DNA of 64,000 nt, taken from NCBI RefSeq assembly GCF_003987215.1, contig NZ_PIPW01000001.1, positions 62,001 to 126,000 of the forward strand. Reading direction: 5' to 3'. This DNA comes from Pseudidiomarina halophila (GTDB taxonomy: Bacteria > Pseudomonadota > Gammaproteobacteria > Enterobacterales > Alteromonadaceae). Under the pieces are notes generated by a model. It saw nothing but the letters and a program-made list of their open reading frames with translations, made no database searches and was not told the origin of the DNA. Positions 1-64,000 of the stretch are shown here, in pieces. Numbering within the stretch: position 1 is the first letter of the stretch; every line of letters begins with the position of its first letter. Made by a program: the position numbers and the translations under genes.

Positions 1-973
1 TCCGACGATGATATTCCGCGAACTAAATTTTATGCCACATGATACTACAGCGGATTATGAGGCAATAATTTATGGTGGTGGAACGTTATTTTACTCGTAT
101 AGTAACGCTCAATCCCAAAGTAAGATTATACGGTTTTCTAAGAAAGTGTACTCAGTAATTAAGAAACCAAAAGTATTGTACGATTTTTTTTACAGTATGC
201 TAAAAATTAGAAAGGCTTCCAAAACGTCAGATATAATTATGCTAGGCATGGGATTCGGTCCGTTTCATGGAAATAAACTGCAGCTGAGTAGGGTACGTGA
301 TATCGCGTCGAATACAAAAATCATCGGCGTACGGGACGTGAAGTCTCTGGACTGTCTAGATGAAATCAACGTAAGTAACACATTTCTAATGCATGATTTG
401 TGTCTGACAAGAGAGTTTAGTGATTATCTGAAAACAAACGGTAATAAACCACCGGTCAATACAAGTGATTTAAGTAAAACTTATCTAACCGTGATCCCAA
501 GAGATTGGAACCGTACAGAAAATGGCAAACTTCTATCATTTAAGTTGAAAAGGTATTGTGGCAAAGTTCTGGAAGACGGGAAGGGCATTAACTTTCAATT
601 TTATAGTTTAATTGAAGACCAAGAATGGAAATCATTCGCGGAAGGCTTGCAGAGTAGATATCCGGACCTAGTAAATATAACTACTTGGAATCCTAGACTC
701 GAATCAATGCGTGATTTCATATGTCAATTGGAAGACACTGAATTTGTGATATCAATGCGTTTTCATGGCGCTATTTTTTCGATGTTGCTACAAGCTCCAT
801 GCTTTATTGTTCCTATAGACCAGAAGCTCACACAACTATCGGCTAGATATGGACTTAGAGAATGGAATGACCAGATTTTCTCACTCTGCAAATACAGCCT
901 AACGCTCGATACTGAAACGGCGTTAAACGAAAACAGCGATTTGTTAATAAAAATATTTGAGAAGATAAGTTGA
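1..973 (+). CDS. Polysaccharide pyruvyl transferase family protein, 5' end outside window
   Basis: The reading frame is open to the left edge, so the gene is partial; the first in-window ATG at 8 is probably internal. Members of this family transfer pyruvate from phosphoenolpyruvate to a sugar as a ketal during surface glycan synthesis. Supporting signs are the AIIYGGGTLF segment near residue 20 (in complete members it is normally preceded by an N-terminal Rossmann-like stretch, missing here) and the late RFHGAIFSMLLQAP segment with the family Arg-x-His motif. The stop at 971-973 overlaps the TTG start of the polymerase gene, so the two are co-translated. The sequence is visibly A+T-richer than the 3' part of the cluster, typical of exchanged surface-polysaccharide genes. 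Some family members lack proven pyruvyl transfer, so substrate is unknown. Confidence 0.8.
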   Translation, partial: PTMIFRELNFMPHDTTADYEAIIYGGGTLFYSYSNAQSQSKIIRFSKKVYSVIKKPKVLYDFFYSMLKIRKASKTSDIIMLGMGFGPFHGNKLQLSRVRDIASNTKIIGVRDVKSLDCLDEINVSNTFLMHDLCLTREFSDYLKTNGNKPPVNTSDLSKTYLTVIPRDWNRTENGKLLSFKLKRYCGKVLEDGKGINFQFYSLIEDQEWKSFAEGLQSRYPDLVNITTWNPRLESMRDFICQLEDTEFVISMRFHGAIFSMLLQAPCFIVPIDQKLTQLSARYGLREWNDQIFSLCKYSLTLDTETALNENSDLLIKIFEKIS

Positions 974-2163
974 ATATTAAGAATATAATCCTTCTTTTAG
1001 TTGCGCTTGTACTACCGCTTGCAACTCCGCAACCCATCATAAGCGAAGTTTTTAATGTATTTCTATTTATCGGTTTAGTAGTGGTTTACTTGGCAGTGAT
1101 GTTGAGTTCGACGCGCATTCTCAAACGAGAAAACAATAGTTTTATGTTTATCATTTTTCTCGGGGCGTCATGGATGTTAATGTCCCTTACCATTAACGCT
1201 GTTATTACGGATTATGAGTTTTCTGTTTTTTGGGCAGTATTGAAAATATTGATTTGGTTGACAACTATCCCTTTGTTGCTGGGTTTTGCAAAACAGAATT
1301 GGGAGACGTTTCTTCCTATCAGCCTCCGCATACTACAGTTGGTCGTAGTTGTAATATCTTTAGGATTATACTTGTCCCTCATCAATTCAGATGTAAGTCG
1401 GTTTTTTGCTGGCAACTATGGATTGTCGTATGCCGAGATTAGTGCGATGCTTCAATACTATAATGATAGGCCCTCATCGTTTCTAGGAAACCCCAACTTT
1501 CTTGGTGTTTTTAGTGCTTTTTGTTTTATAGTTCTATCAATGTCCGAGGCTAACAAGCAGAAGCTTAATGTTTTGCTTTTATCATTCCTTATTTGCAACA
1601 TACTTTTATCTCGATCTCGGACGGCGTTAATCATCTTAATGGTTTTCATTATTTTAAACCTTTTTTATAATATAACACATTTGCGGAAAGGATCCGGTTT
1701 AGGATTTTTGTTTTTATTCATCATGATAACGTTCGCTTTCTTTACTCTTAATAGTACCGATATTTATATCTCTAGATATATATCAAATATTAATTTGGCA
1801 GGGCGCGAGCAAATTTGGTTTAAGTTAATCGAGGAAATTTCTGCTTTGGAGATTTTGCTTGGTTCTTATGGCAATTATCAAGATGGAATAACTTTGGATA
1901 GTGATTATCTATTTGTTTTGTATTTTTCAGGTTTTATCGGTGTCTTTTTACTTTGCTTAATGTATGTGCGTATTTTGATGAGTGTAAGATTCGCTAGAGA
2001 AGTTGTTTTTTTTATGATTCCGATGCTTACGGCAAGTTTAGCCCTTTCTCTGATAAGTACGACCAAAATGTTCCTGCCAACACTGATTCTACTGACAATA
2101 AGTTTCTGTTTGGCTTTCAAGCGTATTAATTGCTCTAGAATAGAAAGTGAGGTACTCCAATGA
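970..2163 (+). CDS. O-antigen/exopolysaccharide polymerase-like membrane protein (Wzy-like)
   Basis: A 397-residue polytopic protein with about ten hydrophobic segments, the first beginning right after the start (NIILLLVALVLPLATP). A soluble loop near residues 275-320 contains AGREQIWFKLIEEISALEIL followed by LDSDYLFVLYFSG, the layout seen in O-antigen ligase/polymerase (Wzy/WaaL) proteins. It would act in the inner membrane, joining lipid-linked repeat units on the periplasmic side. The start is TTG at 970, overlapping the upstream stop; the next Met is about residue 44, too far in because it would remove a membrane helix. The end overlaps the next gene by ATGA. Low sequence conservation means polymerase versus ligase cannot be settled; position in the cluster favours polymerase. 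Confidence 0.72.
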   Translation: MNIKNIILLLVALVLPLATPQPIISEVFNVFLFIGLVVVYLAVMLSSTRILKRENNSFMFIIFLGASWMLMSLTINAVITDYEFSVFWAVLKILIWLTTIPLLLGFAKQNWETFLPISLRILQLVVVVISLGLYLSLINSDVSRFFAGNYGLSYAEISAMLQYYNDRPSSFLGNPNFLGVFSAFCFIVLSMSEANKQKLNVLLLSFLICNILLSRSRTALIILMVFIILNLFYNITHLRKGSGLGFLFLFIMITFAFFTLNSTDIYISRYISNINLAGREQIWFKLIEEISALEILLGSYGNYQDGITLDSDYLFVLYFSGFIGVFLLCLMYVRILMSVRFAREVVFFMIPMLTASLALSLISTTKMFLPTLILLTISFCLAFKRINCSRIESEVLQ

Positions 2164-3206
2164 GTCTAAAAGTAGCTGTTTCGCTTCCGGATTTGACGTT
2201 CACTCGAGCAGGGGGGTTACGTACGCAGTTCGAAAGGACTACGGAAGAACTTGAAAAGCTTGGATGTGAAATTACTTATTTTACGGGTGCCAATTTCGAG
2301 GAGCTACGGTCAGTTGATCTTTGCCACATTTTCAGCATGAACTCACCAACATACTTTAAGGGGATTGCCCTTAAGAAGCTAAACAAACCATTGGTTTATT
2401 CATCTGTAATGTGGCGAGAAAGCAAGCCCGTGTTTATTAGGACGTTACTAAATTTATCTGATGCGTTGCCGTTTAAGATATTTAACGATGTTGTTGCGTG
2501 TCGGGACTTAAGTAGGCTGTCTGACGTAATCCTCCCGAACACTAATCAAGAAAAAGAATGGCTTCGAAAGGCTATTGGAGTTGACCCTAAAAAAATGCTG
2601 GTGGTTCCGAACGGAGCCGACAATAGATTTAAGAACTCAAATTTGGATGAAGTAGATTTGAATTTGCCCTTTGATGATTTTGTGTTTAGTTCCTGTGTGG
2701 TTTATCAACGTAAGAATCTTGTTCGATTGGCAGATGCGTGTTTGGAAAATGGCTTTCCATTGGTGATTGCCGGACCGATCGAAGACGAAGGCATTTTTGA
2801 TCTAATACAGAAGAAGGCTGAACGGGGATTATCTGTAAAATTCTTAGGTGGCTTAGCAAATGATGATGTGATGTTGGGTGCTCTATATAAGAGGTGTCGT
2901 GTTTTCGCACTACCCTCATTCTACGAAACGCCTGGGATATCAGCTCTTGAAGCAGGTCTTCAAGGCGGTAATATTGTTGTGACAAAGGTTGGGGGAGCAG
3001 AACAGTATTTCGGCGAATATGCACGATATGTAGACCCATATGACAAGCGCGATATATCGGACAAGTTAGCGGATGCTTGGCACAACCCTTTATCTCAGCG
3101 ACAAAAAGAGGAATTGGCTTCTCATATTGCAGATAAATACTCTTGGTTGGCTGTAGCTCAACATACAAAGCAGGTTTATGAGGAAGTCGTTAATGGCAAG
3201 ATATAG
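2160..3206 (+). CDS. Glycosyltransferase family 4 (GT-B) protein
   Basis: A 348-residue cytoplasmic or membrane-associated GT-B glycosyltransferase. The N-terminal half starts with VAVSLPDLTFTRAGGLRTQ, a glycine-containing acceptor loop. The C-terminal half has the donor-binding region ALPSFYETPGISALEAGLQG, with the E-x7-E type spacing of retaining GT4 enzymes, near residues 255-280. It shares an ATGA overlap with the polymerase gene (2160-2163) and its 3' end overlaps the next glycosyltransferase by 14 bases. It should add one sugar of the repeat unit; donor and linkage cannot be read from sequence. Confidence 0.85.
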   Translation: MSLKVAVSLPDLTFTRAGGLRTQFERTTEELEKLGCEITYFTGANFEELRSVDLCHIFSMNSPTYFKGIALKKLNKPLVYSSVMWRESKPVFIRTLLNLSDALPFKIFNDVVACRDLSRLSDVILPNTNQEKEWLRKAIGVDPKKMLVVPNGADNRFKNSNLDEVDLNLPFDDFVFSSCVVYQRKNLVRLADACLENGFPLVIAGPIEDEGIFDLIQKKAERGLSVKFLGGLANDDVMLGALYKRCRVFALPSFYETPGISALEAGLQGGNIVVTKVGGAEQYFGEYARYVDPYDKRDISDKLADAWHNPLSQRQKEELASHIADKYSWLAVAQHTKQVYEEVVNGKI

Positions 3207-4242
3207 AGGTGTTATTGTTGGCGCCCTTCCCTTGCCTGTAGGTGGCGTCTCTACATTTATTTATCGGTTATTGGAAAATGTACTTACGAATAATGACGTC
3301 GTCATTGATCTTTATCCAAGTGACTCTAAAGTACGTACAGCTAACCAAGTGCCAATATCAACTTGTAGAGGAAGCTCGATACAAAGATTTGCTTGCCTCT
3401 TTATTTTCCTCTTGCGTAATCAATATTCCTTTGTGCACTTCAACTTCTCAACATTAAAGGCGTTATTTGGATTTTTGATTCTACCTAAAAAATCGAAGTG
3501 GATACTAACTTTGCATAATGGAGGCATAGCAGAGGAATATGAGCGAGGTAATAAACTAACAAAGTGGATCTTAAAGAGAGCTATAAAACGTTTTGATGTT
3601 GTCCACTCAATTTCGGAGAGCCAACGATCATTTTATGATCATTTCCAATACCAAAGTCAATTAGTCGAACATTTCTCAACGTATATACGCCCATCAAAAC
3701 AATTAAGTCCTCAACTACCTACGAGCATAAGTGAATGGTTAAAACTCCATAAAAGCAAACATAGAAAAATTTTACTAAGTTCTGGCTACTGGCGTTCAGT
3801 TTATAACTTTGAGGAAATGATAAGATTTTTAGCATCTGAAAGTGGTCAGTTGTTTGCTGGGATAATTGTTATTTACGGCGAGCAATCAGCTCGATTAATA
3901 TCAGAGCTAAAGACTGAATACTCCAATATTGAAAATTTGCTAATCACTAACTCCTGGAGTCAGGAAGTTTTCTTAGAGCTTCAAATGTCAGTAGATTTTT
4001 ATGTGCGTTTGAATTCGGAAGACAGTTTTGGAATCGCAGTAGCTGATGCCGTAACTCTCGGAGTTAAAGTGTTAGCATCTGACGTTTGTGAACGCTATCC
4101 AGGTACAATTATTTTTCCAATCTCGGAAATTGAGAATTGGCATCTATACCTTAATTCAGAGCCGAATGTTAACTTTGCTATAGCATCCGAAGACCTCGAT
4201 TCTCAGAATGCCTTACGACAACTATACAATAAATTGAGTTAA
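3193..4242 (+). CDS. Glycosyltransferase (GT4-like), second of the pair
   Basis: A 349-residue protein with a GT-B layout: N-terminal YRGVIVGALPLPVGGVSTF nucleotide-fold start, central ILTLHNGGIAEEYERG, and a C-terminal donor-site segment NSEDSFGIAVADAVTLGVKV that parallels the E-F/G-x-E region of GT4 enzymes. I chose ATG 3193 because GAGGAAG lies six bases upstream; an in-frame ATG at 3178 lies before that site. The gene overlaps the upstream glycosyltransferase by 14 bases. It is A+T rich and divergent, so the sugar specificity is unknown. About 60 bases separate it from the following oxidoreductase, the largest gap in the left part of the cluster, where a new promoter could sit. Confidence 0.75.
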   Translation: MARYRGVIVGALPLPVGGVSTFIYRLLENVLTNNDVVIDLYPSDSKVRTANQVPISTCRGSSIQRFACLFIFLLRNQYSFVHFNFSTLKALFGFLILPKKSKWILTLHNGGIAEEYERGNKLTKWILKRAIKRFDVVHSISESQRSFYDHFQYQSQLVEHFSTYIRPSKQLSPQLPTSISEWLKLHKSKHRKILLSSGYWRSVYNFEEMIRFLASESGQLFAGIIVIYGEQSARLISELKTEYSNIENLLITNSWSQEVFLELQMSVDFYVRLNSEDSFGIAVADAVTLGVKVLASDVCERYPGTIIFPISEIENWHLYLNSEPNVNFAIASEDLDSQNALRQLYNKLS

Positions 4243-4303
4243 GCAAACTTTGCCCCACATCTCTGTTAATATCATGACAACAGAATAGACGAGTATTAAT
4301 TTC

Positions 4304-6436
4304 ATGAAGCAAGTTTTACAAGACCTTGGGAACGGAGATTCTTATCTAGCCGAAGCTCCGAGCCCCTCTTTAGTCGCTGGTTCAATTATTTCAGAAACGA
4401 AAATATCCCTTATTTCATCTGGAACAGAACGGAGTTTAATCGACTTCGGAAGGGCTTCTATTCTGGACAAAGCACGGCAGCAACCTGACAAGGTAAAAAT
4501 GGTGCTTGAAAAAGTTAAAACAGACGGATTAGCCACTACGATTGGTGCTGTTAGATCCAAGCTAACGCAACCGCTACCGCTTGGTTACTGCAATGTAGGT
4601 GTTATCAATTCAGTTGGGATGAACTGTAATGATTTTAAGGCTGGTGATCGCGTTGTATCGAACGGCCCTCATGCGGACGTTGTTCGTGTTGCCAAGAACC
4701 TCTGCGCTAAAATTCCAGACAACGTTTCGAACGACGAAGCATCATTTACAGTTGTAGCAAGTATTGGTCTTCAAGGTATTCGGTTGGTCAACCCTACTTT
4801 GGGTGAGACCATAGCCGTAACAGGTGTTGGATTAATTGGTCTGCTAACCGTCCAGTTGCTGCGAGCGCATGGATGTCGCGTATTAGCGATAGACTTCGAT
4901 GAATCTAAGCTTGCTCTGGCCAGACTATTTGGAGCCGAAACTTGTAATCTTGGTAAGGGGGAAGACCCAGTGGAGGCAGGCATCAGATTCAGTCGAGGAA
5001 ATGGCGTCGATGCGATCATAATCACTGCCTCAACTAAGTCTTCAGATCCAGTAACTCAGGCCGCCCGAATGAGTCGTAAGCGTGGCCGTATAGTTCTAGT
5101 AGGAGTAACAGGGTTAGCGCTTAATCGCGCTGATTTTTACGAAAAAGAACTTAGGTTCCAAGTTTCTTGTTCATATGGTCCAGGTCGTTATGATCCCAAT
5201 TATGAAGAGAAGGGGCAGGACTATCCATTAGGTTTTGTTCGTTGGACAGAACAACGTAACTTCGAAGCAATTCTCGATATGATGGCGTCAGGCCGATTGG
5301 ATGTGAAGCCATTAATTACGCACCGTTACGCATTTAATCAGGCTGATAAAGCTTATGAGACGCTAAGCAACGATAAGAGCGCACTTGGAATATTATTGAA
5401 GTATGAACACCCTGTAGAAGAGCGCCATAGATCTACGGTCGTTTTTAACAATAATTACCAACATAACCCTACGGAACCCTCTATTGGTTTTATAGGTGCA
5501 GGAAATTATGCTTCTCGTATGCTAATACCTGCGTTTAAGGCTGCTAATGCACAGCTCTATTCGATCGCAACATCCAGTGGGATCAATGGAGTCATTCATG
5601 GTAAGAAAGCCGGATTTAAAGAGACTACAACCGATACCGATGGCCTGCTAGCCAGTGAAGATGTGAACACAGTCGTGATCGTCACTCGTCACAACAGTCA
5701 TGCACGCTTTGTTAAGAAAGCGGTGGAAGCTGGAAAGCACACATTTGTAGAGAAACCTTTAGCGATCAATTTTGATGAGTTGAGTGAGATTAAAACCGCA
5801 TATGAAGCTATAGAAACGCCGCCGTTGCTCATGGTCGGTTTCAATCGTCGTTTTTCTCCGCAAGTTCAAAGGATGAAATTGCTTCTAGAACCAGTAAAGC
5901 AGCCCAAAACCCTTATTTTAACTATGAACGCCGGGGCTATTCCCGCAGATCATTGGACGCAAGATATGGAAGTTGGTGGAGGCCGCATCATCGGAGAAGC
6001 ATGTCATTTTATTGATCTCGCACGCTTCCTGGTGGGGTCGGACATAATCTCTGTTCAGTCTAGACGTATGGGCGACACTAATACCGGTGAGATTACTGAA
6101 GATAAAGCATCAATAACCCTAGGGTTTGCCGACGGGTCACTTGCAACCATTCATTATTTCGCGAATGGTGCCAGCAGTTTTCCTAAAGAACGTGTCGAGG
6201 TATTTGCCGCGGGGCGCGTATTACAGCTCGATAATTTCAGAAAGTTGAAGGGTTATAATTGGCCAGGTTTCCGAAAAATGAACTTGTGGCGTCAAGACAA
6301 AGGTCAAGAAGCCTGTGCTAAAGCATTTCTAGATGCTATTCGCAATGGTGAACCAAGCCCCATTCCGGCAAGTGAGCTTTTCGAAGTGGCACGAGTTACA
6401 CTTGAAGCCGCAGACCAACTCCGTAAGCAAAGCTAA
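4304..6436 (+). CDS. Two-domain oxidoreductase: MDR (zinc-dehydrogenase-like) plus Gfo/Idh/MocA
   Basis: A 710-residue fusion. Residues 1 to about 360 form a medium-chain dehydrogenase with GYCNVGVINSVG and the NAD(P)-binding loop VTGVGLIGLLTVQLL. Residues from about 390 form a Gfo/Idh/MocA oxidoreductase, with IGFIGAGNYASRMLIPAFK as the Rossmann start, FVEKPLAI as the family EKP motif and MVGFNRRFSP following it. Such bi-domain proteins recur beside heparinase II/III-like genes in surface-polysaccharide clusters, as here. The likely role is oxidation/epimerisation of a nucleotide or lipid-linked sugar; the substrate is not known. The following lyase gene begins five bases after its stop. Confidence 0.85.
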   Translation: MKQVLQDLGNGDSYLAEAPSPSLVAGSIISETKISLISSGTERSLIDFGRASILDKARQQPDKVKMVLEKVKTDGLATTIGAVRSKLTQPLPLGYCNVGVINSVGMNCNDFKAGDRVVSNGPHADVVRVAKNLCAKIPDNVSNDEASFTVVASIGLQGIRLVNPTLGETIAVTGVGLIGLLTVQLLRAHGCRVLAIDFDESKLALARLFGAETCNLGKGEDPVEAGIRFSRGNGVDAIIITASTKSSDPVTQAARMSRKRGRIVLVGVTGLALNRADFYEKELRFQVSCSYGPGRYDPNYEEKGQDYPLGFVRWTEQRNFEAILDMMASGRLDVKPLITHRYAFNQADKAYETLSNDKSALGILLKYEHPVEERHRSTVVFNNNYQHNPTEPSIGFIGAGNYASRMLIPAFKAANAQLYSIATSSGINGVIHGKKAGFKETTTDTDGLLASEDVNTVVIVTRHNSHARFVKKAVEAGKHTFVEKPLAINFDELSEIKTAYEAIETPPLLMVGFNRRFSPQVQRMKLLLEPVKQPKTLILTMNAGAIPADHWTQDMEVGGGRIIGEACHFIDLARFLVGSDIISVQSRRMGDTNTGEITEDKASITLGFADGSLATIHYFANGASSFPKERVEVFAAGRVLQLDNFRKLKGYNWPGFRKMNLWRQDKGQEACAKAFLDAIRNGEPSPIPASELFEVARVTLEAADQLRKQS

Positions 6437-6440
6437 TTCT

Positions 6441-8315
6441 GTGAAACTCGTTAAGTTAAAAACGCTGGGTCGTCTCGGCCTAGCGAATTTATTCAGAGTA
6501 GCATGGTATCGTTTTTCGATTCGGATGGGTTTAAGTCCGGTTCATAAGCTTAAGGCTGAAGTTCCCCATGCGCCGTTCCTAACCCTGTCTCATGATATTT
6601 CTAGTCACACCTCAATAGTTATAAGATACGAAGTGGATGATGAGAAAATAGAGCTGTTCGGTTCAGAAACCTATTCTTTGCGTCGGACGCATCCTCCGGA
6701 TTGGTTTGAGAGTCCATTTACTAATGATAAAGCTAACGAACAGTGCAAAAACTGGTGGGAGATTTCGGATTTTGATACCAGCGTTGGGGACATAAAGCAG
6801 CTTTGGGAACTCTCACGGTTTGATTGGGTATTGAAACTAGTTCAGCTAGCGCGAGTTCATGCAGTCGATGATCCATCGCGTTCCTCAGAGTACGAGCAAC
6901 AACTGAATTCGTGGTTAGCTGACTGGATTCAACACAATCCACCCTACACCGGCGTCAATTGGAAGTGTGGTCAAGAAGCCTCTATTCGCGTGATGCACCT
7001 AATTTGTGGGGCTAAGATCTCTGGATCCTTGTCTCAACCACCTAGCGGCCTCTTGAATCTTATTGAACTGCACCTGCAGCGAATCGCACCGACGATGAGC
7101 TATGCCGTTGCTCAGGATAATAACCACGGTACATCAGAAGCCGCAGCATTGTTTGTAGGGGGATCATTTCTCGCTGCCCACGGAAGCAAGGCTGGTTCAA
7201 AGTGGGCCAGAAAAGGACGGAAATGGTTAGAAAATCGAGCAGCATATTTGATCGCTACCGATGGTTCATTTAGTCAGTACTCGATCAATTATCATCGAAT
7301 GATGCTAGACACTCTATCGTTTTCTGAGACGGCTAGAGGATGGTTTGGAGCTCCTAAATTTACCTCTACGTTTTATAGTCGTGCGCTTGCCGCAACGAAT
7401 TGGTTGGCTGGAATGACCGATGGAACGACTGGGGATGTCCCGAATCTCGGAGCAAATGATGGTGCGCGCTTGTTCCCCCTCACAAATACAGATTATAGAG
7501 ACTACAGACCTTCTCTGGTATGGGCCTACAAGGTCTTTGCTGACGCTTCTCCAATGAAGCATTTTATGAATGCAGAAGAAAGTGAAGCTGTTTTGTTTTG
7601 GCTGGATCTCCCACCTGCGGAAAAAGAGATCGAAATACCGCGAAATATGCACGCTGAAAAAGGTGGGTTCGTTGCTATGCGCTGTGGAAAAGCAAGAGTA
7701 ATAGTAAATTACCCGCGTTTTCAATTTCGCCCAAGCCAAAACGATTTATTGCATGTCGACTTATGGGTCGACAGTGAGAACCTGCTTCGTGACGCGGGAA
7801 GTTATAGTTATAACTGTGAAGAGCCATGGCAAAGTTACTTTCCAAGCACGGCAGCGCATAATACAGTTCAGTTCGACGAGCGCGATCAAATGCCACGAAT
7901 TAGTCGGTTTTTGCTGGGTGCTTGGCCAAAAGCAAAAGGTGCGGAATTTGAGGTATCTAAGGATGCGTTAGTTCAGAAATTTAGGTGTAGTTACAAGGAC
8001 TACCTTGGTGCAATTCATCATCGCAAAGTTGAGTTAAACGCATACAGACTCGTGATCCGAGATATAGTCAGCGGTTTTAAACAGAAAGCTGTCGCGAGAT
8101 ATCGATTGAGTCCTGAACGTGACTGGAAATGTTCAGACAATGTAGTTTCTGATGGCCGACATACGTTGACTTTTGAAGCCGATGTGTCAATCGATTCTAT
8201 TCGAATCGTTGATGGCTGGGAGTCACGCTATTACTTCCATAAATCTAAAGTCCCGGTTGTGGAAGTCACACTTACCAAATCAGGTAGCCTAACTATGGAG
8301 TATCAGTGGGCATAA
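6441..8315 (+). CDS. Heparinase II/III family polysaccharide lyase-like protein
   Basis: About 624 residues from GTG 6441; the open frame continues upstream into the oxidoreductase gene, but that portion reads as out-of-frame translation. An N-terminal alpha/alpha toroid contains GQEASIRVMHLI and the NNHGTSEAAALFVGG segment (Asn-Asn-His is typical of the family), followed by YSINYHRMMLD. The C-terminal beta-sandwich carries DLLHVDLWVDSENLLRDAG and AAHNTVQFDERDQM. Lyases of this fold cleave uronic-acid glycans by beta-elimination. No clear signal peptide is visible, so it may act inside the cell or at the membrane on the cluster's own product, which probably contains ManNAcA. The stop overlaps the next gene (TAATG). 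Confidence 0.8.
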   Translation: MKLVKLKTLGRLGLANLFRVAWYRFSIRMGLSPVHKLKAEVPHAPFLTLSHDISSHTSIVIRYEVDDEKIELFGSETYSLRRTHPPDWFESPFTNDKANEQCKNWWEISDFDTSVGDIKQLWELSRFDWVLKLVQLARVHAVDDPSRSSEYEQQLNSWLADWIQHNPPYTGVNWKCGQEASIRVMHLICGAKISGSLSQPPSGLLNLIELHLQRIAPTMSYAVAQDNNHGTSEAAALFVGGSFLAAHGSKAGSKWARKGRKWLENRAAYLIATDGSFSQYSINYHRMMLDTLSFSETARGWFGAPKFTSTFYSRALAATNWLAGMTDGTTGDVPNLGANDGARLFPLTNTDYRDYRPSLVWAYKVFADASPMKHFMNAEESEAVLFWLDLPPAEKEIEIPRNMHAEKGGFVAMRCGKARVIVNYPRFQFRPSQNDLLHVDLWVDSENLLRDAGSYSYNCEEPWQSYFPSTAAHNTVQFDERDQMPRISRFLLGAWPKAKGAEFEVSKDALVQKFRCSYKDYLGAIHHRKVELNAYRLVIRDIVSGFKQKAVARYRLSPERDWKCSDNVVSDGRHTLTFEADVSIDSIRIVDGWESRYYFHKSKVPVVEVTLTKSGSLTMEYQWA

Positions 8316-9532
8316 TGAGAATTCTTTATTTCCATCAGCACTTTTCCACCCCAAAAGGTTCATCAGGTATCCGCTCGTATCAAATGGCAAAAACCGCAAT
8401 TCAGAATGGTCATCAAGTGACCATGGTGTGCGGAAGTTATGGTGGCGGTAACACAGGGCTCGAGACACCTTTTATTCGGGGTAAGCGGCAAGGGAAAGTA
8501 GACGGCATCGATATTATTGAGTTTGATTTAGCTTATTCAAATTCAGATGGGCTTGTGAAACGAAGCCTTACGTTTCTAAAGTTTTCGGTTAAAAGCATCG
8601 GAGTTGCGCTCCGACATGACTATGATGTCGTTTTTGCAACCACCACACCGTTAACCGCAGGCATCCCAGGTATTTTCGCGCGTTGGTTACGTCGCAAACC
8701 CTTTGTGTTTGAAGTACGCGATCTTTGGCCTGAGTTGCCTAAAGCTATGGGAGTCATCACCAATCCTATTGTACTTTGGGGGATGTCACTTTTAGAGTGG
8801 GCGAGTTATCACTCAGCGCATCGTTGTATTGGTTTATCGCCAGGCATCGTTGATGGAATAGCTTCCCGTGGAGTTCCTCGTGGAAAAATAACGCTTATTC
8901 CCAACGGTTGTGATGTTGAAATATTTTCCCAGATAAATAAAACATGGAGACCCAAGGGGATCGAGGACAATGATTTCTTAGCGATTTTTACCGGTACACA
9001 CGGTCAGGCCAACGGGCTTGACTCGGTCCTTGAGGGCGCAGCGGAGCTCAAGCGACGCGGGCGAAATGATATAAAATTTGCCTTGGTTGGACAGGGAAAA
9101 CTGAAAACGAACTTGCAGAAACAAGCAGAGGTAATGGGACTGGATAATATTGTTTTCCATGAGCCTGTTCCCAAGCAAGACTTGGTAGATTTGATGGCCG
9201 ACGCTGATATTGGTCTGCAAGTATTAGCGAATGTCCCAGCATTCTATTATGGAACATCACCTAATAAGTTTTTCGATTACATTTCAGCGGGGCTACCAGT
9301 GCTAAATAATTATCCGGGCTGGCTGGCTGAAATGATTCATGAGTATGATTGTGGTTATGCTGTATCTCCGGACAGTCCTAAAGAGTTTGCGGATGCCCTG
9401 GAACATGCAACAGATAATCAGAACGGTTTGCTTGAAAAGGGCCAACGAGCAGCAATGTTAGCGAAGTCAAAATTTGACCGGCGAGATCTAGCTGATAAGT
9501 GGCTTAGTTGGGTTACTGGAGCGGTTCACTAA
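8315..9532 (+). CDS. Glycosyltransferase family 4 protein, WbuB-like
   Basis: 405 residues from ATG 8315, which overlaps the upstream stop (TAATG); a GTG at 8306 is the alternative. The N-terminus MRILYFHQHFSTPKGSSGIR with the following GHQVTMVCGS is the classic start of WbuB-type GT4 enzymes that add an N-acetylated amino sugar. VFEVRDLWPELP and the C-terminal GTSPNKFFDYISAGLPVL donor-binding segment support this. It directly precedes the initiating phosphoglycosyl transferase gene, again with a TAATG overlap, so it may add the second sugar of the repeat unit. Donor specificity is inferred only. Confidence 0.86.
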   Translation: MRILYFHQHFSTPKGSSGIRSYQMAKTAIQNGHQVTMVCGSYGGGNTGLETPFIRGKRQGKVDGIDIIEFDLAYSNSDGLVKRSLTFLKFSVKSIGVALRHDYDVVFATTTPLTAGIPGIFARWLRRKPFVFEVRDLWPELPKAMGVITNPIVLWGMSLLEWASYHSAHRCIGLSPGIVDGIASRGVPRGKITLIPNGCDVEIFSQINKTWRPKGIEDNDFLAIFTGTHGQANGLDSVLEGAAELKRRGRNDIKFALVGQGKLKTNLQKQAEVMGLDNIVFHEPVPKQDLVDLMADADIGLQVLANVPAFYYGTSPNKFFDYISAGLPVLNNYPGWLAEMIHEYDCGYAVSPDSPKEFADALEHATDNQNGLLEKGQRAAMLAKSKFDRRDLADKWLSWVTGAVH

Positions 9533-10125
9533 TGAAACGGACTTTTGACATTCTTGTTTCGGGGTCTGCCTTGCTTCTGCTTCTTCCTGTTCTGTTTGTC
9601 GTTTCTTTACTGGTTTATATTTACCATGGTCGCCCGATCCTGTTTGGACAAATACGTCCTGGTAAAGATGGATACCCGTTTCGCATGCTCAAATTCCGCA
9701 CGATGCGAGATGCTAACGATGATAAAGGGGAGCCGCTATCCGACTCAGAACGGTTGACTAAGTTTGGCATATTCTTGCGAGCAACTAGTTTGGATGAGTT
9801 ACCGGGACTTTGGAATGTATTGAAAGGGGACATGAGCTTAGTCGGGCCACGTCCATTGTTGATGGAGTACCTCGAACTGTACACACCAGAACAAGCACGC
9901 CGCCATGAGGTTCGACCTGGTATTACAGGTTGGGCCCAGGTAAACGGGCGCAACGCGATCAGCTGGGAAGAAAAGTTTAAACTAGATGTCTGGTATGTAG
10001 AGAATCAATCGCTGTGGCTGGATATTAAAATTTTATTCATGACGGTGAAAAAAGTTTTCGCTCGAGAGGGTATCTCAGCCGATGGCCATGTAACCACTGA
10101 AAAATTCAAAGGCTCGAAAAAATGA
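9532..10125 (+). CDS. pglC: Initiating phosphoglycosyl transferase, PglC-type
   Basis: 198 residues from ATG 9532 (GGAG upstream, TAATG overlap with the glycosyltransferase). This is the compact monotopic form: one N-terminal re-entrant hydrophobic segment (ILVSGSALLLLLPVLFVVSL) and then the catalytic domain with PFRMLKFRTM, the Asp-Glu pair in ATSLDELPGLWNVLKGDMS, SLVGPRPLL and GITGWAQVNGRNAISWEEK. It transfers a sugar-1-phosphate, probably diNAc-bacillosamine-1-P because pglD and pglE homologues follow, from UDP-sugar to undecaprenyl phosphate at the inner membrane. That starts each repeat unit. A PglF-type 4,6-dehydratase is needed for this pathway and is not in the window. ATGA overlap with pglD. 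Confidence 0.88.
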   Translation: MKRTFDILVSGSALLLLLPVLFVVSLLVYIYHGRPILFGQIRPGKDGYPFRMLKFRTMRDANDDKGEPLSDSERLTKFGIFLRATSLDELPGLWNVLKGDMSLVGPRPLLMEYLELYTPEQARRHEVRPGITGWAQVNGRNAISWEEKFKLDVWYVENQSLWLDIKILFMTVKKVFAREGISADGHVTTEKFKGSKK

Positions 10126-10742
10126 TTAAGCGGCTAGCACTCATTGGGGCAAGCGGACACGGGAAAGTTATAGCTGATATAGCACGTGCTAATGGCGTTA
10201 AGTCTATAGTCTTTTACGATGATCGTTGGCAGAAAATTGAAGAGCTCGCCGGTTATCGAGTTGTGGGAGATGTTGCTAAAGCAATGGAAGATGCTGCGAC
10301 AAAATATGACGCAGCGGTGGTGTCTATTGGCAACTCAAGTATTCGTGAAGCGATCCAACAGCAACTTCCTTGCGTCGCGTCTGCTCTAGTTCATCCATCA
10401 GCTTCTGTTAGCCCTTCTGTAAAGTTAGGTCTGGGCTCAGTGGTGATGCCGAACGCAGTCATTAATGCCGACTCTGTTATTGGTGATGGTGTGATTATCA
10501 ATAGTGGTGCTGTCATTGAACACGATTGCATTATTGGTGACTTCTCTCATATTTGCCCAAATGCTGCTCTTGGTGGCGGTGTATTCGTGGGCCAAAAATC
10601 TTGGATTGGTATTGGCAGCGCTATTATTCAGCTCACTAAGGTTGGGAGCAATGTAACTGTTGGCGCAGGTTCAGTGGTTATTCGTGATGTTCATGACAAC
10701 CAAACAGTGGTCGGTAACCCCGCCAATTTGATCAAACGTTAG
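10122..10742 (+). CDS. pglD: PglD-like sugar N-acetyltransferase (left-handed beta-helix)
   Basis: 206 residues. The N-terminal domain begins LALIGASGHGKVIADIA, the glycine-rich UDP-sugar-binding motif of the PglD/NeuD family. From about residue 95 the protein has hexapeptide repeats (SASVSPSVKLGLGSVV, INSGAVIEHDCIIGDFSHI, VGSNVTVGAGSVVIRDV); the His in EHDC matches the catalytic base of PglD. It would acetylate the C4 amino group of a UDP-4-amino-4,6-dideoxy sugar with acetyl-CoA. Its position between the phosphoglycosyl transferase and the aminotransferase gene is the usual pglCDE order. Starts with an ATGA overlap. Confidence 0.86.
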   Translation: MIKRLALIGASGHGKVIADIARANGVKSIVFYDDRWQKIEELAGYRVVGDVAKAMEDAATKYDAAVVSIGNSSIREAIQQQLPCVASALVHPSASVSPSVKLGLGSVVMPNAVINADSVIGDGVIINSGAVIEHDCIIGDFSHICPNAALGGGVFVGQKSWIGIGSAIIQLTKVGSNVTVGAGSVVIRDVHDNQTVVGNPANLIKR

Positions 10743-10756
10743 GACCTTATTTGTTT

Positions 10757-11932
10757 ATGCTAAATACCTCATTCTCCCCTTGGCCATTATTCACCGAAGA
10801 AGAAGCCAAGGCGGTACACGACGTCGTTTTATCGAATCGTGTGAATTATTGGACCGGCACCGAATGCCGAGAATTTGAAAAAGAGTTTGCGACTTATACC
10901 GACTCTAACTATGCGGTCGCTTTGGCCAATGGCACGCTCGCTCTCGATGTTGCTCTGCGCGCACTCGGCATAGGTGAGGGCGATGAAGTCATTGTCACTC
11001 CACGTACCTTTATCGCATCGATTTCGACAGTGGTTAATGCTGGGGCAACACCAGTTTTTGCAGATGTTGATCGCGAAACACAAAACATCGAAGCACATAC
11101 CATTGAGCCTGTAATCACACATAAGACCAAAGCTATCATCGTCGTGCATCTGGCTGGACGCCCAGCCGAGATGGACGCCATCATGGCGCTTGCTGAAAAG
11201 CATAACCTTTATGTGATTGAAGATTGTGCACAAGCGCACGGTGCCCGTTATAAAGGCAAGTCGGTCGGTAGCATCGGACACATCGGTGCCTGGTCGTTTT
11301 GCCAAGATAAGATCATGACCACCGGTGGTGAGGGCGGAATGGTCACCACCAATGACGAATCTTTGTGGCGTAAAATGTGGTCATTTAAAGATCACGGTAA
11401 AAGTTACGAAGCCGTGTACGAACGCGAACATCCACCAGGTTTTCGCTGGTTGCATGAAAGCTTCGGCACCAACTGGCGCATGATGGAAGTGCAGGCCGCG
11501 ATCGGCCGCATTCAACTGCGCCGCATGAGTGACTGGACGGCTGCGCGTCAGCGCAATACAGCAGCGATCACCAATGCGTGCTCTGGGTTTTCAGTAGTAC
11601 GTACACCAGCTGTACCCTCGCACATGGAGCATGCGTGCTATAAGCATTATTGTTTTATTGAGCCTGCTCATTTGGCGGACGGTTGGACACGCGATCGCAT
11701 CGTATCTGAAATCGTTGGCCGTGGTGTGCCTTGCTTCCAGGGCTCCTGCTCTGAAGTGTATTTAGAGAAAGCGTTCGATAACACTGGTTGGCGTCCGTCT
11801 GAGCCACTACCCGTTGCACGGGAGCTTGGTGAGACGTCGTTGATGTTTTTGGTGCATCCAACATTAACTGACGATGAGATTGATAAAACGAGTTCTGTAA
11901 TTCGTGAAGTTTTGAGCCTAGCTCAGAGATAA
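10757..11932 (+). CDS. pglE: DegT/DnrJ/EryC1 PLP aminotransferase, PglE-like
   Basis: About 391 residues from ATG 10757; AGGA at 10741-10744 is slightly far, and an in-frame TTG at 10751 is better spaced, so the start is uncertain by two residues. The fold is class V-like sugar aminotransferase: ALANGTLALDVALRALG near residue 60, VHLAGRPAEMDAI, VIEDCAQAHGARYKGKSVG and WSFCQDKIMTTGGEGGM, where the Lys should form the PLP Schiff base. It would aminate a UDP-4-keto-6-deoxy-GlcNAc to give the PglD substrate. The family also contains other sugar aminotransferases, but context supports the bacillosamine route. Confidence 0.86.
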   Translation: MLNTSFSPWPLFTEEEAKAVHDVVLSNRVNYWTGTECREFEKEFATYTDSNYAVALANGTLALDVALRALGIGEGDEVIVTPRTFIASISTVVNAGATPVFADVDRETQNIEAHTIEPVITHKTKAIIVVHLAGRPAEMDAIMALAEKHNLYVIEDCAQAHGARYKGKSVGSIGHIGAWSFCQDKIMTTGGEGGMVTTNDESLWRKMWSFKDHGKSYEAVYEREHPPGFRWLHESFGTNWRMMEVQAAIGRIQLRRMSDWTAARQRNTAAITNACSGFSVVRTPAVPSHMEHACYKHYCFIEPAHLADGWTRDRIVSEIVGRGVPCFQGSCSEVYLEKAFDNTGWRPSEPLPVARELGETSLMFLVHPTLTDDEIDKTSSVIREVLSLAQR

Positions 11933-11946
11933 AATTAGGAAGCAGT

Positions 11947-13167
11947 ATGACAAAGGATATTTGTATCATTGGCCTGGGTTACATAGGCCTACCCACCGCC
12001 GCTTTGTTGGCGAATCAGGGATTTAAAGTCTTCGGTGTCGACGTAACTGAAGATGTCGTCAATACCGTGAACAATGGTGACATTCACATCGTAGAGCCAG
12101 AACTCGATGCCTATGTTGCCAAAGCCGTAAAAGAGAAGAATCTTGTTGCCGGCTTAGAACCAAAACCAGCTGATGTGTTTATCATTGCGGTTCCCACGCC
12201 ATTCCATGACGGTCATGTGCCGAATATAGATTACGTCGAAGCCGCAACTCGGGCCATAGCACCGGTTGTAAAGGCTGGGAACATGGTGATCCTGGAATCG
12301 ACCTCACCCGTGGGTACGACAGAACGTGTCGCCGATGTATTGGCAGAAGAGGGCGTAGATACCTCTTCTTTGTTTATTGCCCATTGCCCGGAGCGCGTAC
12401 TGCCTGGTCATATCATGCGTGAGCTTACCGAGAATGATCGTATTGTCGGCGGTATCACTCGTGAAGCTGGCGAGGTCGTCGCAGATTTTTATCGCTCATT
12501 TGTTACAGGCGACGTGCTGGTTACCGATGCCCGCACCGCAGAAATGGCGAAACTCACCGAGAACAGCTTCCGTGATGTGAATATCGCTTTTGCTAACGAG
12601 CTATCGATTCTCTGCGACAAATTTAAGATTGACGTATGGGAGCTGATTCGCCTTGCCAATCGTCATCCGCGCGTGAATATTCTGCAACCAGGCACTGGTG
12701 TTGGCGGCCATTGCATCGCCGTTGACCCTTGGTTCATCGTGCATGAAGGCGGCAAAGACGCACGCCTCATCCGTGCTGCCCGCGAGATCAATGATTATAA
12801 GACGGCATGGGTAGTTGAGCGGATCCTCGATACGGTAAAAGCATTTCGTGATGAACATGGCAGAGCGCCGTCGGTGGCCTGTATGGGACTTGCGTTTAAG
12901 CCAAACATTGATGATATGCGTGAGTCACCTGCACTGTCGGTTTTCCAGTCGCTGGTGCTTGAAGATGTCGACGCGTTAGCGGTCGAACCTAATCTGAAGC
13001 GTCATAAAAGTATCGTACTCAACGATTATCATGATGTCGCTGACACCGCTGATATTGTCGTGTATCTGGTATCACATAATGAATTTAAAGGCTTAAAAGT
13101 GCGTGGCAAAGTACTCGATTTTTGCGGCGTGACTGTCGCTGCTGCTGCGGTTCCTGCTGCGAAATAA
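11947..13167 (+). CDS. wecC: UDP-N-acetyl-D-mannosamine dehydrogenase
   Basis: 406 residues with RBS AGGAAG just upstream. The Rossmann start is IIGLGYIGLPTAALLANQG; the central domain ends in the catalytic-cysteine motif GTGVGGHCIAVDPWF near residue 255; the C-terminal UDP-binding domain starts GLAFKPNIDDMRESPAL. The GVGGHC-IAVDP form distinguishes WecC/WbpA-type UDP-ManNAc/GlcNAc dehydrogenases from UDP-glucose dehydrogenases (GGYCLPKD). It oxidises UDP-ManNAc to UDP-ManNAcA with two NAD+. The downstream wecB homologue makes its substrate, so the two provide the acidic sugar of the glycan. Base composition here is visibly more G+C rich than at the left end of the cluster. Confidence 0.92.
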   Translation: MTKDICIIGLGYIGLPTAALLANQGFKVFGVDVTEDVVNTVNNGDIHIVEPELDAYVAKAVKEKNLVAGLEPKPADVFIIAVPTPFHDGHVPNIDYVEAATRAIAPVVKAGNMVILESTSPVGTTERVADVLAEEGVDTSSLFIAHCPERVLPGHIMRELTENDRIVGGITREAGEVVADFYRSFVTGDVLVTDARTAEMAKLTENSFRDVNIAFANELSILCDKFKIDVWELIRLANRHPRVNILQPGTGVGGHCIAVDPWFIVHEGGKDARLIRAAREINDYKTAWVVERILDTVKAFRDEHGRAPSVACMGLAFKPNIDDMRESPALSVFQSLVLEDVDALAVEPNLKRHKSIVLNDYHDVADTADIVVYLVSHNEFKGLKVRGKVLDFCGVTVAAAAVPAAK

Positions 13168-13179
13168 AAAGGTAGTTTG

Positions 13180-14334
13180 ATGAAAGTATTACTCGCCTTT
13201 GGCACACGTCCCGAAGCTATTAAAATGGCGCCCCTGGTAAAAGCCTTGCAAGCTGATCCCTTCTTCGATGTTTGCGTGGCTGTGACCGCGCAACATCGGG
13301 AGATGCTCGATCAGGTGCTGGCATTATTTGAAATTACTCCGGATTACGATCTGGATATCATGAAAGCGGGCCAAGACTTGTACGATGTAACCTCATCGGT
13401 GCTGTTGGGGATGCGCGATGTGTTTGCTGCAGCGAAGCCAGACTTAGTATTGGTACATGGTGATACCGCAACCACCTTTGCTGCATCGCTAGCGGCATTT
13501 TATGCGCGGATCCCGGTGGGGCATGTCGAAGCCGGCTTGCGTACCCACGACCTCTACTCGCCATGGCCGGAAGAGGCGAACCGTCAACTGACCGGACGTC
13601 TTGCGCGTTGGCACTTTGCACCTACCGAGCGCAATCGCCGAGACTTGCTGGCAGAGCAGGTTGCTGATGACGCTATTCTGGTGACCGGTAATACGGTGAT
13701 CGATGCGCTGCAATGGGTGACGCAAAAGATTTCGGCGTCGGATACCTTGCGCGAAGCTATTTTGTCTCAGCTTTCTGAAGCGGGATTGACCGTTGATCTG
13801 CAGGACTCGCGTTATGTGCTTATTACTGGCCATCGCCGCGAAAACTTTGGCCAGGGCTTTGAGAATATTTGTTCGGCCCTGCGTTTGTTAGCCGTTGAGC
13901 ATCCTGATGTACATTTCGTCTATCCGGTTCATTTGAACCCTAATGTGCAAAAGCCGGTGCGCTCGCTGTTGGACGGCCTGGATAACGTTCACCTTATTAA
14001 ACCGCTGGGCTACGAGCCGTTTGTATGGCTCATGCAAAATTGCCATCTCGTTCTAACGGATAGCGGCGGCGTGCAGGAAGAAGCCCCAGGCCTCGGCAAG
14101 CCCGTCCTTGTTATGCGCGACACCACCGAGCGTCCCGAAGCCGTCGACGCCGGCACAGTGCGTTTAGTTGGCACCTCGGTTGATGCGATAGTGTCATCGG
14201 TAACATCACTGCTGATCGATGCAGACGAGTACGCCTCCATGTCGCGCGCCCACAACCCTTACGGCGACGGCCACGCCTGCGCCCGCATCCGCTCGTTTCT
14301 CGCTGATGCCCACTCGGCTGGCTCCGGTGCTTGA
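13180..14334 (+). CDS. wecB: UDP-N-acetylglucosamine 2-epimerase (non-hydrolysing)
   Basis: 384 residues from ATG 13180 (AAGG upstream; a TTG at 13177 is a weaker alternative). It begins [18 protein letters not shown] and carries [30 protein letters not shown] and [20 protein letters not shown], followed by [17 protein letters not shown], all signature stretches of WecB. It interconverts UDP-GlcNAc and UDP-ManNAc, feeding the dehydrogenase encoded 12 bases upstream. It is the last intact biosynthetic gene of the cluster; a REP-like palindrome and a strong hairpin terminator follow. Confidence 0.94.
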
Positions 14335-14380
14335 TGCGGCTGGTTCTGATGCTTGATATGCCTGCAGGTTTGGGTGTGCG

Positions 14381-14409
14381 GTAGCCCGCAGTTCTACTGC
14401 GGGGGAAGC
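14381..14409 (+). repeat. REP-like palindromic repeat, copy 1
   Basis: GTAGCCCGCAGTTCTACTGC followed by GGGGGAAGC. CCCGCAG and CTGCGGG form the arms of a short hairpin around TTCTA. The same element recurs at 15791-15819, 18023-18050 (degenerate), 32270-32294 (variant) and in reverse orientation at 33244-33272, always between genes. Confidence 0.75.
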
Positions 14410-14437
14410 TCGTAGTTTTGCCCGATGCTCGCTTATG

Positions 14438-14473
14438 AAAAGCGGTATCTGCTGATGCAGGTACCGCTTTTTT
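14438..14473 (+). terminator. Rho-independent terminator after wecB
   Basis: A 15-bp stem (AAAAGCGGTATCTGC pairing with GCAGGTACCGCTTTT, one G-T pair) with loop TGAT, running into a T tract. A related but weaker copy lies at 15854-15881 after the ugd remnant. Confidence 0.85.
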
Positions 14474-14593
14474 GATTCTAAACTGAGGTGAGAAATCAGT
14501 CAGAGACTTTGAAAGCGCAAAGTTTTGCTCTCATTTATAAATAAGGCTACGGTAGATAATACAGCTCACTTATAAACGAAGGCGGATTAGCCG

Positions 14594-15247
14594 ATGCTTA
14601 AAGTAATGAACCATATTGTTACCGTACTGCTTTTAGCGCTTCTAGTGATCATTTTTAGTTTTATCTTTGGTAAGGAATATTTCGTTGCGTTTGCAGCGCT
14701 TGCGGCGTTCCTCTTCCTCATTATCGTACACGTAATAAGTGATAAGTTTTACCATCTTCGAAGGTACAAGTTGGAAGCTGGCGCACCATTATTCTTTGCT
14801 TTTTTATTATTATCTGGTTTCTGGCTCAGGGTTCCGATTACGGATATTAACCTGTTAGCAGGGTTGCTTTTAATATCAATATGTCTAATTCAAATGAAGG
14901 CGATTTTCATCGCTGATATTGAGTATGATAATCATGATGTCTTATCTCAAATAGACGGATGGAGTGCCATCATTCGAGAGGATAGTGACTCGGGTAAAGT
15001 TCAGTACAGGAATGTAAGTGATGGTATTTCATTTGATGAATTAAAAGAACTTATTGGCTTAAAACGCGCGACAATGGGTGAAGTGTTGCTTGTGACAAAG
15101 GACGCATCCAAAATCGAAGTTCGGATTAATAAGAATCTCAGAATCGTATCAATGAATTTTAACGGTTCTACGGAAAGTCTAATTAAATTACGAGACGAAA
15201 TACCAAACATTTATTCTGCGTCGACGTTGGGACATCCACAAAAATAA
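14594..15247 (+). CDS. Unknown membrane protein with C-terminal soluble domain
   Basis: 217 residues, not recognised. Three to four hydrophobic segments fill the first 110 residues (VTVLLLALLVIIFSFIFG, FVAFAALAAFLFLIIVHV, FFAFLLLSGFWL, LLAGLLLISICLIQM). The remaining half is a soluble domain with alternating strands and helices (SFDELKELIGLKRATMGEVL, KIEVRINKNLRIVSMNFNG). The start follows GGCGGA. It stands alone between the wecB terminator and an IS-like/ugd scar, and it is A+T richer than wecB, so it is probably an inserted accessory gene. Confidence 0.6.
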   Translation: MLKVMNHIVTVLLLALLVIIFSFIFGKEYFVAFAALAAFLFLIIVHVISDKFYHLRRYKLEAGAPLFFAFLLLSGFWLRVPITDINLLAGLLLISICLIQMKAIFIADIEYDNHDVLSQIDGWSAIIREDSDSGKVQYRNVSDGISFDELKELIGLKRATMGEVLLVTKDASKIEVRINKNLRIVSMNFNGSTESLIKLRDEIPNIYSASTLGHPQK

Positions 15248-15264
15248 ATGTCAACGGTAATCTA

Positions 15265-15303
15265 ATTTTTGACCCACTTAGCGGCAAAGTAAAATTGACC
15301 CGC
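15265..15303. other. Possible insertion-sequence end remnant
   Basis: The stretch contains two spaced copies of a TTGACCC motif (TTTTTGACCCACTTAGCGG and AAAATTGACCCGCCC). Repeated (A/T)TTGACCC units are typical of the ends of some IS21-like elements. No transposase is present. It lies just upstream of the point where the ugd reading frame breaks off. Tentative. Confidence 0.3.
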
Positions 15304-15352
15304 CCTTAGCTGTTTACTCGTGATCTTTGTTATTCATTACTGGTGATTCAGT

Positions 15353-15787
15353 CCCTCGTTTGGCTATGGTGGCTATTGCTTACCCAAAGATACCAAGCAG
15401 TTACTTGCCAACTACGACGATGTGCCACAAACGATGATCAGTGCCATCGTCGATGCCAATCGCACGCGCAAAGACTTTATTGCCGACAGCATCATCAAGC
15501 GCGCACCCCGCGTCGTTGGCGTTTATCGCCTGGTGATGAAGCAGGGCTCAGATAACTTCCGCTCGTCAGCGGTGCAAGGCATCATGAAGCGCATCAAAGC
15601 CAAGGGCATCGAGGTCATCGTCTACGAACCTGCATTGCCGGACGCTGAGTTCTTTAACTCGCGCGTCGTTCGCGACCTCGACGCGTTTAAAGCCGAAGCC
15701 GACGTCATCATCTCGAATCGTATCGCCACCGAAATCGGCGACGTCGCTGCCAAAGTCTACACCCGCGATTTGTTTGGTAGTGACTAA
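15353..15787 (+). pseudogene. ugd: 3' remnant of UDP-glucose 6-dehydrogenase gene
   Basis: The frame from 15353 reads [18 protein letters not shown], the catalytic-cysteine motif of UDP-glucose dehydrogenase, and continues about 144 residues through [19 protein letters not shown] and [18 protein letters not shown] to the typical C-terminus [10 protein letters not shown]. The complete enzyme is close to 390 residues, so the N-terminal NAD-binding domain and most of the central helix are missing. An in-frame TGA lies six bases before the homology. It is a non-functional leftover of a ugd gene, a common last gene of capsule clusters in this group, deleted or displaced during rearrangement at the cluster end. 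Confidence 0.87.
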
Positions 15788-15790
15788 CCC

Positions 15791-15819
15791 GTAGCCCGCA
15801 GTTCTACTGCGGGGGAAGC
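15791..15819 (+). repeat. REP-like palindromic repeat, copy 2
   Basis: The 29 bases are identical to the copy at 14381-14409. Both copies are followed by a related hairpin (AAGCGGTAYCTGC), so the whole REP-terminator module is duplicated on either side of the unknown membrane protein and the ugd remnant. Confidence 0.75.
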
Positions 15820-15853
15820 CTGCCTGCATCGCGTATGCCTGGTCAAAATGAAG

Positions 15854-15881
15854 CGGTACCTGCTTGTGTGGGTGCCGTTTT
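15854..15881 (+). terminator. Terminator-like hairpin after the ugd remnant
   Basis: CGGTACC pairs with GGTGCCG (one G-T pair) over a 10-base loop and is followed by five T. Its sequence resembles the wecB terminator, consistent with segment duplication. Confidence 0.6.
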
Positions 15882-15943
15882 TGGGTTTTTGAACCGGGAA
15901 ACGGTTCAAATGACTAGCTTGGTTGTTGTTTTGGAGGCGGACG

Positions 15944-16477
15944 TCAGTTCCGTAACGCTTCACAATAGCGCGCAAATTTTTCGAAATCCTTCCTGCTGTA
16001 TGCACCATCGGCGAGCGTGAGTGGCTCACGCTCTAAATGTCGCTTATGTTGGACGAAGGGTTCGAGTCTATTCCAGGCGTCAGCAAACATTGGTCCCCAC
16101 ATGTTCGAGAAGTGCTCTTTGCTTATGAGATCCGCCTCCGCCATATAAGATAAACGTTGCATAGTCACGCTTACTCGCTGAGCCGCAGCACGTAATTCAC
16201 CAGACCATTTAACCTTGTGCGTTGACTTGCCTAATTGCCCACTTGCATATTCGCCAGCGTCTTTAAGCACGTGTATATCTGGTTTTATTTTGGACATCTC
16301 TTCCATGGCCCAAATGAGCAATGTGCTGTCTCGGTTTTTGACCTCTTCTTTAATCGTTCTGTATGCAAATATGATCGAAATTAACAGGAACAAGTTAATG
16401 AAAAGCATCAAAACAGATGCTATCGCCGATACACCATCCCAGTCTAAAGGGTTTAAAACAACTTCCAGTGATTGCAT
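15944..16477 (-). CDS. Unknown protein with one N-terminal membrane helix
   Basis: 177 residues. A single hydrophobic segment (VSAIASVLMLFINLFLLISIIF) near the N-terminus is followed by a charged, mostly helical domain (RTIKEEVKNRDSTLLIWAMEEM, then RVSVTMQRLSYMAEADLISKEHF). The layout resembles DUF4760-type proteins but I cannot confirm membership. Its start overlaps the stop of the ClpP-like gene by one base (TAATG) and has GGAGG upstream, so the two are translationally coupled and likely work together at the membrane. Confidence 0.6.
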   Translation of the reverse strand: MQSLEVVLNPLDWDGVSAIASVLMLFINLFLLISIIFAYRTIKEEVKNRDSTLLIWAMEEMSKIKPDIHVLKDAGEYASGQLGKSTHKVKWSGELRAAAQRVSVTMQRLSYMAEADLISKEHFSNMWGPMFADAWNRLEPFVQHKRHLEREPLTLADGAYSRKDFEKFARYCEALRN

Positions 16478-18000
16478 TACTCATCCTCCGTCAATAAATA
16501 CCGTGTGAGATTAGCCGCTCTCTTTACCGGCAATGTTTCATAAATGCGCTCATAAAAGTCAGTCACCGCTTGGCAGTGGGCTCTGTACCCTTCAAGCGTC
16601 GGCTCAATAGAGATGAGCGCGTCAGCATGGGCACCCATATCTGCCAGTATGAGATCCAAGTCTGACTGTCCAAGGTCAGCGTTAACTGAAACATCGTCAC
16701 TTTGAAATGCTTGCTCAAAAATCTCGGTCACTTCTGCAACGAGCTCGTCTTCATCCTGATATCGGATGACGCTGTCGTAATTGGGGAATCCATAATCCGT
16801 TGGATACAGTGACTTAATGCATAGTTCTGGATCAGATCTGTTCATAGCGGCATACATGCGTACTTCGCGCAGCAGGGTTTTCATAAGAAGTAAATCATCA
16901 ATACGTAGCATCGCCTCGACGCGTAATTGCGATACATAGTGCCGCGTCGTTACTTCGACGTTACTAAAATAGTTTTCATCTTGCGGGATCTCATCAAGCA
17001 GCCGAACTAATTCGTCGTACTCAGTTGGCGCTTTGTTTTTGATAATACTCAGGTAGTCAGGTGTCTTGGCATTGGCGGCAATCATTGCGTTGCGTTTTGC
17101 TACAGACTCCTGCGAAATAACTTCGTGCACAACGTTGGTACTGAGTAAGAGGTCTGAATCCGGGTACCACATATTATCCGCATCGGCTTGGAACATCACC
17201 CGCCTGAAGCTTGTTAAGAGACCTTTTTGCGCGAAGTAATCACTTACTTTTCGGTTTAGCCGCGCAATATTTTGGTATTCGGACGAGCTCGGCACATACA
17301 TTCTGAACTGGTGAAAGCCGAGCGTGGCGTCAACATTCAGTAGCCGTTTGGCACCGCTCATATAAATGATGGTGCAGGCTGAGGCACAGTGCTCGTGCAC
17401 ATAGGTAGAGATTGGCCGGTGGGTGGCTTGGTAGGTTTCAAGTGCATCGACAATTCTGAATGCTTCGTCTAAATCGCCTCCGACACTGTTCAGTAGCACG
17501 GTTTTAAGATTTGGATGCTGCTCGAGGGTGCGAATCACTTCATCTGAGATCGTCACACCAATCTCACCGTCAATGGTCATGATTTCTTTGTTATCGGAAA
17601 CTTTGACGACGAAGGCCTGTTCGCGTGCGCTCTCGTTGCGTAAATTCAATTCCTCCATTGTGAGGATGGTATTACTGACGAGCGAAAGAGTGCCCAGAGC
17701 CATCAGCACTTTTACCAGTCCCGCAAGAAACCCGCTGCCACCGTTTGCCCGATAACGCGTCGCGCTGCTCCAAGTGCCGACAATCTGCCAAACACCCACC
17801 GATAACCCCACGACGATAGAGCCGGTGAGTATGTTCTGTGAGGTTTGCCAGTGCATACCATCGAAGCTCCCGCCCAACCAAAACACGTTGACCAAGAACA
17901 CACTAACAACGTTCAGCAGCACCACGTTTACCCAAAACGACACCGCCAGCGGCAGCTCACCGCGCCAATGCCGTAACAAATAGTTCCCTTTCTTCTCCAT
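16477..18000 (-). CDS. Membrane protein with ClpP/crotonase-fold serine protease-like domain
   Basis: 507 residues. Three to four membrane segments occupy residues 15-130 (VSFWVNVVLLNVVSVFLVNVF; NILTGSIVVGLSVGVWQIVG; GLVKVLMALGTLSLVSNTIL). Residues about 145-300 resemble a ClpP-type protease: LLNSVGGDLDEAFRIVDAL (oxyanion-loop GG), HCASACTIIYMSGAKR (candidate nucleophile Ser in S-A-C-T) and ATLGFHQFRM (candidate His). The C-terminal 200 residues are helical and unrecognised. Soluble ClpP is about 200 residues, so this is a large membrane-tethered relative. It is coupled to the 177-residue partner downstream. RBS AAGGAT. Possible roles are membrane-protein quality control or a defence effector; neither is shown. 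Confidence 0.65.
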   Translation of the reverse strand: MEKKGNYLLRHWRGELPLAVSFWVNVVLLNVVSVFLVNVFWLGGSFDGMHWQTSQNILTGSIVVGLSVGVWQIVGTWSSATRYRANGGSGFLAGLVKVLMALGTLSLVSNTILTMEELNLRNESAREQAFVVKVSDNKEIMTIDGEIGVTISDEVIRTLEQHPNLKTVLLNSVGGDLDEAFRIVDALETYQATHRPISTYVHEHCASACTIIYMSGAKRLLNVDATLGFHQFRMYVPSSSEYQNIARLNRKVSDYFAQKGLLTSFRRVMFQADADNMWYPDSDLLLSTNVVHEVISQESVAKRNAMIAANAKTPDYLSIIKNKAPTEYDELVRLLDEIPQDENYFSNVEVTTRHYVSQLRVEAMLRIDDLLLMKTLLREVRMYAAMNRSDPELCIKSLYPTDYGFPNYDSVIRYQDEDELVAEVTEIFEQAFQSDDVSVNADLGQSDLDLILADMGAHADALISIEPTLEGYRAHCQAVTDFYERIYETLPVKRAANLTRYLLTEDE

Positions 18001-18022
18001 ATCCTTTCGCTCTTGTTAGTAT

Positions 18023-18050
18023 GTAGCCCGGAATTCTACTGGGGGGGAGG
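18023..18050 (+). repeat. Degenerate REP-like repeat, copy 3
   Basis: GTAGCCCGGAATTCTACTGG plus GGGGGAGG. It shares the framework of the copies at 14381 and 15791 but has lost perfect arm pairing. It separates the ClpP-like gene from the ankyrin gene on the minus strand. Confidence 0.55.
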
Positions 18051-18085
18051 TGGCGTTTGTATCCCGCTACAATTTTTACCTACAA

Positions 18086-19852
18086 CTATACAGACTCGAC
18101 CTCATGGTTAGCGCCATTCTCAACAAGTGTCTTGATGACTTGCGTGGCAGCATCTAGTTCAGCTTCACTGCCGAACGCCTGGTATTCAAGAAACATTTCC
18201 TCTGCATATTGGAGTGGTAGAACGAATCGCTCTGATAACCGTTGATTTGCAGATGCTCCCAACGCTAAAAGCTGCTCGACAAAGTCAGGCCGATTGCACT
18301 CAATCGCGAGTCCCAAAGGTGTAAGTTTGCGCTTATCTGTTCTTGTGCCCACTATTTTGTTCGTAGCAACACGCGTTGCTGCGAGCCTTGCAAACAGTAG
18401 CGCGATGATTTTTGCATCTGCATTAGACTTCGACTGCTTGTAGGTTTGTAAAGCAATAATAAGTGGTGAATGACCACGTTCAAGTGTGCCGAAGTCTAGA
18501 CGATTTGTTTGCGCAAGCAGCTTTTCAGTCGATTCATAGTCTCGCTGCAGAATCGCTTGGGAAAGCTGCTCCAAACGAAATTCTGAATCGCCGATACGCG
18601 ATTTTCGATTGGCCACGGTAAACTCTTGTTCTTCAAAACCAGCAATCATCACCTCAGGGCGCACTTTGCTGTAATCCACCTTTGCATTCGGGAATAGTTG
18701 TTTGCAATCACGTTGCCATTGCTCAATTTCGTACTGTTTCACAAAATCATTGAGCTGTTTATATACGCGAATAGGGCGTTCACTGATGTGGTCATGTGGT
18801 TGCTCCAGACCATAAACAATCGCGAGGTTTTTCGCCTTTTTCAGTAATGGCGCATCGCCATTCTTACCTTTCATTGATGCGACCATCAGTGCAAGGCTGA
18901 TAAGTTTTTCTTGTTCATCCGGATGGAAGCACGCACTCAGCTTTAGCAATTTTGAATAGCGTTTACAGGCGTTCGCAATGTAACCTTTGTCGAAGTCTTG
19001 TTTTGCCAGCTGCAAAATCTTGAGTAAATCATAGGCCCACAAGCATTGTTCCTTGTCATCGTCTGTGCGCGTTTGTTTTAACGGCAAAAAGATACGCCAA
19101 TCTAAATTCATGTGTCGCGACCGAATGCCCTCGAACAACAATTCTGAGGGTGACTTAGGCTTCGACTCGTTTTCTTCTTCGGATTCCGAATTTCCTTTTT
19201 CTTTGGGCTTTGGTTTGAGCGAGTCCAGAAAGCGTGCGTGCAGCAGTATCGTGAAATACTTTTGCTGTGTTTCTTTGCTCAAGACGTGTGAGTCCAGTAG
19301 TTCTTTGAGTTTTGTGATGCTTGCAAGCTCGCTTGTACGCCAACGCCAAAGCCGATCAATTGCGGCTTTATCGAGAGTGGCTTTGAATTTGCACCAAGTA
19401 ATATCTTCATCTAGAACTTCTAGCGCAACTGCAGTGGCGTGACGCGCTTCATCGCTGCCCATCATCCTTAAAACAGAGGGAAGATAGCTCTCTCGCATGT
19501 GAAGATAAGTATATGCTTCGAAGAATTCGATAGCGTAGAGTTCTCCCCATATAAAGTCCTCAACTTCTTTGGGCGTCATTGTGAAAAAACACGTCTGATG
19601 GAGCTTGTTGATTAAACTCTGAACTGCGGATGGAAGAATTTGCTTGAGAGCTTCGTAGTAACTATCCGACACTAGTCCTTTGAGGTTGTGGGTGATTGCT
19701 TCATAAGGCAGGTGAGCATATCGATTGTACGCTGTATGAATATTATTGATTTCATAACGCTGATCGTCTGTTAGCTGGATACCGAACCCTTCGGCCCAGA
19801 CTTTGAGAATGTTCAGTGGTGCAAGTAAAGTAGGATCGGGTGCATGTTTCAT
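18086..19852 (-). CDS. Large unknown protein with C-terminal ankyrin-like repeats
   Basis: 588 residues without signal peptide or membrane segment. The first 400 residues are helical and unrecognised; a charged low-complexity linker near residue 225 (KPKEKGNSESEEENESKPK) splits them. From about residue 455 the protein has ankyrin-like units: ERGHSPLIIALQTYKQS, KLTPLGLAIECNRPDFVEQL followed by LALGASANQ, and ATQVIKTLVENGANHEVES. Ankyrin repeats usually mediate protein binding. The gene shares a 4-base overlap with the upstream HicA-like gene and has GGAGG ahead of its start, so the pair is coupled and may form a toxin/partner module. Confidence 0.6.
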   Translation of the reverse strand: MKHAPDPTLLAPLNILKVWAEGFGIQLTDDQRYEINNIHTAYNRYAHLPYEAITHNLKGLVSDSYYEALKQILPSAVQSLINKLHQTCFFTMTPKEVEDFIWGELYAIEFFEAYTYLHMRESYLPSVLRMMGSDEARHATAVALEVLDEDITWCKFKATLDKAAIDRLWRWRTSELASITKLKELLDSHVLSKETQQKYFTILLHARFLDSLKPKPKEKGNSESEEENESKPKSPSELLFEGIRSRHMNLDWRIFLPLKQTRTDDDKEQCLWAYDLLKILQLAKQDFDKGYIANACKRYSKLLKLSACFHPDEQEKLISLALMVASMKGKNGDAPLLKKAKNLAIVYGLEQPHDHISERPIRVYKQLNDFVKQYEIEQWQRDCKQLFPNAKVDYSKVRPEVMIAGFEEQEFTVANRKSRIGDSEFRLEQLSQAILQRDYESTEKLLAQTNRLDFGTLERGHSPLIIALQTYKQSKSNADAKIIALLFARLAATRVATNKIVGTRTDKRKLTPLGLAIECNRPDFVEQLLALGASANQRLSERFVLPLQYAEEMFLEYQAFGSEAELDAATQVIKTLVENGANHEVESV

Positions 19853-20058
19853 GTGTGCCTCCGTGCTTGAATGCGTTTAATGTCCTTTGCGAAATTCGTT
19901 CCTGCGCGCCAATCACTCGGCGTGCTTGGAATTGTTGTGGTGAAGCCCTCCGGCGACACTAGTTTGTGGTGCTTTGTGCCTTTTTTAATACACCAGCCCT
20001 TTTTAATCAAATCTTTAACTAACTTATTGATTCGTTTATTGTTGCTTAATTTCATCAT
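19849..20058 (-). CDS. HicA-like (YcfA-type) toxin-fold protein
   Basis: 69 residues. The pattern of two basic helices (INKLVKDLIKKGWCI), then KKGTKHHKLVSPEGFTTTIP and a C-terminal helix (NFAKDIKRIQ) fits the HicA double-stranded-RNA-binding-like fold; HicA has a G-S-H motif at the catalytic His, here G-T-K-H-H. Known HicA toxins are ribosome-independent mRNA interferases neutralised by HicB. No HicB-like gene is adjacent; the coupled downstream gene is the ankyrin protein instead, which might serve as the partner. GGAG lies about eight bases upstream of the ATG-ATG start, beyond a hairpin. Confidence 0.6.
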   Translation of the reverse strand: MMKLSNNKRINKLVKDLIKKGWCIKKGTKHHKLVSPEGFTTTIPSTPSDWRAGTNFAKDIKRIQARRHT

Positions 20059-20068
20059 GACTCCATGT

Positions 20069-20090
20069 GTCGGTGCCTGATGGCACCGAC
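20069..20090. promoter_or_regulatory. Hairpin in the leader of the HicA-like gene
   Basis: Perfect 9-bp inverted repeat GTCGGTGCC / GGCACCGAC around TGAT, between the 32-residue peptide gene and the HicA-like start on the minus strand. It is followed by a T-rich run only in the + direction, so it is not an obvious terminator for the minus-strand genes; it may protect or attenuate the downstream mRNA. Confidence 0.5.
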
Positions 20091-20103
20091 TTTCTTGTTT
20101 AGA

Positions 20104-20202
20104 TTATTTCCGTGGTGGATTGTTGCTACGACCACCACCTGACTTGTTGCCAGTTTTGCTTGGCCACCCGGCCTTGCCTGCTGTGTTCACTGAGTTCTTC
20201 AT
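20104..20202 (-). CDS. 32-residue Gly/Asn/Pro-rich peptide
   Basis: A short reading frame, ATG at 20202-20200 to TAA at 20106-20104. It encodes a basic, glycine-rich peptide containing AGKAGWPSKTGNKSGG and ending in NNPPRK; there is no hydrophobic segment. AGAGGA sits eight bases upstream of the ATG, a strong ribosome-binding site, which is the main reason to call it a gene. It precedes the HicA-like gene by 45 bases on the same strand and could be co-transcribed. I do not recognise a characterised family. Confidence 0.5.
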   Translation of the reverse strand: MKNSVNTAGKAGWPSKTGNKSGGGRSNNPPRK

Positions 20203-20677
20203 AATTGTGTTCCTCTTGGTTATTTCTTTAGGTTTAATTTCACCCTTTGATTGGGTGAAGTTAATTGTTAACTAACCAAGGCAGTGAGAGCGACATCGTG
20301 GGGTCGGAAAAAATTAGATATTTTGGTGTGAGCGCAGCAGTCCACAAACTTGCGAATGATTTCAAATCGGGCACGTTATGCAATAGTCAACGATGGTCAA
20401 ACTTTATACGGAAAATATAATCACGGCTTCTGCGCGCCGGTTCTGCGGATATTTGGTGTGTTATGACATCAGTGGTGACTGTATACGCCGACGCGTACAC
20501 CGCCTTTTAATACGGAACGGCCACCGTAATTGTCGCTTAATGCATAGAAGTAATGAACCGCTACAGGTTGCTTTCTTTACCAATCTATTTATGATTAATT
20601 AATTGTTATAATCACTTTGCGCTACGATTAGAAATGGCGCTTTGTAATGTAAGTCGTCATGAAACCTTGGGAATGCG
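20203..20677. other. Intergenic region holding the left cassette boundary
   Basis: 475 bases between the divergent 32-residue peptide gene and the drmA-like gene. It contains the left 33-bp inverted repeat (20509-20541) and, just outside it, an imperfect palindrome TGTATACGCCGACGCGTACA. No convincing coding frame was found, and no clear -35/-10 pair stands out for drmA. Confidence 0.6.
20509..20541 (+). repeat. Left 33-bp inverted repeat of the defence cassette
   Basis: Reads AATACGGAACGGCCACCGTA then ATTGTCGCTTAAT. The reverse complement of 31606-31638 matches it in 32 of 33 positions (A versus C at the ninth base). The two copies point inward around 11.1 kb with seven intact genes. Confidence 0.8.
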
Positions 20678-23600
20678 ATGCAACAACTGCGCAACAGATT
20701 GGTTAAACATATCAAAAGTGTGTTGATTAGCGGCGTTAATACAGCAGAAGAATTAGTCTCGCGACAACCCTCCGATCATCATATGACTGCGATACTCGCA
20801 CCATTGAACAATGCGCCGACTCTTGAGGAAACAGTCGACGAATTTTCTGATAGTGAACCTAGCAGCGGCTCGAACTCCTTCCGTAAATATCAACCACCGA
20901 GCTCGGTGGGATTCTCATTTTTTATTGCTGGCGACACAATTGAGTTAAATATCTCTTGTGGTGCGACCACTTATACTCATAGAAAAACGGGCGGTGACGA
21001 TGTTTCGAGACAAAAAAATAAAAAGAATAAAGACGCATGGACCAAGTCACACTTAATCGATGAGGACATAACGCTTGTACTGACTCAGGGGCAAACCACA
21101 AAACTCGTGCTAGATGGAAATGCAACTCTATCGCTGACTTCTCGCCCGCTAATTTATGGTCACATAGTCACCGTAACGCTCTACAACCATAAATATCTAT
21201 CCACAGAATCTAATTATCGTGAGTTTAACGAGAACTGCTTATTCGAGGCTCAACTTTCATGTGAGGTTGTTAGCGGTTCACTTTCCGGCTATCCAATTAC
21301 GGAAAGAGCTTTGCTAGACGATGAACAAAGAGAAATTGAATTCCGATATCGTCAGGTAAAAACCTTAGCTGTAGGGCATGGTTCAGCGGTAAAGTGGGAA
21401 AAATTAGCCAACAATAATTGGTTTATAGAATCTGATTTTGTGCCTACGATTGAGATCCCACAAATGACAGCTGATACGGGCGATAGTGAGTCAAGGGTTT
21501 TGGATTCTCGTTGGCTGATGACGTTGCAAACTGAAGCTTCGGTTTTAGAGGACCTGGAAAGTTTTATTGATAACTACGGTTCGTGGGTAGAGAAAGAAAA
21601 AGGTGCCTTAACGGACGAGGAATGGCAACTGGACGAGGAATCAGCGTCAACGATTATTCAAAAACAAACGGCAGCCATTACTCGTATGAGGAAGGCTATT
21701 GGCTTTTTACGCACAAGTGCTTCTGCAAGGGCAGCATTTGCGCTGGCAAACGTGGCTATGCTGTCGCAAGTGAATCAGTGCACCGTTAACAAGAACGAAA
21801 GCAATCTAAATGAATTAAAAGTTTTTAAATGGAGACCCTTTCAGTTGGGATTCATTCTCGTCGCGTTAGAGTCAACTTTGAATCAAGACAGCCAAGACCG
21901 AGAAATATTAGATTTAATATGGTTTCCAACGGGGGGCGGTAAAACAGAAGCCTACTTGGGGCTAATGGCGATACTGTTCATATTCCGCAGAATGGAGTAT
22001 CCGAGCTCCGGATCCGGGACGATTTGCATGATGCGTTACACGTTAAGGTTGCTAGCATCACAGCAGTTTTTGCGTGCAAACCGGCTTATTTGTGCTTTAG
22101 AGCTCTTGCGTCGTAAACAGCCATCTGTACTCGGAGATGAACCATTTACCTCTGGGTTTTGGGTTGGTGCTAGCACTTCACCCAACACACATAAAGAAGC
22201 ACAAGAGTTGTGGAATAAAGAACGGTACTCACGCCTCGTGCTTACATCGTGTCCATGGTGTGATACCCGATTCACAAAAGAAAACTATATTTTTGAAAAT
22301 GGTCGTCTGTCTTTTCAATGTCGCAATGAGGCGTGTGACTTCCATAATAATGGTGATTTGCCAATTGATGTGGTGGATGACAATTTATATGAGAGCCCTC
22401 CAACGTTGTTGCTAGGGACAGTGGATAAATTTGCGCGCTTGGCGTGGGATGGACGAGCGAGTCGCTTTTTTGGGGTAGGTCAACGGCGACCACCGGAGTT
22501 AATCATTCAAGATGAGCTTCACCTAATTAGTAGCTCAATAGGCTCGGTGTTTGGTTTGTACGAGGCTGGTATTGATGCATTAATCCGAGCGCGGGGTCTA
22601 ACAATAAAGTATGTCGCATCAACAGCAACAATACGCAATGCTCATGAACAAACAAAAGCGTTATTTGCGAGAAAGTCAGCGGTATTTCCTCCTTCTGGTT
22701 TGAATCACACAGATGCTTACTTCGCGCGAGAAGTGCCGCTCTCAGAAAAGCCAGGTCGTTTGTATGTTGGGTTTTTGGCGGCATTAATAGCTCAATCGAA
22801 ATCCCTGGGACCACTTATGGCGGCAGCATTGGCTGCGCCGATTGAATCTTTTGCGGAAAGTGATTCTGATTTTTTGGACGCGTGGTGGACGTTGCTTGTT
22901 TATCACTCCAGCCTTAAGTCAGTAAATAACTCGTCAACGGTGCTGGAAAGTGATGCGCGAGCGAAACTCGAGGCGGCGCTCAAAGAATTCCTGCAAGGAA
23001 TAAATGATGAAGAAACTAGAGCTCGCGTCCAGTCGCTTATTGATAAGCGTAGTGCGGTCAAAACAATAACTTTGACGAGTCAAACCGAAGCTGAAGAAAT
23101 TCCCAAGTCATTCGCTCGACTATCTCATAGTTTTGAAGAGAGTGAACGCTACGTTGATGTGGGCCTTGCTTCAACGATGATTTCGGTAGGGCTTGATGTG
23201 AGCCGCCTTGCGCTAATGATTATTAACGGTCAACCGCTGACAACGGCCGAATATATCCAGGCTAGTAGTCGGGTGGGTCGCGGAACAACGCCGGGTGTGG
23301 TTGTGGTTAATTACTTAAAGGGGCAATCGCGAAGTTGGTCTCACTATGAAAATTTTAGAACTTACCATGAGTCCTTTTACCGTTTTGTTGAGCCATCTAG
23401 TGTAACTCCTTTTACCTATCAGGCGCGGAAAAGGGCGTTACACGCGGCGCTCGTTATTGCGGTGCGTCATGGTGCGCCTGGTATGCACGAGAATGCGGCC
23501 GCAGGCCTGTTTAATAAGTCTTTGCCTGAAATACAGAGAGCTTTAACGCAATTAAAAAACCGTATATCTATTGCTATTGGCGCTCATTCTGAAACTCAGC

Positions 23601-23833
23601 GACAGGTTCAAAAGCAGTTAGAAGACTTGGTCGAAGAGTGGCATGATCGGGCACAAAATTCACAGCACTCTCTCGTCTATTTTTCCCGAGACCGCTCTAG
23701 TAATAACCTTATTGAGCCGACCGAATTATTAAGTAGCATCGGTCGCGCATGGGCTACTTTGAACTCGATGCGTAATGTCGAGAGTGAGGCTAACTTGTGC
23801 TGCGTGGGGCAAGTAGTGGAGCGAGCGTCATGA
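20678..23833 (+). CDS. DrmA-like superfamily 2 helicase of a DISARM-related defence system
   Basis: 1051 residues. After a unique N-terminal 400 residues there is a helicase core: Walker A WFPTGGGKTEAYLGL near 417, DEAD-type box IIQDELHLISS near 611, motif III VASTATIRN near 645, and motif VI YIQASSRVGRGTTPG near 861. A Cys2-Cys2 zinc knuckle (CPWCDTRF and CRNEACDF) lies between motifs I and II. This arrangement matches DrmA of DISARM and the wider YprA helicase group, whose partner DUF1998 domain is encoded separately by the next gene. It would move along DNA or remodel it to recognise or block phage DNA. It is the first gene of a five-gene unit with overlaps at every junction. Start: GGGA seven bases upstream of ATG 20678. 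Confidence 0.82.
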   Translation: MQQLRNRLVKHIKSVLISGVNTAEELVSRQPSDHHMTAILAPLNNAPTLEETVDEFSDSEPSSGSNSFRKYQPPSSVGFSFFIAGDTIELNISCGATTYTHRKTGGDDVSRQKNKKNKDAWTKSHLIDEDITLVLTQGQTTKLVLDGNATLSLTSRPLIYGHIVTVTLYNHKYLSTESNYREFNENCLFEAQLSCEVVSGSLSGYPITERALLDDEQREIEFRYRQVKTLAVGHGSAVKWEKLANNNWFIESDFVPTIEIPQMTADTGDSESRVLDSRWLMTLQTEASVLEDLESFIDNYGSWVEKEKGALTDEEWQLDEESASTIIQKQTAAITRMRKAIGFLRTSASARAAFALANVAMLSQVNQCTVNKNESNLNELKVFKWRPFQLGFILVALESTLNQDSQDREILDLIWFPTGGGKTEAYLGLMAILFIFRRMEYPSSGSGTICMMRYTLRLLASQQFLRANRLICALELLRRKQPSVLGDEPFTSGFWVGASTSPNTHKEAQELWNKERYSRLVLTSCPWCDTRFTKENYIFENGRLSFQCRNEACDFHNNGDLPIDVVDDNLYESPPTLLLGTVDKFARLAWDGRASRFFGVGQRRPPELIIQDELHLISSSIGSVFGLYEAGIDALIRARGLTIKYVASTATIRNAHEQTKALFARKSAVFPPSGLNHTDAYFAREVPLSEKPGRLYVGFLAALIAQSKSLGPLMAAALAAPIESFAESDSDFLDAWWTLLVYHSSLKSVNNSSTVLESDARAKLEAALKEFLQGINDEETRARVQSLIDKRSAVKTITLTSQTEAEEIPKSFARLSHSFEESERYVDVGLASTMISVGLDVSRLALMIINGQPLTTAEYIQASSRVGRGTTPGVVVVNYLKGQSRSWSHYENFRTYHESFYRFVEPSSVTPFTYQARKRALHAALVIAVRHGAPGMHENAAAGLFNKSLPEIQRALTQLKNRISIAIGAHSETQRQVQKQLEDLVEEWHDRAQNSQHSLVYFSRDRSSNNLIEPTELLSSIGRAWATLNSMRNVESEANLCCVGQVVERAS

Positions 23834-25692
23834 AGCAAAATGACTTGTACTATACACCGGTGCGTTTTTCACACTTACTTGGCTACTCTGGCGTAGGCTC
23901 AATTGTTCGACTTGCTAACTATCGAACTGCAGTCATTTGCGATACTCGGTTTTGGGAAAGCGCTGGGGATTCATCTAGAACAATTTCTTATGTGAAACGA
24001 ATATCAAGTCAACTTGCTGAGGGACGCGAGCTCAAGGCTCCTCCTGTTTCCAAAATTGATAATGGGCGAGTTTACGGAAGCACGATACCAGCTGTTGTTT
24101 TTCCAAAAACATGCTTTTGTCGTAAATGTGGAGCTTTACACTTAGACCCTTGGGCGAAACAAAATTTAGATGCCAATGTCGAAAAGTTGTCGTGTCAGCA
24201 ATCATCCTGTGGTGGCGAGCTTCAACAAGTAACTTGGTGTGCAATCGGAGATAACGGTTATTTGAGTGAGGTCGACTGGCATTCACTCTGTCACCCCAAA
24301 CCCAGCTCCTGTAGGAGAACCATTGAAGGAGATATAAGCTATCTCAAGCTACAGGAAGTAAATGGGCAGGAATCTGTTGTTTGTACTGAATGCTTAAAGG
24401 CGAAAAAACTTCCTCGAGCGCGTCTTGGCTCTGTGAACCAGGTGCAACCTTGGTTAAGTCCGATAAAACACAAGCCTATTCATAAGTCGATGGATGGCAA
24501 AAATGAGCAATACTACGTAACGGAGATAAATAATCCGGCGACGTACTCTCCCCTTACGACTAGAGGAATTGTAATACCGCCAGAATCTCGAAGGCTTGAG
24601 GAGACCTCACTCGTTTCACAGCTCAGAAACCGTTCGGCTTTCTTATCTGATATCGAAGCTAGCAATCCCAAACGAAGAGAGTCTCGAATACGTCAGGAAG
24701 CCAGAAATATCGGTTGTTCTCCACATGAGTTAAATACTGCAATTCAGCAGGTTAGAGATAGCGAATATGAAGAGTCAGCTGTGTGGGAGAGTGAAAAGGA
24801 TCCGCAGGAAGAGGAGTTTTTGGCGTTCATCACAATGATCGAAAACCTACAAGAAGATGAGGATTTCGTTCCGGAGCATGAAACGGGTATGTTTCGTGAG
24901 CTTATTGATGCAGCGTTCCCACAATATAAACATGTGTCGAAACTCATAGAGAACTTGGTAATCGTCAAACGTTTACGAGAAATCCTTATTTTTAAGGGGT
25001 TTAAGCGAGGCGGGGGAGATGAACCTCTGATCGTGCCACCTGATATTGAGCAAAAATCTTCATGGCTGCCGGCCACCGAGCTTTTTGGAGAGGGCATTTT
25101 CTTCTCGATTAATAATGATCTACTGAGTGAGTGGGAACGACAAGCCTCTGTAAAGAGCTATGTCGATAACTTGAGTAGAGCTTATGAAGCATCATCTATC
25201 GAATTACCTAGCTTGAGTGGCGCCGGGGTAACACCTAGATTTGTGTTACTGCATACGATTGCTCATTTGTTTATTCGTGAGCTTGAGTCCTCAGCAGGCT
25301 ACCCCGCAGCATCTATCCGGGAAAGAATCTACTGTTCCCAAGCTTTAAATATGGCTGGCGTGCTCATTTACACAACGTCTGCCGATGTGGCGGGCACATT
25401 AGGTGGGCTCATGGAGCAGGGCAGAGCTAAACGATTCTTGGCTAATTTCGTGGCGATGTTAAAGCGTGCTGAATGGTGCTCGCTTGACCCCGTTTGCAGT
25501 GAAGCTAGCGGACAAGGTATTGAAAGTTTGAACATGGCAGCATGTCATGCCTGCTCTTTAGTTCCTGAAACAAGTTGTGATTTTCTTAATATACTGCTTG
25601 ATAGAAAGCTCATTTCTGGCTCAAAGGAGCATGATATCTCCAGCCTTGAAGACTTCGCGCTTAAAATGGCTCTGCGGGAAAGTACACCATGA
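23830..25692 (+). CDS. DrmB-like DUF1998 protein
   Basis: 620 residues from ATG 23830, which overlaps the helicase stop (ATGA) and has GGAG nine bases upstream; an in-frame start at 23797 would overlap 37 bases and is less likely. Cysteine pairs near the N-terminus (CFCRKCGALHLDPW, CQQSSCGGEL, CTECLKAKKLPRARL) suggest zinc binding. The C-terminal DUF1998 region is clear: LLHTIAHLFIRELESSAGYP, RERIYCS, then a Cys-rich CSLDPVCSEASGQGIES and AACHACSLVPETSC. In DISARM, DrmA and DrmB form a DNA-binding complex, and adjacency here supports the same pairing. The central acidic helical part (about 290-400) is unassigned. Confidence 0.82.
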   Translation: MKQNDLYYTPVRFSHLLGYSGVGSIVRLANYRTAVICDTRFWESAGDSSRTISYVKRISSQLAEGRELKAPPVSKIDNGRVYGSTIPAVVFPKTCFCRKCGALHLDPWAKQNLDANVEKLSCQQSSCGGELQQVTWCAIGDNGYLSEVDWHSLCHPKPSSCRRTIEGDISYLKLQEVNGQESVVCTECLKAKKLPRARLGSVNQVQPWLSPIKHKPIHKSMDGKNEQYYVTEINNPATYSPLTTRGIVIPPESRRLEETSLVSQLRNRSAFLSDIEASNPKRRESRIRQEARNIGCSPHELNTAIQQVRDSEYEESAVWESEKDPQEEEFLAFITMIENLQEDEDFVPEHETGMFRELIDAAFPQYKHVSKLIENLVIVKRLREILIFKGFKRGGGDEPLIVPPDIEQKSSWLPATELFGEGIFFSINNDLLSEWERQASVKSYVDNLSRAYEASSIELPSLSGAGVTPRFVLLHTIAHLFIRELESSAGYPAASIRERIYCSQALNMAGVLIYTTSADVAGTLGGLMEQGRAKRFLANFVAMLKRAEWCSLDPVCSEASGQGIESLNMAACHACSLVPETSCDFLNILLDRKLISGSKEHDISSLEDFALKMALRESTP

Positions 25693-26870
25693 GAGAACGT
25701 ATTCTTAGGCTTCCGGAATTATCAGACGAGCAATTTAAGATATTAGGCAAACCTAAAGAGGGCTTCTGGCTTCTACTAGGAGGCCCTGGGACTGGGAAAT
25801 CAGTTGTGGTTATGCAGCGATTGAAACAAATCAGTGCATCAGATGATGCGATGTTTCTTGCCTATAACAAAGTGCTTCACAGCTATTGTCAACAAGTGAT
25901 GAAGAGATCATTTGGCGATCAAGCCATGACAAAAATAGTTACTTCAACAATATTTAGGTGGCTAGGTGAATTTTATGACCAACAGTTGAAGCAAGGAAGG
26001 CAGTTGCCAAAATTACCCGATGCCAAATCGGCTTACGATATCGACTATGAGATGATGGAATCTAACGTTCGTGCGTCTGGCCAAGGACAGGTACATAAAA
26101 AAGTTTATCTGGTTGTTGATGAAGGTCAAGATATGCCCGAGGGGTTCTATAATTTTTTAGTAAGTGTTGGTTTTGAGAATATATTTGTTGCGGCCGATTT
26201 TAATCAGACCATCACTGAGAGGCAGTCGACGCGTGAGGAATTAATTGACGCATTAGCATTAGATAATGAAGATGTCTTGACGCTTAGCGAGAATTATCGA
26301 AATTCTAACGAGATAGCCAAGTTTTCTCAGTTTTTCTACAGTGACAAGTCGACACCGCCATCGAACGAACCAACACGAGTTGCTGGTTTCGTTCCGACCT
26401 TGCTGATGTGTAAGTATAGACTTCACGCAATAAAGTTAATTCTTAGAGAAGCTGACAATGATCCCAGAAAATTGATCGGAGTAATTGTTGGTGATCATGA
26501 AGATCTAGAGTTTTATGTTGGCCACTTACGTAACCTTGGCATGCAACTGGATAATCTTAGACCCCCAGTAACGACTTACAAGAACTCTGATGATTCCGTC
26601 GAGATTGATTTCGCTAATGGTGGAATCGTGGTTTTGTGCGATGCATCTGTTAAGGGTCTTGAGTTTGATGTTGTGTATATTTGCTTGGATAGCATTTGGA
26701 AAATCAAAAGCTCCGTGGATGAGGTAGCCTTCAGAAAATCGATGTACGTTAATGCATCACGTGCGAAAGAGAAGCTTTTTTTGCTTAAAAACCAAAAAGA
26801 AAATCGAGAGTTAATGGAGAGGCTTCCGAGTGAGCCAGAACTCATGCAGATAGGAAACCTAGATGAGTAA
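25689..26870 (+). CDS. Short superfamily 1 (UvrD/Rep-like) helicase or ATPase
   Basis: 393 residues. Walker A LLGGPGTGKSVVVMQRL lies at about 30-48, motif II YLVVDEGQDMPEGF near 140, motif IV-like LSENYRNSNEIAKF near 198, and the C-terminal UvrD_C_2-type ASVKGLEFDVVYICLD and YVNASRAKEKLFLL. It is roughly half the length of UvrD or Rep, lacking most of the 1B/2B insertions, so it may work as a switch or only within a complex. It overlaps the DrmB-like gene by ATGA and the next gene by 8 bases. SF1 helicases are not core DISARM proteins, making this an unusual component. Confidence 0.78.
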   Translation: MRERILRLPELSDEQFKILGKPKEGFWLLLGGPGTGKSVVVMQRLKQISASDDAMFLAYNKVLHSYCQQVMKRSFGDQAMTKIVTSTIFRWLGEFYDQQLKQGRQLPKLPDAKSAYDIDYEMMESNVRASGQGQVHKKVYLVVDEGQDMPEGFYNFLVSVGFENIFVAADFNQTITERQSTREELIDALALDNEDVLTLSENYRNSNEIAKFSQFFYSDKSTPPSNEPTRVAGFVPTLLMCKYRLHAIKLILREADNDPRKLIGVIVGDHEDLEFYVGHLRNLGMQLDNLRPPVTTYKNSDDSVEIDFANGGIVVLCDASVKGLEFDVVYICLDSIWKIKSSVDEVAFRKSMYVNASRAKEKLFLLKNQKENRELMERLPSEPELMQIGNLDE

Positions 26871-28047
26871 GCGTTATCGTGTTTATGAGTTCACCGAACT
26901 CCGTCACTATGTTAAAAGCGGCCTATTCCCAGTTGGTCCATGGCCAAAAATGCCTAGCAAAAAGAAAATGCTCGAATCACTGAGCGCTCAATTCAAAGAC
27001 CGTTTAGGTGAAATATGTATTGTAGAGTTGTGTGACGAAGTCAGCGAACTAATTAGTTCGAGAGGAAAGCATAAAGATATGGCTGTAGAGATTTCAGTGT
27101 CGGCGGTAACTTTTGTCTTTCCAGAACAAAAATCGAAGGAACTCTTTTGCTCGTATGAGGGGCTTGACGCTGGTTTTGTTGTCAAGGGTATTTCAATGAG
27201 AGTTGAAGCTTCGTTATATCCCGAAAAACAAGGCGAAACTGTCGGAGCTGAAGTACTTGTGAAGGAGCCGTTGTCAGCAGGTGAAACGACTTCAAGTTTA
27301 TTCGATGATAATACTGAGGAAGTGTTACTTGGGCAAAGTTTCGGCGGACTTTTGTTGGTAACTCGGTTCCTCACCTATTTATATCCAGAGTTTCTCGAAC
27401 TCTACGGTCGGCTATTGGCGCATTGTGCGCTGACACCAAAAGATTGGTTAGAAGATCTCACGCAAACGTCGAGCATTGATGGTGTTTTGGAGGAGAAGGC
27501 TGATCTTCAAGGCGAATATCTTGAGTTAGCTAAAGCAGTCATCAATAACAAGCGAATTTCCGACTTTCTCTCAAATCCAAAAGTTTGGGCAACAGAGTCA
27601 AAAATGCGAGCGGCTCAAGAAGTGAAAAAATCACTCGAGATCCTGCGAAATGGCGCCAATCAAGAAATTTATTCGGAATACATGGCAAAGCTAAAAGCAG
27701 CCTCTCGTTTCCGACTTTACTGTGTCGTACTTGATTATCGTACTGACTTTCAAGAGTTTATCAATGACATAAAATTGTGCGACATTCTGGATAAGAAAGA
27801 CTTCTTGGTGTTGGGCTTTTTCTTTGGTTTACGTGATAAGTACCGAGGCTGCTACCAAGAAATTCGCAAAGTACCAATGTTTCAGAGGGATGCATCTCAA
27901 GCCATGATGGTCTTCCACTGGAAAGCTAATGGCGGTAAGGATGTTCCTTCGCTACCTAAATTCGATGTTGATTGTTTTGCAGAGCTGAACCGAATAAGAC
28001 AATTAAAATATGGGGAAGCCCAGCGTGGTCGCGAGCGACAGCTATGA
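26863..28047 (+). CDS. Unknown protein of the DISARM-like operon
   Basis: 394 residues, not recognised. The N-terminus (KRYRVYEFTELRHYVKSGLF) is basic; there is no signal peptide or membrane segment. The middle part (QSFGGLLLVTRFLTYLYPEF then LELYGRLLAHC) is mildly hydrophobic and could pack in a helical domain. The C-terminal half is helical and charged, ending in ELNRIRQLKYGEAQ. No nuclease, ATPase or methyltransferase motif could be seen. It overlaps its upstream neighbour by 8 bases and its downstream neighbour by 4, so it is made together with two SF1-type helicases and is probably a structural or recognition subunit. Confidence 0.7.
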   Translation: MSKRYRVYEFTELRHYVKSGLFPVGPWPKMPSKKKMLESLSAQFKDRLGEICIVELCDEVSELISSRGKHKDMAVEISVSAVTFVFPEQKSKELFCSYEGLDAGFVVKGISMRVEASLYPEKQGETVGAEVLVKEPLSAGETTSSLFDDNTEEVLLGQSFGGLLLVTRFLTYLYPEFLELYGRLLAHCALTPKDWLEDLTQTSSIDGVLEEKADLQGEYLELAKAVINNKRISDFLSNPKVWATESKMRAAQEVKKSLEILRNGANQEIYSEYMAKLKAASRFRLYCVVLDYRTDFQEFINDIKLCDILDKKDFLVLGFFFGLRDKYRGCYQEIRKVPMFQRDASQAMMVFHWKANGGKDVPSLPKFDVDCFAELNRIRQLKYGEAQRGRERQL

Positions 28048-29645
28048 GAATGATTCCATCTACCCCTCTATTCGGCCCGAACGGAAATAGGCCGCCCCGT
28101 AGCGAAGTGACGATCTTTAATAAACTAAGAGAGTGTTTTGTTGATCGTAACGACTTCGTGTGTTTTCACTCGCTTAATTTAACTAGACATGAATATAAAC
28201 GCTTTGGTGAGGCAGATTTCGTAGTCTTGTCACCGTATGGTTTGTACGTAATCGAAGTTAAAGGTGGCGGTATAAGTGTTTCTGGAGGGCGGTGGACGTC
28301 AGAGAATAATGAAGGAGTTCATAATATAAGCGATCCTTTTAAACAAGCTCACGGTGCCATGCAAGCAATTTACAACAAGCTTAAAGACACCGGACAGATA
28401 AAATCAGTCGTCGACTATGGTCACACTATTTCGATGGGATACGGTGTCATATTTCCTGATTCATTCTGGAGTGCAAAAGGTTCAGAATGGGAGAGAGCGC
28501 ATATATGTGATAGGGCTGACACTAAAAATGTCGAAAGATGGCTAAAAGGATTGATGAGTTTTTGGCGTAAAAAAGACTTTAATGATAGGACTTTTTCGAC
28601 TGATGAGCTCAAGATTATTGAGCATTTTATCAGACCGACCGTCGAATACGCCGAAAGTCTGGGGCAAAAATTAGAACGCCATGATGAATCACGGGTTGGG
28701 CTTACTGAACAGCAATATCAAATTTTAGATTTCGCTGAGTATAACCCCCGCGGACTTTTTTTTGGTGGTGCTGGGACGGGTAAAACCTTTCTTGCTGCTG
28801 AGTTATCTCGAAGACTAAGTGCTTTGGGGAAATCAGTAGCGTTGGTGTGTAAATCTCCATTTTTACGGTCGTATTTGAAAGCGCTCCTAACCGACTTCCC
28901 GGTGCAGGTATATGCCATCGAAAGCTTCAAAAGAGAGCGAGATTTTGCAGGCAAGTCACAGTTTGACGTGATTATTCTCGATGAAGGACAAGACCTCTTT
29001 AACATAGAGGATATTCTTGAAATAGAGGATGCTTTGGATGGTGGTTTTAAGCATGGCTCCTGGTATGCCTTCCATGATGCAAAAAATCAATCAGGACTCG
29101 TCGGCAGCACTACTGCAGAAGGGCTTGCTTACTTGGAGGAATTCTCCCCGATAAAACTGCCATTGACCACCAACTGTCGGAATACAAAACAGATTTTGTC
29201 TGTCGTACAAAACAAGCTCGGTGTGGACATGGGAAATGTCGGTACTGGCGAGGGTTCTAAGGTTAGAGAGCTACTTGCCAAGTCGCAAGAAGAGGCTTGT
29301 AAGCTATTACATGACGAAATTGTCTTTCTGCATGAAAATGGCATCCAGACCCGCAATATCACGCTCTTATCTCCGTTACCTTGGCACGAGTCCATTGCTT
29401 CAAATTTATGCGACAGTTATGGGGTGCTGACTCAGCGTGTCGATGCGTATTCGATTGAGAGTTTCCCGCCAGCGGAGCTATCTTTTTGTGAAGTGGCAAA
29501 CTTTAAAGGATTGGAGAATAGCGTAATTATTCTGGTTGATGTTGAGCAGTCCGCATTAGAAGAGTCTGGAGCACCAAAAGCGTCTCTTTATGTAGGAATG
29601 TCTCGTGCGCGAGACGTTTTGTCGGTGATATGGAAAGGTTATTAA
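28044..29645 (+). CDS. NERD nuclease domain fused to superfamily 1 helicase
   Basis: 533 residues from ATG 28044 (ATGA overlap with the upstream stop); a longer frame begins at 27972 but lies inside the upstream gene. Residues about 20-130 form a NERD domain with the PD-(D/E)XK-like core FGEADFVVLSPYGLYVIEVK: Asp, then Glu-x-Lys. Then LFFGGAGTGKTFLAAELS (Walker A, near 240), VIILDEGQDLF (motif II, near 312), LTTNCRNTKQI (motif IV) and FKGLENSVIILVD plus YVGMSRARDVLSVIW at the C-terminus. It could cut and unwind phage DNA, taking the place of the PLD-family DrmC nuclease absent here. It is the last gene of the coupled set. Confidence 0.82.
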   Translation: MRMIPSTPLFGPNGNRPPRSEVTIFNKLRECFVDRNDFVCFHSLNLTRHEYKRFGEADFVVLSPYGLYVIEVKGGGISVSGGRWTSENNEGVHNISDPFKQAHGAMQAIYNKLKDTGQIKSVVDYGHTISMGYGVIFPDSFWSAKGSEWERAHICDRADTKNVERWLKGLMSFWRKKDFNDRTFSTDELKIIEHFIRPTVEYAESLGQKLERHDESRVGLTEQQYQILDFAEYNPRGLFFGGAGTGKTFLAAELSRRLSALGKSVALVCKSPFLRSYLKALLTDFPVQVYAIESFKRERDFAGKSQFDVIILDEGQDLFNIEDILEIEDALDGGFKHGSWYAFHDAKNQSGLVGSTTAEGLAYLEEFSPIKLPLTTNCRNTKQILSVVQNKLGVDMGNVGTGEGSKVRELLAKSQEEACKLLHDEIVFLHENGIQTRNITLLSPLPWHESIASNLCDSYGVLTQRVDAYSIESFPPAELSFCEVANFKGLENSVIILVDVEQSALEESGAPKASLYVGMSRARDVLSVIWKGY

Positions 29646-29661
29646 GACAAGGGATGTTGCA

Positions 29662-29802
29662 ATGAAATTTCACTCCATAATATTGTCGTTGTTTATGCAT
29701 TAGTCTTTCTTCTCGGCCGTATTGTTACTGCCATCCAACGCGACGTTTGCGGCGCAAGCTGCAGATTGTAATACCCCCATTCTAAGCAGCAGTTATTCGT
29801 AG
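29662..29802 (+). pseudogene. Relic of an exported-protein gene with in-frame amber stop
   Basis: From ATG 29662 the frame reads MKFHSIILSLFMH, then TAG at 29701-29703, then SFFSAVLLLPSNATFAAQAA and DCNTPILSSSYS before a second stop. Reading through the TAG gives a classical signal peptide with an AQA-A cleavage site, but the mature part is only about a dozen residues. It is most simply a truncated and interrupted gene lodged between the NERD gene and the regulator; the original product is unknown. Confidence 0.45.
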
Positions 29803-29881
29803 AATTGATGAACCGCTTGCGTTAATTGTTTGGGCGGAATGCCTGTTCGGTGGCACCGAAATCATCTCAGCGAGAACAATC

Positions 29882-29909
29882 TTGCATAATTAAATATGCA
29901 AGGTATAAT
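29882..29909 (+). promoter_or_regulatory. Promoter with overlapping palindromic operator for the XRE-ImmA/IrrE gene
   Basis: TTGCATA and TATGCAA (six-base spacer ATTAAA) form an inverted repeat at 29882-29901. Its left arm also serves as a -35 (TTGCAT), with -10 TATAAT at 29904-29909 after 16 bases. Start codon 29938 follows. The layout suggests autorepression by the XRE domain encoded downstream. Confidence 0.65.
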
Positions 29910-29937
29910 ATGTTTAAATTTTCTTCAGGTAGCACAC

Positions 29938-31044
29938 ATGGATCGTCACACCGAACAGCAACAACTGATATCGCAGCGAATTAACTACTTCCGAAAGGCT
30001 CGTGGCCTAAAGCAACAAGAGCTGAGTGAATTAATGGCGTTTAACCAGCGGCAGACACTTTCAGATATTGAGCGTGGTGAGCGTATGGTCAAGCCCAAAG
30101 AACTTATTCGCTTCGCTGAAATTTTGAATGTTAAACCGACGGCATTTCTCGATGCATTTGAGCCTGCTGTAGATGTTGAGTTTAGCTGGCGGACTAATGA
30201 TGAACATACAGCCTTTGCTGAGTTTGAGCAGCGCGGACGCAATATTATTAATCTGTTGACGACCTTACGACGAAAGCTCAACATTGCGCCAGCTTCAGTC
30301 TCGTCTCTACCCTTGGGCGAGAAAAACTCTTACGAAGACGCGCAAAATGCGGCCGAAAGACTAGTGCTTGAGCATGACCTTGGTCCATATCCTGGTAAAG
30401 TTCTGAACAAACTCTACGAAGTCTTGAACATTGACTGTATCTACCTTGAGCTGCCAGATTTTATTTCAGGCGCAGCGATGGTTTCTGATGAAGCGTTGTT
30501 GGCAGTGATAAACGCAAAGCAAGTCCGCGGTCGGCGTAACTTTGACAAAGCCCACGAGCTTTTTCATTGCTTGACGTGGCGAACGATGAAGCCTATGCAC
30601 ATCGACCGAGTGAAGCTCAATCGAAATAGCAAACGCTCGCGAACTGAACAGCTTGCTGATGCCTTTGCTGGCGCGTTACTTATGCCATCCGATTCGTTGC
30701 AAACAGCGATAACCGACGATATTACGCTAGAATCGTTAACGTCCGTTGCCAATAATTTCGAGGTTTCATTTGATGCGCTTGTTTGGCGATTAGTTTCTCT
30801 GGGGAATTTAACGAATGCCGATGCACAGCATCTTTTGAAACAAGAGCGAGAGCCAGGTAATGGTGATGCTGAAAACCTAAAACCTCATTCATTAATGAGC
30901 CACTCCTATTTGTCCGTGATAGCGAAAGGTATCGAGCATGGGCTTATCTCCGTTCGTCGCGTAGCGACGTTACTTGGCATTTCGATAGATGCATTACACG
31001 ATGCATATCACCAACATGGCATGGACGCACCATTCGATATGTAG
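29938..31044 (+). CDS. XRE-family regulator with ImmA/IrrE metallopeptidase domain
   Basis: 368 residues from ATG 29938; an upstream in-frame ATG at 29896 sits inside the promoter/operator and is unlikely. Residues 10-70 are an XRE helix-turn-helix (ARGLKQQELSELMAFNQRQT then LSDIERGER). The C-terminal half carries the zinc metallopeptidase motif FDKAHELFHCLTW (HExxH) and RTEQLADAFAGALLMP, as in ImmA/IrrE proteins that cleave or sense repressors. The next gene, 15 bases downstream, encodes a PIN-domain protein; the pair may form a stress- or phage-responsive unit, and may regulate the neighbouring helicase operon. It lies inside the inverted-repeat cassette. Confidence 0.85.
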   Translation: MDRHTEQQQLISQRINYFRKARGLKQQELSELMAFNQRQTLSDIERGERMVKPKELIRFAEILNVKPTAFLDAFEPAVDVEFSWRTNDEHTAFAEFEQRGRNIINLLTTLRRKLNIAPASVSSLPLGEKNSYEDAQNAAERLVLEHDLGPYPGKVLNKLYEVLNIDCIYLELPDFISGAAMVSDEALLAVINAKQVRGRRNFDKAHELFHCLTWRTMKPMHIDRVKLNRNSKRSRTEQLADAFAGALLMPSDSLQTAITDDITLESLTSVANNFEVSFDALVWRLVSLGNLTNADAQHLLKQEREPGNGDAENLKPHSLMSHSYLSVIAKGIEHGLISVRRVATLLGISIDALHDAYHQHGMDAPFDM

Positions 31045-31059
31045 GTAAGGGAGTAACAG

Positions 31060-31569
31060 ATGGAGAGGGAAGACCTGATTTTAGTCGACACTAACGTAAT
31101 TATCGAAGCGCATCGTGCATCGATTCTTAATGAAATGCTTGGATGTTTAAGTCTAGCTACAGTTGAAATGTGTGTCCAAGAAACGCAAACAGGTGCACAG
31201 AACCGTGATCCGTGGCAAAACATTGATGAAGGGCTTATTCGCGAAAGGATGCAAATCTTTAGTCCTACCGACGAAGATATTGTGGTTGCATCAATGGCGT
31301 TACCGGGCATTGGTGAAGTTGATGCGGGAGAACTTCACCTTTTGACTCAAGCGCATTTCTTAGCAGATCAAGATGTATGGTTTCTGGCGAGTCCTGATAA
31401 GCACCCAATGCGTTTAGCAATAGAATATGGATGGCGTGAACGACTGGTTTCTCTAGAGCGCGTTTATAGGTTAGCGAATTCAAAACGGAAGCTTCAATTG
31501 CGGGAGAATTTTACAGAGGCTTGGCATCAGGCAGTTTGTATGCAATTCACACTTAACGTACTTAAGTAA
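31060..31569 (+). CDS. PIN-domain protein, partner of the ImmA/IrrE regulator
   Basis: 169 residues. The N-terminal LILVDTNVIIEAH matches the first PIN motif with its invariant Asp; VEMCVQETQTGA provides the conserved Glu, and IGEVDAGELHLLTQA provides the later acidic residues. PIN domains are Mg2+-dependent ribonucleases and form many type II toxins. The gene follows the XRE-ImmA/IrrE gene by 15 bases on the same strand, a coupled pair seen in toxin-antitoxin and defence contexts. The right inverted repeat of the cassette begins 36 bases after its stop. Confidence 0.72.
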   Translation: MEREDLILVDTNVIIEAHRASILNEMLGCLSLATVEMCVQETQTGAQNRDPWQNIDEGLIRERMQIFSPTDEDIVVASMALPGIGEVDAGELHLLTQAHFLADQDVWFLASPDKHPMRLAIEYGWRERLVSLERVYRLANSKRKLQLRENFTEAWHQAVCMQFTLNVLK

Positions 31570-31605
31570 AGTTGCGTACTTAAGATGAATTAAGGCACTT
31601 CAAAT

Positions 31606-31638
31606 ATTAAGCGACAATTACGGTGGCCGGTCCGTATT
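31606..31638 (-). repeat. Right 33-bp inverted repeat of the defence cassette
   Basis: Reads ATTAAGCGACAATTACGGTG then GCCGGTCCGTATT; inverted match to 20509-20541 with one mismatch. No convincing target-site duplication is visible (left flank GCCTTTT, right flank GCCTCATT). Confidence 0.8.
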
Positions 31639-31768
31639 GCCTCATTAAGAAATAACACATTGGGCATCAATCAATCAGTAGCTTCGCCTTCCGTAAGTTA
31701 GGCTGGCGCGCTGACCTTTACCGGTTACCGTTTTTTCACTTTGAAGTTTATTTTTGTAAAGGAGTTGA

Positions 31769-31790
31769 ATAATACCATAAATGGTATTAT
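31769..31790. promoter_or_regulatory. Perfect palindromic operator of the HigBA-like locus
   Basis: TAATACCATAAATGGTATTA is self-complementary, and the flanking A and T extend the symmetry to 22 bases. It fills the spacer between a possible -35 (TTGAAT, 31765-31770) and -10 (TATATT, 31788-31793; 17-base spacer). This is the expected position for repression by the antitoxin. Confidence 0.7.
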
Positions 31791-31818
31791 ATTCCCGTTA
31801 TGCGTAAAAGGACTTAGC

Positions 31819-31944
31819 ATGAGAGCTGCACCAACTGTTGAGCGTAAAGCTCAGGAATACACGGACGAGGCCGGCAGAAGCCCATTTCAAGACTGGTTAA
31901 TTTCGTTAAAAGATAATCGGGTGAAGGTAAATGTATGGCTTTAA
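31819..31944 (+). pseudogene. Truncated HigB/RelE-family toxin gene
   Basis: From ATG 31819 the frame encodes MRAAPTVERKAQEYTDEAG, then RSPFQDWLISLKDNRVKVNV and a stop: about 41 residues. The FxxWLxxLKD-x-R segment is the hallmark N-terminus of Gp49-like HigB toxins, which are near 100 residues and end in a catalytic beta-sheet. Everything after the first third is deleted, and the frame runs directly into the antitoxin ribosome-binding site, so the toxin is inactive. The intact operator upstream suggests recent loss. Confidence 0.7.
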
Positions 31945-32255
31945 CACGTGAATTCAAAGAAACAGTTATGGAACTTTGCAAGGATCCAGAGTACCGCAAG
32001 GCGTTACTGCTAGAAGCATTAGAATCGTATCTCGAAAACGATATTGCCGTAGGTAATGCGTTGCTGCGCGACTACTTAAATGGAACTCAGGCCTTTAGCG
32101 ATGTCGCTAAAGAGCTCGAAGTGGAAGAGTCAGGATTACGCCGAATGGTCAGCCGCAATGGTAACGCTACAGCTAAGAAGCTTTTCCGGCTGTTTAAAAT
32201 TTGTCAGAAACGTGAAGGGTTCCAGTCTGCCGACGAGTTTTTAGGTACCGTGTAA
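31935..32255 (+). CDS. HigA-like antitoxin / helix-turn-helix regulator
   Basis: 106 residues. The central segment FSDVAKELEVEESGLRRMVS is a helix-turn-helix, and the N-terminal ALTREFKETVMELCKDPEYR with ALLLEALESYLENDI resembles the antitoxin partners of Gp49/HigB toxins. It overlaps the truncated toxin frame by 10 bases and has AAGG ahead of ATG 31935. It should bind the toxin and the palindrome at 31769-31790, repressing its own operon. With its toxin broken, it is an orphan antitoxin that might neutralise related toxins elsewhere. Confidence 0.72.
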   Translation: MALTREFKETVMELCKDPEYRKALLLEALESYLENDIAVGNALLRDYLNGTQAFSDVAKELEVEESGLRRMVSRNGNATAKKLFRLFKICQKREGFQSADEFLGTV

Positions 32256-32269
32256 ACAAACGGAGTATC

Positions 32270-32294
32270 GTAGCCCGCAGCATCATTGCGGGCC
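32270..32294 (+). repeat. REP-like repeat variant, copy 4
   Basis: GTAGCCCGCAGCATCATTGC then GGGCC. It keeps the arms CCCGCA and TGCGGG but has a different loop from copies 1 and 2. It lies between convergent genes and could act as a bidirectional 3' end. Confidence 0.55.
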
Positions 32295-32311
32295 ATCGAT
32301 TTAACACAAGT

Positions 32312-32926
32312 TTAATCCGCAGACATCACATCAAACGCTTTGCCGACCATGCCGTCGGTCGTCAGGCAGCCCAGCAGCACGTGAACCACATCTTCGCGCG
32401 GTATCTTGCCGGCGGGCAGATGCTCGCCAATGTCGACCCGTCCGGTGCCTTTGTCATCGGTGAGCGCGCCGGGTCGGACGATGGTCCACTCTAAACCGCT
32501 GCGCATCAGCTCGCGATCGGCGTAATGCTTGGCGGCGTAGTAGGGCTTGAGCTCATCTGCCCAGTTCTCGCGGTTGTTGGACTGCCAGGCGCTGACCATC
32601 ACAAAGCGCTTAGCACCTGTGGCTTGCGCGGCTTCCATGGTTTTCACTGCGCCATCGAGATCGACGAGCAACGTCTTATCGTCACCGCTATTGCCTCCCG
32701 ATCCTGCGGTAAAGGCGACGGCGTCAACGCCTGCTAAAGCATCTTCCAGCTGCGCCACCGTCCCCTCCAGATCCGCCAGACGCGCTTCTACGCCTTTTTC
32801 CTGCCATTGCTGTTGCTGCTCTTCTTTGCGCACCAGCGCCACAACCTCGTGCTCCGCATTATCCTGCAACAACTCCACGAGCTGTTGACCTATTTTCCCA
32901 TTCGCTCCGACCACTGCTACTTGCAT
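32312..32926 (-). CDS. NAD(P)-binding atypical SDR-family protein
   Basis: 204 residues. The N-terminal VAVVGANGKIGQQLVELL carries the Gly-x-x-Gly-x-x-Gly dinucleotide loop, and AFTAGSGGNSGDDKT, KRFVMVSAWQSNN and LEWTIVRPGALTDDKGTGRV match the atypical SDR (YwnB/NAD(P)H-binding) family. The classical YxxxK pair is replaced by KPYYAAKHYADREL, which has a Tyr and Lys in similar places. These proteins serve as NADPH-dependent reductases or redox sensors; substrate unknown. GAGG precedes the start. It is a monocistronic gene. Confidence 0.82.
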   Translation of the reverse strand: MQVAVVGANGKIGQQLVELLQDNAEHEVVALVRKEEQQQQWQEKGVEARLADLEGTVAQLEDALAGVDAVAFTAGSGGNSGDDKTLLVDLDGAVKTMEAAQATGAKRFVMVSAWQSNNRENWADELKPYYAAKHYADRELMRSGLEWTIVRPGALTDDKGTGRVDIGEHLPAGKIPREDVVHVLLGCLTTDGMVGKAFDVMSAD

Positions 32927-33110
32927 CTGGAACCTCGCTTATCTTTTTCGGTGAATTTGCGTACTCCCTATTACCTTTGGGCGAAAGCCTTGAGATCAAG
33001 GTGTTCTAGCGTTGGCTACTTGTCGTTGAGCTGCTTTTACTTTATGAAGGGGGTATACGTTTATTCCTTAAACAATAAACATAATTACAACGAGGCTGTG
33101 TTAGTGCTTA

Positions 33111-33128
33111 CCTCCTAAATTAAGGAGG
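33111..33128 (+). promoter_or_regulatory. Hairpin that could sequester a Shine-Dalgarno sequence
   Basis: CCTCCT (33111-33116) can pair with AGGAGG (33123-33128) across AAATTA. AGGAGG is the ribosome-binding site of the small frame that follows, so the hairpin would mask it. The stem is only six bases, but it is a complete anti-SD/SD pair. Confidence 0.4.
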
Positions 33129-33242
33129 ATGTACCCTGTGCGAGTGCCGCTTTTTGTGTTTGCATCACTCTTGGGCGGCATGTGCTTTTACATGGCTATT
33201 GGCGTAAGGGTTTGTATGGGTATTGAGGTGATGGACGCTTAG
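33129..33242 (+). CDS. Possible 34-37-residue hydrophobic small protein
   Basis: An in-frame ATG at 33129 directly abuts AGGAGG and a GTG at 33138 is nine bases after it, so GTG is the more likely start. The product reads VRVPLFVFASLLGGMCFYMA and continues IGVRVCMGIEVMDA, a single potential transmembrane helix. No homology is known to me. The strong SD and the preceding hairpin are the evidence; the REP-like repeat and csrA (opposite strand) follow. Confidence 0.35.
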   Translation: MYPVRVPLFVFASLLGGMCFYMAIGVRVCMGIEVMDA

Positions 33243-33243
33243 A

Positions 33244-33272
33244 CCCGTAGTAGAACTACGGGCTACGGGTTT
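33244..33272 (-). repeat. REP-like repeat, copy 5 (reverse orientation)
   Basis: CCCGTAG, TAGAA, CTACGGG form a hairpin and a further CTACGGG follows. Its reverse complement starts GTAGCCCGTAGTTCTACTAC, matching copies 1 and 2 with two compensating changes in the stem. It lies at the 3' end of csrA and may stabilise or terminate its mRNA. Confidence 0.6.
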
Positions 33273-33453
33273 AGTTGTTCTGCTCGGCTAATTCCTGCTG
33301 AATTCGGTAGTAGACTTCCTCACGATGCACCGCCACTTCGCGCGGTGCTTCAATTTGGATTCGCACCTGCGAGCCACGCACTTCCGCAATGGTAATGGTG
33401 ACATCATCACCAATCTTTAATGATTCTCCGACCTTCCGACTCAGGATGAGCAT
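33271..33453 (-). CDS. csrA: Carbon storage regulator CsrA
   Basis: 60 residues, the standard CsrA length. It begins [20 protein letters not shown] and includes [19 protein letters not shown], with Arg-4-type RNA-contact residues and the R44 region ([12 protein letters not shown]) intact. CsrA dimers bind GGA motifs in mRNA leaders and control carbon flux, motility and biofilm. AAGGGA lies upstream of the start. It stands alone here, divergent from a GGDEF/EAL gene. Confidence 0.95.
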
Positions 33454-33782
33454 AGTCTTGATTTCCCTTTGTTATTCTTATTATTCCAAACGCTTAGAAT
33501 GTTTTAGTATTGTGAAGTATAAATGATTTCTCTGTGACATTTCGAGGCTTTTTTTCAGTGACATTTATTAACCCGGCGCAGTTACTTTACAGCCCAGTAA
33601 ATACGACACTTCTGTTCTGGTTGGAGCAGTTGTCAACGGACGAACTTGGCGAGTTGGACGAAATTTAAGCCGTTTGAAAGTGCTTTGGTTAAGCTTTCGC
33701 TTAAATTAAAAGCGCTATTCAACCTTAAAAAAGTGTGTTTATATGGCTTGAACGTTAACAAAAACGTATAGACAACTGGCCG
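33454..33782. other. Divergent intergenic region between csrA and the GGDEF/EAL gene
   Basis: 329 bases. An open frame at 33558-33668 (GTG start, reading VTFINPAQLLYSPVNTTLLF and then LEQLSTDELGELDEI) would encode 36 residues, but it has no ribosome-binding site; it may be a gene relic. No strong promoter pair was identified. Confidence 0.4.
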
Positions 33783-36515
33783 ATGAATATAATAAATACT
33801 GACTTGCAGGCTAGAGCTGTTTTACAGCTGGTGACGGCGACGGCACTGTTTTTTGCTGGCGCACTAATCTTCGGGTATCGCCTGCTCGAACCAACACAAC
33901 AATTACTGTACCACTCCATCAGCTCATCATTTCAGGTGATGATGATTGCTATTGGTGCCAGTGTTTTATTGCGTAGCTATAAGCGCGATAGGGTTAATTA
34001 TCGGCGTCTCTCTTCTTTGCTTGGCGGCATTGCCGTTTTGGCAGTTATTGACGGCAGCATGGGTAGCCTGTTTGATAGCTTCGACGCACAAATTCCGCCA
34101 TACGTGTATCTGATATTTCTGCCGCTCACGCTTAGCCTGATACCTATCTTCCCGCCAGCCGATCAACGCCGTGCGTGGCAGCAGGAAGTGATAAAAATTA
34201 GCGCGGGCTATGCGCTGCTTGTTGCCAGCTTGTCTTTTGGTGTTTTGTTACTGCACCTCATTCTGAAATCACCGATACTTGCCAAGCATCCAACCGGAAG
34301 CCTGGTGATTTGTGTTGCCGGCATACTTGCCGGGGTGGCGATCTACAGCGTCAGTTACCGCGGCCGGCGGCCGTTACCGAAATTGTCAGCTGCGTCGGCC
34401 AGATTTACTTCACTTGCGGTGTTTTTGGTGCTTGCTTTCGGCATTGGTATGTTCCATACGGAAATGTCAGATTTAAAAATCCAGGGCGATCGCACCATTA
34501 AACAACTGCGTGATAGTCGTATTGCTTTGGGTGAAACTCATATTAAGCTGTTTCAACGCTTGGGCGAGCGCTGGGAGCTTTATCCTTACGCTGCACACTC
34601 CCGCTTGATGGAAGTCGACATCAATGCCTATCTACAGCACATCGAAGCTTTGGAGGCTTTGTTACTGGTTTCGCCGGATAACGAAGTTGTTTTCGAGCGC
34701 TTAAAACCATCCCGCTCCAGCTACATGGACGAAGTCATGACTGACCCCGTGGTACGAGAAGCGCTTGAGAAAAATCCGCAGGTGCCAGAAATCGTTGTGC
34801 CAATGTTCGCGGTGGATGAGTTGAGCGCCAAGATTATTGTCCGGGTCGGTGTCGATTTTGTGGAATCGCCAGGTGAAATTGATACCGGTGTGTATTCCTT
34901 ACTAGCCATACTGGATGTCCGCGCGATGCTCAACTCGAGCCTGGTCAGCGCAGTAGAAACTGATATTGAAACCTACACCGAGGTTATGCCCGGTATCTGG
35001 ATGGATCGCTCTGGTTTCTGGGTCAGCGAGACGACCCGTAACTATCTTGAAGAAACAGCGATCCGGCTTGAACTGGGTACCATGGATATGTACTACAGCA
35101 GGGGTGTGCCTGTTATGGCCTACCTTTACCAGCTGGACAATCTGCAGGAGACCTCGAACCTGCAAATGCTGATTGTGGTTGGTGGCATAGGCCTGGTGTT
35201 ACTCGTGGTGCTCGCGGTTGAGCGTAACGTCACCCTGGAGGTGCAGGGCCGTCAGCTGTTTTATCAGGCCCATCATGACGCATTAACTGGCTTGATGAAC
35301 CGCAGCAGCATTGAAGCGTACATTGGCAGACATTTTCATGATAGTCAGGACGTGACCGTACTCTTTATTGATCTCGATGGTTTTACCCTGATCAACGATA
35401 GCCTTGGCTTACACGTGGGTGACGCGATTCTGGTGCAGTTGGCTGAGCGTCTGCAAGGCCAGCAACCGCGGCGCAGCGAGCTGGCGCGCTTTGCCAGTGA
35501 TGAATTTATTATGGTGCTGCAGGGCGCAGTCAACTTCCCGGAACGGGTGAGCACGCTGGCCGAGGATATCATGCTGACTGTTGCCCAGCCGTACCTCATT
35601 GATGAACACAAAATCTATCTGACAGCCAGTGTCGGTGTCGCGCACCAGACCGGTGATGTGCGTACGCCGCTGGAATTAATTCAGCGTGCAGATATGGCCA
35701 TGCATCAGGCAAAACGGCTGGGCTATAACCACGTGCAGGAATACGACAAGAGTATGGCGCAACGCTTGCTTTCGACGACAGCCATGCGCAGTAGTTTGCA
35801 GGAAGCAATTGAGCAGGATGAGCTTGAACTCCATTATCAGCCGATTGTGCGTTGTAATGATCAGCGGGCAATACAAGTGGAAGCGTTATTGCGCTGGCAG
35901 CAAGCTGATGGCAGCTATATCCCGCCAAGCGAGTTTATTCCGCTGGCAGAAATGACCGGACAAATTGTTCCCCTGAGTGAATGGGTGTTCCGCCGCGCCT
36001 GTCAGGATGCAGTGAAATTACAGCAGCGAGAAAGCAAATTTCGCATGTCGGTCAATGTCTCCGCGTTACACTTTAATCGCGCTAACTTTGTCGACTTCGT
36101 TTTGCATACGCTGGCGGAAACTGGTTGCCATGCGCAATGGTTGGAGCTGGAACTGACGGAATCGATTCTACTGGAAGGTACCCAGTACGCGATCGAACGG
36201 CTGCAGAGGTTGCGTCAGCATGGCCTGACGATTGCCCTTGATGATTTCGGTACCGGCTTCTCAAGCCTGAGTTACCTGAAACGTCTGCCGATAGATACGG
36301 TTAAAATTGACCGCAGCTTCATCGCTGGTATCCGGCACCACAAGAGTGACCGGGTGTTGATTGATAGCGTGATTAAAATTGCCCAGAGTCTGGATTTCGC
36401 GGTACTTGCTGAGGGCATCGAGACGCCCCAGCAAGCGGAGTTTGTTACGGATCTGGGTTGTAATTATATGCAGGGTTATTACTTCGGCCGCCCAGTGCCA
36501 CTGAAAAACCTGTAA
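33783..36515 (+). CDS. Membrane cyclic-di-GMP phosphodiesterase with degenerate GGDEF and intact EAL domain
   Basis: 910 residues. Six to seven membrane helices fill the first 225 residues, a periplasmic sensor region spans roughly 230-460, and another helix (LQMLIVVGGIGLVLLVVLAV) leads to the cytoplasm. The GGDEF domain (about 490-650) has HHDALTGLMNRSS and DLDGFTLINDSLG, but the active-site motif near 569 is ARFASDEF rather than GGDEF, so diguanylate cyclase activity is probably lost. The EAL domain keeps EALLRW (near 699), ELTESILL and DDFGTGFSSLSYLKRLP, which ligate metal and c-di-GMP. It should therefore degrade c-di-GMP in response to a periplasmic or membrane signal. Confidence 0.88.
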   Translation: MNIINTDLQARAVLQLVTATALFFAGALIFGYRLLEPTQQLLYHSISSSFQVMMIAIGASVLLRSYKRDRVNYRRLSSLLGGIAVLAVIDGSMGSLFDSFDAQIPPYVYLIFLPLTLSLIPIFPPADQRRAWQQEVIKISAGYALLVASLSFGVLLLHLILKSPILAKHPTGSLVICVAGILAGVAIYSVSYRGRRPLPKLSAASARFTSLAVFLVLAFGIGMFHTEMSDLKIQGDRTIKQLRDSRIALGETHIKLFQRLGERWELYPYAAHSRLMEVDINAYLQHIEALEALLLVSPDNEVVFERLKPSRSSYMDEVMTDPVVREALEKNPQVPEIVVPMFAVDELSAKIIVRVGVDFVESPGEIDTGVYSLLAILDVRAMLNSSLVSAVETDIETYTEVMPGIWMDRSGFWVSETTRNYLEETAIRLELGTMDMYYSRGVPVMAYLYQLDNLQETSNLQMLIVVGGIGLVLLVVLAVERNVTLEVQGRQLFYQAHHDALTGLMNRSSIEAYIGRHFHDSQDVTVLFIDLDGFTLINDSLGLHVGDAILVQLAERLQGQQPRRSELARFASDEFIMVLQGAVNFPERVSTLAEDIMLTVAQPYLIDEHKIYLTASVGVAHQTGDVRTPLELIQRADMAMHQAKRLGYNHVQEYDKSMAQRLLSTTAMRSSLQEAIEQDELELHYQPIVRCNDQRAIQVEALLRWQQADGSYIPPSEFIPLAEMTGQIVPLSEWVFRRACQDAVKLQQRESKFRMSVNVSALHFNRANFVDFVLHTLAETGCHAQWLELELTESILLEGTQYAIERLQRLRQHGLTIALDDFGTGFSSLSYLKRLPIDTVKIDRSFIAGIRHHKSDRVLIDSVIKIAQSLDFAVLAEGIETPQQAEFVTDLGCNYMQGYYFGRPVPLKNL

Positions 36516-36525
36516 GAGCAACTGC

Positions 36526-36578
36526 GTTAGTGGTTATCAGATATTAGTTATTGCAACCAATAACCAATAACCACTAAC
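36526..36578. repeat. Intergenic nested hairpin element (A+T rich)
   Basis: GTTAGTGGTTAT (36526-36537) pairs perfectly with ATAACCACTAAC (36567-36578); inside lies a second hairpin, GTTATTG/CAATAAC around CAAC. No T tract follows. Related TTATTGG/ATATTAG-type palindromes occur at 56795-56851 and, weakly, near 40000. Confidence 0.6.
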
Positions 36579-36604
36579 TAATATCCACCAGCGCTCTTGT
36601 TTTC

Positions 36605-37765
36605 TCAGAAGCTGTACATCGCCATAAACTGCAGGCGCGTCATATCGCCGTCGGCGCCAGCTTCAGTTTCGCGGGTCGCGCGTGACAATTCAGCACCAAA
36701 AGTGACATTTTGTACCGGTGAATACATAAAGTTAGCACCGATACGCTGAGTGTATTCAGTCACGGCGCTGCCGGTTAAGGTGACATCGTTGTCGGCCCAG
36801 CCCCGGCTGTACACCAGGTTGGTGCGCGTGGTGTCGTTCCAGACATGGCGGTAAGCCAGCGTCACGCCCGATGAATCGATAGCTTCCAGGTCGCCATTGG
36901 CGTCAATCACGGCGCCGTTGAACAGGTTAAGTCCTAAGTAACGACCAAAACCAGAACCGGTCTGGAACGAGGCGCGAATATCATTCTTGCCAAGTTGCCA
37001 TTTCGCTCCCACAGAAACGCCGTAACCGGTTGCGGTTTCGTCATTGCCATCGCCTTCCACGTCATGTCTGAGCTGGCGCACCAAGCCGGCAATACTGTAG
37101 CTGAACGCACCGGATTTGCCGACATACTTCGCGGTCAGGTCGGGCATTAAGCCATCGCTTGAGGTAATACGGCCACCGCCACCAAACGGCGTGACCGTAG
37201 TTTCCGGGTTCTCGGCCGAGACGCTGAAGCCGCCCTGGGTGTAACGCACTTGTGGCTGGCGCATGAAGATGATGCCATCGGTCGCACCGATAAAATCAAC
37301 GGACTCGGGCAAAATGGCTAAATTCTGGAAGTTTGACCAGGCTTGTCCCACCAACCAGTTACTGTAGGTGAAATACGCCTGGCGTAAGCGTGGCGCATAA
37401 GAATTGGTGATACGTTCATCACCCACTGGCACTGTCATAAAGTCGAGTTCCAGCCGGGCTTTGACGGTTTCGCCGTTGTCGAGATCCTGGCTGATGTCAA
37501 AATAGAAACGCGATTGCCGGGCGTGTACATCAGTCACAATGTCGTCACCGTTACCGGCAACGGGAGTAGTACTTGGGATATAGAACTGGCGGCCGATGAA
37601 ACCACTATCCGGGGCGGTGCCATCTTGATAATCTGACATGAATGCATCAAGTTTAATGTAACCGCTGAAATCCCACTCGGGTTCAGCAGCGTGGGCTGGT
37701 ACCATGGCGAGACCGCCCACTACGGCACTGGCAATCAGCGATTTGGTTAGAGTTTTGTGCAGCAT
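36605..37765 (-). CDS. Outer-membrane porin, DcaP-like
   Basis: 386 residues from ATG 37765, chosen because AAGGAGC precedes it and a signal peptide starts there (SLIASAVVGGLAMVPAHA, cleavage after AHA); the longer frame to 37831 has no ribosome-binding site. The mature protein starts AEPEWDFSGYIKLDAFMSDY and shows the alternating pattern of beta-strands (FYFDISQDLDNGETVKARLE, LVGQAWSNFQNL), ending LQFMAMYSF with a terminal Phe for BAM recognition. DcaP-type porins admit small organic acids and dicarboxylates. It is divergent from acs across a shared regulatory region. Confidence 0.8.
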   Translation of the reverse strand: MLHKTLTKSLIASAVVGGLAMVPAHAAEPEWDFSGYIKLDAFMSDYQDGTAPDSGFIGRQFYIPSTTPVAGNGDDIVTDVHARQSRFYFDISQDLDNGETVKARLELDFMTVPVGDERITNSYAPRLRQAYFTYSNWLVGQAWSNFQNLAILPESVDFIGATDGIIFMRQPQVRYTQGGFSVSAENPETTVTPFGGGGRITSSDGLMPDLTAKYVGKSGAFSYSIAGLVRQLRHDVEGDGNDETATGYGVSVGAKWQLGKNDIRASFQTGSGFGRYLGLNLFNGAVIDANGDLEAIDSSGVTLAYRHVWNDTTRTNLVYSRGWADNDVTLTGSAVTEYTQRIGANFMYSPVQNVTFGAELSRATRETEAGADGDMTRLQFMAMYSF

Positions 37766-37833
37766 TGCGGTGCTCCTTAAATGATTAGCTATTGCGTGAA
37801 AAAGCATCGAATGGTTGAGGGAAATAATCAATC

Positions 37834-37847
37834 TAGACTATGGTCTA
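37834..37847. promoter_or_regulatory. Candidate regulator site between porin and acs
   Basis: Inverted repeat TAGAC-TATG-GTCTA in the shared upstream region. Similar GAC-N4-GTC palindromes lie upstream of the crbS-like gene (49065-49076) and of the symporter pair (54630-54641). LuxR/NarL-type regulators bind such repeats, so this could be the CrbR-type operator; unproven. Confidence 0.4.
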
Positions 37848-37914
37848 ATGGTCGCCCGCGCCCGAATAACTGAAGGTATGCAAAAGACAAAATACAAAAG
37901 CGTTATTCGTTTCT

Positions 37915-38037
37915 CGTACGCTTCGCTGTTCGAACGCTCGCTTTGCTCGCTATTCGTGAATTAATATCAGTTAACGAGAAGCACGAAGTGCGTACGAACA
38001 GCGAAGCGCACGAACAACGAACAGCGAAGCGCACGAA
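37915..38037. repeat. Inverted and tandem repeat cluster upstream of acs
   Basis: ACGAACAGCGAAGCGCACGAA occurs twice (37994 and 38017, 2-base gap), and an inverted copy (CGCTTCGCTGTTCG) lies at 37919-37932. The arms can fold into alternative long hairpins in the leader just ahead of the acs ribosome-binding site. Confidence 0.65.
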
Positions 38038-38052
38038 TTTTCAGGAGGATTT

Positions 38053-39999
38053 ATGCAGCAGAACGTATACAAGGTGCCGGCGGAAGCGAAGAGCCGCGCC
38101 CACATTGATAATGAGCGTTACCTTGAGATGTACCAACAAAGTGTTGATGATCCTGAGGGGTTCTGGCGCGAGCAGGGGCAGCGTATCAGTTGGTTTAGCC
38201 CTTATGACAAAGTGAAAAATACCAGTTTTGCGCCGGGCGATGTCAGCATCAAGTGGTTTGAGGATGGCACGCTGAATGCCTGCTACAACTGTGTTGATCG
38301 GCATTTAGCTGAGCGTGGCGACAAAACCGCAATCATCTGGGAAGGGGATGACCCTTCGGTCAGTGAAGAAATCAGTTACCAACAGCTGTACACGGAAGTT
38401 TCGCGCTTCGCTAATGGTCTGAAAAAACTGGGCGTAGAGAAAGGCGATCGGGTGGCGATTTACATGCCAATGGTGCCGGAAGCCGCCTATGCGATGTTGG
38501 CCTGTGCCCGTATTGGTGCTGTGCATACTGTGATTTTTGGTGGCTTTTCGCCGAATGCCATTGCTGATCGCGTCAATGACTGCGGCGTGAAAGTAGTGAT
38601 CACAGCGGATGAAGGCCGTCGCGGTGGTAAAACCACAGCATTGAAAGCTAACGTCGACGAAGCCCTGAAAGACAACCGTTGTCCGACCGTTGAACACGTA
38701 GTGGTGGCGAAAGTTACCCATGGCGATGTAGGTTTTGATGACCAGCTTGATGTCTGGTGGGATCAATTGGTGAAAGATGTGCCCACGGAGTGTCAGCCGG
38801 AGGTTATGAACGCGGAAGATCCACTGTTTATTCTTTACACCTCAGGGTCGACGGGCAAACCGAAGGGCGTCCTGCACACCACCGGCGGTTACATGGTTTG
38901 GGCGTCGATGACGCACGAATATGTATTTGATTACCATGAAGATGATGTCTACTGGTGCGCTGCCGATGTAGGTTGGATCACCGGTCACACCTATATTGTT
39001 TATGGCCCGCTGGCCAATGGCGCGACCACTTTGGTGTTTGAAGGTTTGCCAACCTATCCGGGCATTGGCCGGATTGGTGAAGTGATCGATAAGCATGGAG
39101 TGAATATTCTTTATACCGCACCTACCGCGATCCGGGCGTTGATGGCAAAAGGTACTGCCGCGGCGGAGACCAGCGACCGTTCGTCGCTGCGCACCCTGGG
39201 GTCAGTTGGCGAGCCGATTAATCCCGAAGCCTGGGAGTGGTACCACAAGGTGATGGGTGATGGTCGTTGCCCGATTGTCGATACCTGGTGGCAGACCGAA
39301 ACGGGCGGCATCATGATCACGCCATTGCCGGGGGCGACTGAGCTTAAACCCGGCTCGGCGACACGGCCTTTCTTTGGGGTGCAACCGGGGTTAGTTAATG
39401 CCGACGGCGAGCAACTTGAAGGCGCTGTGAACGGTAATCTGGTGATTAAAGATTCCTGGCCGGGACAGTCGCGGACGCTGTGGGGTGACCATGAGCGCTT
39501 CGAGCAAACTTATTTTTCTGCTTATAAAAATCTGTACTTTACTGGTGACGGGGCCCGTCGTGACGAAGACGGTTATTACTGGATCACCGGGCGTGTCGAT
39601 GATGTGCTGAATGTTTCTGGCCACCGTTTAGGTACAGCTGAAATTGAGAGCGTGCTGGTGGAGCATCCGGCGATTTCTGAAGCCGCAGTTGTGGGCTATC
39701 CACACGACCTGAAAGGCCAGGGGATTTATGTCTATCTGATTGCCATGTCGGGTACTGAGGTGAGCGATGAGCTGACGAAAGAAGTGCGGGATTGGGTGCG
39801 CAAAGAACTTAGCCCGATTGCCACGCCAGATTTCATCCATTGGGCACCGGATCTGCCGAAAACGCGGTCGGGGAAAATCATGCGTCGCATTTTGCGTAAG
39901 ATTGCTGCCAACGAGTTCGAAAATCTCGGCGACACCTCTACGCTGGCTGATCCAAGTGTGGTAGATTCGCTGATAGATAATCGCCTTAATCGCGAATAA
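38053..39999 (+). CDS. acs: Acetyl-CoA synthetase (AMP-forming)
   Basis: 648 residues, the usual Acs length. AGGAGG precedes ATG 38053. The AMP-binding motif [20 protein letters not shown] lies near residue 260, [19 protein letters not shown] near 415, and the C-terminal domain has [20 protein letters not shown] and [16 protein letters not shown], where the Lys in SGKIMRR is the acetylation-controlled catalytic residue. It activates acetate to acetyl-CoA through acetyl-AMP, the high-affinity route for growth on acetate. The neighbouring CrbR-like and CrbS-like regulators are known activators of acs in vibrios and pseudomonads, and fit with the symporter genes further right. Confidence 0.96.
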
Positions 40000-40047
40000 C
40001 CGATAACCGGTAACCAATATCAAATAACGAGTTGGTAGTTGAGCCCG

Positions 40048-40695
40048 ATGGCTAAATTCTTAATTGCTGATGATCACCCATTGTTTCGCGAGGCACTGCA
40101 AGGTGCGCTCGCGAATCATTATCCGGAACTTGAATTACGGGAAGCCGGTGATCTCGAGGCGACCTTAGCTGCGCTCAACGAAGATGATGATGTTGACTTG
40201 CTGCTGCTTGATTTGCACATGCCGGGCAGCGGCGATCTGTACGGGTTAATTCGCATTCGTGAGGATTTCCCGTTATTGCCCGTCGCGGTGATCTCGGGCT
40301 CTGAAGATGCCAACGTAGTGGCCAAGTGTATTGGCTTTGGTGCGCTTGGTTTTATTCCTAAATCGCTGTCATCGGCGCATATTGCTGAAGCCATCGATGC
40401 TATTCTGCAAGGCGATACCTGGGTGCCGGAGGGCTTGCGCGGACGTCTTGATCGCGTCAGTGATGAAGATCAGCAACTGGCTCGCAAAGTGGCCGACCTC
40501 ACCCCGCAACAATATCGTGTACTGTATCTGCTACACGAAGGTCTGTTGAACAAACAAATTGCCTACCAATTAAATATTACCGAAGCTACTGTAAAAGCTC
40601 ATATCACAGCTATTTTCCGCAAACTCGGTGTGTACAGCCGCACCCAGGCAGTATTGCTAGCCGAGCGACTGCAGCTGGAAGCGCCCGTCAGTTAA
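40048..40695 (+). CDS. crbR: LuxR-family response regulator, CrbR-like
   Basis: 215 residues from ATG 40048 (a TTG at 40039 is a weaker alternative). The receiver domain has FLIADDHPLFREALQ, phosphoacceptor Asp in LLLLDLHMPGSGD and Lys in GFIPKSLSSAH; the C-terminal HTH is LTPQQYRVLYLLHEGLLNKQ followed by ATVKAHITAIFRKLGV. CrbR-type regulators, phosphorylated by the hybrid kinase CrbS, activate acs. Location directly after acs and near a CrbS-like gene supports this. The gene pair is split by a protease and a lipoprotein gene. Confidence 0.85.
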   Translation: MAKFLIADDHPLFREALQGALANHYPELELREAGDLEATLAALNEDDDVDLLLLDLHMPGSGDLYGLIRIREDFPLLPVAVISGSEDANVVAKCIGFGALGFIPKSLSSAHIAEAIDAILQGDTWVPEGLRGRLDRVSDEDQQLARKVADLTPQQYRVLYLLHEGLLNKQIAYQLNITEATVKAHITAIFRKLGVYSRTQAVLLAERLQLEAPVS

Positions 40696-40799
40696 ATTCT
40701 GTTAAGTTTTGTAACATTCTTTACACACTTTCTGTACCTGATCCTTTCATGGCGTGGTATTGTTGATCGATAAAAACGATAGAACAGGAAGGTAGGAAG

Positions 40800-43700
40800 A
40801 TGAAAGATGTAACTCGGGTTATGCGACCAGCAGTGGTCGCGCTTGCTGTGTTGTCTTCGTTGACGGCAACGGCTGCTGTGGCGCAACAACTGCGCACACA
40901 GACCATGCAGTCGCCAGAATTGATTCAGCAACATACAGTTGAAAAAAAATCCTCACTGGCGCAGCGGATGGTCAAGAAATATGATGTGACCCGCTTCATT
41001 GTTGAGCTGGATGAGCCGGCTGCAGCAGTCTACAAGGGCGGCATTGCTGGCTTTGAACCGACCTCAGCGCTGGCCACCAAAAACGAACGCTTGCAGCTCG
41101 GTTCACAGCCGGTTAAAACTTATCAGCAACATTTGCTGAGTAAGCAAAATGAAGTTTTACGCGGCCTTAAAGCGCGTGTTGGTCAATTGGACGCCAAGCA
41201 CCATCTGACCCTGACCTTCAACGGTATGGTCGTTGAAATGCCCGGTAAAGTAGCGGATCAACAGGCGTTGATCGCACAGCTGCAACAAGTACCCGGTGTG
41301 AAGCGTGTCTACGAAGACAAGAAATACTATGCCACCACCCCGAGTTCGATGGACTTAATCAGCGCACCTGGTGTGTGGAGTGAACTTGGCGGCCAGGCAC
41401 AAGCTGGACGGGACATCAAAATCGCTATTATCGATGGTGGTATTGACCCGGATCATCCGTTGTTTGAAGACAATGGTCATCCAAGTGTCCCGCGCCCAAC
41501 CAAAGCTGATTATTGCACCACAGAGCCTACCTTCTGTAATGACAAGATTATTGTTGCACGCTGGTACGAGCCAACGGGTGAGGTGCACCCAGATGAAACC
41601 GAAACGCCCGCGGATCACAACGGCCACGGTACCCACGTTGCGGGCACAGCTGCGGGTAACCCCGGCTCGTTCACCAGCAATGGGGTAACTTTAAATGTGA
41701 CTGGTGCCGCACCAGGCGCGCACATCATGGTTTACAAAGCTCTATTTAGCGATGCTGATGGTCGTGGTAGCGGCAGCAGCTCACAGCTGATTCCAGCACT
41801 TGAAGACGCGGTCGCTGATGGTGCAGATATCATCAATAACTCCTGGGGCAGTGGTCCGGGTGGTGACCCGGCAGATAGCCCTTACCGCTCCGCCTTTGCC
41901 GCGGCGCGTGAAGCTGGCGTGTTAACGGTGACTGCAGCAGGTAATGATGGTCCTGGCGACCGTACGATCGGTTGTCCGGGGTGTATCGAAGACGGCTTGA
42001 CCGTCGCCAGTAGTCAGCATGGTCGCGATATCAGTCCAAGTGTTGCCGCCGCGGGTCTGCCCGACGTTAACGCGGTGATTGGTAGTGGTAATTTTACTAT
42101 TTCACAAGACATCAGCGCGTCACTGGCACTGGCCAGTAATGTTGGTGACAATCTTGCCTGTTCGGCGTTCCCGGCCGGTAGCTTTGATAATCAAATCGTG
42201 TTGGTTCAACGTGGCACCTGTACCTTCGAGCAAAAAGCGAGCAACGTTCAAAACGCTGGCGCTGATGCGATGATCGTGTACAACAACGAAGCCGGTATTC
42301 TGACCATGAACATGAATGCGGCAACCTTGCCATCAGTGATGATTACTCAGCAAGCAGGCGATGCGATTCGCGCAGAATGGAGCAGTTCAGCGACAGCGAC
42401 TATTAAAGCTCCGGAATTACGAATTATTGCAGAACTGGAAGACAGCATGTCTTCATTTAGCTCACGCGGTCCGAACGGTGACTCAAGCTTCCTGAAACCA
42501 GATATCACGGCGCCAGGTAGCAATATCCTTGCACCGGTACCTGGTGGAAGCGTGGGCAGTTTGTCGGGAACTTCGATGGCTTCCCCTCATGTCGCAGGTG
42601 CAGCAGCGCTGTTATTAGATCAACGTGCAGGGTTGACACCTGATCAGCTTAAGTCATTGCTGATGACCTCTACCGATAGTGGTTTGCGCGATGATGACAC
42701 CATTTCGGCAACAACGCCATTTGATCGCGGTGCAGGACGTTTGAACGTCAGTGCAGCAGCAGATAGCTTCGTCGTCGTCGATAAAGCATCGCTGGCAAAT
42801 AACGCCTGCTCGTTGAGTTGCTCATTCACCCGTACCTTTACCAATACCGGTGATGCGGAAGTCAGTTTCTCCGTTGAGTTCAATCCTGAAAACCCTGAGC
42901 TGTCGGCGGTCATCGATGAACCCATCTTTAATCTGGCTGCAGGTGAGAGCAAAGACATTAGCTTTGAGCTTGATTCCCGTTGGTTGAATGATGGTTGGGC
43001 GTTTGCTGAAGTGTTAGTCAGCAGCAGTGCCAGCAGTCATCCAACGCTGCGCTTGCCGGTTGCAATTTATGCTTCATCCTCCGATAACGAAGCCATTGTT
43101 ACGGTAGCGCATACTGCCGGAACCGTTGAAGTCGGTACACCTTTCACCATCAATGCGAAAGGCGCGCTTGGCAGTAGCAGTGATCCGGTCACTATTGATG
43201 TGCAGTTGCCAGAAGGCGCAACGGTGGTCGATGGTTCGTTAAGCTTTACTGAGACCCGTTCTACTGCAAGCACTAAAGGTCTTGCGGCCGATGGACGCAG
43301 TATCAGCTGGACCGGGTCACAGACAGATGAAGAGAATATCAAGTCGATTACCGTCGCGAACAGCGAGTTTTTCGCGGGCAAGACGATTCAGGAAGTGACC
43401 GGCTCTGCACCGTCGAATTCAATTTGTGCTGACGGTTGTGATGACAACATCTTTACCTTCTCAATTGCGGATTTAGGCGGTGTGTATCTTGACAATGTGC
43501 TGTATGAATCACTGACAATTTCGACCAACGGTATTATTGCTGCCGGTGAACAAACCGCTGCAATGAGCGGTACTGCGACGAACCAGCAAATTCCAGACAG
43601 CTCACGGACAGCAGGTTTCTGGGCACCGTTCTGGACCGATCTGGAGATGGGTACAAGTGTTGGTGGGGGTCAGATTAACTACGCTGTATTAGGTGACGGG

Positions 43701-45053
43701 ACTACTGACTATCTGGTTATCGAGTTTGCAAATGTGCGCGAATTTGACGATGAATCAGGCGACCGCTACACCTTCTCGCTGTGGATTGAGTTGGGGACAG
43801 ATAATGTTTACTTTAATTACATTGATTTGCCTACCAACGAGCCTCAGGATCTGACCATTGGTGCGCAAGCGGCAGCGGACTCGCTCGGTAATCTGGGTAT
43901 TCAGCGCTACTTCGATGGTATAGGAAGTTACCCAAGTAACGCTACCGTGTTACAGCCAATGCTTGAGCGCGGCGAGCGTGCAGCGGTTGAGATAAGCTTT
44001 GATTTGATCGTTGACACCATCGCGGATGCGCCTGATCGTCTGGTGCAAACCCAACGTGATGAGCCGGTTACCATCGATTTAAGCACTGAGTTTGCCGCCC
44101 CGGGTCGTGACTTGTTGACGCTGGCAACGGTGAGTTCTGGCTCAGATAGCTATAGCGCTGTGCTGCCACAACAGATCGACGCAGACGGTGATGTTACAGT
44201 TGAAGTTGTAGCCAGTGCCAGTAATGGTTCGGTAGAAGTGCTATCGAACAACAACTTGCGCTATGTGCCGGCTGCCAATTTTGTTGGTACCGACAGCTTT
44301 ACCTATCGCGGTGTTGATGCTTCAGGGCAATCTACCACAACGGGTACCGTCGAGGTAACTGTGGTGAATAACCCGCCAGTAGCAACCATCGAGCCTATTG
44401 ATGCTCCTCAGGACGCCGACGCTATTGTCGAGCTTGATGCCAGCGGCAGTAGCGATCCTGACGGTGACACTCTGAGCTTCAGCTGGCAGCAGTTGTCGGG
44501 TCCCGATGTTGAAATTGCAGCGAGTAATGAGGCGGTTGCAAGCATCGTCGTACCGGAACTTGAAGATTCAGCTACCGCCGAATTCGAAGTTACGGTATCT
44601 GATGGTTTGTTAGAAGCTACAGCGACGGTTTCAGTAACCTTCCGCGGAGCTAACTCGGCACCAGAAGCCTTTGCCCGTGCGACACCGTCAGACGCTGAGA
44701 GCGGACAGTCCGTGACGTTAAGTGCAAGTGAGAGTACTGACCCTGATGGTGATGAATTAACCTACACATGGCGTCAGACCTCAGGGCCATCAGTTACGTT
44801 GTCAGCGGCAGAGGGGGAGAGTATTAGTTTCAATGCGCCTATTGTCAGCTCGATTTCAACGCTTGGTTTTGAGCTTATAGCGAGCGACGGCGAGCTAGAG
44901 GATACAGCAACGGTGAATGTCGTGGTATCACCGACCGAGGGTCGCCAGCCAGAGCCGGACACAGAAAGTTCAGGAAGTTGGCATTTTGGCTTCGTACTCA
45001 TCGGTCTGTTGCTGGCAGCGTTCCGTAGGTTGTCATTTCGTTCAAAAAACTAA
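40800..45053 (+). CDS. Large secreted subtilisin-like (S8) serine peptidase
   Basis: 1417 residues with an N-terminal signal region (VVALAVLSSLTATAAVAQQ). An inhibitor I9-type propeptide covers about 55-180. The catalytic triad is clear: Asp in IAIIDGGIDPDHP (near 213), His in HNGHGTHVAGTAAG (near 276), Ser in LSGTSMASPHVAGAAALL (near 591). A PA-type insert (LACSAFPAGSFDNQIVLVQR) lies between His and Ser. After the protease come a Fn3-like domain, an unassigned domain, and Ig/cadherin- or PKD-like repeats (DASGSSDPDGDTLSFSWQQL; SASESTDPDGDELTYTWRQ). The C-terminus, SSGSWHFGFVLIGLLLAAFR with basic residues after it, looks like a GlyGly-CTERM-type sorting tail. It probably digests extracellular protein. 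Confidence 0.9.
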   Translation: MKDVTRVMRPAVVALAVLSSLTATAAVAQQLRTQTMQSPELIQQHTVEKKSSLAQRMVKKYDVTRFIVELDEPAAAVYKGGIAGFEPTSALATKNERLQLGSQPVKTYQQHLLSKQNEVLRGLKARVGQLDAKHHLTLTFNGMVVEMPGKVADQQALIAQLQQVPGVKRVYEDKKYYATTPSSMDLISAPGVWSELGGQAQAGRDIKIAIIDGGIDPDHPLFEDNGHPSVPRPTKADYCTTEPTFCNDKIIVARWYEPTGEVHPDETETPADHNGHGTHVAGTAAGNPGSFTSNGVTLNVTGAAPGAHIMVYKALFSDADGRGSGSSSQLIPALEDAVADGADIINNSWGSGPGGDPADSPYRSAFAAAREAGVLTVTAAGNDGPGDRTIGCPGCIEDGLTVASSQHGRDISPSVAAAGLPDVNAVIGSGNFTISQDISASLALASNVGDNLACSAFPAGSFDNQIVLVQRGTCTFEQKASNVQNAGADAMIVYNNEAGILTMNMNAATLPSVMITQQAGDAIRAEWSSSATATIKAPELRIIAELEDSMSSFSSRGPNGDSSFLKPDITAPGSNILAPVPGGSVGSLSGTSMASPHVAGAAALLLDQRAGLTPDQLKSLLMTSTDSGLRDDDTISATTPFDRGAGRLNVSAAADSFVVVDKASLANNACSLSCSFTRTFTNTGDAEVSFSVEFNPENPELSAVIDEPIFNLAAGESKDISFELDSRWLNDGWAFAEVLVSSSASSHPTLRLPVAIYASSSDNEAIVTVAHTAGTVEVGTPFTINAKGALGSSSDPVTIDVQLPEGATVVDGSLSFTETRSTASTKGLAADGRSISWTGSQTDEENIKSITVANSEFFAGKTIQEVTGSAPSNSICADGCDDNIFTFSIADLGGVYLDNVLYESLTISTNGIIAAGEQTAAMSGTATNQQIPDSSRTAGFWAPFWTDLEMGTSVGGGQINYAVLGDGTTDYLVIEFANVREFDDESGDRYTFSLWIELGTDNVYFNYIDLPTNEPQDLTIGAQAAADSLGNLGIQRYFDGIGSYPSNATVLQPMLERGERAAVEISFDLIVDTIADAPDRLVQTQRDEPVTIDLSTEFAAPGRDLLTLATVSSGSDSYSAVLPQQIDADGDVTVEVVASASNGSVEVLSNNNLRYVPAANFVGTDSFTYRGVDASGQSTTTGTVEVTVVNNPPVATIEPIDAPQDADAIVELDASGSSDPDGDTLSFSWQQLSGPDVEIAASNEAVASIVVPELEDSATAEFEVTVSDGLLEATATVSVTFRGANSAPEAFARATPSDAESGQSVTLSASESTDPDGDELTYTWRQTSGPSVTLSAAEGESISFNAPIVSSISTLGFELIASDGELEDTATVNVVVSPTEGRQPEPDTESSGSWHFGFVLIGLLLAAFRRLSFRSKN

Positions 45054-45066
45054 GGGATAGAGTATT

Positions 45067-45525
45067 ATGAAGTTGTTAACTTATGGATGCATGTTAGCAC
45101 TTGTATGTGGGGTAACGGTTAGCTGTACGCCTGGGGAACAAGGTGAACAAACCAGGGGTGATGAGCTTGGGGAACGATCTTTTGAGGAGCCGGTTGAACA
45201 CAACCTGGATGAGCTTACAAGCCGGATCGCGGGGCTGGATCAACAGATCCGCTCGATGATTGGTATGGCGTACGCAGATAACCTTGAGCAATGCCGTTTA
45301 GCTGAAATTGGCCACCGCCCGTGCGGTGGCCCGCAGTACTACATGGCGTACTCAACGACTGCGTTGGATGAAGAAGCTTTGTTGGAATTGATTGCTGAGC
45401 ATCGTGCGCTGCAAACCAGGTTCCAGCAGGAAAACGACATTGTTGGTACCTGTGAGGTTCTGCCACGTCCTCAGCTGACACTGCAGGGCGGTCGTTGTGT
45501 CGCTAGTCCAACCGCCGAGCGTTAA
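45067..45525 (+). CDS. Putative lipoprotein
   Basis: 152 residues. The signal MKLLTYGCMLALVCGVTVSC ends at a Cys followed by TPGEQGEQ, a possible though non-canonical lipobox. The mature part is acidic and has a helical stretch (LDELTSRIAGLDQQIRSMIG) plus four more cysteines (EQCRLAEIGHRPCGG, GTCEVLPRP, GGRCVASP) that could form disulfides in the periplasm. It follows the S8 protease gene by 13 bases and is probably co-transcribed, so it may assist that protease. Its 3' end overlaps the convergent crbS-like gene by 23 bases. Not recognised as a named family. Confidence 0.65.
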   Translation: MKLLTYGCMLALVCGVTVSCTPGEQGEQTRGDELGERSFEEPVEHNLDELTSRIAGLDQQIRSMIGMAYADNLEQCRLAEIGHRPCGGPQYYMAYSTTALDEEALLELIAEHRALQTRFQQENDIVGTCEVLPRPQLTLQGGRCVASPTAER

Positions 45526-48500
45526 TCTGTAAGTGTTGAAGCAATGCTTTTAAAGCCGCGGGCTTGATAGGTTTAGCCAGAAAATGTAAACCACAGGCCC
45601 GTGCTTCTTTGCGCACACTATCATCACGCATCGCGGTGACCAGTGCCCCTGAAACAGCTTGTCCCCAGTGCTCTCTTAGCGCGCTAGCAAGACTCAAACC
45701 ATCGTGTTCATCATCACTTAACTGGTAATCAAGCAACATGCCATCCGGGCGCGCATGAGAACGTGCGTACTCGAGGACAGTGTCGCTGCTGGTAAAGGTC
45801 TCCACAGTGCACCCCCATTTTTCCAACAGCGCCCGTAGCGCATTAAGGTTTTCCTGATCGTCATCGACGCAGACCAGGGTGAGGGCATCGGTCGGAGTTT
45901 CGTGTTCACGCTCATAGCTTTGCGCGATAACTTCGCTGGCTGAACCCAGCGGCACGGTGACTGAAAAACAACTGCCTTTGCCTTCGGTACTTTTTAACTT
46001 AAGTTCACAACGCAGTTGTTCACTCATCCGTTTGGCAACGCTGAGGCCGAGTCCCACACCTTCGACCCGGGTATTCTGGCCACGGTAAAAGGCGTCGAAA
46101 ATGCGATGCCGTTGTTGTTGGGTGATACCAAAACCCGTATCCCACACGGCAATTTGCAACTGCCCACCACGTTTACGGATACCGAGCAAAACCTTGCCGC
46201 GCTCGCGATTGTATTTGACCGCGTTGGAGAGAAAGTTCTGAATGATGCGGCGCAAATAGGTCGGATCGGTGTAGACCACCTGATCCTGCCAACGGACTTT
46301 AAACTCAATTCCGCGATGTTGCGCAAGCACAGCGTACTCGTGAATCAGCGGCTGGACAATGCTGCTAAGCTGCACATGGCGGAAATTTGGTTGTAGCGCG
46401 CCCTGATCCATTTTGGCAATTTGCAGCAGTGTGCTGAGCAGGTGTTCGGTTGATGCTAATGCGGTATCGAGTTTGCTGGTGAGCTGCAAGTTATGTGGCG
46501 ACAAAGATTTCTCTTCCATTGCGGACAAGTACAAGCGCGCCGCATTCAGCGGTTGCAAAATGTCATGACTGGCTAAGGCTAAGAACCGCGTTTTTGACGC
46601 ATTGGCTTCTTCCGCTTCCTGTTTGGCTTGCTTTAGCTCGACTTCGACTTTGCGGCGGCGGTCAATCTCTTCGGTCAGCTCGTTATTGATTTCGCGGATT
46701 TTACGCTGCCGCACGTTGATGCGCTGCTCGAGGTCAATATTAGCTTCTTCAAGTGCCTGGGCGGTCTCGACGTGTTCAGTGATGTCGGTAAAACTGGTAA
46801 CGAAACCACCATTGGGCAGCGGGTTACCGACCATCTCAATCACCCGTCCATCGCCACGGCGGCGGATAAACCGGTGCGGCGAACCCATTTGCATGTAGTT
46901 CAGGCGTTTATTGACCAGTTCGTCGATTTCTCCGGGACCACATTCACCGCGCTCGGCATTGTAGCGTACCAGTGTCGCGATCGGCTGGCCGGGCTTAACC
47001 ATGCCTTCGGGATAATCGAACAGATCCAGATAGCGTTTATTCCAGGCGACCAATCGTAGTTCCGCGTCGACCACACTGATGCCCTGGGCAAGATTTTCTA
47101 ATGAACTAAAGAGTATCGATTGCTGGGTTTGCAGCGCTTGTGTGGTGTCATCAAAAAAGTGTACAACTTCTTCCAGATGCAGTCGCCGGTCGCGTAACGC
47201 TGCTTCGACCAACGAGCGGGCCGTTGCTGCGCCAAGCACACCGGATAAGGCGCGTTCGACGTAATCGATAAATTCACGGCTGGCGACATCATCTTTGTTG
47301 GTGTCGTTAATGACGGTCTGTTGTGCATCACTGAAGTAGGCCAGCAGTTGGCTGGTACGCTCGTTACCGACGAAGGTTTTGAGCAGTAACAACATATCGC
47401 CATTGGTGGCCTGATGGTGACGGCCAATCGAGTGTTCCTGCACCACGATGCGAGGTTTAACGAAGGCGGTCGCCTGAATGCGATCCACCAGTCGTGGTTG
47501 CGCCAGTAAGGAGAAAATGATGTAGGCTGCGGTATTGAGCGCCAGGCTGATGACGGTGCCCTGAGTGATAACGCTGCTGTCACTGAGGTCATGCGGTAAA
47601 TACATGGGTACGGCCACGGCGAATAACCAGGCGATAAGTCCCACGCCAAGACCTACGTAGACACCACGCGCATGTCCGCGGCGCCAGTACATGCCGCCGA
47701 TGATGGCAGGTAATAGCTGCAATACCACTGAGAACGCCAGCAAGCCAATACTGACCAGACCGGTATTCGCTGCCCACAGGTAGTAACATAAATAGGCAAA
47801 CAGCAGGATGGTGGCGATGGCGATACGACGGATCAACAACAACCTGCCCTGGAACGAGCGAACTTCGGTCTGCTGTTGTCCGGCTGGCAGACCAAAGGGG
47901 AAGCGGTGACCGCGCTGCAAAATAAGTGGCATGATCACGTCGTTAGTGATCATGGTGCTAAGGGTAACTGAGGCGATAATAACCATCGCTGTAGCGGCAG
48001 AGAAACCGCCAATAAAGATAACGACGGCAAGCCAGGTCTGGTCATGTAATAGCGGCAACTGCAGCGCGTAGGTTGAGGCATCGACACTGTTACCGAGAAA
48101 GAATTGCCCCGTTAAAGCTATGGGCACAATGGCTGCGGCAATCAGCAACAGGTAAAGCGGAAAGCCCCAACGGGCGGTGCGTAAGTGGTCAATGTTAACG
48201 TTGTCGACCACTGTTACGTGAAATTGCCGGGGCAGGCAGAGAATGACGCCAGCTGCCATCAGGGTCTGCACAATGAAATCAAACTGGGTAAATGCCTGCC
48301 AGGACCATTCAGGACGCTCGGGCTGACTGAGAGTCTGCCACATGGTGATGGGCGAGACGTCGCTGAATAATGACCAGGCGAACCAGGCTGCTGCCAGCAG
48401 GGCTATGAGCTTCACCGCCGATTCGAAGGCAATGGCCAGGATCATACCGTTCCGGTACTCAGTAACCTCGATATGCCTTGTGCCGAATAGCATCGCAAAC

Positions 48501-49000
48501 ACCGCCATGATCGCGGCGGCGGCAAGTTCGTTAATGGAAAACTCAGTCAGCGCTGTGGTGTTTTCCGTCAGCACCATAAATGTCAGTCCGACGGCTTTAA
48601 GTTGCAGTGCAATGTAAGGAATGGTCGCCAGAGCTGCGATCAGAGTGACGAACAGAGCCAGACGTTGGCGTTTGCCATAGCGACTAGCGATAAAGTCGGC
48701 AATTGAAGTGATATTTTGCTGTTTACTGACCGAAACTAGCTTCTCAACCAGCGGCAAGCCCACTAAAAACAGTAAAAATGGGCCGAGTAAGATGGGCAGA
48801 TACGCCCAGCCAAAATTCGCAGCGTTACCCACGGCACCATAGTAGGTCCACGAAGTGCAGTAAATCGCCAGCGACATGCTGTACACCGTTGGCCGGTAAC
48901 TCAGACGATTGGCCCAGGAACCGGTTTTATCGCCAAAATGAGCAACGGCAAACAGCAGCGCGATATAGGCGAGAGCAGCAACAATTAATAATAAGGTCAT
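45503..49000 (-). CDS. crbS: SSS-transporter/hybrid histidine kinase, CrbS-like
   Basis: 1165 residues. Residues 1 to about 490 are a sodium:solute-symporter domain with about 13 helices (LSYRPTVYSMSLAIYCTSWT, SFQGRLLLIRR). A PAS domain follows near 640-740 (LRLVAWNKRYLDLFDYPEG), then a coiled coil, HisKA with FLALASHDILQPLNAARLYL (phospho-His near 811), an HATPase (FLSNAVKYNRERGKVLL, VEGVGLGLSVAKRM), and a C-terminal receiver with Asp in DGMLLDYQLSDDE. This is the CrbS/CbrA architecture: the transporter part senses or carries a small carboxylate and the kinase passes phosphate to a LuxR-type regulator. Here it should control acs. It faces away from the TonB receptor. Confidence 0.9.
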   Translation of the reverse strand: MTLLLIVAALAYIALLFAVAHFGDKTGSWANRLSYRPTVYSMSLAIYCTSWTYYGAVGNAANFGWAYLPILLGPFLLFLVGLPLVEKLVSVSKQQNITSIADFIASRYGKRQRLALFVTLIAALATIPYIALQLKAVGLTFMVLTENTTALTEFSINELAAAAIMAVFAMLFGTRHIEVTEYRNGMILAIAFESAVKLIALLAAAWFAWSLFSDVSPITMWQTLSQPERPEWSWQAFTQFDFIVQTLMAAGVILCLPRQFHVTVVDNVNIDHLRTARWGFPLYLLLIAAAIVPIALTGQFFLGNSVDASTYALQLPLLHDQTWLAVVIFIGGFSAATAMVIIASVTLSTMITNDVIMPLILQRGHRFPFGLPAGQQQTEVRSFQGRLLLIRRIAIATILLFAYLCYYLWAANTGLVSIGLLAFSVVLQLLPAIIGGMYWRRGHARGVYVGLGVGLIAWLFAVAVPMYLPHDLSDSSVITQGTVISLALNTAAYIIFSLLAQPRLVDRIQATAFVKPRIVVQEHSIGRHHQATNGDMLLLLKTFVGNERTSQLLAYFSDAQQTVINDTNKDDVASREFIDYVERALSGVLGAATARSLVEAALRDRRLHLEEVVHFFDDTTQALQTQQSILFSSLENLAQGISVVDAELRLVAWNKRYLDLFDYPEGMVKPGQPIATLVRYNAERGECGPGEIDELVNKRLNYMQMGSPHRFIRRRGDGRVIEMVGNPLPNGGFVTSFTDITEHVETAQALEEANIDLEQRINVRQRKIREINNELTEEIDRRRKVEVELKQAKQEAEEANASKTRFLALASHDILQPLNAARLYLSAMEEKSLSPHNLQLTSKLDTALASTEHLLSTLLQIAKMDQGALQPNFRHVQLSSIVQPLIHEYAVLAQHRGIEFKVRWQDQVVYTDPTYLRRIIQNFLSNAVKYNRERGKVLLGIRKRGGQLQIAVWDTGFGITQQQRHRIFDAFYRGQNTRVEGVGLGLSVAKRMSEQLRCELKLKSTEGKGSCFSVTVPLGSASEVIAQSYEREHETPTDALTLVCVDDDQENLNALRALLEKWGCTVETFTSSDTVLEYARSHARPDGMLLDYQLSDDEHDGLSLASALREHWGQAVSGALVTAMRDDSVRKEARACGLHFLAKPIKPAALKALLQHLQINARRLD

Positions 49001-49562
49001 GGTGGCTTGCTGGGTTGTCAGTAAAGCGAAAACAGTAGCTTGGCGAGGGCTGACTGGTCAAGCTCGACGTTGGTCGGATAAGGTTCTTGAAAAAGTTATA
49101 CAACTCTGTTTAGGACGACAAATTAACGCCGCTTCTGAGGGAGTGCCGCGTATAACATCTCGTAACACGTGACCTGGTGTATGACTGCTCCGGGCGAGGC
49201 TGAATCGGTCGTATAGAAAATATACAGGCATGCACGCTAGTTTATATCATTTGTTATATTTAGAGAACGCTAAAACCTATAAAACTCTGTAAAACATAAG
49301 CTTAGAAGAATAACAAAGGGATTACAGCAGAGGGTACAAAGGCGTCACAAATAATTACACAGAACTATTACATTCAATGTGTTTACAACTCACCTAAAAA
49401 CTATTGTAAATCCCTCAAACTTATGGTTGACTGACGGTCGGAAGGCAAGCTGCAGCCTAGCAGCATCTTCTGTGGAACCATAATCTACGGTTGTAACAAT
49501 AGAATTTTAATAAAGTTCCATTGAAACCATACTTACAATAAAAAAATATCAGGGAGACTCAC
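49001..49562. other. Divergent regulatory region between crbS-like and TonB-receptor genes
   Basis: 562 bases, mostly A+T rich toward the receptor gene. The palindrome CGAC-GTTG-GTCG at 49065-49076 is 65 bases upstream of crbS. GGGAG precedes the receptor start. No coding frame with a ribosome-binding site was found, and no single promoter stands out. Confidence 0.55.
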
Positions 49563-52505
49563 ATGGCTAAGCAGTCATATTTGTCGAGTTCAATCCGCTC
49601 CATCATGATGGCAGGCTTTGGTACTGCATTATTAGCTGGCGCTCCAGCGTTTGCGCAAGACCAGAGTGCTGAAGACGATCAAATCGGAGCTGATGAGAAA
49701 GAATCAGTTGTTGAAAACGTTGAAAAAATTCAGGTTACGGGTTCACGTATCCGTACCGATGGTTTGGATAGCGCTACTCCAATTGAAATCATTACCGCTG
49801 AGATTGCTGAAGACCAAGGTCTGCAGACTCTTGGTGAGTTACTTCGTACCTCTACTGTCGCGGCCGGTTCTGACCAGTTAATCGCAGCGTACTCTGTTGG
49901 TTTCGTTACCAATGGTGGACAAGGTGCTGAGTCAATCTCTATGCGTGGTTTGGGCGCAAGCCGTACCCTCGTACTGTTGAACGGCCGCCGTGCCGGTCCT
50001 GCAGGTACGCGTGGTGCAGTTTCTGCATTTGACATGAACGCATTACCTATCAGCATCATTGAGCGTGTCGAAATCCTGAAAGACGGTGCTTCTTCACTTT
50101 ACGGCTCTGACGCTGTTGCTGGTGTTATCAACATCATCACTAAAAAAGGTGAGGGCGGCGAAGTAAACGTTTCTGGCCTTGCTCCTTTTGAAGGTGGCGG
50201 TGAGACTTATCGTGTAAATGGTACTTATGGTAAAGCGTTTGATCGTGGCTCATGGCGTGTAGTTGCTGACTACAACGTGAACACTGGTCTTAAACGTGGC
50301 GACCGTGACTACTTTGACTGTACAGAGCGTTACCTGTTCGATTATGAAACAGGTGAGCGTGCGGATCCAATCGATCCACGCACCGGAAACTACCACTGTT
50401 CTGAAAGTGGCTTTGGTTTGTTCCACCCTGGTTCATTTGGTGGCGGTCGTTTCCAGTATGACTACGAAAACTTTGGTTTACCAAACGTGGCGACTGAAAA
50501 TGATTTCGTAACTAATGCTCCTGACGGTTGGTACTGGGCTGGCTATGATAAAGAGTCTGACGGTTTGTTAGACGGTGGTCGTCACCCAGCACGTATGAAC
50601 GCTACAGTTATCCCAGAAACAACTGTTGCTTCTGTGTATCTGCAAGGTGATTACGACCTGACCGACACCACCTCGATGTATGGTGAGTTGTTGCACAGCA
50701 GCCGTAATACTAAATCTGAAAGCGTTCGTCAGTTCTGGACTCGTGAACTTGGCTATCTGCCAGTAAGCGCTGCTCCAGGCTGGGAAGGTAGCACTTTCGT
50801 ACTTCCAGTGCACTACACTGATCACTACGGCAACGACACCACTGTTGATTACACGCGTGGAGTTGTAGGTCTTGAAGGTTCAATCGGCTTCTGGAACTGG
50901 GATGCTTCTTATCAGCGTTCGCACAACAGCGGCGAATACAAGCAAGACATCATCTTATTTGACTCAATGATTATGGCTCAGGAAAACTTGTTAGGTATTC
51001 CATGTGAAGGTCGTGTCACTGAGACATCTGGTCGTGCTTGCTACAACTACGACTGGTTTGATCCACAAAATATGTTCGGTAACCAAAACCAGGAAGCACG
51101 TGACTTCTTGTTTGGTCAGGACGTAGGTAACACAACTTACAAGCAAGATACCTTTGATGCCTACATCACTGGTGACCTGTTTAACATGCCTTCTGGCCCT
51201 GTTGGCGTTGCAGCGGGTGTCTACTGGCAGCGTGATGAGCTTAAAGACGTCCCGGGCGAGAACACTCTTGCAGGTAACTCTTGGGGCTTAAGTGGCGCTG
51301 GTATCACTCAAGGTAGTGCAATCACTCGCGCGGTTTACGCTGAGTTCCAGATGCCATTACTGCGTGACCTGCCAGGCGTTGAAAGCCTTGACCTGACGGC
51401 TTCTGGTCGTTGGACTGACGTCAGTGCTTACGGTAGCGATACTACGTTCAAAGTAAGCGCAAACTGGTCTATCGGCGCAGGTTTCCGTGTTCGTGCATCA
51501 CGTGGCTCATCATTCCGTGCCCCGGCACTGTATGAGCTTTACCTGGAAAACCAAACAGGCTTTATCGGTCAAACCGCTGATCCATGTTTGAACTGGGTTG
51601 AATCAACCAACGAGCGCGTACGTCAAAACTGCGCCGCTGATGGTATTCCAGAAACTTACACTGATACTTTGGGTAGCTCAGGTTCAATCCTGTCAATCTC
51701 AGGTGGTGGTGCAGGTCAGCTGAAAGCTGAAACTTCAATCTCTGAAGGTATCGGCTTGGTTTACACCAGCCCAGAAGGCGTATTAGCTGCGTCAATCGAT
51801 TACTATGACGTAGTTATCAACAACCAGATCTCTAACGTTTCTGGTGGCGCGGTTCTGAGTCAGTGTTACAACTCAGAAGACTTCGCAAACGAACCATTCT
51901 GTGATCAGTTCCAACGTAACGACGGTTCTGATGATGGCGACTGGAGCATCATCCAGGTTCGTGGTGGTTATCTGAATACTGCTGAGCAAATCGTTCGCGG
52001 TGTTGATATCGTGGTAACTTACCAGGACTCATTTGACTTTGGTGACCTGCGCGTGAAATTGGATCACACTAACCAGATCCAACGTTCATTCCAGCAGTTC
52101 CCAACGGATGAGCCACTGAACAGCATTGGTTTAGTCGGTAACCCGCGTCATGTTGGTAGCCTGAACACCACGTTGAACCGTGATGACTGGAGCTTCAACT
52201 GGAACATGTCGTACTATGACAAAACTGAAGACTACTCGTACTACGGTTTTGACGACACCACTTATCGTGGTAACAAAGTTCGTTTCGTTGCTGAAACTCC
52301 GTCGTACTTCCTTCATTCAGTGTCAGCGACTACTACGTTCAATGACAACATTGAAGCAACCTTCGGTATCGCTAACTTGTTCGACAAACAGCCTCCAAGC
52401 GTCAGCCCGGCAGCATCGTACACATTCGGTAATGTGCCGTTGTTCGCATCGCAGCTTGACTACTTAGGCCGTCGTGCGTTCTTCAACGTTTCATACAGCT
52501 TCTAA
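49563..52505 (+). CDS. TonB-dependent outer-membrane receptor
   Basis: 980 residues. The signal peptide ends near FGTALLAGAPAFAQ, and the plug follows with KIQVTGSRIRTDGLDSATPI, SMRGLGASRTLVLLNGRRAG and ERVEILKDGASSLYGSDAVA then GVINIITKK. The C-terminal barrel ends RRAFFNVSYSF with a terminal Phe. This type (KIQVTGSRI start, long barrel) is abundant in protein-degrading Alteromonadales and probably takes up peptides, a view helped by the secreted S9 peptidase gene that follows after a terminator. Codon use is strongly biased to preferred codons, suggesting high expression. Confidence 0.93.
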   Translation: MAKQSYLSSSIRSIMMAGFGTALLAGAPAFAQDQSAEDDQIGADEKESVVENVEKIQVTGSRIRTDGLDSATPIEIITAEIAEDQGLQTLGELLRTSTVAAGSDQLIAAYSVGFVTNGGQGAESISMRGLGASRTLVLLNGRRAGPAGTRGAVSAFDMNALPISIIERVEILKDGASSLYGSDAVAGVINIITKKGEGGEVNVSGLAPFEGGGETYRVNGTYGKAFDRGSWRVVADYNVNTGLKRGDRDYFDCTERYLFDYETGERADPIDPRTGNYHCSESGFGLFHPGSFGGGRFQYDYENFGLPNVATENDFVTNAPDGWYWAGYDKESDGLLDGGRHPARMNATVIPETTVASVYLQGDYDLTDTTSMYGELLHSSRNTKSESVRQFWTRELGYLPVSAAPGWEGSTFVLPVHYTDHYGNDTTVDYTRGVVGLEGSIGFWNWDASYQRSHNSGEYKQDIILFDSMIMAQENLLGIPCEGRVTETSGRACYNYDWFDPQNMFGNQNQEARDFLFGQDVGNTTYKQDTFDAYITGDLFNMPSGPVGVAAGVYWQRDELKDVPGENTLAGNSWGLSGAGITQGSAITRAVYAEFQMPLLRDLPGVESLDLTASGRWTDVSAYGSDTTFKVSANWSIGAGFRVRASRGSSFRAPALYELYLENQTGFIGQTADPCLNWVESTNERVRQNCAADGIPETYTDTLGSSGSILSISGGGAGQLKAETSISEGIGLVYTSPEGVLAASIDYYDVVINNQISNVSGGAVLSQCYNSEDFANEPFCDQFQRNDGSDDGDWSIIQVRGGYLNTAEQIVRGVDIVVTYQDSFDFGDLRVKLDHTNQIQRSFQQFPTDEPLNSIGLVGNPRHVGSLNTTLNRDDWSFNWNMSYYDKTEDYSYYGFDDTTYRGNKVRFVAETPSYFLHSVSATTTFNDNIEATFGIANLFDKQPPSVSPAASYTFGNVPLFASQLDYLGRRAFFNVSYSF

Positions 52506-52539
52506 GTCTTTAGAGCAGGTATGTAGAAGAGAACGACCA

Positions 52540-52566
52540 AAGCCCCACCTTGGTGGGGCTTTTTTA
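52540..52566 (+). terminator. Rho-independent terminator after the TonB receptor
   Basis: AGCCCCACC / GGTGGGGCT with a TT loop and a following T tract. A near-identical stem is used between the second S9 peptidase and the second TonB receptor (62210-62237). Confidence 0.9.
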
Positions 52567-52610
52567 TTGAATAACTAAAATAACTTATAACTACAGAAAA
52601 TGAGGGCTTT

Positions 52611-54575
52611 ATGAAGTATTCAATATTCTTGGGGCTGGCGGCATTAGTCATCCCAGCATTGAGCTTCAGCTCTACAGTAGACACGGAGCTGTTGGAGAAG
52701 TATGCAAAACATGCGCAATATCTGGATGTCAAAATTTCGCCAGAAGGCGATTACCTGGCAGCAACCTCACGCATTACCGATGGGTCTGTCCAGCTGACAG
52801 TTATTGATATCGATGATAGCAAAATACTTTCTGTCACTCAGGGACAGGGAAATGAGTCAGTCGGCTCGTTTCAATGGGCGAACAATGAGCGTCTCGTCAT
52901 GACCATGGTGCGCGAAGTGGGTTCGTTAGATCAGCCGGTACCAACCGGTGAACTGTTTGCGATGGACGCTGATGGCTCCAAACAGGTGATTCTGACGGGA
53001 CCACGTTCGGAAAGTGGAGAATATGTCTTTGCGCAGGTGGTAGACTATTTACCGGAACAACCTGACGCTATCATGATTTATCAGCGTTCATTCACCTCCG
53101 CTGAGCCTTACCTTGACCTCTACACCATGAAGATTACTTCGGGGCGCAAACGTTCAGAAGGACGGATCCCGTTGAAAGCCTATCGCAGCACCAATGTGCA
53201 GGTGATTCTTGATGATAAGGGCGTATCGCGTATGGTCGTCGGGGTCGATCCTGAGGAAGGAAATAAGACCCTTATTCTCGGCCGTGATGGCGCGAACCAG
53301 GATTGGTATGAAGTAACGAGCTACTACGAGGCCGACGGGGGTTTTGTACCTTTGTTAATGTTGCCAGGAACTGATCAGGTCGTTGGTTTAAGCGATAGTA
53401 TGTCGGACACTCGTGCGTTAAGTGTGTTGGATCTCAGTACGAAAAAAGAAACGGTTCTGGCAGAACATCCGGACACCGATTTAATGCCAATTATGAGTGT
53501 TAAAAATGGTCGTGCGAATGAAGTCATAGGTGCGGCTTTTGAGCATCAGGGTATTGATACCTTCTTCTTTAGCGATGTGGAAGATAAGGATTATTCGAAC
53601 CTGGTGCAGAGCTTAACCGCCACTTTCCCTGGCAAGTCGGTGTCGATTAATTCGTCGACTCGCGATAATCGTATTCTTACTGTGCGCGTGGCATCGGTGA
53701 ATGCACCGACCAAGTTTTATATGTTTAATCGTGACAAAGGAAATTTAACGCCTATTGCGGCGGCGAAACCCTGGTTGGAAGATCTCGAAATTCCGGAAAC
53801 CAAGACCATTGTTTATAAAAGCCGCGACGGTCTGGATATATACGCCTTACTGACCTTGCCAAAAGGTGGTGACATTTCTGAGCTGCCGTTGATTCTGTTA
53901 CCTCACGGCGGGCCGCATGGTATTCGTGACACGATGACACGGATGGACACAGACGCCAAAGTTTTTGCGGAACACGGTTATGCAGTATTGCAGCCAAACT
54001 TCCGTGGGTCTGGTGGTTATGGTCGGGAGTTCTTAGAGCTTGGTCATAAAAACTGGGGCACTACCATGATTAACGACATGACCGATGGCGTGCAGCACCT
54101 TATTAAAGAAGGCATTGCTGACGAGGAACGTGTCTGCGTGTATGGCGCATCTTACGGTGGTTATGCTGCAGTACAGAGCGGTATACGTGAGCCTGATCTT
54201 TATCAATGCATTGTCGGTTTCGTCGGCGTTTACGACTTGAACCTGATGTACGAACAGGGCGATATTCAGGAAGCGCGTGCTGGTCGCAACTACCTTGACC
54301 AGGTCCTGCCTTCTGTCGAAGAAGAGCGTGAAGCGCAGTCTCCTGTATATAACGTTGATAAACTTAAAGCGCCTGTATTTATCATTCAGGGTGGTGCGGA
54401 TGTCCGTGTTCCCGAAGCACATGCCTTTGCGTTACGTGATGCTCTGAAAGAACGCAATCATCCATACGAGTGGATGTACAAAGAAGCGGAAGGGCATGGT
54501 TTTTACAAGCCGGAAAATAACGTGGAGCGGTGGCAAAAAATGCTCGCGTTCTTCAATAAGTATATCGGCGAGTAA
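52611..54575 (+). CDS. S9-family (prolyl oligopeptidase-like) serine peptidase, exported
   Basis: 654 residues. Signal peptide YSIFLGLAALVIPALSFSS. The N-terminal 380 residues are a beta-propeller (YLDVKISPEGDYLAATSRI), and the C-terminal alpha/beta hydrolase has Ser in VYGASYGGYAAVQSGI, Asp in IQGGADVRVPEAHA and His in EAEGHGFYKPEN. Such enzymes cleave short peptides, often after proline or in dipeptidyl fashion. GAGG precedes the start. The gene lies between the TonB receptor and the symporter pair, each with its own terminator, consistent with peptide processing in the periplasm. Confidence 0.92.
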   Translation: MKYSIFLGLAALVIPALSFSSTVDTELLEKYAKHAQYLDVKISPEGDYLAATSRITDGSVQLTVIDIDDSKILSVTQGQGNESVGSFQWANNERLVMTMVREVGSLDQPVPTGELFAMDADGSKQVILTGPRSESGEYVFAQVVDYLPEQPDAIMIYQRSFTSAEPYLDLYTMKITSGRKRSEGRIPLKAYRSTNVQVILDDKGVSRMVVGVDPEEGNKTLILGRDGANQDWYEVTSYYEADGGFVPLLMLPGTDQVVGLSDSMSDTRALSVLDLSTKKETVLAEHPDTDLMPIMSVKNGRANEVIGAAFEHQGIDTFFFSDVEDKDYSNLVQSLTATFPGKSVSINSSTRDNRILTVRVASVNAPTKFYMFNRDKGNLTPIAAAKPWLEDLEIPETKTIVYKSRDGLDIYALLTLPKGGDISELPLILLPHGGPHGIRDTMTRMDTDAKVFAEHGYAVLQPNFRGSGGYGREFLELGHKNWGTTMINDMTDGVQHLIKEGIADEERVCVYGASYGGYAAVQSGIREPDLYQCIVGFVGVYDLNLMYEQGDIQEARAGRNYLDQVLPSVEEEREAQSPVYNVDKLKAPVFIIQGGADVRVPEAHAFALRDALKERNHPYEWMYKEAEGHGFYKPENNVERWQKMLAFFNKYIGE

Positions 54576-54594
54576 GTGTTGCTTTATCTCGTAG

Positions 54595-54621
54595 AAAACA
54601 CCGCTTCGGCGGTGTTTTTTT
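54595..54621 (+). terminator. Rho-independent terminator after the S9 peptidase
   Basis: ACACCGC, TTCG tetraloop, GCGGTGT, with flanking A and T runs that extend the stem. Confidence 0.9.
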
Positions 54622-54629
54622 ATGTCATT

Positions 54630-54641
54630 CGACCAATGTCG
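54630..54641. promoter_or_regulatory. Candidate regulator site upstream of the symporter genes
   Basis: CGAC-CAAT-GTCG inverted repeat, similar in layout to the sites upstream of acs (37834-37847) and crbS (49065-49076). It lies 79 bases before the small-subunit start. Confidence 0.35.
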
Positions 54642-54719
54642 TATTTCTCCTTTGGCGCAGGCCGACTAGATTGCTAGGTGAACTAAGTAAAATAACAACA
54701 GAACAACCTGGAGGGCGTT

Positions 54720-54986
54720 ATGGCTTTTAAAAGCGAAGAACTCGCTAAAGCCTACTGGCGTGAGAATATTGGACTGGTACTTAAGCTGTTAGCGGTCTGG
54801 TTTATCGTGTCGTTTGGTTTTGGAATTATTCTGGTGGACTGGCTGAACCAGATCACCTTTTTTGGCTTTAAGCTGGGCTTCTGGTTCGCTCAGCAGGGGT
54901 CAATTATCACTTTCGTCATTTTGATTTTTATTTATATCAAACGAATGGCGGCGCTCGATAACAAATACGAAGTTCACGAAGACTAA
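54720..54986 (+). CDS. DUF4212 small subunit of a sodium:solute symporter
   Basis: 88 residues. Two helices (LVLKLLAVWFIVSFGFGIIL and TFFGFKLGFWFAQQGSIITF) with the conserved AKAYWRENIGLVLKLLAVWF start typical of the VC_2705-type small subunit. It needs the large subunit encoded 12 bases downstream; together they import small organic acids with sodium. GGAGG precedes the start. Confidence 0.9.
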   Translation: MAFKSEELAKAYWRENIGLVLKLLAVWFIVSFGFGIILVDWLNQITFFGFKLGFWFAQQGSIITFVILIFIYIKRMAALDNKYEVHED

Positions 54987-54998
54987 AGGGGCCGGAAC

Positions 54999-56714
54999 AT
55001 GGATATTCAAACGCTTACGTTTATTATCGTCGGCCTCACCTTCGCACTTTATATCGCAATTGCGATTTGGTCGCGGGCCGGCTCGACGAACGATTTTTAT
55101 GTTGCCAGTGGTGGCGTCCACCCAGTAATGAACGGGATGGCCACTGCGGCAGACTGGATGTCAGCAGCATCCTTTATCTCAATGGCCGGTATTATCGCTT
55201 TCGCGGGTTACGACGGAAGTGTGTACCTGATGGGGTGGACCGGCGGTTACGTGTTGCTGGCACTTTGTCTGGCACCTTACCTGCGTAAGTTCGGCAAGTT
55301 TACTGTGCCGGATTTCATTGGTGATCGTTACTACTCGCAAACCGCGCGTACTATTGCTGTGATTTGCGCAATTTTGATCAGCTTTACCTACATTGCTGGT
55401 CAGATGCGCGGTGTCGGCGTGGTGTTTTCGCGCTTCTTAGAGGTGGAAATTGCAACGGGTGTCTTCATCGGTGCCGTAATTGTATTTTTCTACACTGTGC
55501 TCGGTGGCATGAAAGGCATCACCTACACTCAGGTCGCGCAATATTGTGTACTGGCCTTTGCTTACCTGGTACCGGCAATTTTTATTTCGATTTACATGAC
55601 CGGTCATGTGCTGCCACAAACCGGCTTCGGTGCGACTATTGCTGAAGGCGTTGCTGGTGAGGGCAAATACTTGTTGGAACGTCTCGATGGCTTATCTCAG
55701 GAGTTAGGCCTTGCCGCTTATACCTCCGGGGTAAAATCGAAGATTGACGTATTTGCAATTACCGCAGCATTAATGGTGGGTACCGCAGGCTTACCGCACG
55801 TTATTGTGCGCTTCTTTACCGTACCAAAAGTCCGCGATGCGCGCCGTTCAGCAGGTTGGGCGCTGGTCTTTATTTCAGTTGTTTACCTGACTGCGCCATC
55901 CATTGCTGCGTTCTCGAAAGTGAACCTGATCAATACCGTCAACGGGCCTGATTTAACAGGTGTTGAGTATGAGCAAGCGCCTTCCTGGATCAAGAACTGG
56001 GAACAAACCGGTTTGATCTCGTGGGAAGACAAGAACGACGACGGTAAGATGTTCTACTCAGGTGATGAGCGCAACGAAATGACCGTTGACCGCGACATTA
56101 TGGTATTGGCTAACCCTGAAATCGCTGATTTGCCGGCATGGGTCGTCGCCCTGGTTGCGGCTGGTGGTGTAGCTGCTGCGTTATCAACCTCAGCAGGTCT
56201 GCTGCTGGTCATTTCAACCTCGGTGTCGCATGACTTGTTGAAACGTACTCTGGCACCGAACATCACTGACCGGCAAGAGCTGATGTGGGCGCGTATTGCG
56301 GCTGCTCTGGCGATTGCCTTGTCGACCTGGTTCGGTATTAATCCGCCCGGCTTCGTGGCGCAGGTGGTGGCCTTTGCCTTCGGCTTAGCCGCGGCAAGCT
56401 TCTTCCCTGCAATTATTCTGGGTATCTTCTACAAGCGTATGAATAGCACGGGTGCTATTGCTGGTATGGTGGTTGGTGTTCTCTTTACCTTGGCGTATAT
56501 CATTTACTTCAAGTTCGTGAACCCGGCAGCAAATAATGCAGATAACTGGTTATTTGGTATTTCACCGGAAGGTATAGGTACTTTGGGTATGCTGATTAAC
56601 TTTGTTGTATCTTATGTGGTACATAAGTTCACCGGCGATGCGCCGCAAGCGACGCAAGACCTGGTTGAGTCCATCCGGTATCCGAAAGGGGCCGGTCACG
56701 CGACCAGTCATTAA
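54999..56714 (+). CDS. Sodium:solute symporter large subunit (VC_2705/ActP-like)
   Basis: 571 residues with about 13 helices. FYVASGGVHPVMNGMATAAD, WMSAASFISMAGIIAFAGYD and VGTAGLPHVIVRFFTVPKVR are SSS-family signatures shared with the acetate permease ActP. Residues 320-370 (WIKNWEQTGLISWEDKNDDG) form a soluble loop typical of the VC_2705 subfamily. Substrate is probably acetate or another short monocarboxylate, consistent with acs, CrbS and CrbR nearby. AAGGGG precedes the start; a strong terminator follows. Confidence 0.9.
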   Translation: MDIQTLTFIIVGLTFALYIAIAIWSRAGSTNDFYVASGGVHPVMNGMATAADWMSAASFISMAGIIAFAGYDGSVYLMGWTGGYVLLALCLAPYLRKFGKFTVPDFIGDRYYSQTARTIAVICAILISFTYIAGQMRGVGVVFSRFLEVEIATGVFIGAVIVFFYTVLGGMKGITYTQVAQYCVLAFAYLVPAIFISIYMTGHVLPQTGFGATIAEGVAGEGKYLLERLDGLSQELGLAAYTSGVKSKIDVFAITAALMVGTAGLPHVIVRFFTVPKVRDARRSAGWALVFISVVYLTAPSIAAFSKVNLINTVNGPDLTGVEYEQAPSWIKNWEQTGLISWEDKNDDGKMFYSGDERNEMTVDRDIMVLANPEIADLPAWVVALVAAGGVAAALSTSAGLLLVISTSVSHDLLKRTLAPNITDRQELMWARIAAALAIALSTWFGINPPGFVAQVVAFAFGLAAASFFPAIILGIFYKRMNSTGAIAGMVVGVLFTLAYIIYFKFVNPAANNADNWLFGISPEGIGTLGMLINFVVSYVVHKFTGDAPQATQDLVESIRYPKGAGHATSH

Positions 56715-56720
56715 GCTTAC

Positions 56721-56745
56721 AGCCCGGCTCCGGCCGGGCTTTTTC
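56721..56745 (+). terminator. Rho-independent terminator after the symporter
   Basis: AGCCCGGC / GCCGGGCT over a TCCG loop, followed by five T. Confidence 0.9.
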
Positions 56746-56794
56746 GTTTAACTTCAAAAACGTTATTGGAAAATTAACTTCAAAACCGTTATTG

Positions 56795-56851
56795 GTTATT
56801 AGATATTAGTCAGTGAGTGGCGCCAATAACTAATAACTAATATCTAATAAC
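56795..56851. repeat. Intergenic 16-bp palindrome element
   Basis: GTTATTAGATATTAGT (56795-56810) pairs perfectly with ACTAATATCTAATAAC (56836-56851); the loop contains further AATAACTA units. Just upstream, TTAACTTCAAAA-CGTTATTGG is directly repeated. Related to the element at 36526-36578. Confidence 0.7.
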
Positions 56852-56868
56852 GCCGTGGGGTTTTAATC

Positions 56869-58782
56869 ATGCAGCCGGATTTTGCTGAATTGAATCGTTT
56901 TTTACTCGACTGCCCGCCATTTGATCAGCTTGCGGCTGAACAAAGGCAGTGGATAGCCGGGCAAATAAAAGCCGCTTACGTCAACGAGCACAATGTGGAA
57001 GAGTTTTTTCGGAGCTATAGCCCGGCATTGTACATTGTGCGTTCAGGCGGTTTTGATTTGCTTGCGCCGGATGGTCATCTGATTGAACGCCTTGAGTCGC
57101 ATGATCTGTTTGGCTTCCCCTCATTACTCAGTGGGCGCGAAGTAGTGAACCAGCTTGAAGTGGTTGAAGACGGCATTATCTTCATTGTCTCTGCCGCCGA
57201 CTTTGACCGGCTGCGGCAGAACTCACGCGCCTTCGAACTTTACTTTATTCGCGCACACGAACGACGTCTATTAACCGAAACCAGTTTCAGTCAGCCCCCG
57301 CGCACCTCCGCAACTTATCCAGAAGGGGCAGCCCCTGCTTATCCACAGGGGGCTGCCCCTGCTGGATATGTGGATGCGTTGCAGCGGCCGGTGGGTGAGG
57401 TGGTGCAGCGCGAAGCGGTGTGTCTGACCAGTACGGCGACGATTCAGGAGGCGGCGCAGGCGATGCGCAAGGAGAAAGTTTCCTCGATTATGGTGGTTGA
57501 TGACGGCCGGCTGGTTGGCATTCTGACCGACCGCGATTTACGCAATCGTGTGGTGGCACAGGGGTTGAGTTATGACATTCATATCAATGCGGTGATGACG
57601 CAGGCGCCCGCAACCATCGGAATGACGCAGACGCTACTCGACGCGCTGGCGTTAATGACGCAGGAAAACATTCACCACATTCCGGTGGTCGACGAAGATG
57701 GCAAGCCCATAGGTATGTTGACCAATACGGATTTAATGCGGCAGCAGAAAAGTGAACCGGTGATGCTGATCAGCGCACTGAATAAAGTGCAGGACCGCGA
57801 CGCCTTAATCGCAGAGGCGGCCCATATTCCGGACTACATGCACAGCTTTGCTGCGCGGGTGAATGATGCGGCGGCCGTGGGACGTTTGTTGGCGAGTCTT
57901 ACCGACACCATGACGCGTAAGCTTATTGATTTTTATGAGCAGGAGCACGGTGTTGCGCCCGCTGCATACGTGTGGCTGGCGTTTGGTTCGCAAGGACGAG
58001 AGGACCAGACGCTCAGTTCTGATCAGGATAATGGTCTGCTGTTAGCCAATGACCTCAACGAAAAGCAGTTAGACTGGTTCGCCGGGCTCGGTGAATTTGT
58101 CTGTCAGGGCCTGGCCGATTGTGGTGTGCCTAAGTGTCCGGGCGATATTATGGCTTCTAATCCGGACTGCCGCCGCACCCGCGCTGGCTGGCTGGAGCGT
58201 TTTGAAAGCTGGACCCGAAGTCCGACACCAAAAGCGCTGATGTATTGCCAGATCTTTTTCGACAGCCGCAATGTGCGCGGCAATAAGCGCCTTTATCAAG
58301 CTTATCGGGAAGATGTCGCGAAGTTGGGCCGCTCAGAGTTTTTCCTCGGCAATCTGGCGCGATTGCAGAGCAGGGTGCAGGTGCCCTTAGGTTTGTTTAA
58401 CCGGTTTCGCGGTACCGAGTCAGGCAAGGACAGTGACTGGGTCGATATTAAGCGTTTTGGCATTGCGCTTATCAACGACATTGTGCGCCTGTACAGTTTA
58501 CATGAAGGTCTAACCGAGCCGCGTACGCTTATCCGGCTGCAATTGCTTGAGTCGTCAAAACTGTTAAATCGCAAAGACAATCAGGCACTCGCGGAAGCCT
58601 GGCAGTTTATGACGCAACTGCGTTTACAACACCAGCTGGCGGTATGGGGCACCGACCAACCAAAAAATGCGCTCGACCCCGATGAGTTGAGCACCCTGAC
58701 GCGGCGTCAGCTTAAGTCCGCGTTCCGAATTGTGAAAGAGAGCCAGCAAGGGGTCGGCCTCAAGTTTGGCCGGATTGGTTAA
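56869..58782 (+). CDS. Cyclic-nucleotide-binding/CBS/DUF294 nucleotidyltransferase-like protein
   Basis: 637 residues. A CNMP-binding-like domain (about 10-140) is followed by a CBS pair (LTSTATIQEAAQAMRKEKVS, VDDGRLVGILTDRDLRNRV; MTQENIHHIPVVDEDGKPIG), then DUF294 with the nucleotidyltransferase motif FGSQGREDQTLSSDQDNGLL (G-S, D-x-D) and a helical C-terminal domain. The family resembles GlnE/GlnD-type nucleotidyltransferases, and CBS domains would sense adenine nucleotides; targets are unknown. Residues 149-164 contain two tandem 8-codon units rich in Ala-Pro-Gly in the linker. In many Alteromonadales this gene sits beside a DnaQ-like exonuclease gene and ActP/acs genes, as here. Confidence 0.9.
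   Translation: MQPDFAELNRFLLDCPPFDQLAAEQRQWIAGQIKAAYVNEHNVEEFFRSYSPALYIVRSGGFDLLAPDGHLIERLESHDLFGFPSLLSGREVVNQLEVVEDGIIFIVSAADFDRLRQNSRAFELYFIRAHERRLLTETSFSQPPRTSATYPEGAAPAYPQGAAPAGYVDALQRPVGEVVQREAVCLTSTATIQEAAQAMRKEKVSSIMVVDDGRLVGILTDRDLRNRVVAQGLSYDIHINAVMTQAPATIGMTQTLLDALALMTQENIHHIPVVDEDGKPIGMLTNTDLMRQQKSEPVMLISALNKVQDRDALIAEAAHIPDYMHSFAARVNDAAAVGRLLASLTDTMTRKLIDFYEQEHGVAPAAYVWLAFGSQGREDQTLSSDQDNGLLLANDLNEKQLDWFAGLGEFVCQGLADCGVPKCPGDIMASNPDCRRTRAGWLERFESWTRSPTPKALMYCQIFFDSRNVRGNKRLYQAYREDVAKLGRSEFFLGNLARLQSRVQVPLGLFNRFRGTESGKDSDWVDIKRFGIALINDIVRLYSLHEGLTEPRTLIRLQLLESSKLLNRKDNQALAEAWQFMTQLRLQHQLAVWGTDQPKNALDPDELSTLTRRQLKSAFRIVKESQQGVGLKFGRIG
57314..57361 (+). repeat. In-frame tandem 24-bp repeat in the DUF294 gene
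   Basis: Two units beginning CTTATCCA and ending GCCCCTG (57314-57337 and 57338-57361, three mismatches). Each contains a GGGGC-N-GCCCC-type palindrome and encodes eight residues of the linker between the CNMP and CBS domains. Confidence 0.8.
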
Positions 58783-58787
58783 GCCAA

Positions 58788-59441
58788 ATGAGCGCCTTTA
58801 TCGACCGCTGGAAAACAGCATTGCAGCATTACTGGCAGCGCCGTCGCAGTTTACAAAAGGCCTGGCGGCAGCACCGCTATATTGCGCTTGATCTGGAGAC
58901 CAGTGGACTTGACCCTAGATCAGATCAAATCCTCGCCATGGGCTGGGTGGTCATTGAACCGCCGATTATCGATTATCAGCAGGCGCATTACTTTGTCACT
59001 CAGGCGCAGCCTGATTTAAAGCAGTCGCCTGTGGTTCATGGTTTGGTGCAACGTGATTTCGTTGATGCCACGCCACCGGAACAGGCATTAGAACGGCTGG
59101 CAACAATGTTAGAGGGCGCTGTACTGGTATGTCATCATGTGCAGTTTGACTGGAAGTTTTTGCAGCAGCTGGCGAAGCAGCATCAGATCAAACTCCAGCC
59201 GCTGGCGAAATTCGATACGCTAACGTATGAAGCAGCGCGCTTGCGTCAGCAGCAGCATCATATTGCCCGTGGCAGTTTAACTCTGGCGGCCTGTCGCGAG
59301 CGCTTCGGCTTGCCGAACTATGAGGCCCATCACGCCTACAGTGATGCAGTGGCATGTGGCGAGTTATTTCTGGCGCAGGCGTATCAGTACGCAGGCAGCA
59401 GCTCGGCGTCGTTACAGGAATTATTGGCGAAGGCAAAATAA
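58788..59441 (+). CDS. DnaQ-like 3'-5' exonuclease (DEDDh family)
   Basis: 217 residues. Exo motif I is YIALDLETSGLDPRSDQIL (Asp-x-Glu), motif II is VLVCHHVQFDWKFL, and motif III is NYEAHHAYSDAVACGELFL with the His and Asp of the DEDDh type. It is a stand-alone exonuclease related to PolIII epsilon and ExoX, using two metal ions to remove 3' nucleotides. It starts five bases after the DUF294 stop, so the two are co-transcribed. Its target and link to the DUF294 signalling protein are unknown. Confidence 0.88.
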   Translation: MSAFIDRWKTALQHYWQRRRSLQKAWRQHRYIALDLETSGLDPRSDQILAMGWVVIEPPIIDYQQAHYFVTQAQPDLKQSPVVHGLVQRDFVDATPPEQALERLATMLEGAVLVCHHVQFDWKFLQQLAKQHQIKLQPLAKFDTLTYEAARLRQQQHHIARGSLTLAACRERFGLPNYEAHHAYSDAVACGELFLAQAYQYAGSSSASLQELLAKAK

Positions 59442-59627
59442 AAAAACTGCTCCCCGCGGAGTCCATAAGATCCCCAACAGAGAGCAGTCAAAACGGAAGG
59501 CAGGCTAACTTACAAAGTTATCGTGATCCAGGGAGAAACGAGATAACCAATCTTATAGCCTGTGATAATCCTACTGCTTTTATGCGCTGTGTGACTTCAT
59601 TTGTGACCAATGGAGCAATGCCAGGCA

Positions 59628-59978
59628 TTAACTTGCCTGCTCTAACCCCAAACTCTGGAACAAGTCGCGCCGATAAGCATTACCGATGCGAATTTCTTGC
59701 CCGTTCTTCAATTCGACCAGCGAGTAGCGTCCAAGTTCACTGGAAATTTCATGTAAGTGATCAATATTTACGATGGCTGACCGATGGACCCTTACAAACT
59801 GCTCGTCACCGAGTTTTTCCGCGAGTGAAGTCAGGGTCTCGCGATGCAGCACCATGCTGTCTTGCAGATGAATTTCAACATAGTTCGCTGCGCCCTTTAT
59901 CCAGACGATTTCTTCAATCGCAATAAAACGAATTCGGCCAATAGATCTCACCGGAATGTAGTTGATTGTGCTCGCCAT
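59628..59978 (-). CDS. Stand-alone LytTR DNA-binding protein
   Basis: 116 residues: essentially one LytTR domain (RIRFIAIEEIVWIKGAANYV, EIHLQDSMVLHRETLTSLAE, EQFVRVHRSAIVNIDHL, then RRDLFQSLGL). No receiver or membrane part is encoded, unlike usual LytTR response regulators. GAGG precedes the start. It is divergent from the S9 peptidase gene, which it could regulate through the 224-base gap. Confidence 0.85.
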   Translation of the reverse strand: MASTINYIPVRSIGRIRFIAIEEIVWIKGAANYVEIHLQDSMVLHRETLTSLAEKLGDEQFVRVHRSAIVNIDHLHEISSELGRYSLVELKNGQEIRIGNAYRRDLFQSLGLEQAS

Positions 59979-60202
59979 ACATCACCTCGTTGTCGTTGTG
60001 TTATGTGAGTGGTTGAAACGAAAATGACTATGACAGGCCTAGGCAGAGAAGGGTATTTAAGCTTTCTGAAGACTTCTTAAATTCAGTTAAAAAGCTTTAA
60101 AAACAGCGGGATAAAGCTTTATTGACGGCTGAGATCTTTCCCTTTTTCAGAAATACGTTCTATGGTTAATCAACTTACGACCATTTAATTAGGAGATTAC
60201 TC

Positions 60203-62185
60203 ATGGCGAGCTTTCGCATGCTCAGTGTTGTCCTGCTCGGTTTGAGCTTAAGTTACTCAGCTACGGTGACGGCGCAGACGAGCGAGAATACAGATAAACG
60301 CACAGAAGAAACCGCAACCCGTACGCTGAATAATGGCAATCTGGTACTGGAAAATATTCCTCCAATTCCTGCGCGTATTGGCGAGCAACTGAACCGCTAC
60401 CAGAATATTCGTTCCGCAGCCTTTCGGAGTTTTAGCGCCGATGGTGACGCTATTTATATCAGCACCCGGTTTGGCGATGTCGCGCAAATCCACAAAGTGA
60501 GCGAAGCAGGGGGTTATCGGCAGCAATTAACCTTTTTTGATGAGCCTGTTGGCGGTATAGCGCGTCAACCACACAGCAATACCATGATTTTTACTATGGA
60601 CGCCGGTGGCAATGAATTTAGTCAGCTATTTAAGTTAGATCCAGCTAGCGGTGATTACCACATGTTAAGTGACGGTGAATCACGCAATGGCGCTGTGGTG
60701 TGGAGTCACGATGGCAGCAAGTTTGCCTATCAGAGTACGCGGCGTGATGGTCGCTCGAACGATATCTGGGTGATGGATCCTGACCGTCCGGATGAGGCAG
60801 AGCTGGTGGTGGCCGCGCCTGACGGCAGCTGGTGGGGCCCGGTTGACTGGAATCACGATAGCAGTAAGTTGCTGGTGGTGCAGTACGTGAGTATTACCGA
60901 TGTGCGCATTCATGAACTCGATGTGCAGGAAGGCGAGCTGCGATTAGTTGAAGGTGGTGAGCTTGGCACTAATGCGAATTATCCACTGGCTTACCGTAAG
61001 GATGGCGAAGGTTTTTTCTTTACCACTGATCAATTTTCCGACTTTACGCAACTAGCATTCCGTAACACTACCACGGGCGAAGTGGAGGTGATTACCAAAG
61101 ACATTGCATGGAATGTCGATAACTTTGCTCTTAGTGATGATGGTCGTCAGGCTGCTTTTACCATTAATGAAGAGGGCATGAGCCAGCTTTACCGTCTGGA
61201 TCCTGAGAGCTTTGCCATGCAGCGGGTGAGCGGCATACCCGTAGGCGTGGTGGGTGGGCTGACCTTTAGTCCTGATGGCACGCGTCTGGCACTGAGTATT
61301 AACACGCCGAAATCACCAACAGATGTGTATGTACTCGACAGCGATGATCAGTTGGCTCGTTGGACCTTCAGTGAGGTTGGCGGTTTGAACACGGAGAACT
61401 TTGTTGAACCGGAGCTGGTTAAATTTGAGAGCTTTGACGGGCTGACGGTGCCTGCCTTTGTGTACAAACCGCAGCAGGATGGACCGCATCCGGTCATCAT
61501 CTCCATCCATGGTGGCCCGGAATCACAATACCGGCCTTATTTCAGTAGCACCATTCAAATGTGGGTGCAGCAACTTGGCGCGGCAGTGATTGCACCCAAT
61601 GTGCGCGGCTCGGCTGGCTACGGCAGTGAGTACGTCAGTCTCGATAACGCCTTTAACCGCGAAGATTCGGTGAAGGACATCGGCGCCTTGCTTGACTGGA
61701 TCGATTCTCAGCCCGAACTTGATGCAAGCAGGGTGGCAGTCATAGGTGGCAGCTACGGTGGCTATATGGTGCTTGCCAGCGCGGTACATTACAGTGATCG
61801 GTTGCAGGCTGCGGTGGATATCGTCGGTATTTCTAACTTTGTGACCTTTTTGACCAATACTGAGGACTACCGGCGGGATCTGCGCCGTGCCGAGTATGGT
61901 GACGAACGCGATCCGAAAATGCGCGCACATCTTGAAGCTATCAGTCCAAGTAATCAGGTCGAAAAAATAGCGGTACCCATGTTTGTGGTGCAAGGCGAAA
62001 ACGATCCGCGGGTTCCGGTGACGGAGGCTGAGCAGATTGTCGAGGCACTACGAGCGAACAATAAGACCGTGTGGTACATGAATGCATTAAATGAAGGACA
62101 CGGTTATCGGAAAAAAGAGAACCGTGACATATATGAACAGGCGACGGTGCTGTTTTTCGAGAACTATTTGTTACCTGAGGACTAG
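60203..62185 (+). CDS. S9-family (dipeptidyl-peptidase-like) serine peptidase, exported
   Basis: 660 residues. Signal peptide LSVVLLGLSLSYSATVTAQ. A beta-propeller (residues 60-400; VVWSHDGSKFAYQSTRRDGR is a WD40-like/TolB strand unit) precedes an alpha/beta hydrolase with Ser in VIGGSYGGYMVLASAV, Asp in QGENDPRVPVTEA and His in NEGHGYRKKEN. AGGAGA precedes the start. It shares a bidirectional terminator with a convergent TonB receptor, a pairing similar to the first S9/TonB set. Confidence 0.92.
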   Translation: MASFRMLSVVLLGLSLSYSATVTAQTSENTDKRTEETATRTLNNGNLVLENIPPIPARIGEQLNRYQNIRSAAFRSFSADGDAIYISTRFGDVAQIHKVSEAGGYRQQLTFFDEPVGGIARQPHSNTMIFTMDAGGNEFSQLFKLDPASGDYHMLSDGESRNGAVVWSHDGSKFAYQSTRRDGRSNDIWVMDPDRPDEAELVVAAPDGSWWGPVDWNHDSSKLLVVQYVSITDVRIHELDVQEGELRLVEGGELGTNANYPLAYRKDGEGFFFTTDQFSDFTQLAFRNTTTGEVEVITKDIAWNVDNFALSDDGRQAAFTINEEGMSQLYRLDPESFAMQRVSGIPVGVVGGLTFSPDGTRLALSINTPKSPTDVYVLDSDDQLARWTFSEVGGLNTENFVEPELVKFESFDGLTVPAFVYKPQQDGPHPVIISIHGGPESQYRPYFSSTIQMWVQQLGAAVIAPNVRGSAGYGSEYVSLDNAFNREDSVKDIGALLDWIDSQPELDASRVAVIGGSYGGYMVLASAVHYSDRLQAAVDIVGISNFVTFLTNTEDYRRDLRRAEYGDERDPKMRAHLEAISPSNQVEKIAVPMFVVQGENDPRVPVTEAEQIVEALRANNKTVWYMNALNEGHGYRKKENRDIYEQATVLFFENYLLPED

Positions 62186-62209
62186 CCGCGTAAAACCGAC
62201 AATGACAAG

Positions 62210-62237
62210 AAAGCCCCACCTTTGCCAGTGGGGCTTT
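62210..62237. terminator. Bidirectional terminator between S9 peptidase and TonB receptor
   Basis: AAAGCCCCAC / GTGGGGCTTT around CTTTGCCA, with T on the + side and, on the minus side, A-rich upstream bases giving a U tract. Confidence 0.85.
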
Positions 62238-62255
62238 TTTATTAATGCTGAAGCG

Positions 62256-64000
62256 TTAGAACCTGTATTCGAAACCGGCAAAGAAATAACGACCTAAGGC
62301 ATCATAGAATGATGGGAAGGTGTTACCGTTATCGCCCAATTGGTTCGGAACAAGAGGAGCATCATTGTCGAGCAGGTTATTTACCCCGACATTGATCTGA
62401 CCGCCAGCGAGTACACTGAACTGCGCGGTGAGGTCGACATAGTTCTCAGCACCAAGGTCAAAGTCGCTGCTGATATGATCAACGCCACCTAAATAACGCC
62501 AGTTCATCGAGAGCGTCATATCCCACGGCGTGACCCAGGTCGAACGCAGGTTATGCTGCCACTCAGGGTTCGGACTACCACAACTACCGCCCCAGATGCC
62601 TGCACATTCGATCAGGTCGCTGCCCGGCTGTGGCAACTCATCGAAGTTCATAAAGTAAGTGCCAACCAGGTTGAACTTCAGGCGGCCCATATCATTTAAG
62701 CGCACAATGTAGTTCGAGTTAATGTCGACACCCGTGCGACGCAGATAGCCGATGTTGACGTTGGTGGCGGTGATATAGCCTTCAGCACCCTGCCAGATAG
62801 AGCCGTTGTCGTTACGGTTAATGAGGTCACAGTAGGTCGCATCGCCCGTTGCCAGACATTGATCCAGCGAGAAGATGGGATCCACAATACCTACTGCATT
62901 TTCAACATCGATATCAAAGTAATCAACAGAGATATCAAAGTCGTTGTCCAGGTGTGGACGCCAGACAAAACCGATCGCTTTGGTTTCAGAGGTTTCGGCA
63001 TCCAGATTAGGGTTGCCGCCTTGCATGTAGTTGTATTGACCAGCCGGATTATCAAAGATCGAACCGTATTGCTCAGCGGTTACGCCGGTGTTTGCACAGG
63101 CTTCAAAACTCGCAGTTGGGTTGCTACCTGCGCATGGATCTTCGGCCATATCGAACAAGTTCAGGCCCTGCGGCTGGAACAGTTCACGAATGTTGGCATG
63201 ACGGACCGCGCTTTGGAAGCTGGTACGCAGCTTAAAGGTGTCGGTCACATCCCAACCCAGAGCTACTTTATATGTATCGGTATCGATGCCCGTTGAGTAG
63301 TCGGAATAACGGTAACCGAGATCAAGTATCATGGTGTCAGCAAAGCTGGCATCAGTCACCAGTGGGATTTGAATTTCGGTGTAGATTTCATCCACGCTCA
63401 AATCGCCGTTGACCGGCACTGAAGGTCCGCCCTGTCCCGCGCCGTCACCACTTTGGAATGCTGAGTCCGGCTCATAGCGCAGTGCTTCACTGCGATGGGT
63501 ATAACCAAACAAGACCGACGGCCCCATATACGCCCATGGTGACTTGATGTCGCTCATGCTGAGATCACCCACGGTGTAGGCATTAAACTCACGGAGCTGG
63601 GTTTCACCTTTGGCGTATAGCGGCAGCGTCAGATACGCGAGTTGCTCGTCGTTGATGCCGTTAGGCTGGAACACGTTCCAGGGCACACAGCTTGGATCCA
63701 GACCTTCAAGTGCGGAACGACAGACTGCCTCACCAGTTTCTGGATCCGCAACAATATCTAACGCCCGTTTGATGGCGGTGTTGCTCAAATCGTTTTGATA
63801 AACTTCGCTGTAAGCTACGTCACCGGCATTGAAGGATACATCGTACGTCCAGTCGCGGCTGATCTCACCGCGCACCCCGGCAACCAGCCGATGGGAAATA
63901 TGCTGCAAGTCGGCATAACGAGGACCGCCTTCGACATTGCGCTTGGCAAAGGTGGCTGAGAAGCTGTCATCAGCGCCATAACCACGATCGGCACACATGG
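62256..64000 (-). CDS. TonB-dependent receptor, C-terminal part; 5' end outside window
   Basis: The frame is open to the right edge; about 581 residues are visible, all of them barrel. Typical pieces are SDIKSPWAYMGPSVLFGYTH, DTYKVALGWDVTDTFKLRTS then FQSAVRHANIRELFQP, and DAETSETKAIGFVWRPHL, with the C-terminal LGRYFFAGFEYRF ending in Phe. The plug and signal peptide are missing because of the window edge. This again looks like a peptide-type receptor, next to an S9 peptidase. Cysteines appear in pairs in extracellular loops (AVCRSALEGLDPSCVPW, DPCAGSNPTASFEAC). Confidence 0.9.
   Translation of the reverse strand, partial: MCADRGYGADDSFSATFAKRNVEGGPRYADLQHISHRLVAGVRGEISRDWTYDVSFNAGDVAYSEVYQNDLSNTAIKRALDIVADPETGEAVCRSALEGLDPSCVPWNVFQPNGINDEQLAYLTLPLYAKGETQLREFNAYTVGDLSMSDIKSPWAYMGPSVLFGYTHRSEALRYEPDSAFQSGDGAGQGGPSVPVNGDLSVDEIYTEIQIPLVTDASFADTMILDLGYRYSDYSTGIDTDTYKVALGWDVTDTFKLRTSFQSAVRHANIRELFQPQGLNLFDMAEDPCAGSNPTASFEACANTGVTAEQYGSIFDNPAGQYNYMQGGNPNLDAETSETKAIGFVWRPHLDNDFDISVDYFDIDVENAVGIVDPIFSLDQCLATGDATYCDLINRNDNGSIWQGAEGYITATNVNIGYLRRTGVDINSNYIVRLNDMGRLKFNLVGTYFMNFDELPQPGSDLIECAGIWGGSCGSPNPEWQHNLRSTWVTPWDMTLSMNWRYLGGVDHISSDFDLGAENYVDLTAQFSVLAGGQINVGVNNLLDNDAPLVPNQLGDNGNTFPSFYDALGRYFFAGFEYRF

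Follow-up and report, generated by a model that had tools for sequence, protein, structure and literature searches.

A five-gene operon at positions 20678-29645 of a 64,000-nucleotide stretch of Pseudidiomarina halophila DNA (hereafter the window) is, as judged by sequence comparison, conserved and co-diverging as one unit, and we read it as a variant of DrmAB systems rather than DISARM by definition. Its arrangement is beyond chance; one DrmA clade comprises 20 loci, and 17 of them, including that of the window, have the same five genes in the same order. The operon is probably a DISARM relative that lacks a methyltransferase and has spread horizontally. In it, DrmA and DrmB would unwind foreign DNA, the gene 3 helicase and NERD-SF1 would degrade it, and the product of gene 4 would act as a non-enzymatic reader or adaptor; we infer from its sequence an anti-phage activity.

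Organization of the operon

All five ORFs are open and lie on the forward strand. Gene 1 (20678-23833) encodes a 1051-aa DrmA-type SF2 helicase of the YprA family with intact Walker A (GGGKTE) and QDELH motifs, and gene 2 (23830-25692) a DrmB-type DUF1998/MZB protein with a zinc-site cysteine cluster in its C-terminal part. They are followed by a short SF1 (UvrD/SLFN-g3-like) helicase of 393 aa with intact Walker A (GGPGTGKS) and DEGQD motifs (gene 3, 25689-26870), a fast-evolving protein of 394 aa (gene 4, 26863-28047), and a NERD nuclease fused to an SF1 helicase, in which EADF...EVKG, Walker A (GGAGTGKT) and DEGQD are intact (gene 5, 28044-29645). The sequence-only reading had described an operon with overlaps of 4 or 8 bases at every junction, and the junction sequences bear this out, with 4 bases between genes 1 and 2 (ATGA at 23830-23833), 4 between genes 2 and 3 (25689-25692), 8 between genes 3 and 4 (26863-26870) and 4 between genes 4 and 5 (ATGA at 28044-28047). 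The longer starts given by the ORF finder, GTG at 23797 and TTG at 27972, are unnecessary; gene 2 begins with an ATG in its 4-base overlap and gene 5 with the ATG at 28044, a start with which the alignment of relatives agrees. Promoter-like sites in the region were at chance level (17 found versus 20.0 expected), and terminator-like sites were above chance (21 found versus 12.0 expected, sd 4.4).

The first two proteins are relatives of DrmA and DrmB, as proposed before any profile search. Gene 1 matched the PADLOC DrmA profile (E 1.3e-200) and DISARM DrmA in the PDB (7s9v_A, E 1.2e-116), the sole solved structure matching it at E 0.001; it scored 792 bits against NCBIfam DISARM_DrmAS, under the curated (equivalog) cut-off of 950, and only E 0.0048 against the DruE3 profile. 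Gene 2 exceeded the cut-offs of both NCBIfam DrmB_fam NF038324 (305 bits, cut-off 240) and Pfam MZB (27.8 bits, cut-off 24.2), and matched PDB DrmB 7s9v_B (E 4.6e-45). In the cited part of PMC9142583, DrmAB is described as autoinhibited and opened by 5'-overhang ssDNA. In class 1 DISARM, an EVE-like domain and the trigger loop precede the helicase core of DrmA. The DrmAS profile alignment to the window DrmA begins at residue 60; the alignment with Serratia DrmA (7s9v_A) begins at window residue 203 and chain residue 368, past the trigger loop at 176-232, and autoinhibition by that loop is therefore not to be assumed for the window DrmA.

Gene 3 matched AAA_19/UvrD-like SF1 helicases by profile, in line with its initial description as a short SF1 helicase. 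The NERD-SF1 fusion proposed for gene 5 was likewise recovered, its N-terminal part carrying a NERD domain (28110-28409, forward strand; PF08378, 50 bits against a Pfam cut-off of 22.1) followed by the SF1 helicase, and the protein matched PADLOC RTasNERD-Hel (E 3.5e-52). The PD-(D/E)xK-type NERD motif is intact in 17/17 NERD proteins of the clade, and NERD-SF1 is the likely nuclease of the operon. It is not indispensable, because NERD is absent from 3/20 clade loci and the NERD protein of L063 has no recognisable Walker motifs.

The operon recurs and co-diverges within one DrmA clade

The locus sample comprised the best 80 DrmA matches, and the frequencies given here apply to those rather than to all genomes. 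The DrmA clade of 20 rows that includes the window received an SH-aLRT of 100. Either a failure of the five genes to recur together or a placement of the first two proteins outside the YprA/DrmA-DrmB family would have spoken against the sequence-only reading, and neither was observed. Beyond the shared gene order stated above, a gene-4 homologue and the DrmA Walker/DExH motifs occur in all 20 clade rows and NERD in 17; in L065, DrmA and DrmB form a single frame of 1654 aa. By record, the clade loci come from gamma-, alpha- and betaproteobacteria, a Deltaproteobacteria MAG, Desulfonatronospira and a Phycisphaerae MAG. The five proteins co-diverge (r 0.77-0.94), with 0/2000 permutations reaching the observed value in each of the ten pairs, counts that overstate independence, shared ancestry being uncorrected in them; for L057, the better-scoring DrmB piece was used. 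L053, on the same contig as L041, was omitted from the tree, and L077, L097, L101 and L113, which have no DrmA frame under the ORF rule, are outside the tree and inside the 72 other DrmA loci considered below. L049 is in the tree, but outside the groups in which methyltransferase, DrmC and NERD were counted, and L061 (an 811-aa DrmA at a contig end, then DrmB, SF1 and gene 4) was excluded from all counts because its DrmA is shorter than the 850 aa required.

The operon lies in a variable genomic stretch

Among the 26 genomes examined in the genus, DrmA was found only in the one from which the window comes. Comparison with the relative G371 places the operon inside a variable stretch (14335-32265, no strand assigned); the relative keeps the flanking genes, but these enclose about 15 kb of different DNA. 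Low GC does not clearly mark an island here, the upstream DNA being low too. Sister-group relatives of the operon are plasmid-borne, 19 DrmA relatives were found on viral contigs, with 37 % as the best segment identity, and phage records gave one weak DrmA match. Among 110 neighbour proteins of the clade loci, three match Druantia DruE and four match GajB/RTasHel-type defence helicases; a Pfam scan identified no McrBC beside the window operon. In related loci, a gene annotated DarT adjoins the NERD gene (Azospirillum), and the upstream genes include one for a DUF2357 protein and one for a cytosine methylase (L039).

This setting bears on what the operon is for. Helicases and nucleases suit repair, and the repair helicase MrfA is a member of the YprA family (PMC12458937, in the part cited), as expected if the operon were a DNA repair or recombination module, like MrfAB for mitomycin damage, and not a defence system. 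Its occurrence in a single genome of the genus, the variable stretch and the plasmid-borne relatives make this unlikely, as does the fact that the only solved structure matched by gene 1 is DISARM DrmA, MrfA itself not having been placed in the DrmA tree. Alternatively, phage may be a minor target, and the same DNA-end loading and degradation may serve mainly for defence against plasmids or DNA entering by conjugation. This would fit the protection against plasmid conjugation reported for DISARM (cited part of PMC9142583), but plasmids themselves carry the sister-group relatives, and we regard this reading as conceivable though doubtful.

The clade is depleted of methyltransferases and of DrmC

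The sequence-only reading had remarked on the missing PLD and methyltransferase components, and this holds across the clade apart from a methyltransferase in one locus. In the roughly 20 kb read per locus, a DrmC-like PLD gene (phmmer with the L131 DrmC) was found in 0/20 clade loci, 0/72 other DrmA loci and 5/12 comparison loci including L131, and a methyltransferase (PglX-like, C5 or HsdM-like model, E 1e-10) in 1/20, 47/72 and 10/12, respectively. The methyltransferase scan covered these three families, with models built from eight of the loci (L132-L134; L033, L035, L040, L136; L052), which thus match by construction; no clade locus (0/20) matched the PglX-like model. The comparison loci comprised L131-L134 and L137, annotated drmA, L047, L048, L108 and L129, with a DrmC-like gene, and the less clear DrmAB loci L135, L136 and L138, which were placed among other branches of the DrmA tree. 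The methyltransferase deficit of the clade relative to other DrmA loci gave a Fisher p of 1e-6; the deficit may go back to one evolutionary event, so that this value overstates independence. No methyltransferase was found in the window operon with Pfam, NCBIfam and PADLOC profiles. The genome does have one cytosine-5 methylase, some 98 kb from drmA on the downstream side, and the independence from modification proposed in the sequence-only reading is putative at the level of the cell.

NERD also occurs in 39/72 other DrmA loci, where SF1 genes are often present too. Since these loci often carry NERD yet usually have a methyltransferase, methyltransferase absence is a property of this clade and not of NERD-bearing DrmAB loci generally.

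A decayed but otherwise ordinary DISARM, with drmC and the methylase gone, could also lack these components, and would be compatible with a window DrmB above the curated cut-off and with a DrmC that appears non-essential for DISARM activity (PMC9142583, in the part cited). We consider it very unlikely, as the five window frames are open with intact motifs, the loci form a supported clade of their own with gene 4 in 20/20, NERD in 17/20 and DrmC-like genes in 0/20, and no clade row shows drmC plus drmMI or drmMII in the operon.

Gene 4 has a predicted DarT/ARH-like fold and is probably a non-enzymatic reader

Gene 4 had been set down as an unknown protein, and indeed has no match in Pfam, NCBIfam or PADLOC, but its predicted structure points to a DarT-like plus ARH-like fold. 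Scans with gene 4 alone gave no relatives among genome contigs and plasmids, and only the window's own copy among 369 genomes of the class; the family was brought out by synteny and an iterated profile. In predicted structures of the window protein and one relative, the N-terminal half resembles DarT and the C-terminal half ARH3-type hydrolases. In the window protein, residues 1-120 (26863-27222, forward strand) are predicted to form a DarT-like ADP-ribosyltransferase fold (VIA Z 7.6 to 7omv) and residues about 149-359 (27307-27939, forward strand) an ARH3/DraG-like helical fold (VIA Z 10.3 to 6g1q_B), the best Foldseek E for this structure being 0.79. The profile of gene-4 relatives matched DarT (Prob 92.3, E 7.3e-8); the window protein alone gave Prob 0.3 for DarT and 0.1 for ARH, and an early comparison of it with three relatives gave Prob 3.7. 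The putative ARH half is a fold match from predicted structure only: against 15 ARH proteins, aligned after short ARH fragments had been taken out, the gene 4 profile reached Prob 0.2-0.5, with the residues of the metal-binding Asp motifs not safely mappable. A PDB sequence search with the gene-4 profile returned one chance-level row (E 0.26), and no macrodomain match was found in gene 4. As a lead only, Pfam 2CompART matched 8/26 gene-4 relatives at E <=1 (best 25.4 bits, gathering score 27), the window protein being unmatched.

DarT depends on a catalytic glutamate. This residue is kept in 15/16 DarT proteins and in 0/16 clade gene-4 relatives (the window protein is not among the 16), and a non-enzymatic reader is therefore the likeliest role of gene 4. 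A working gene 4, combining an ADP-ribosyltransferase with an ADP-ribosyl hydrolase acting on DNA, such that ADP-ribosylation replaces methylation as the self/non-self mark or poisons phage DNA, would draw on the predicted folds of both halves, the DarT profile match of the relatives, an acidic residue two positions ahead of the lost glutamate in 8/16 relatives and the DarT-annotated neighbour of NERD in Azospirillum. The missing glutamate and the zero invariant columns in the alignment of 26 gene-4 members make such activity quite improbable, and of the 12 other DrmA loci that have gene 4, 10 carry a methyltransferase as well within the sequence read, so that gene 4 is no substitute for the methylase. 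Through the predicted fold of gene 4, DrmAB systems may be linked to ADP-ribosylation folds, a link not met among the matches listed from the open-licence literature.

Comparison with known systems

The operon shares with DISARM (class 1 and 2) a DrmA-type SF2 helicase with a separate adjoining DrmB/DUF1998 gene, and no solved structures other than DISARM DrmA and DrmB were matched; different from DISARM, the clade has the SF1 helicase, the DarT/ARH-fold protein and NERD-SF1 instead of DrmC and, in all but one locus, a methyltransferase. As described in the cited part of PMC12458937, ARMADA type II likewise combines a YprA-family helicase with an SF1/UvrD (GajB-like) helicase in an operon, and is distinguished by a one-chain YprA-OB-DUF1998-Vsr protein, a BrxHII-like helicase, a PglX-like methylase and a RelE-like domain on SF1, none of which was matched in the window operon, where DrmA and DrmB are split. 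TALON, from the same part of that source, resembles the operon in pairing a YprA-family helicase with a NERD-type nuclease, but its helicase is ARMADA-like and carries an inactivated RNase H fold as a fusion, it includes TPR-CSD and TBP genes, and it is largely confined to Chloroflexota; in the window, DrmA and DrmB are separate, the NERD protein is fused to SF1, and a scan of nine proteins, those of the operon and of four neighbouring genes, gave no TPR-CSD or TBP match.

Druantia (type III) also has a YprA-family helicase, whose presumed substrates are intermediates that contain ssDNA (PMC13192584, in the part cited), but its DruE is a single polypeptide that has PLD domains of its own and is paired with DruH, and the window DrmA barely resembles it by profile. 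DarTG shares the DarT fold predicted for the N-terminal half of gene 4, and differs in its glutamate and in gene 4's ARH-like C-terminal fold and lack of a macrodomain match. A McrBC-associated DISARM-like system is mentioned beside branches of McrBC in the cited part of PMC11090510, which defers its description to a future publication; L039, with the upstream DUF2357 and cytosine methylase genes, may be compared with it. A system of DrmAB, SF1, NERD-SF1 and a DarT/ARH-fold protein was not found among the matches listed from the open-licence literature, supplementary tables aside, and may have been described earlier.

Proposed mechanism and implications

In our preferred model of a methyltransferase-free DISARM relative, DrmA and DrmB would form the heterodimeric translocase known from DISARM, which would load on single-stranded or 5'-overhang stretches exposed when foreign DNA enters or replicates, and would unwind that DNA. 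Two further proteins, the helicase of gene 3 and the NERD-SF1 nuclease-helicase, would join this complex and degrade the DNA. Gene 4 may help to choose the target as a non-enzymatic reader or adaptor for ssDNA, ADP-ribosylated DNA or a phage protein, so that self and foreign would be set by DNA structure and gene 4, not by methylation. A bolder version, which we offer only tentatively and think rather unlikely, is a restriction-like immunity in which ADP-ribose, rather than methylation, would be the mark read or written on DNA. The subunit with the DarT/ARH fold would either sense phage DNA that is ADP-ribosylated or single-stranded, or still catalyse some divergent ADP-ribosyl reaction, and would thereby gate DrmAB and NERD-SF1.

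The operon bears on how DISARM-type DrmAB tells foreign from self without or beyond methylation. The clade, without a PLD nuclease and, in 19/20 loci, without a methylase of the kinds sought, is a natural minus-methylase version of such a system, and NERD-SF1 is a testable candidate for the nuclease of a DrmAB system, given that DISARM reportedly does not require DrmC.

A five-gene operon recurs within a DrmA clade

In the window, the five frames of the operon (20678-29645, plus strand) were confirmed, all lying on the same strand and overlapping by 4, 4, 8 and 4 bases at successive junctions, as the sequence-only reading had described. Gene 1 encodes a DrmA-type helicase (PADLOC, E 1.3e-200; DISARM DrmA in the PDB, E 1.2e-116), which scored 792 bits against the NCBI DISARM DrmA equivalog, below its cut-off of 950, and gene 2 exceeded the cut-off of the NCBI DrmB family (305 against 240 bits), bearing out the DrmA- and DrmB-like nature proposed for the first two proteins. 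Gene 3 encodes a short SF1 helicase and gene 5 an SF1 helicase fused with a NERD nuclease; gene 4 (26863..28047, 394 aa) had no match in Pfam, NCBIfam or PADLOC.

The named genomes were scanned with a DrmA alignment, and the best 80 of 584 confirmed places, together with plasmid loci and class loci, were annotated with profiles made in this analysis. A tree built from 101 DrmA proteins (LG+G4, quick mode, without bootstrap) places the window DrmA inside a 20-row clade with an SH-aLRT of 100. Some inner forks of the tree are unresolved, two rows outside the clade are long-branched, and unusual composition was flagged in many rows. The order DrmA, DrmB, SF1, gene 4, NERD-SF1 was present in 17 of the 20 clade loci, confirming that the five genes recur together; the SF1 gene of locus L056, outside the ORF rule, was counted after direct frame reading, and DrmB of L057 is split over two frames. 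No NERD gene was found beyond gene 4 in L062 (5.4 kb), L065 (5.8 kb) or L118 (2.7 kb). In L065, from a Rhodothermales genome, a single 1654-aa frame holds DrmA and DrmB, an apparent fusion of both DISARM core proteins. Across the 17 loci, the distance matrices of the five proteins correlated with r of 0.77 to 0.94, and for each of the ten protein pairs the observed r was reached by 0 of 2000 permutations. Among 369 genomes of the class sample, the operon was found in three (the window's genome, G047 and G343), and a DrmA relative at E < 1e-30 in eight more.

Lack of a methylase marks the clade

Three kinds of methyltransferase profile (PglX-like, cytosine-5 and HsdM-like; E 1e-10) matched within loci of about 20 kb in 1/20 clade, 47/72 other DrmA and 10/12 comparison loci. 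At eight of all these loci the match follows by construction, as the profiles were made from them: four comparison loci (three PglX-like, one C5), three other DrmA loci (C5) and L052. L052, the sole positive clade locus, carries an HsdM-like gene (Pfam N6_Mtase) less than 4 kb from drmA. The difference between clade and other loci (Fisher p 1e-6) is to be read cautiously because the clade is a single lineage. Among the 72 other loci, a methylase lay less than 4 kb from drmA in only 15, and is thus not always within the operon. DrmC-like genes were found in 0/20 clade, 0/72 other and 5/12 comparison loci, and NERD in 17/20, 39/72 and 0/12, respectively. By these counts, NERD without DrmC is common across the wider DrmA group, and it is the lack of a methylase that marks the window's clade.

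For 110 clade neighbour proteins, the Pfam tally named 25 of its 135 families, with no methylase in that portion, not even the known one of L052; the PADLOC tally gave three DruE-like and four GajB/RTasHel-like proteins, which fits defence islands. In the window's genome a single cytosine-5 methylase was matched, about 98 kb downstream of drmA; N6_Mtase gave two weak matches and N6_N4 methylase none.

Gene 4 is a fast-changing family with a predicted DarT-like half

When 5734 ORFs were searched with a profile of 19 clade members, excluding the window, window gene 4 scored E 1.4e-6 and no ORF outside the family did better than E 2.3, which places gene 4 by sequence in one family with the proteins in the equivalent position at other loci. 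It is the fastest-changing part of the operon (mean identity 26% versus 43-49% for the other four).

AlphaFold models of window gene 4 (pLDDT 77.5, pTM 0.81) and its L057 relative (87.6, 0.86) both ranked DarT, an ADP-ribosyltransferase, first in Foldseek (E 0.79, probability 0.93; and E 5.1e-4, probability 1.00, with DarT filling all top five rows, respectively). In VIA-align, residues 1-120 of window gene 4 matched DarT with Z 7.6 and residues 151-359 the ADP-ribosyl hydrolase ARH3 with Z 10.3; the L057 values were 11.7 and 13.8. Since Z below 8, or below about 13 for helical folds, can reflect arrangement alone, and L057 gives Z of 10.5-11.8 with three mitoribosomal and chloroplast chains as well, the ARH-like C-terminal half is probable, not certain. 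Profile-profile comparison of 16 clade gene-4 members with 16 DarT proteins (Prob 92.3, E 7.3e-8; with 31 members, Prob 86.9, E 4.7e-7) supports the DarT half at the sequence level through the family profile; window gene 4 alone gave Prob 0.3. The single glutamate present in 15/16 DarT proteins, which we take to be the catalytic residue, is retained in 0/16 clade members. The likeliest role of gene 4 is that of a reader or adaptor without enzymatic activity; an acidic residue two positions before the lost glutamate (8/16 members) gives activity a small remaining probability.

Variant loci were also observed. In the Azospirillum plasmid locus L037, which has SF1, DrmA and DrmB, a gene annotated as DarT adjoins NERD-SF1 (6312-8713); the DarT product matched E. 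coli DarT1 (8baq) at E 3.5e-13. Ten gene-4 sister loci have NERD-SF1 first (L033, L043, L064, L073, L078, L088, L100, L103, L112, L116), mostly in the order NERD-DrmA-DrmB-SF1-gene 4; for all of them but L100, the annotated DNA includes a cytosine-5 methylase (9/10). Eight actinobacterial DrmA loci (L086, L095, L098, L099, L102, L115, L121, L125), most with NERD, have a preceding gene of 1551-1614 aa. Vibrio loci L054 and L114 carry an extra 715-aa SF1 helicase behind NERD-SF1 (UvrD-type in L054), and ahead of drmA they encode a protein some 2145 aa long.

The operon lies in a variable stretch

Within the genus, the window's genome is the only one of 26 in which DrmA was found. Genome G371 keeps both flanks (11947-14334 and 32266-33000) with about 15 kb of different DNA between them, and in four more relatives only the downstream flank matched within the stretches compared. 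This is the pattern of mobile or exchangeable cargo. GC is 42-47% in the stretch that holds the operon versus 51-54% at 34-48 kb; it is low upstream as well, at 36-51% over the first 20 kb of the window, so GC alone sets no boundary.

A second insertion spot lies at 32927-33290: the window genes at 32312-32926 and 33783-36515 are adjacent, and in G371 about 14 kb of other DNA (L156, 338-14433) separates them. The border of the variable stretch carries two copies of a REP-like palindromic element (14375-14406 and 15790-15816); in the relative G375 (L159, 6101-6373), the second copy's 27-base unit is found four times, spaced 82 bases. Two proteins encoded at 16477-19852 in the variable stretch gave weak matches, a minus-strand one to ClpP protease and another to ankyrin repeats. 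Just downstream of the operon, 29896-31569 encodes an HTH-Xre and ImmA/IrrE metallopeptidase protein (PADLOC RmrA, 1.9e-24) and a small protein, PIN-like by eye, without Pfam, NCBIfam or PADLOC match; the two are perhaps a regulator or toxin-antitoxin pair.

Relation to known defence systems

Gene content and chain architecture, compared with the excerpted accounts in PMC12458937, rule out ARMADA, TALON and Druantia. The five-gene combination was not described in the excerpts of open-licence literature consulted, including PMC11090510, PMC12839542, PMC10853773 and PMC13192584. Because the operon lacks two typical DISARM features, DrmC and a methylase, and its DrmA falls below the DISARM equivalog cut-off, it is not classed as DISARM. 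According to excerpts of PMC9142583, 5'-overhang ssDNA opens the DISARM DrmAB complex, ATPase activity is required and DrmC is apparently non-essential. If the operon works, it would by analogy function like a relative of DISARM.
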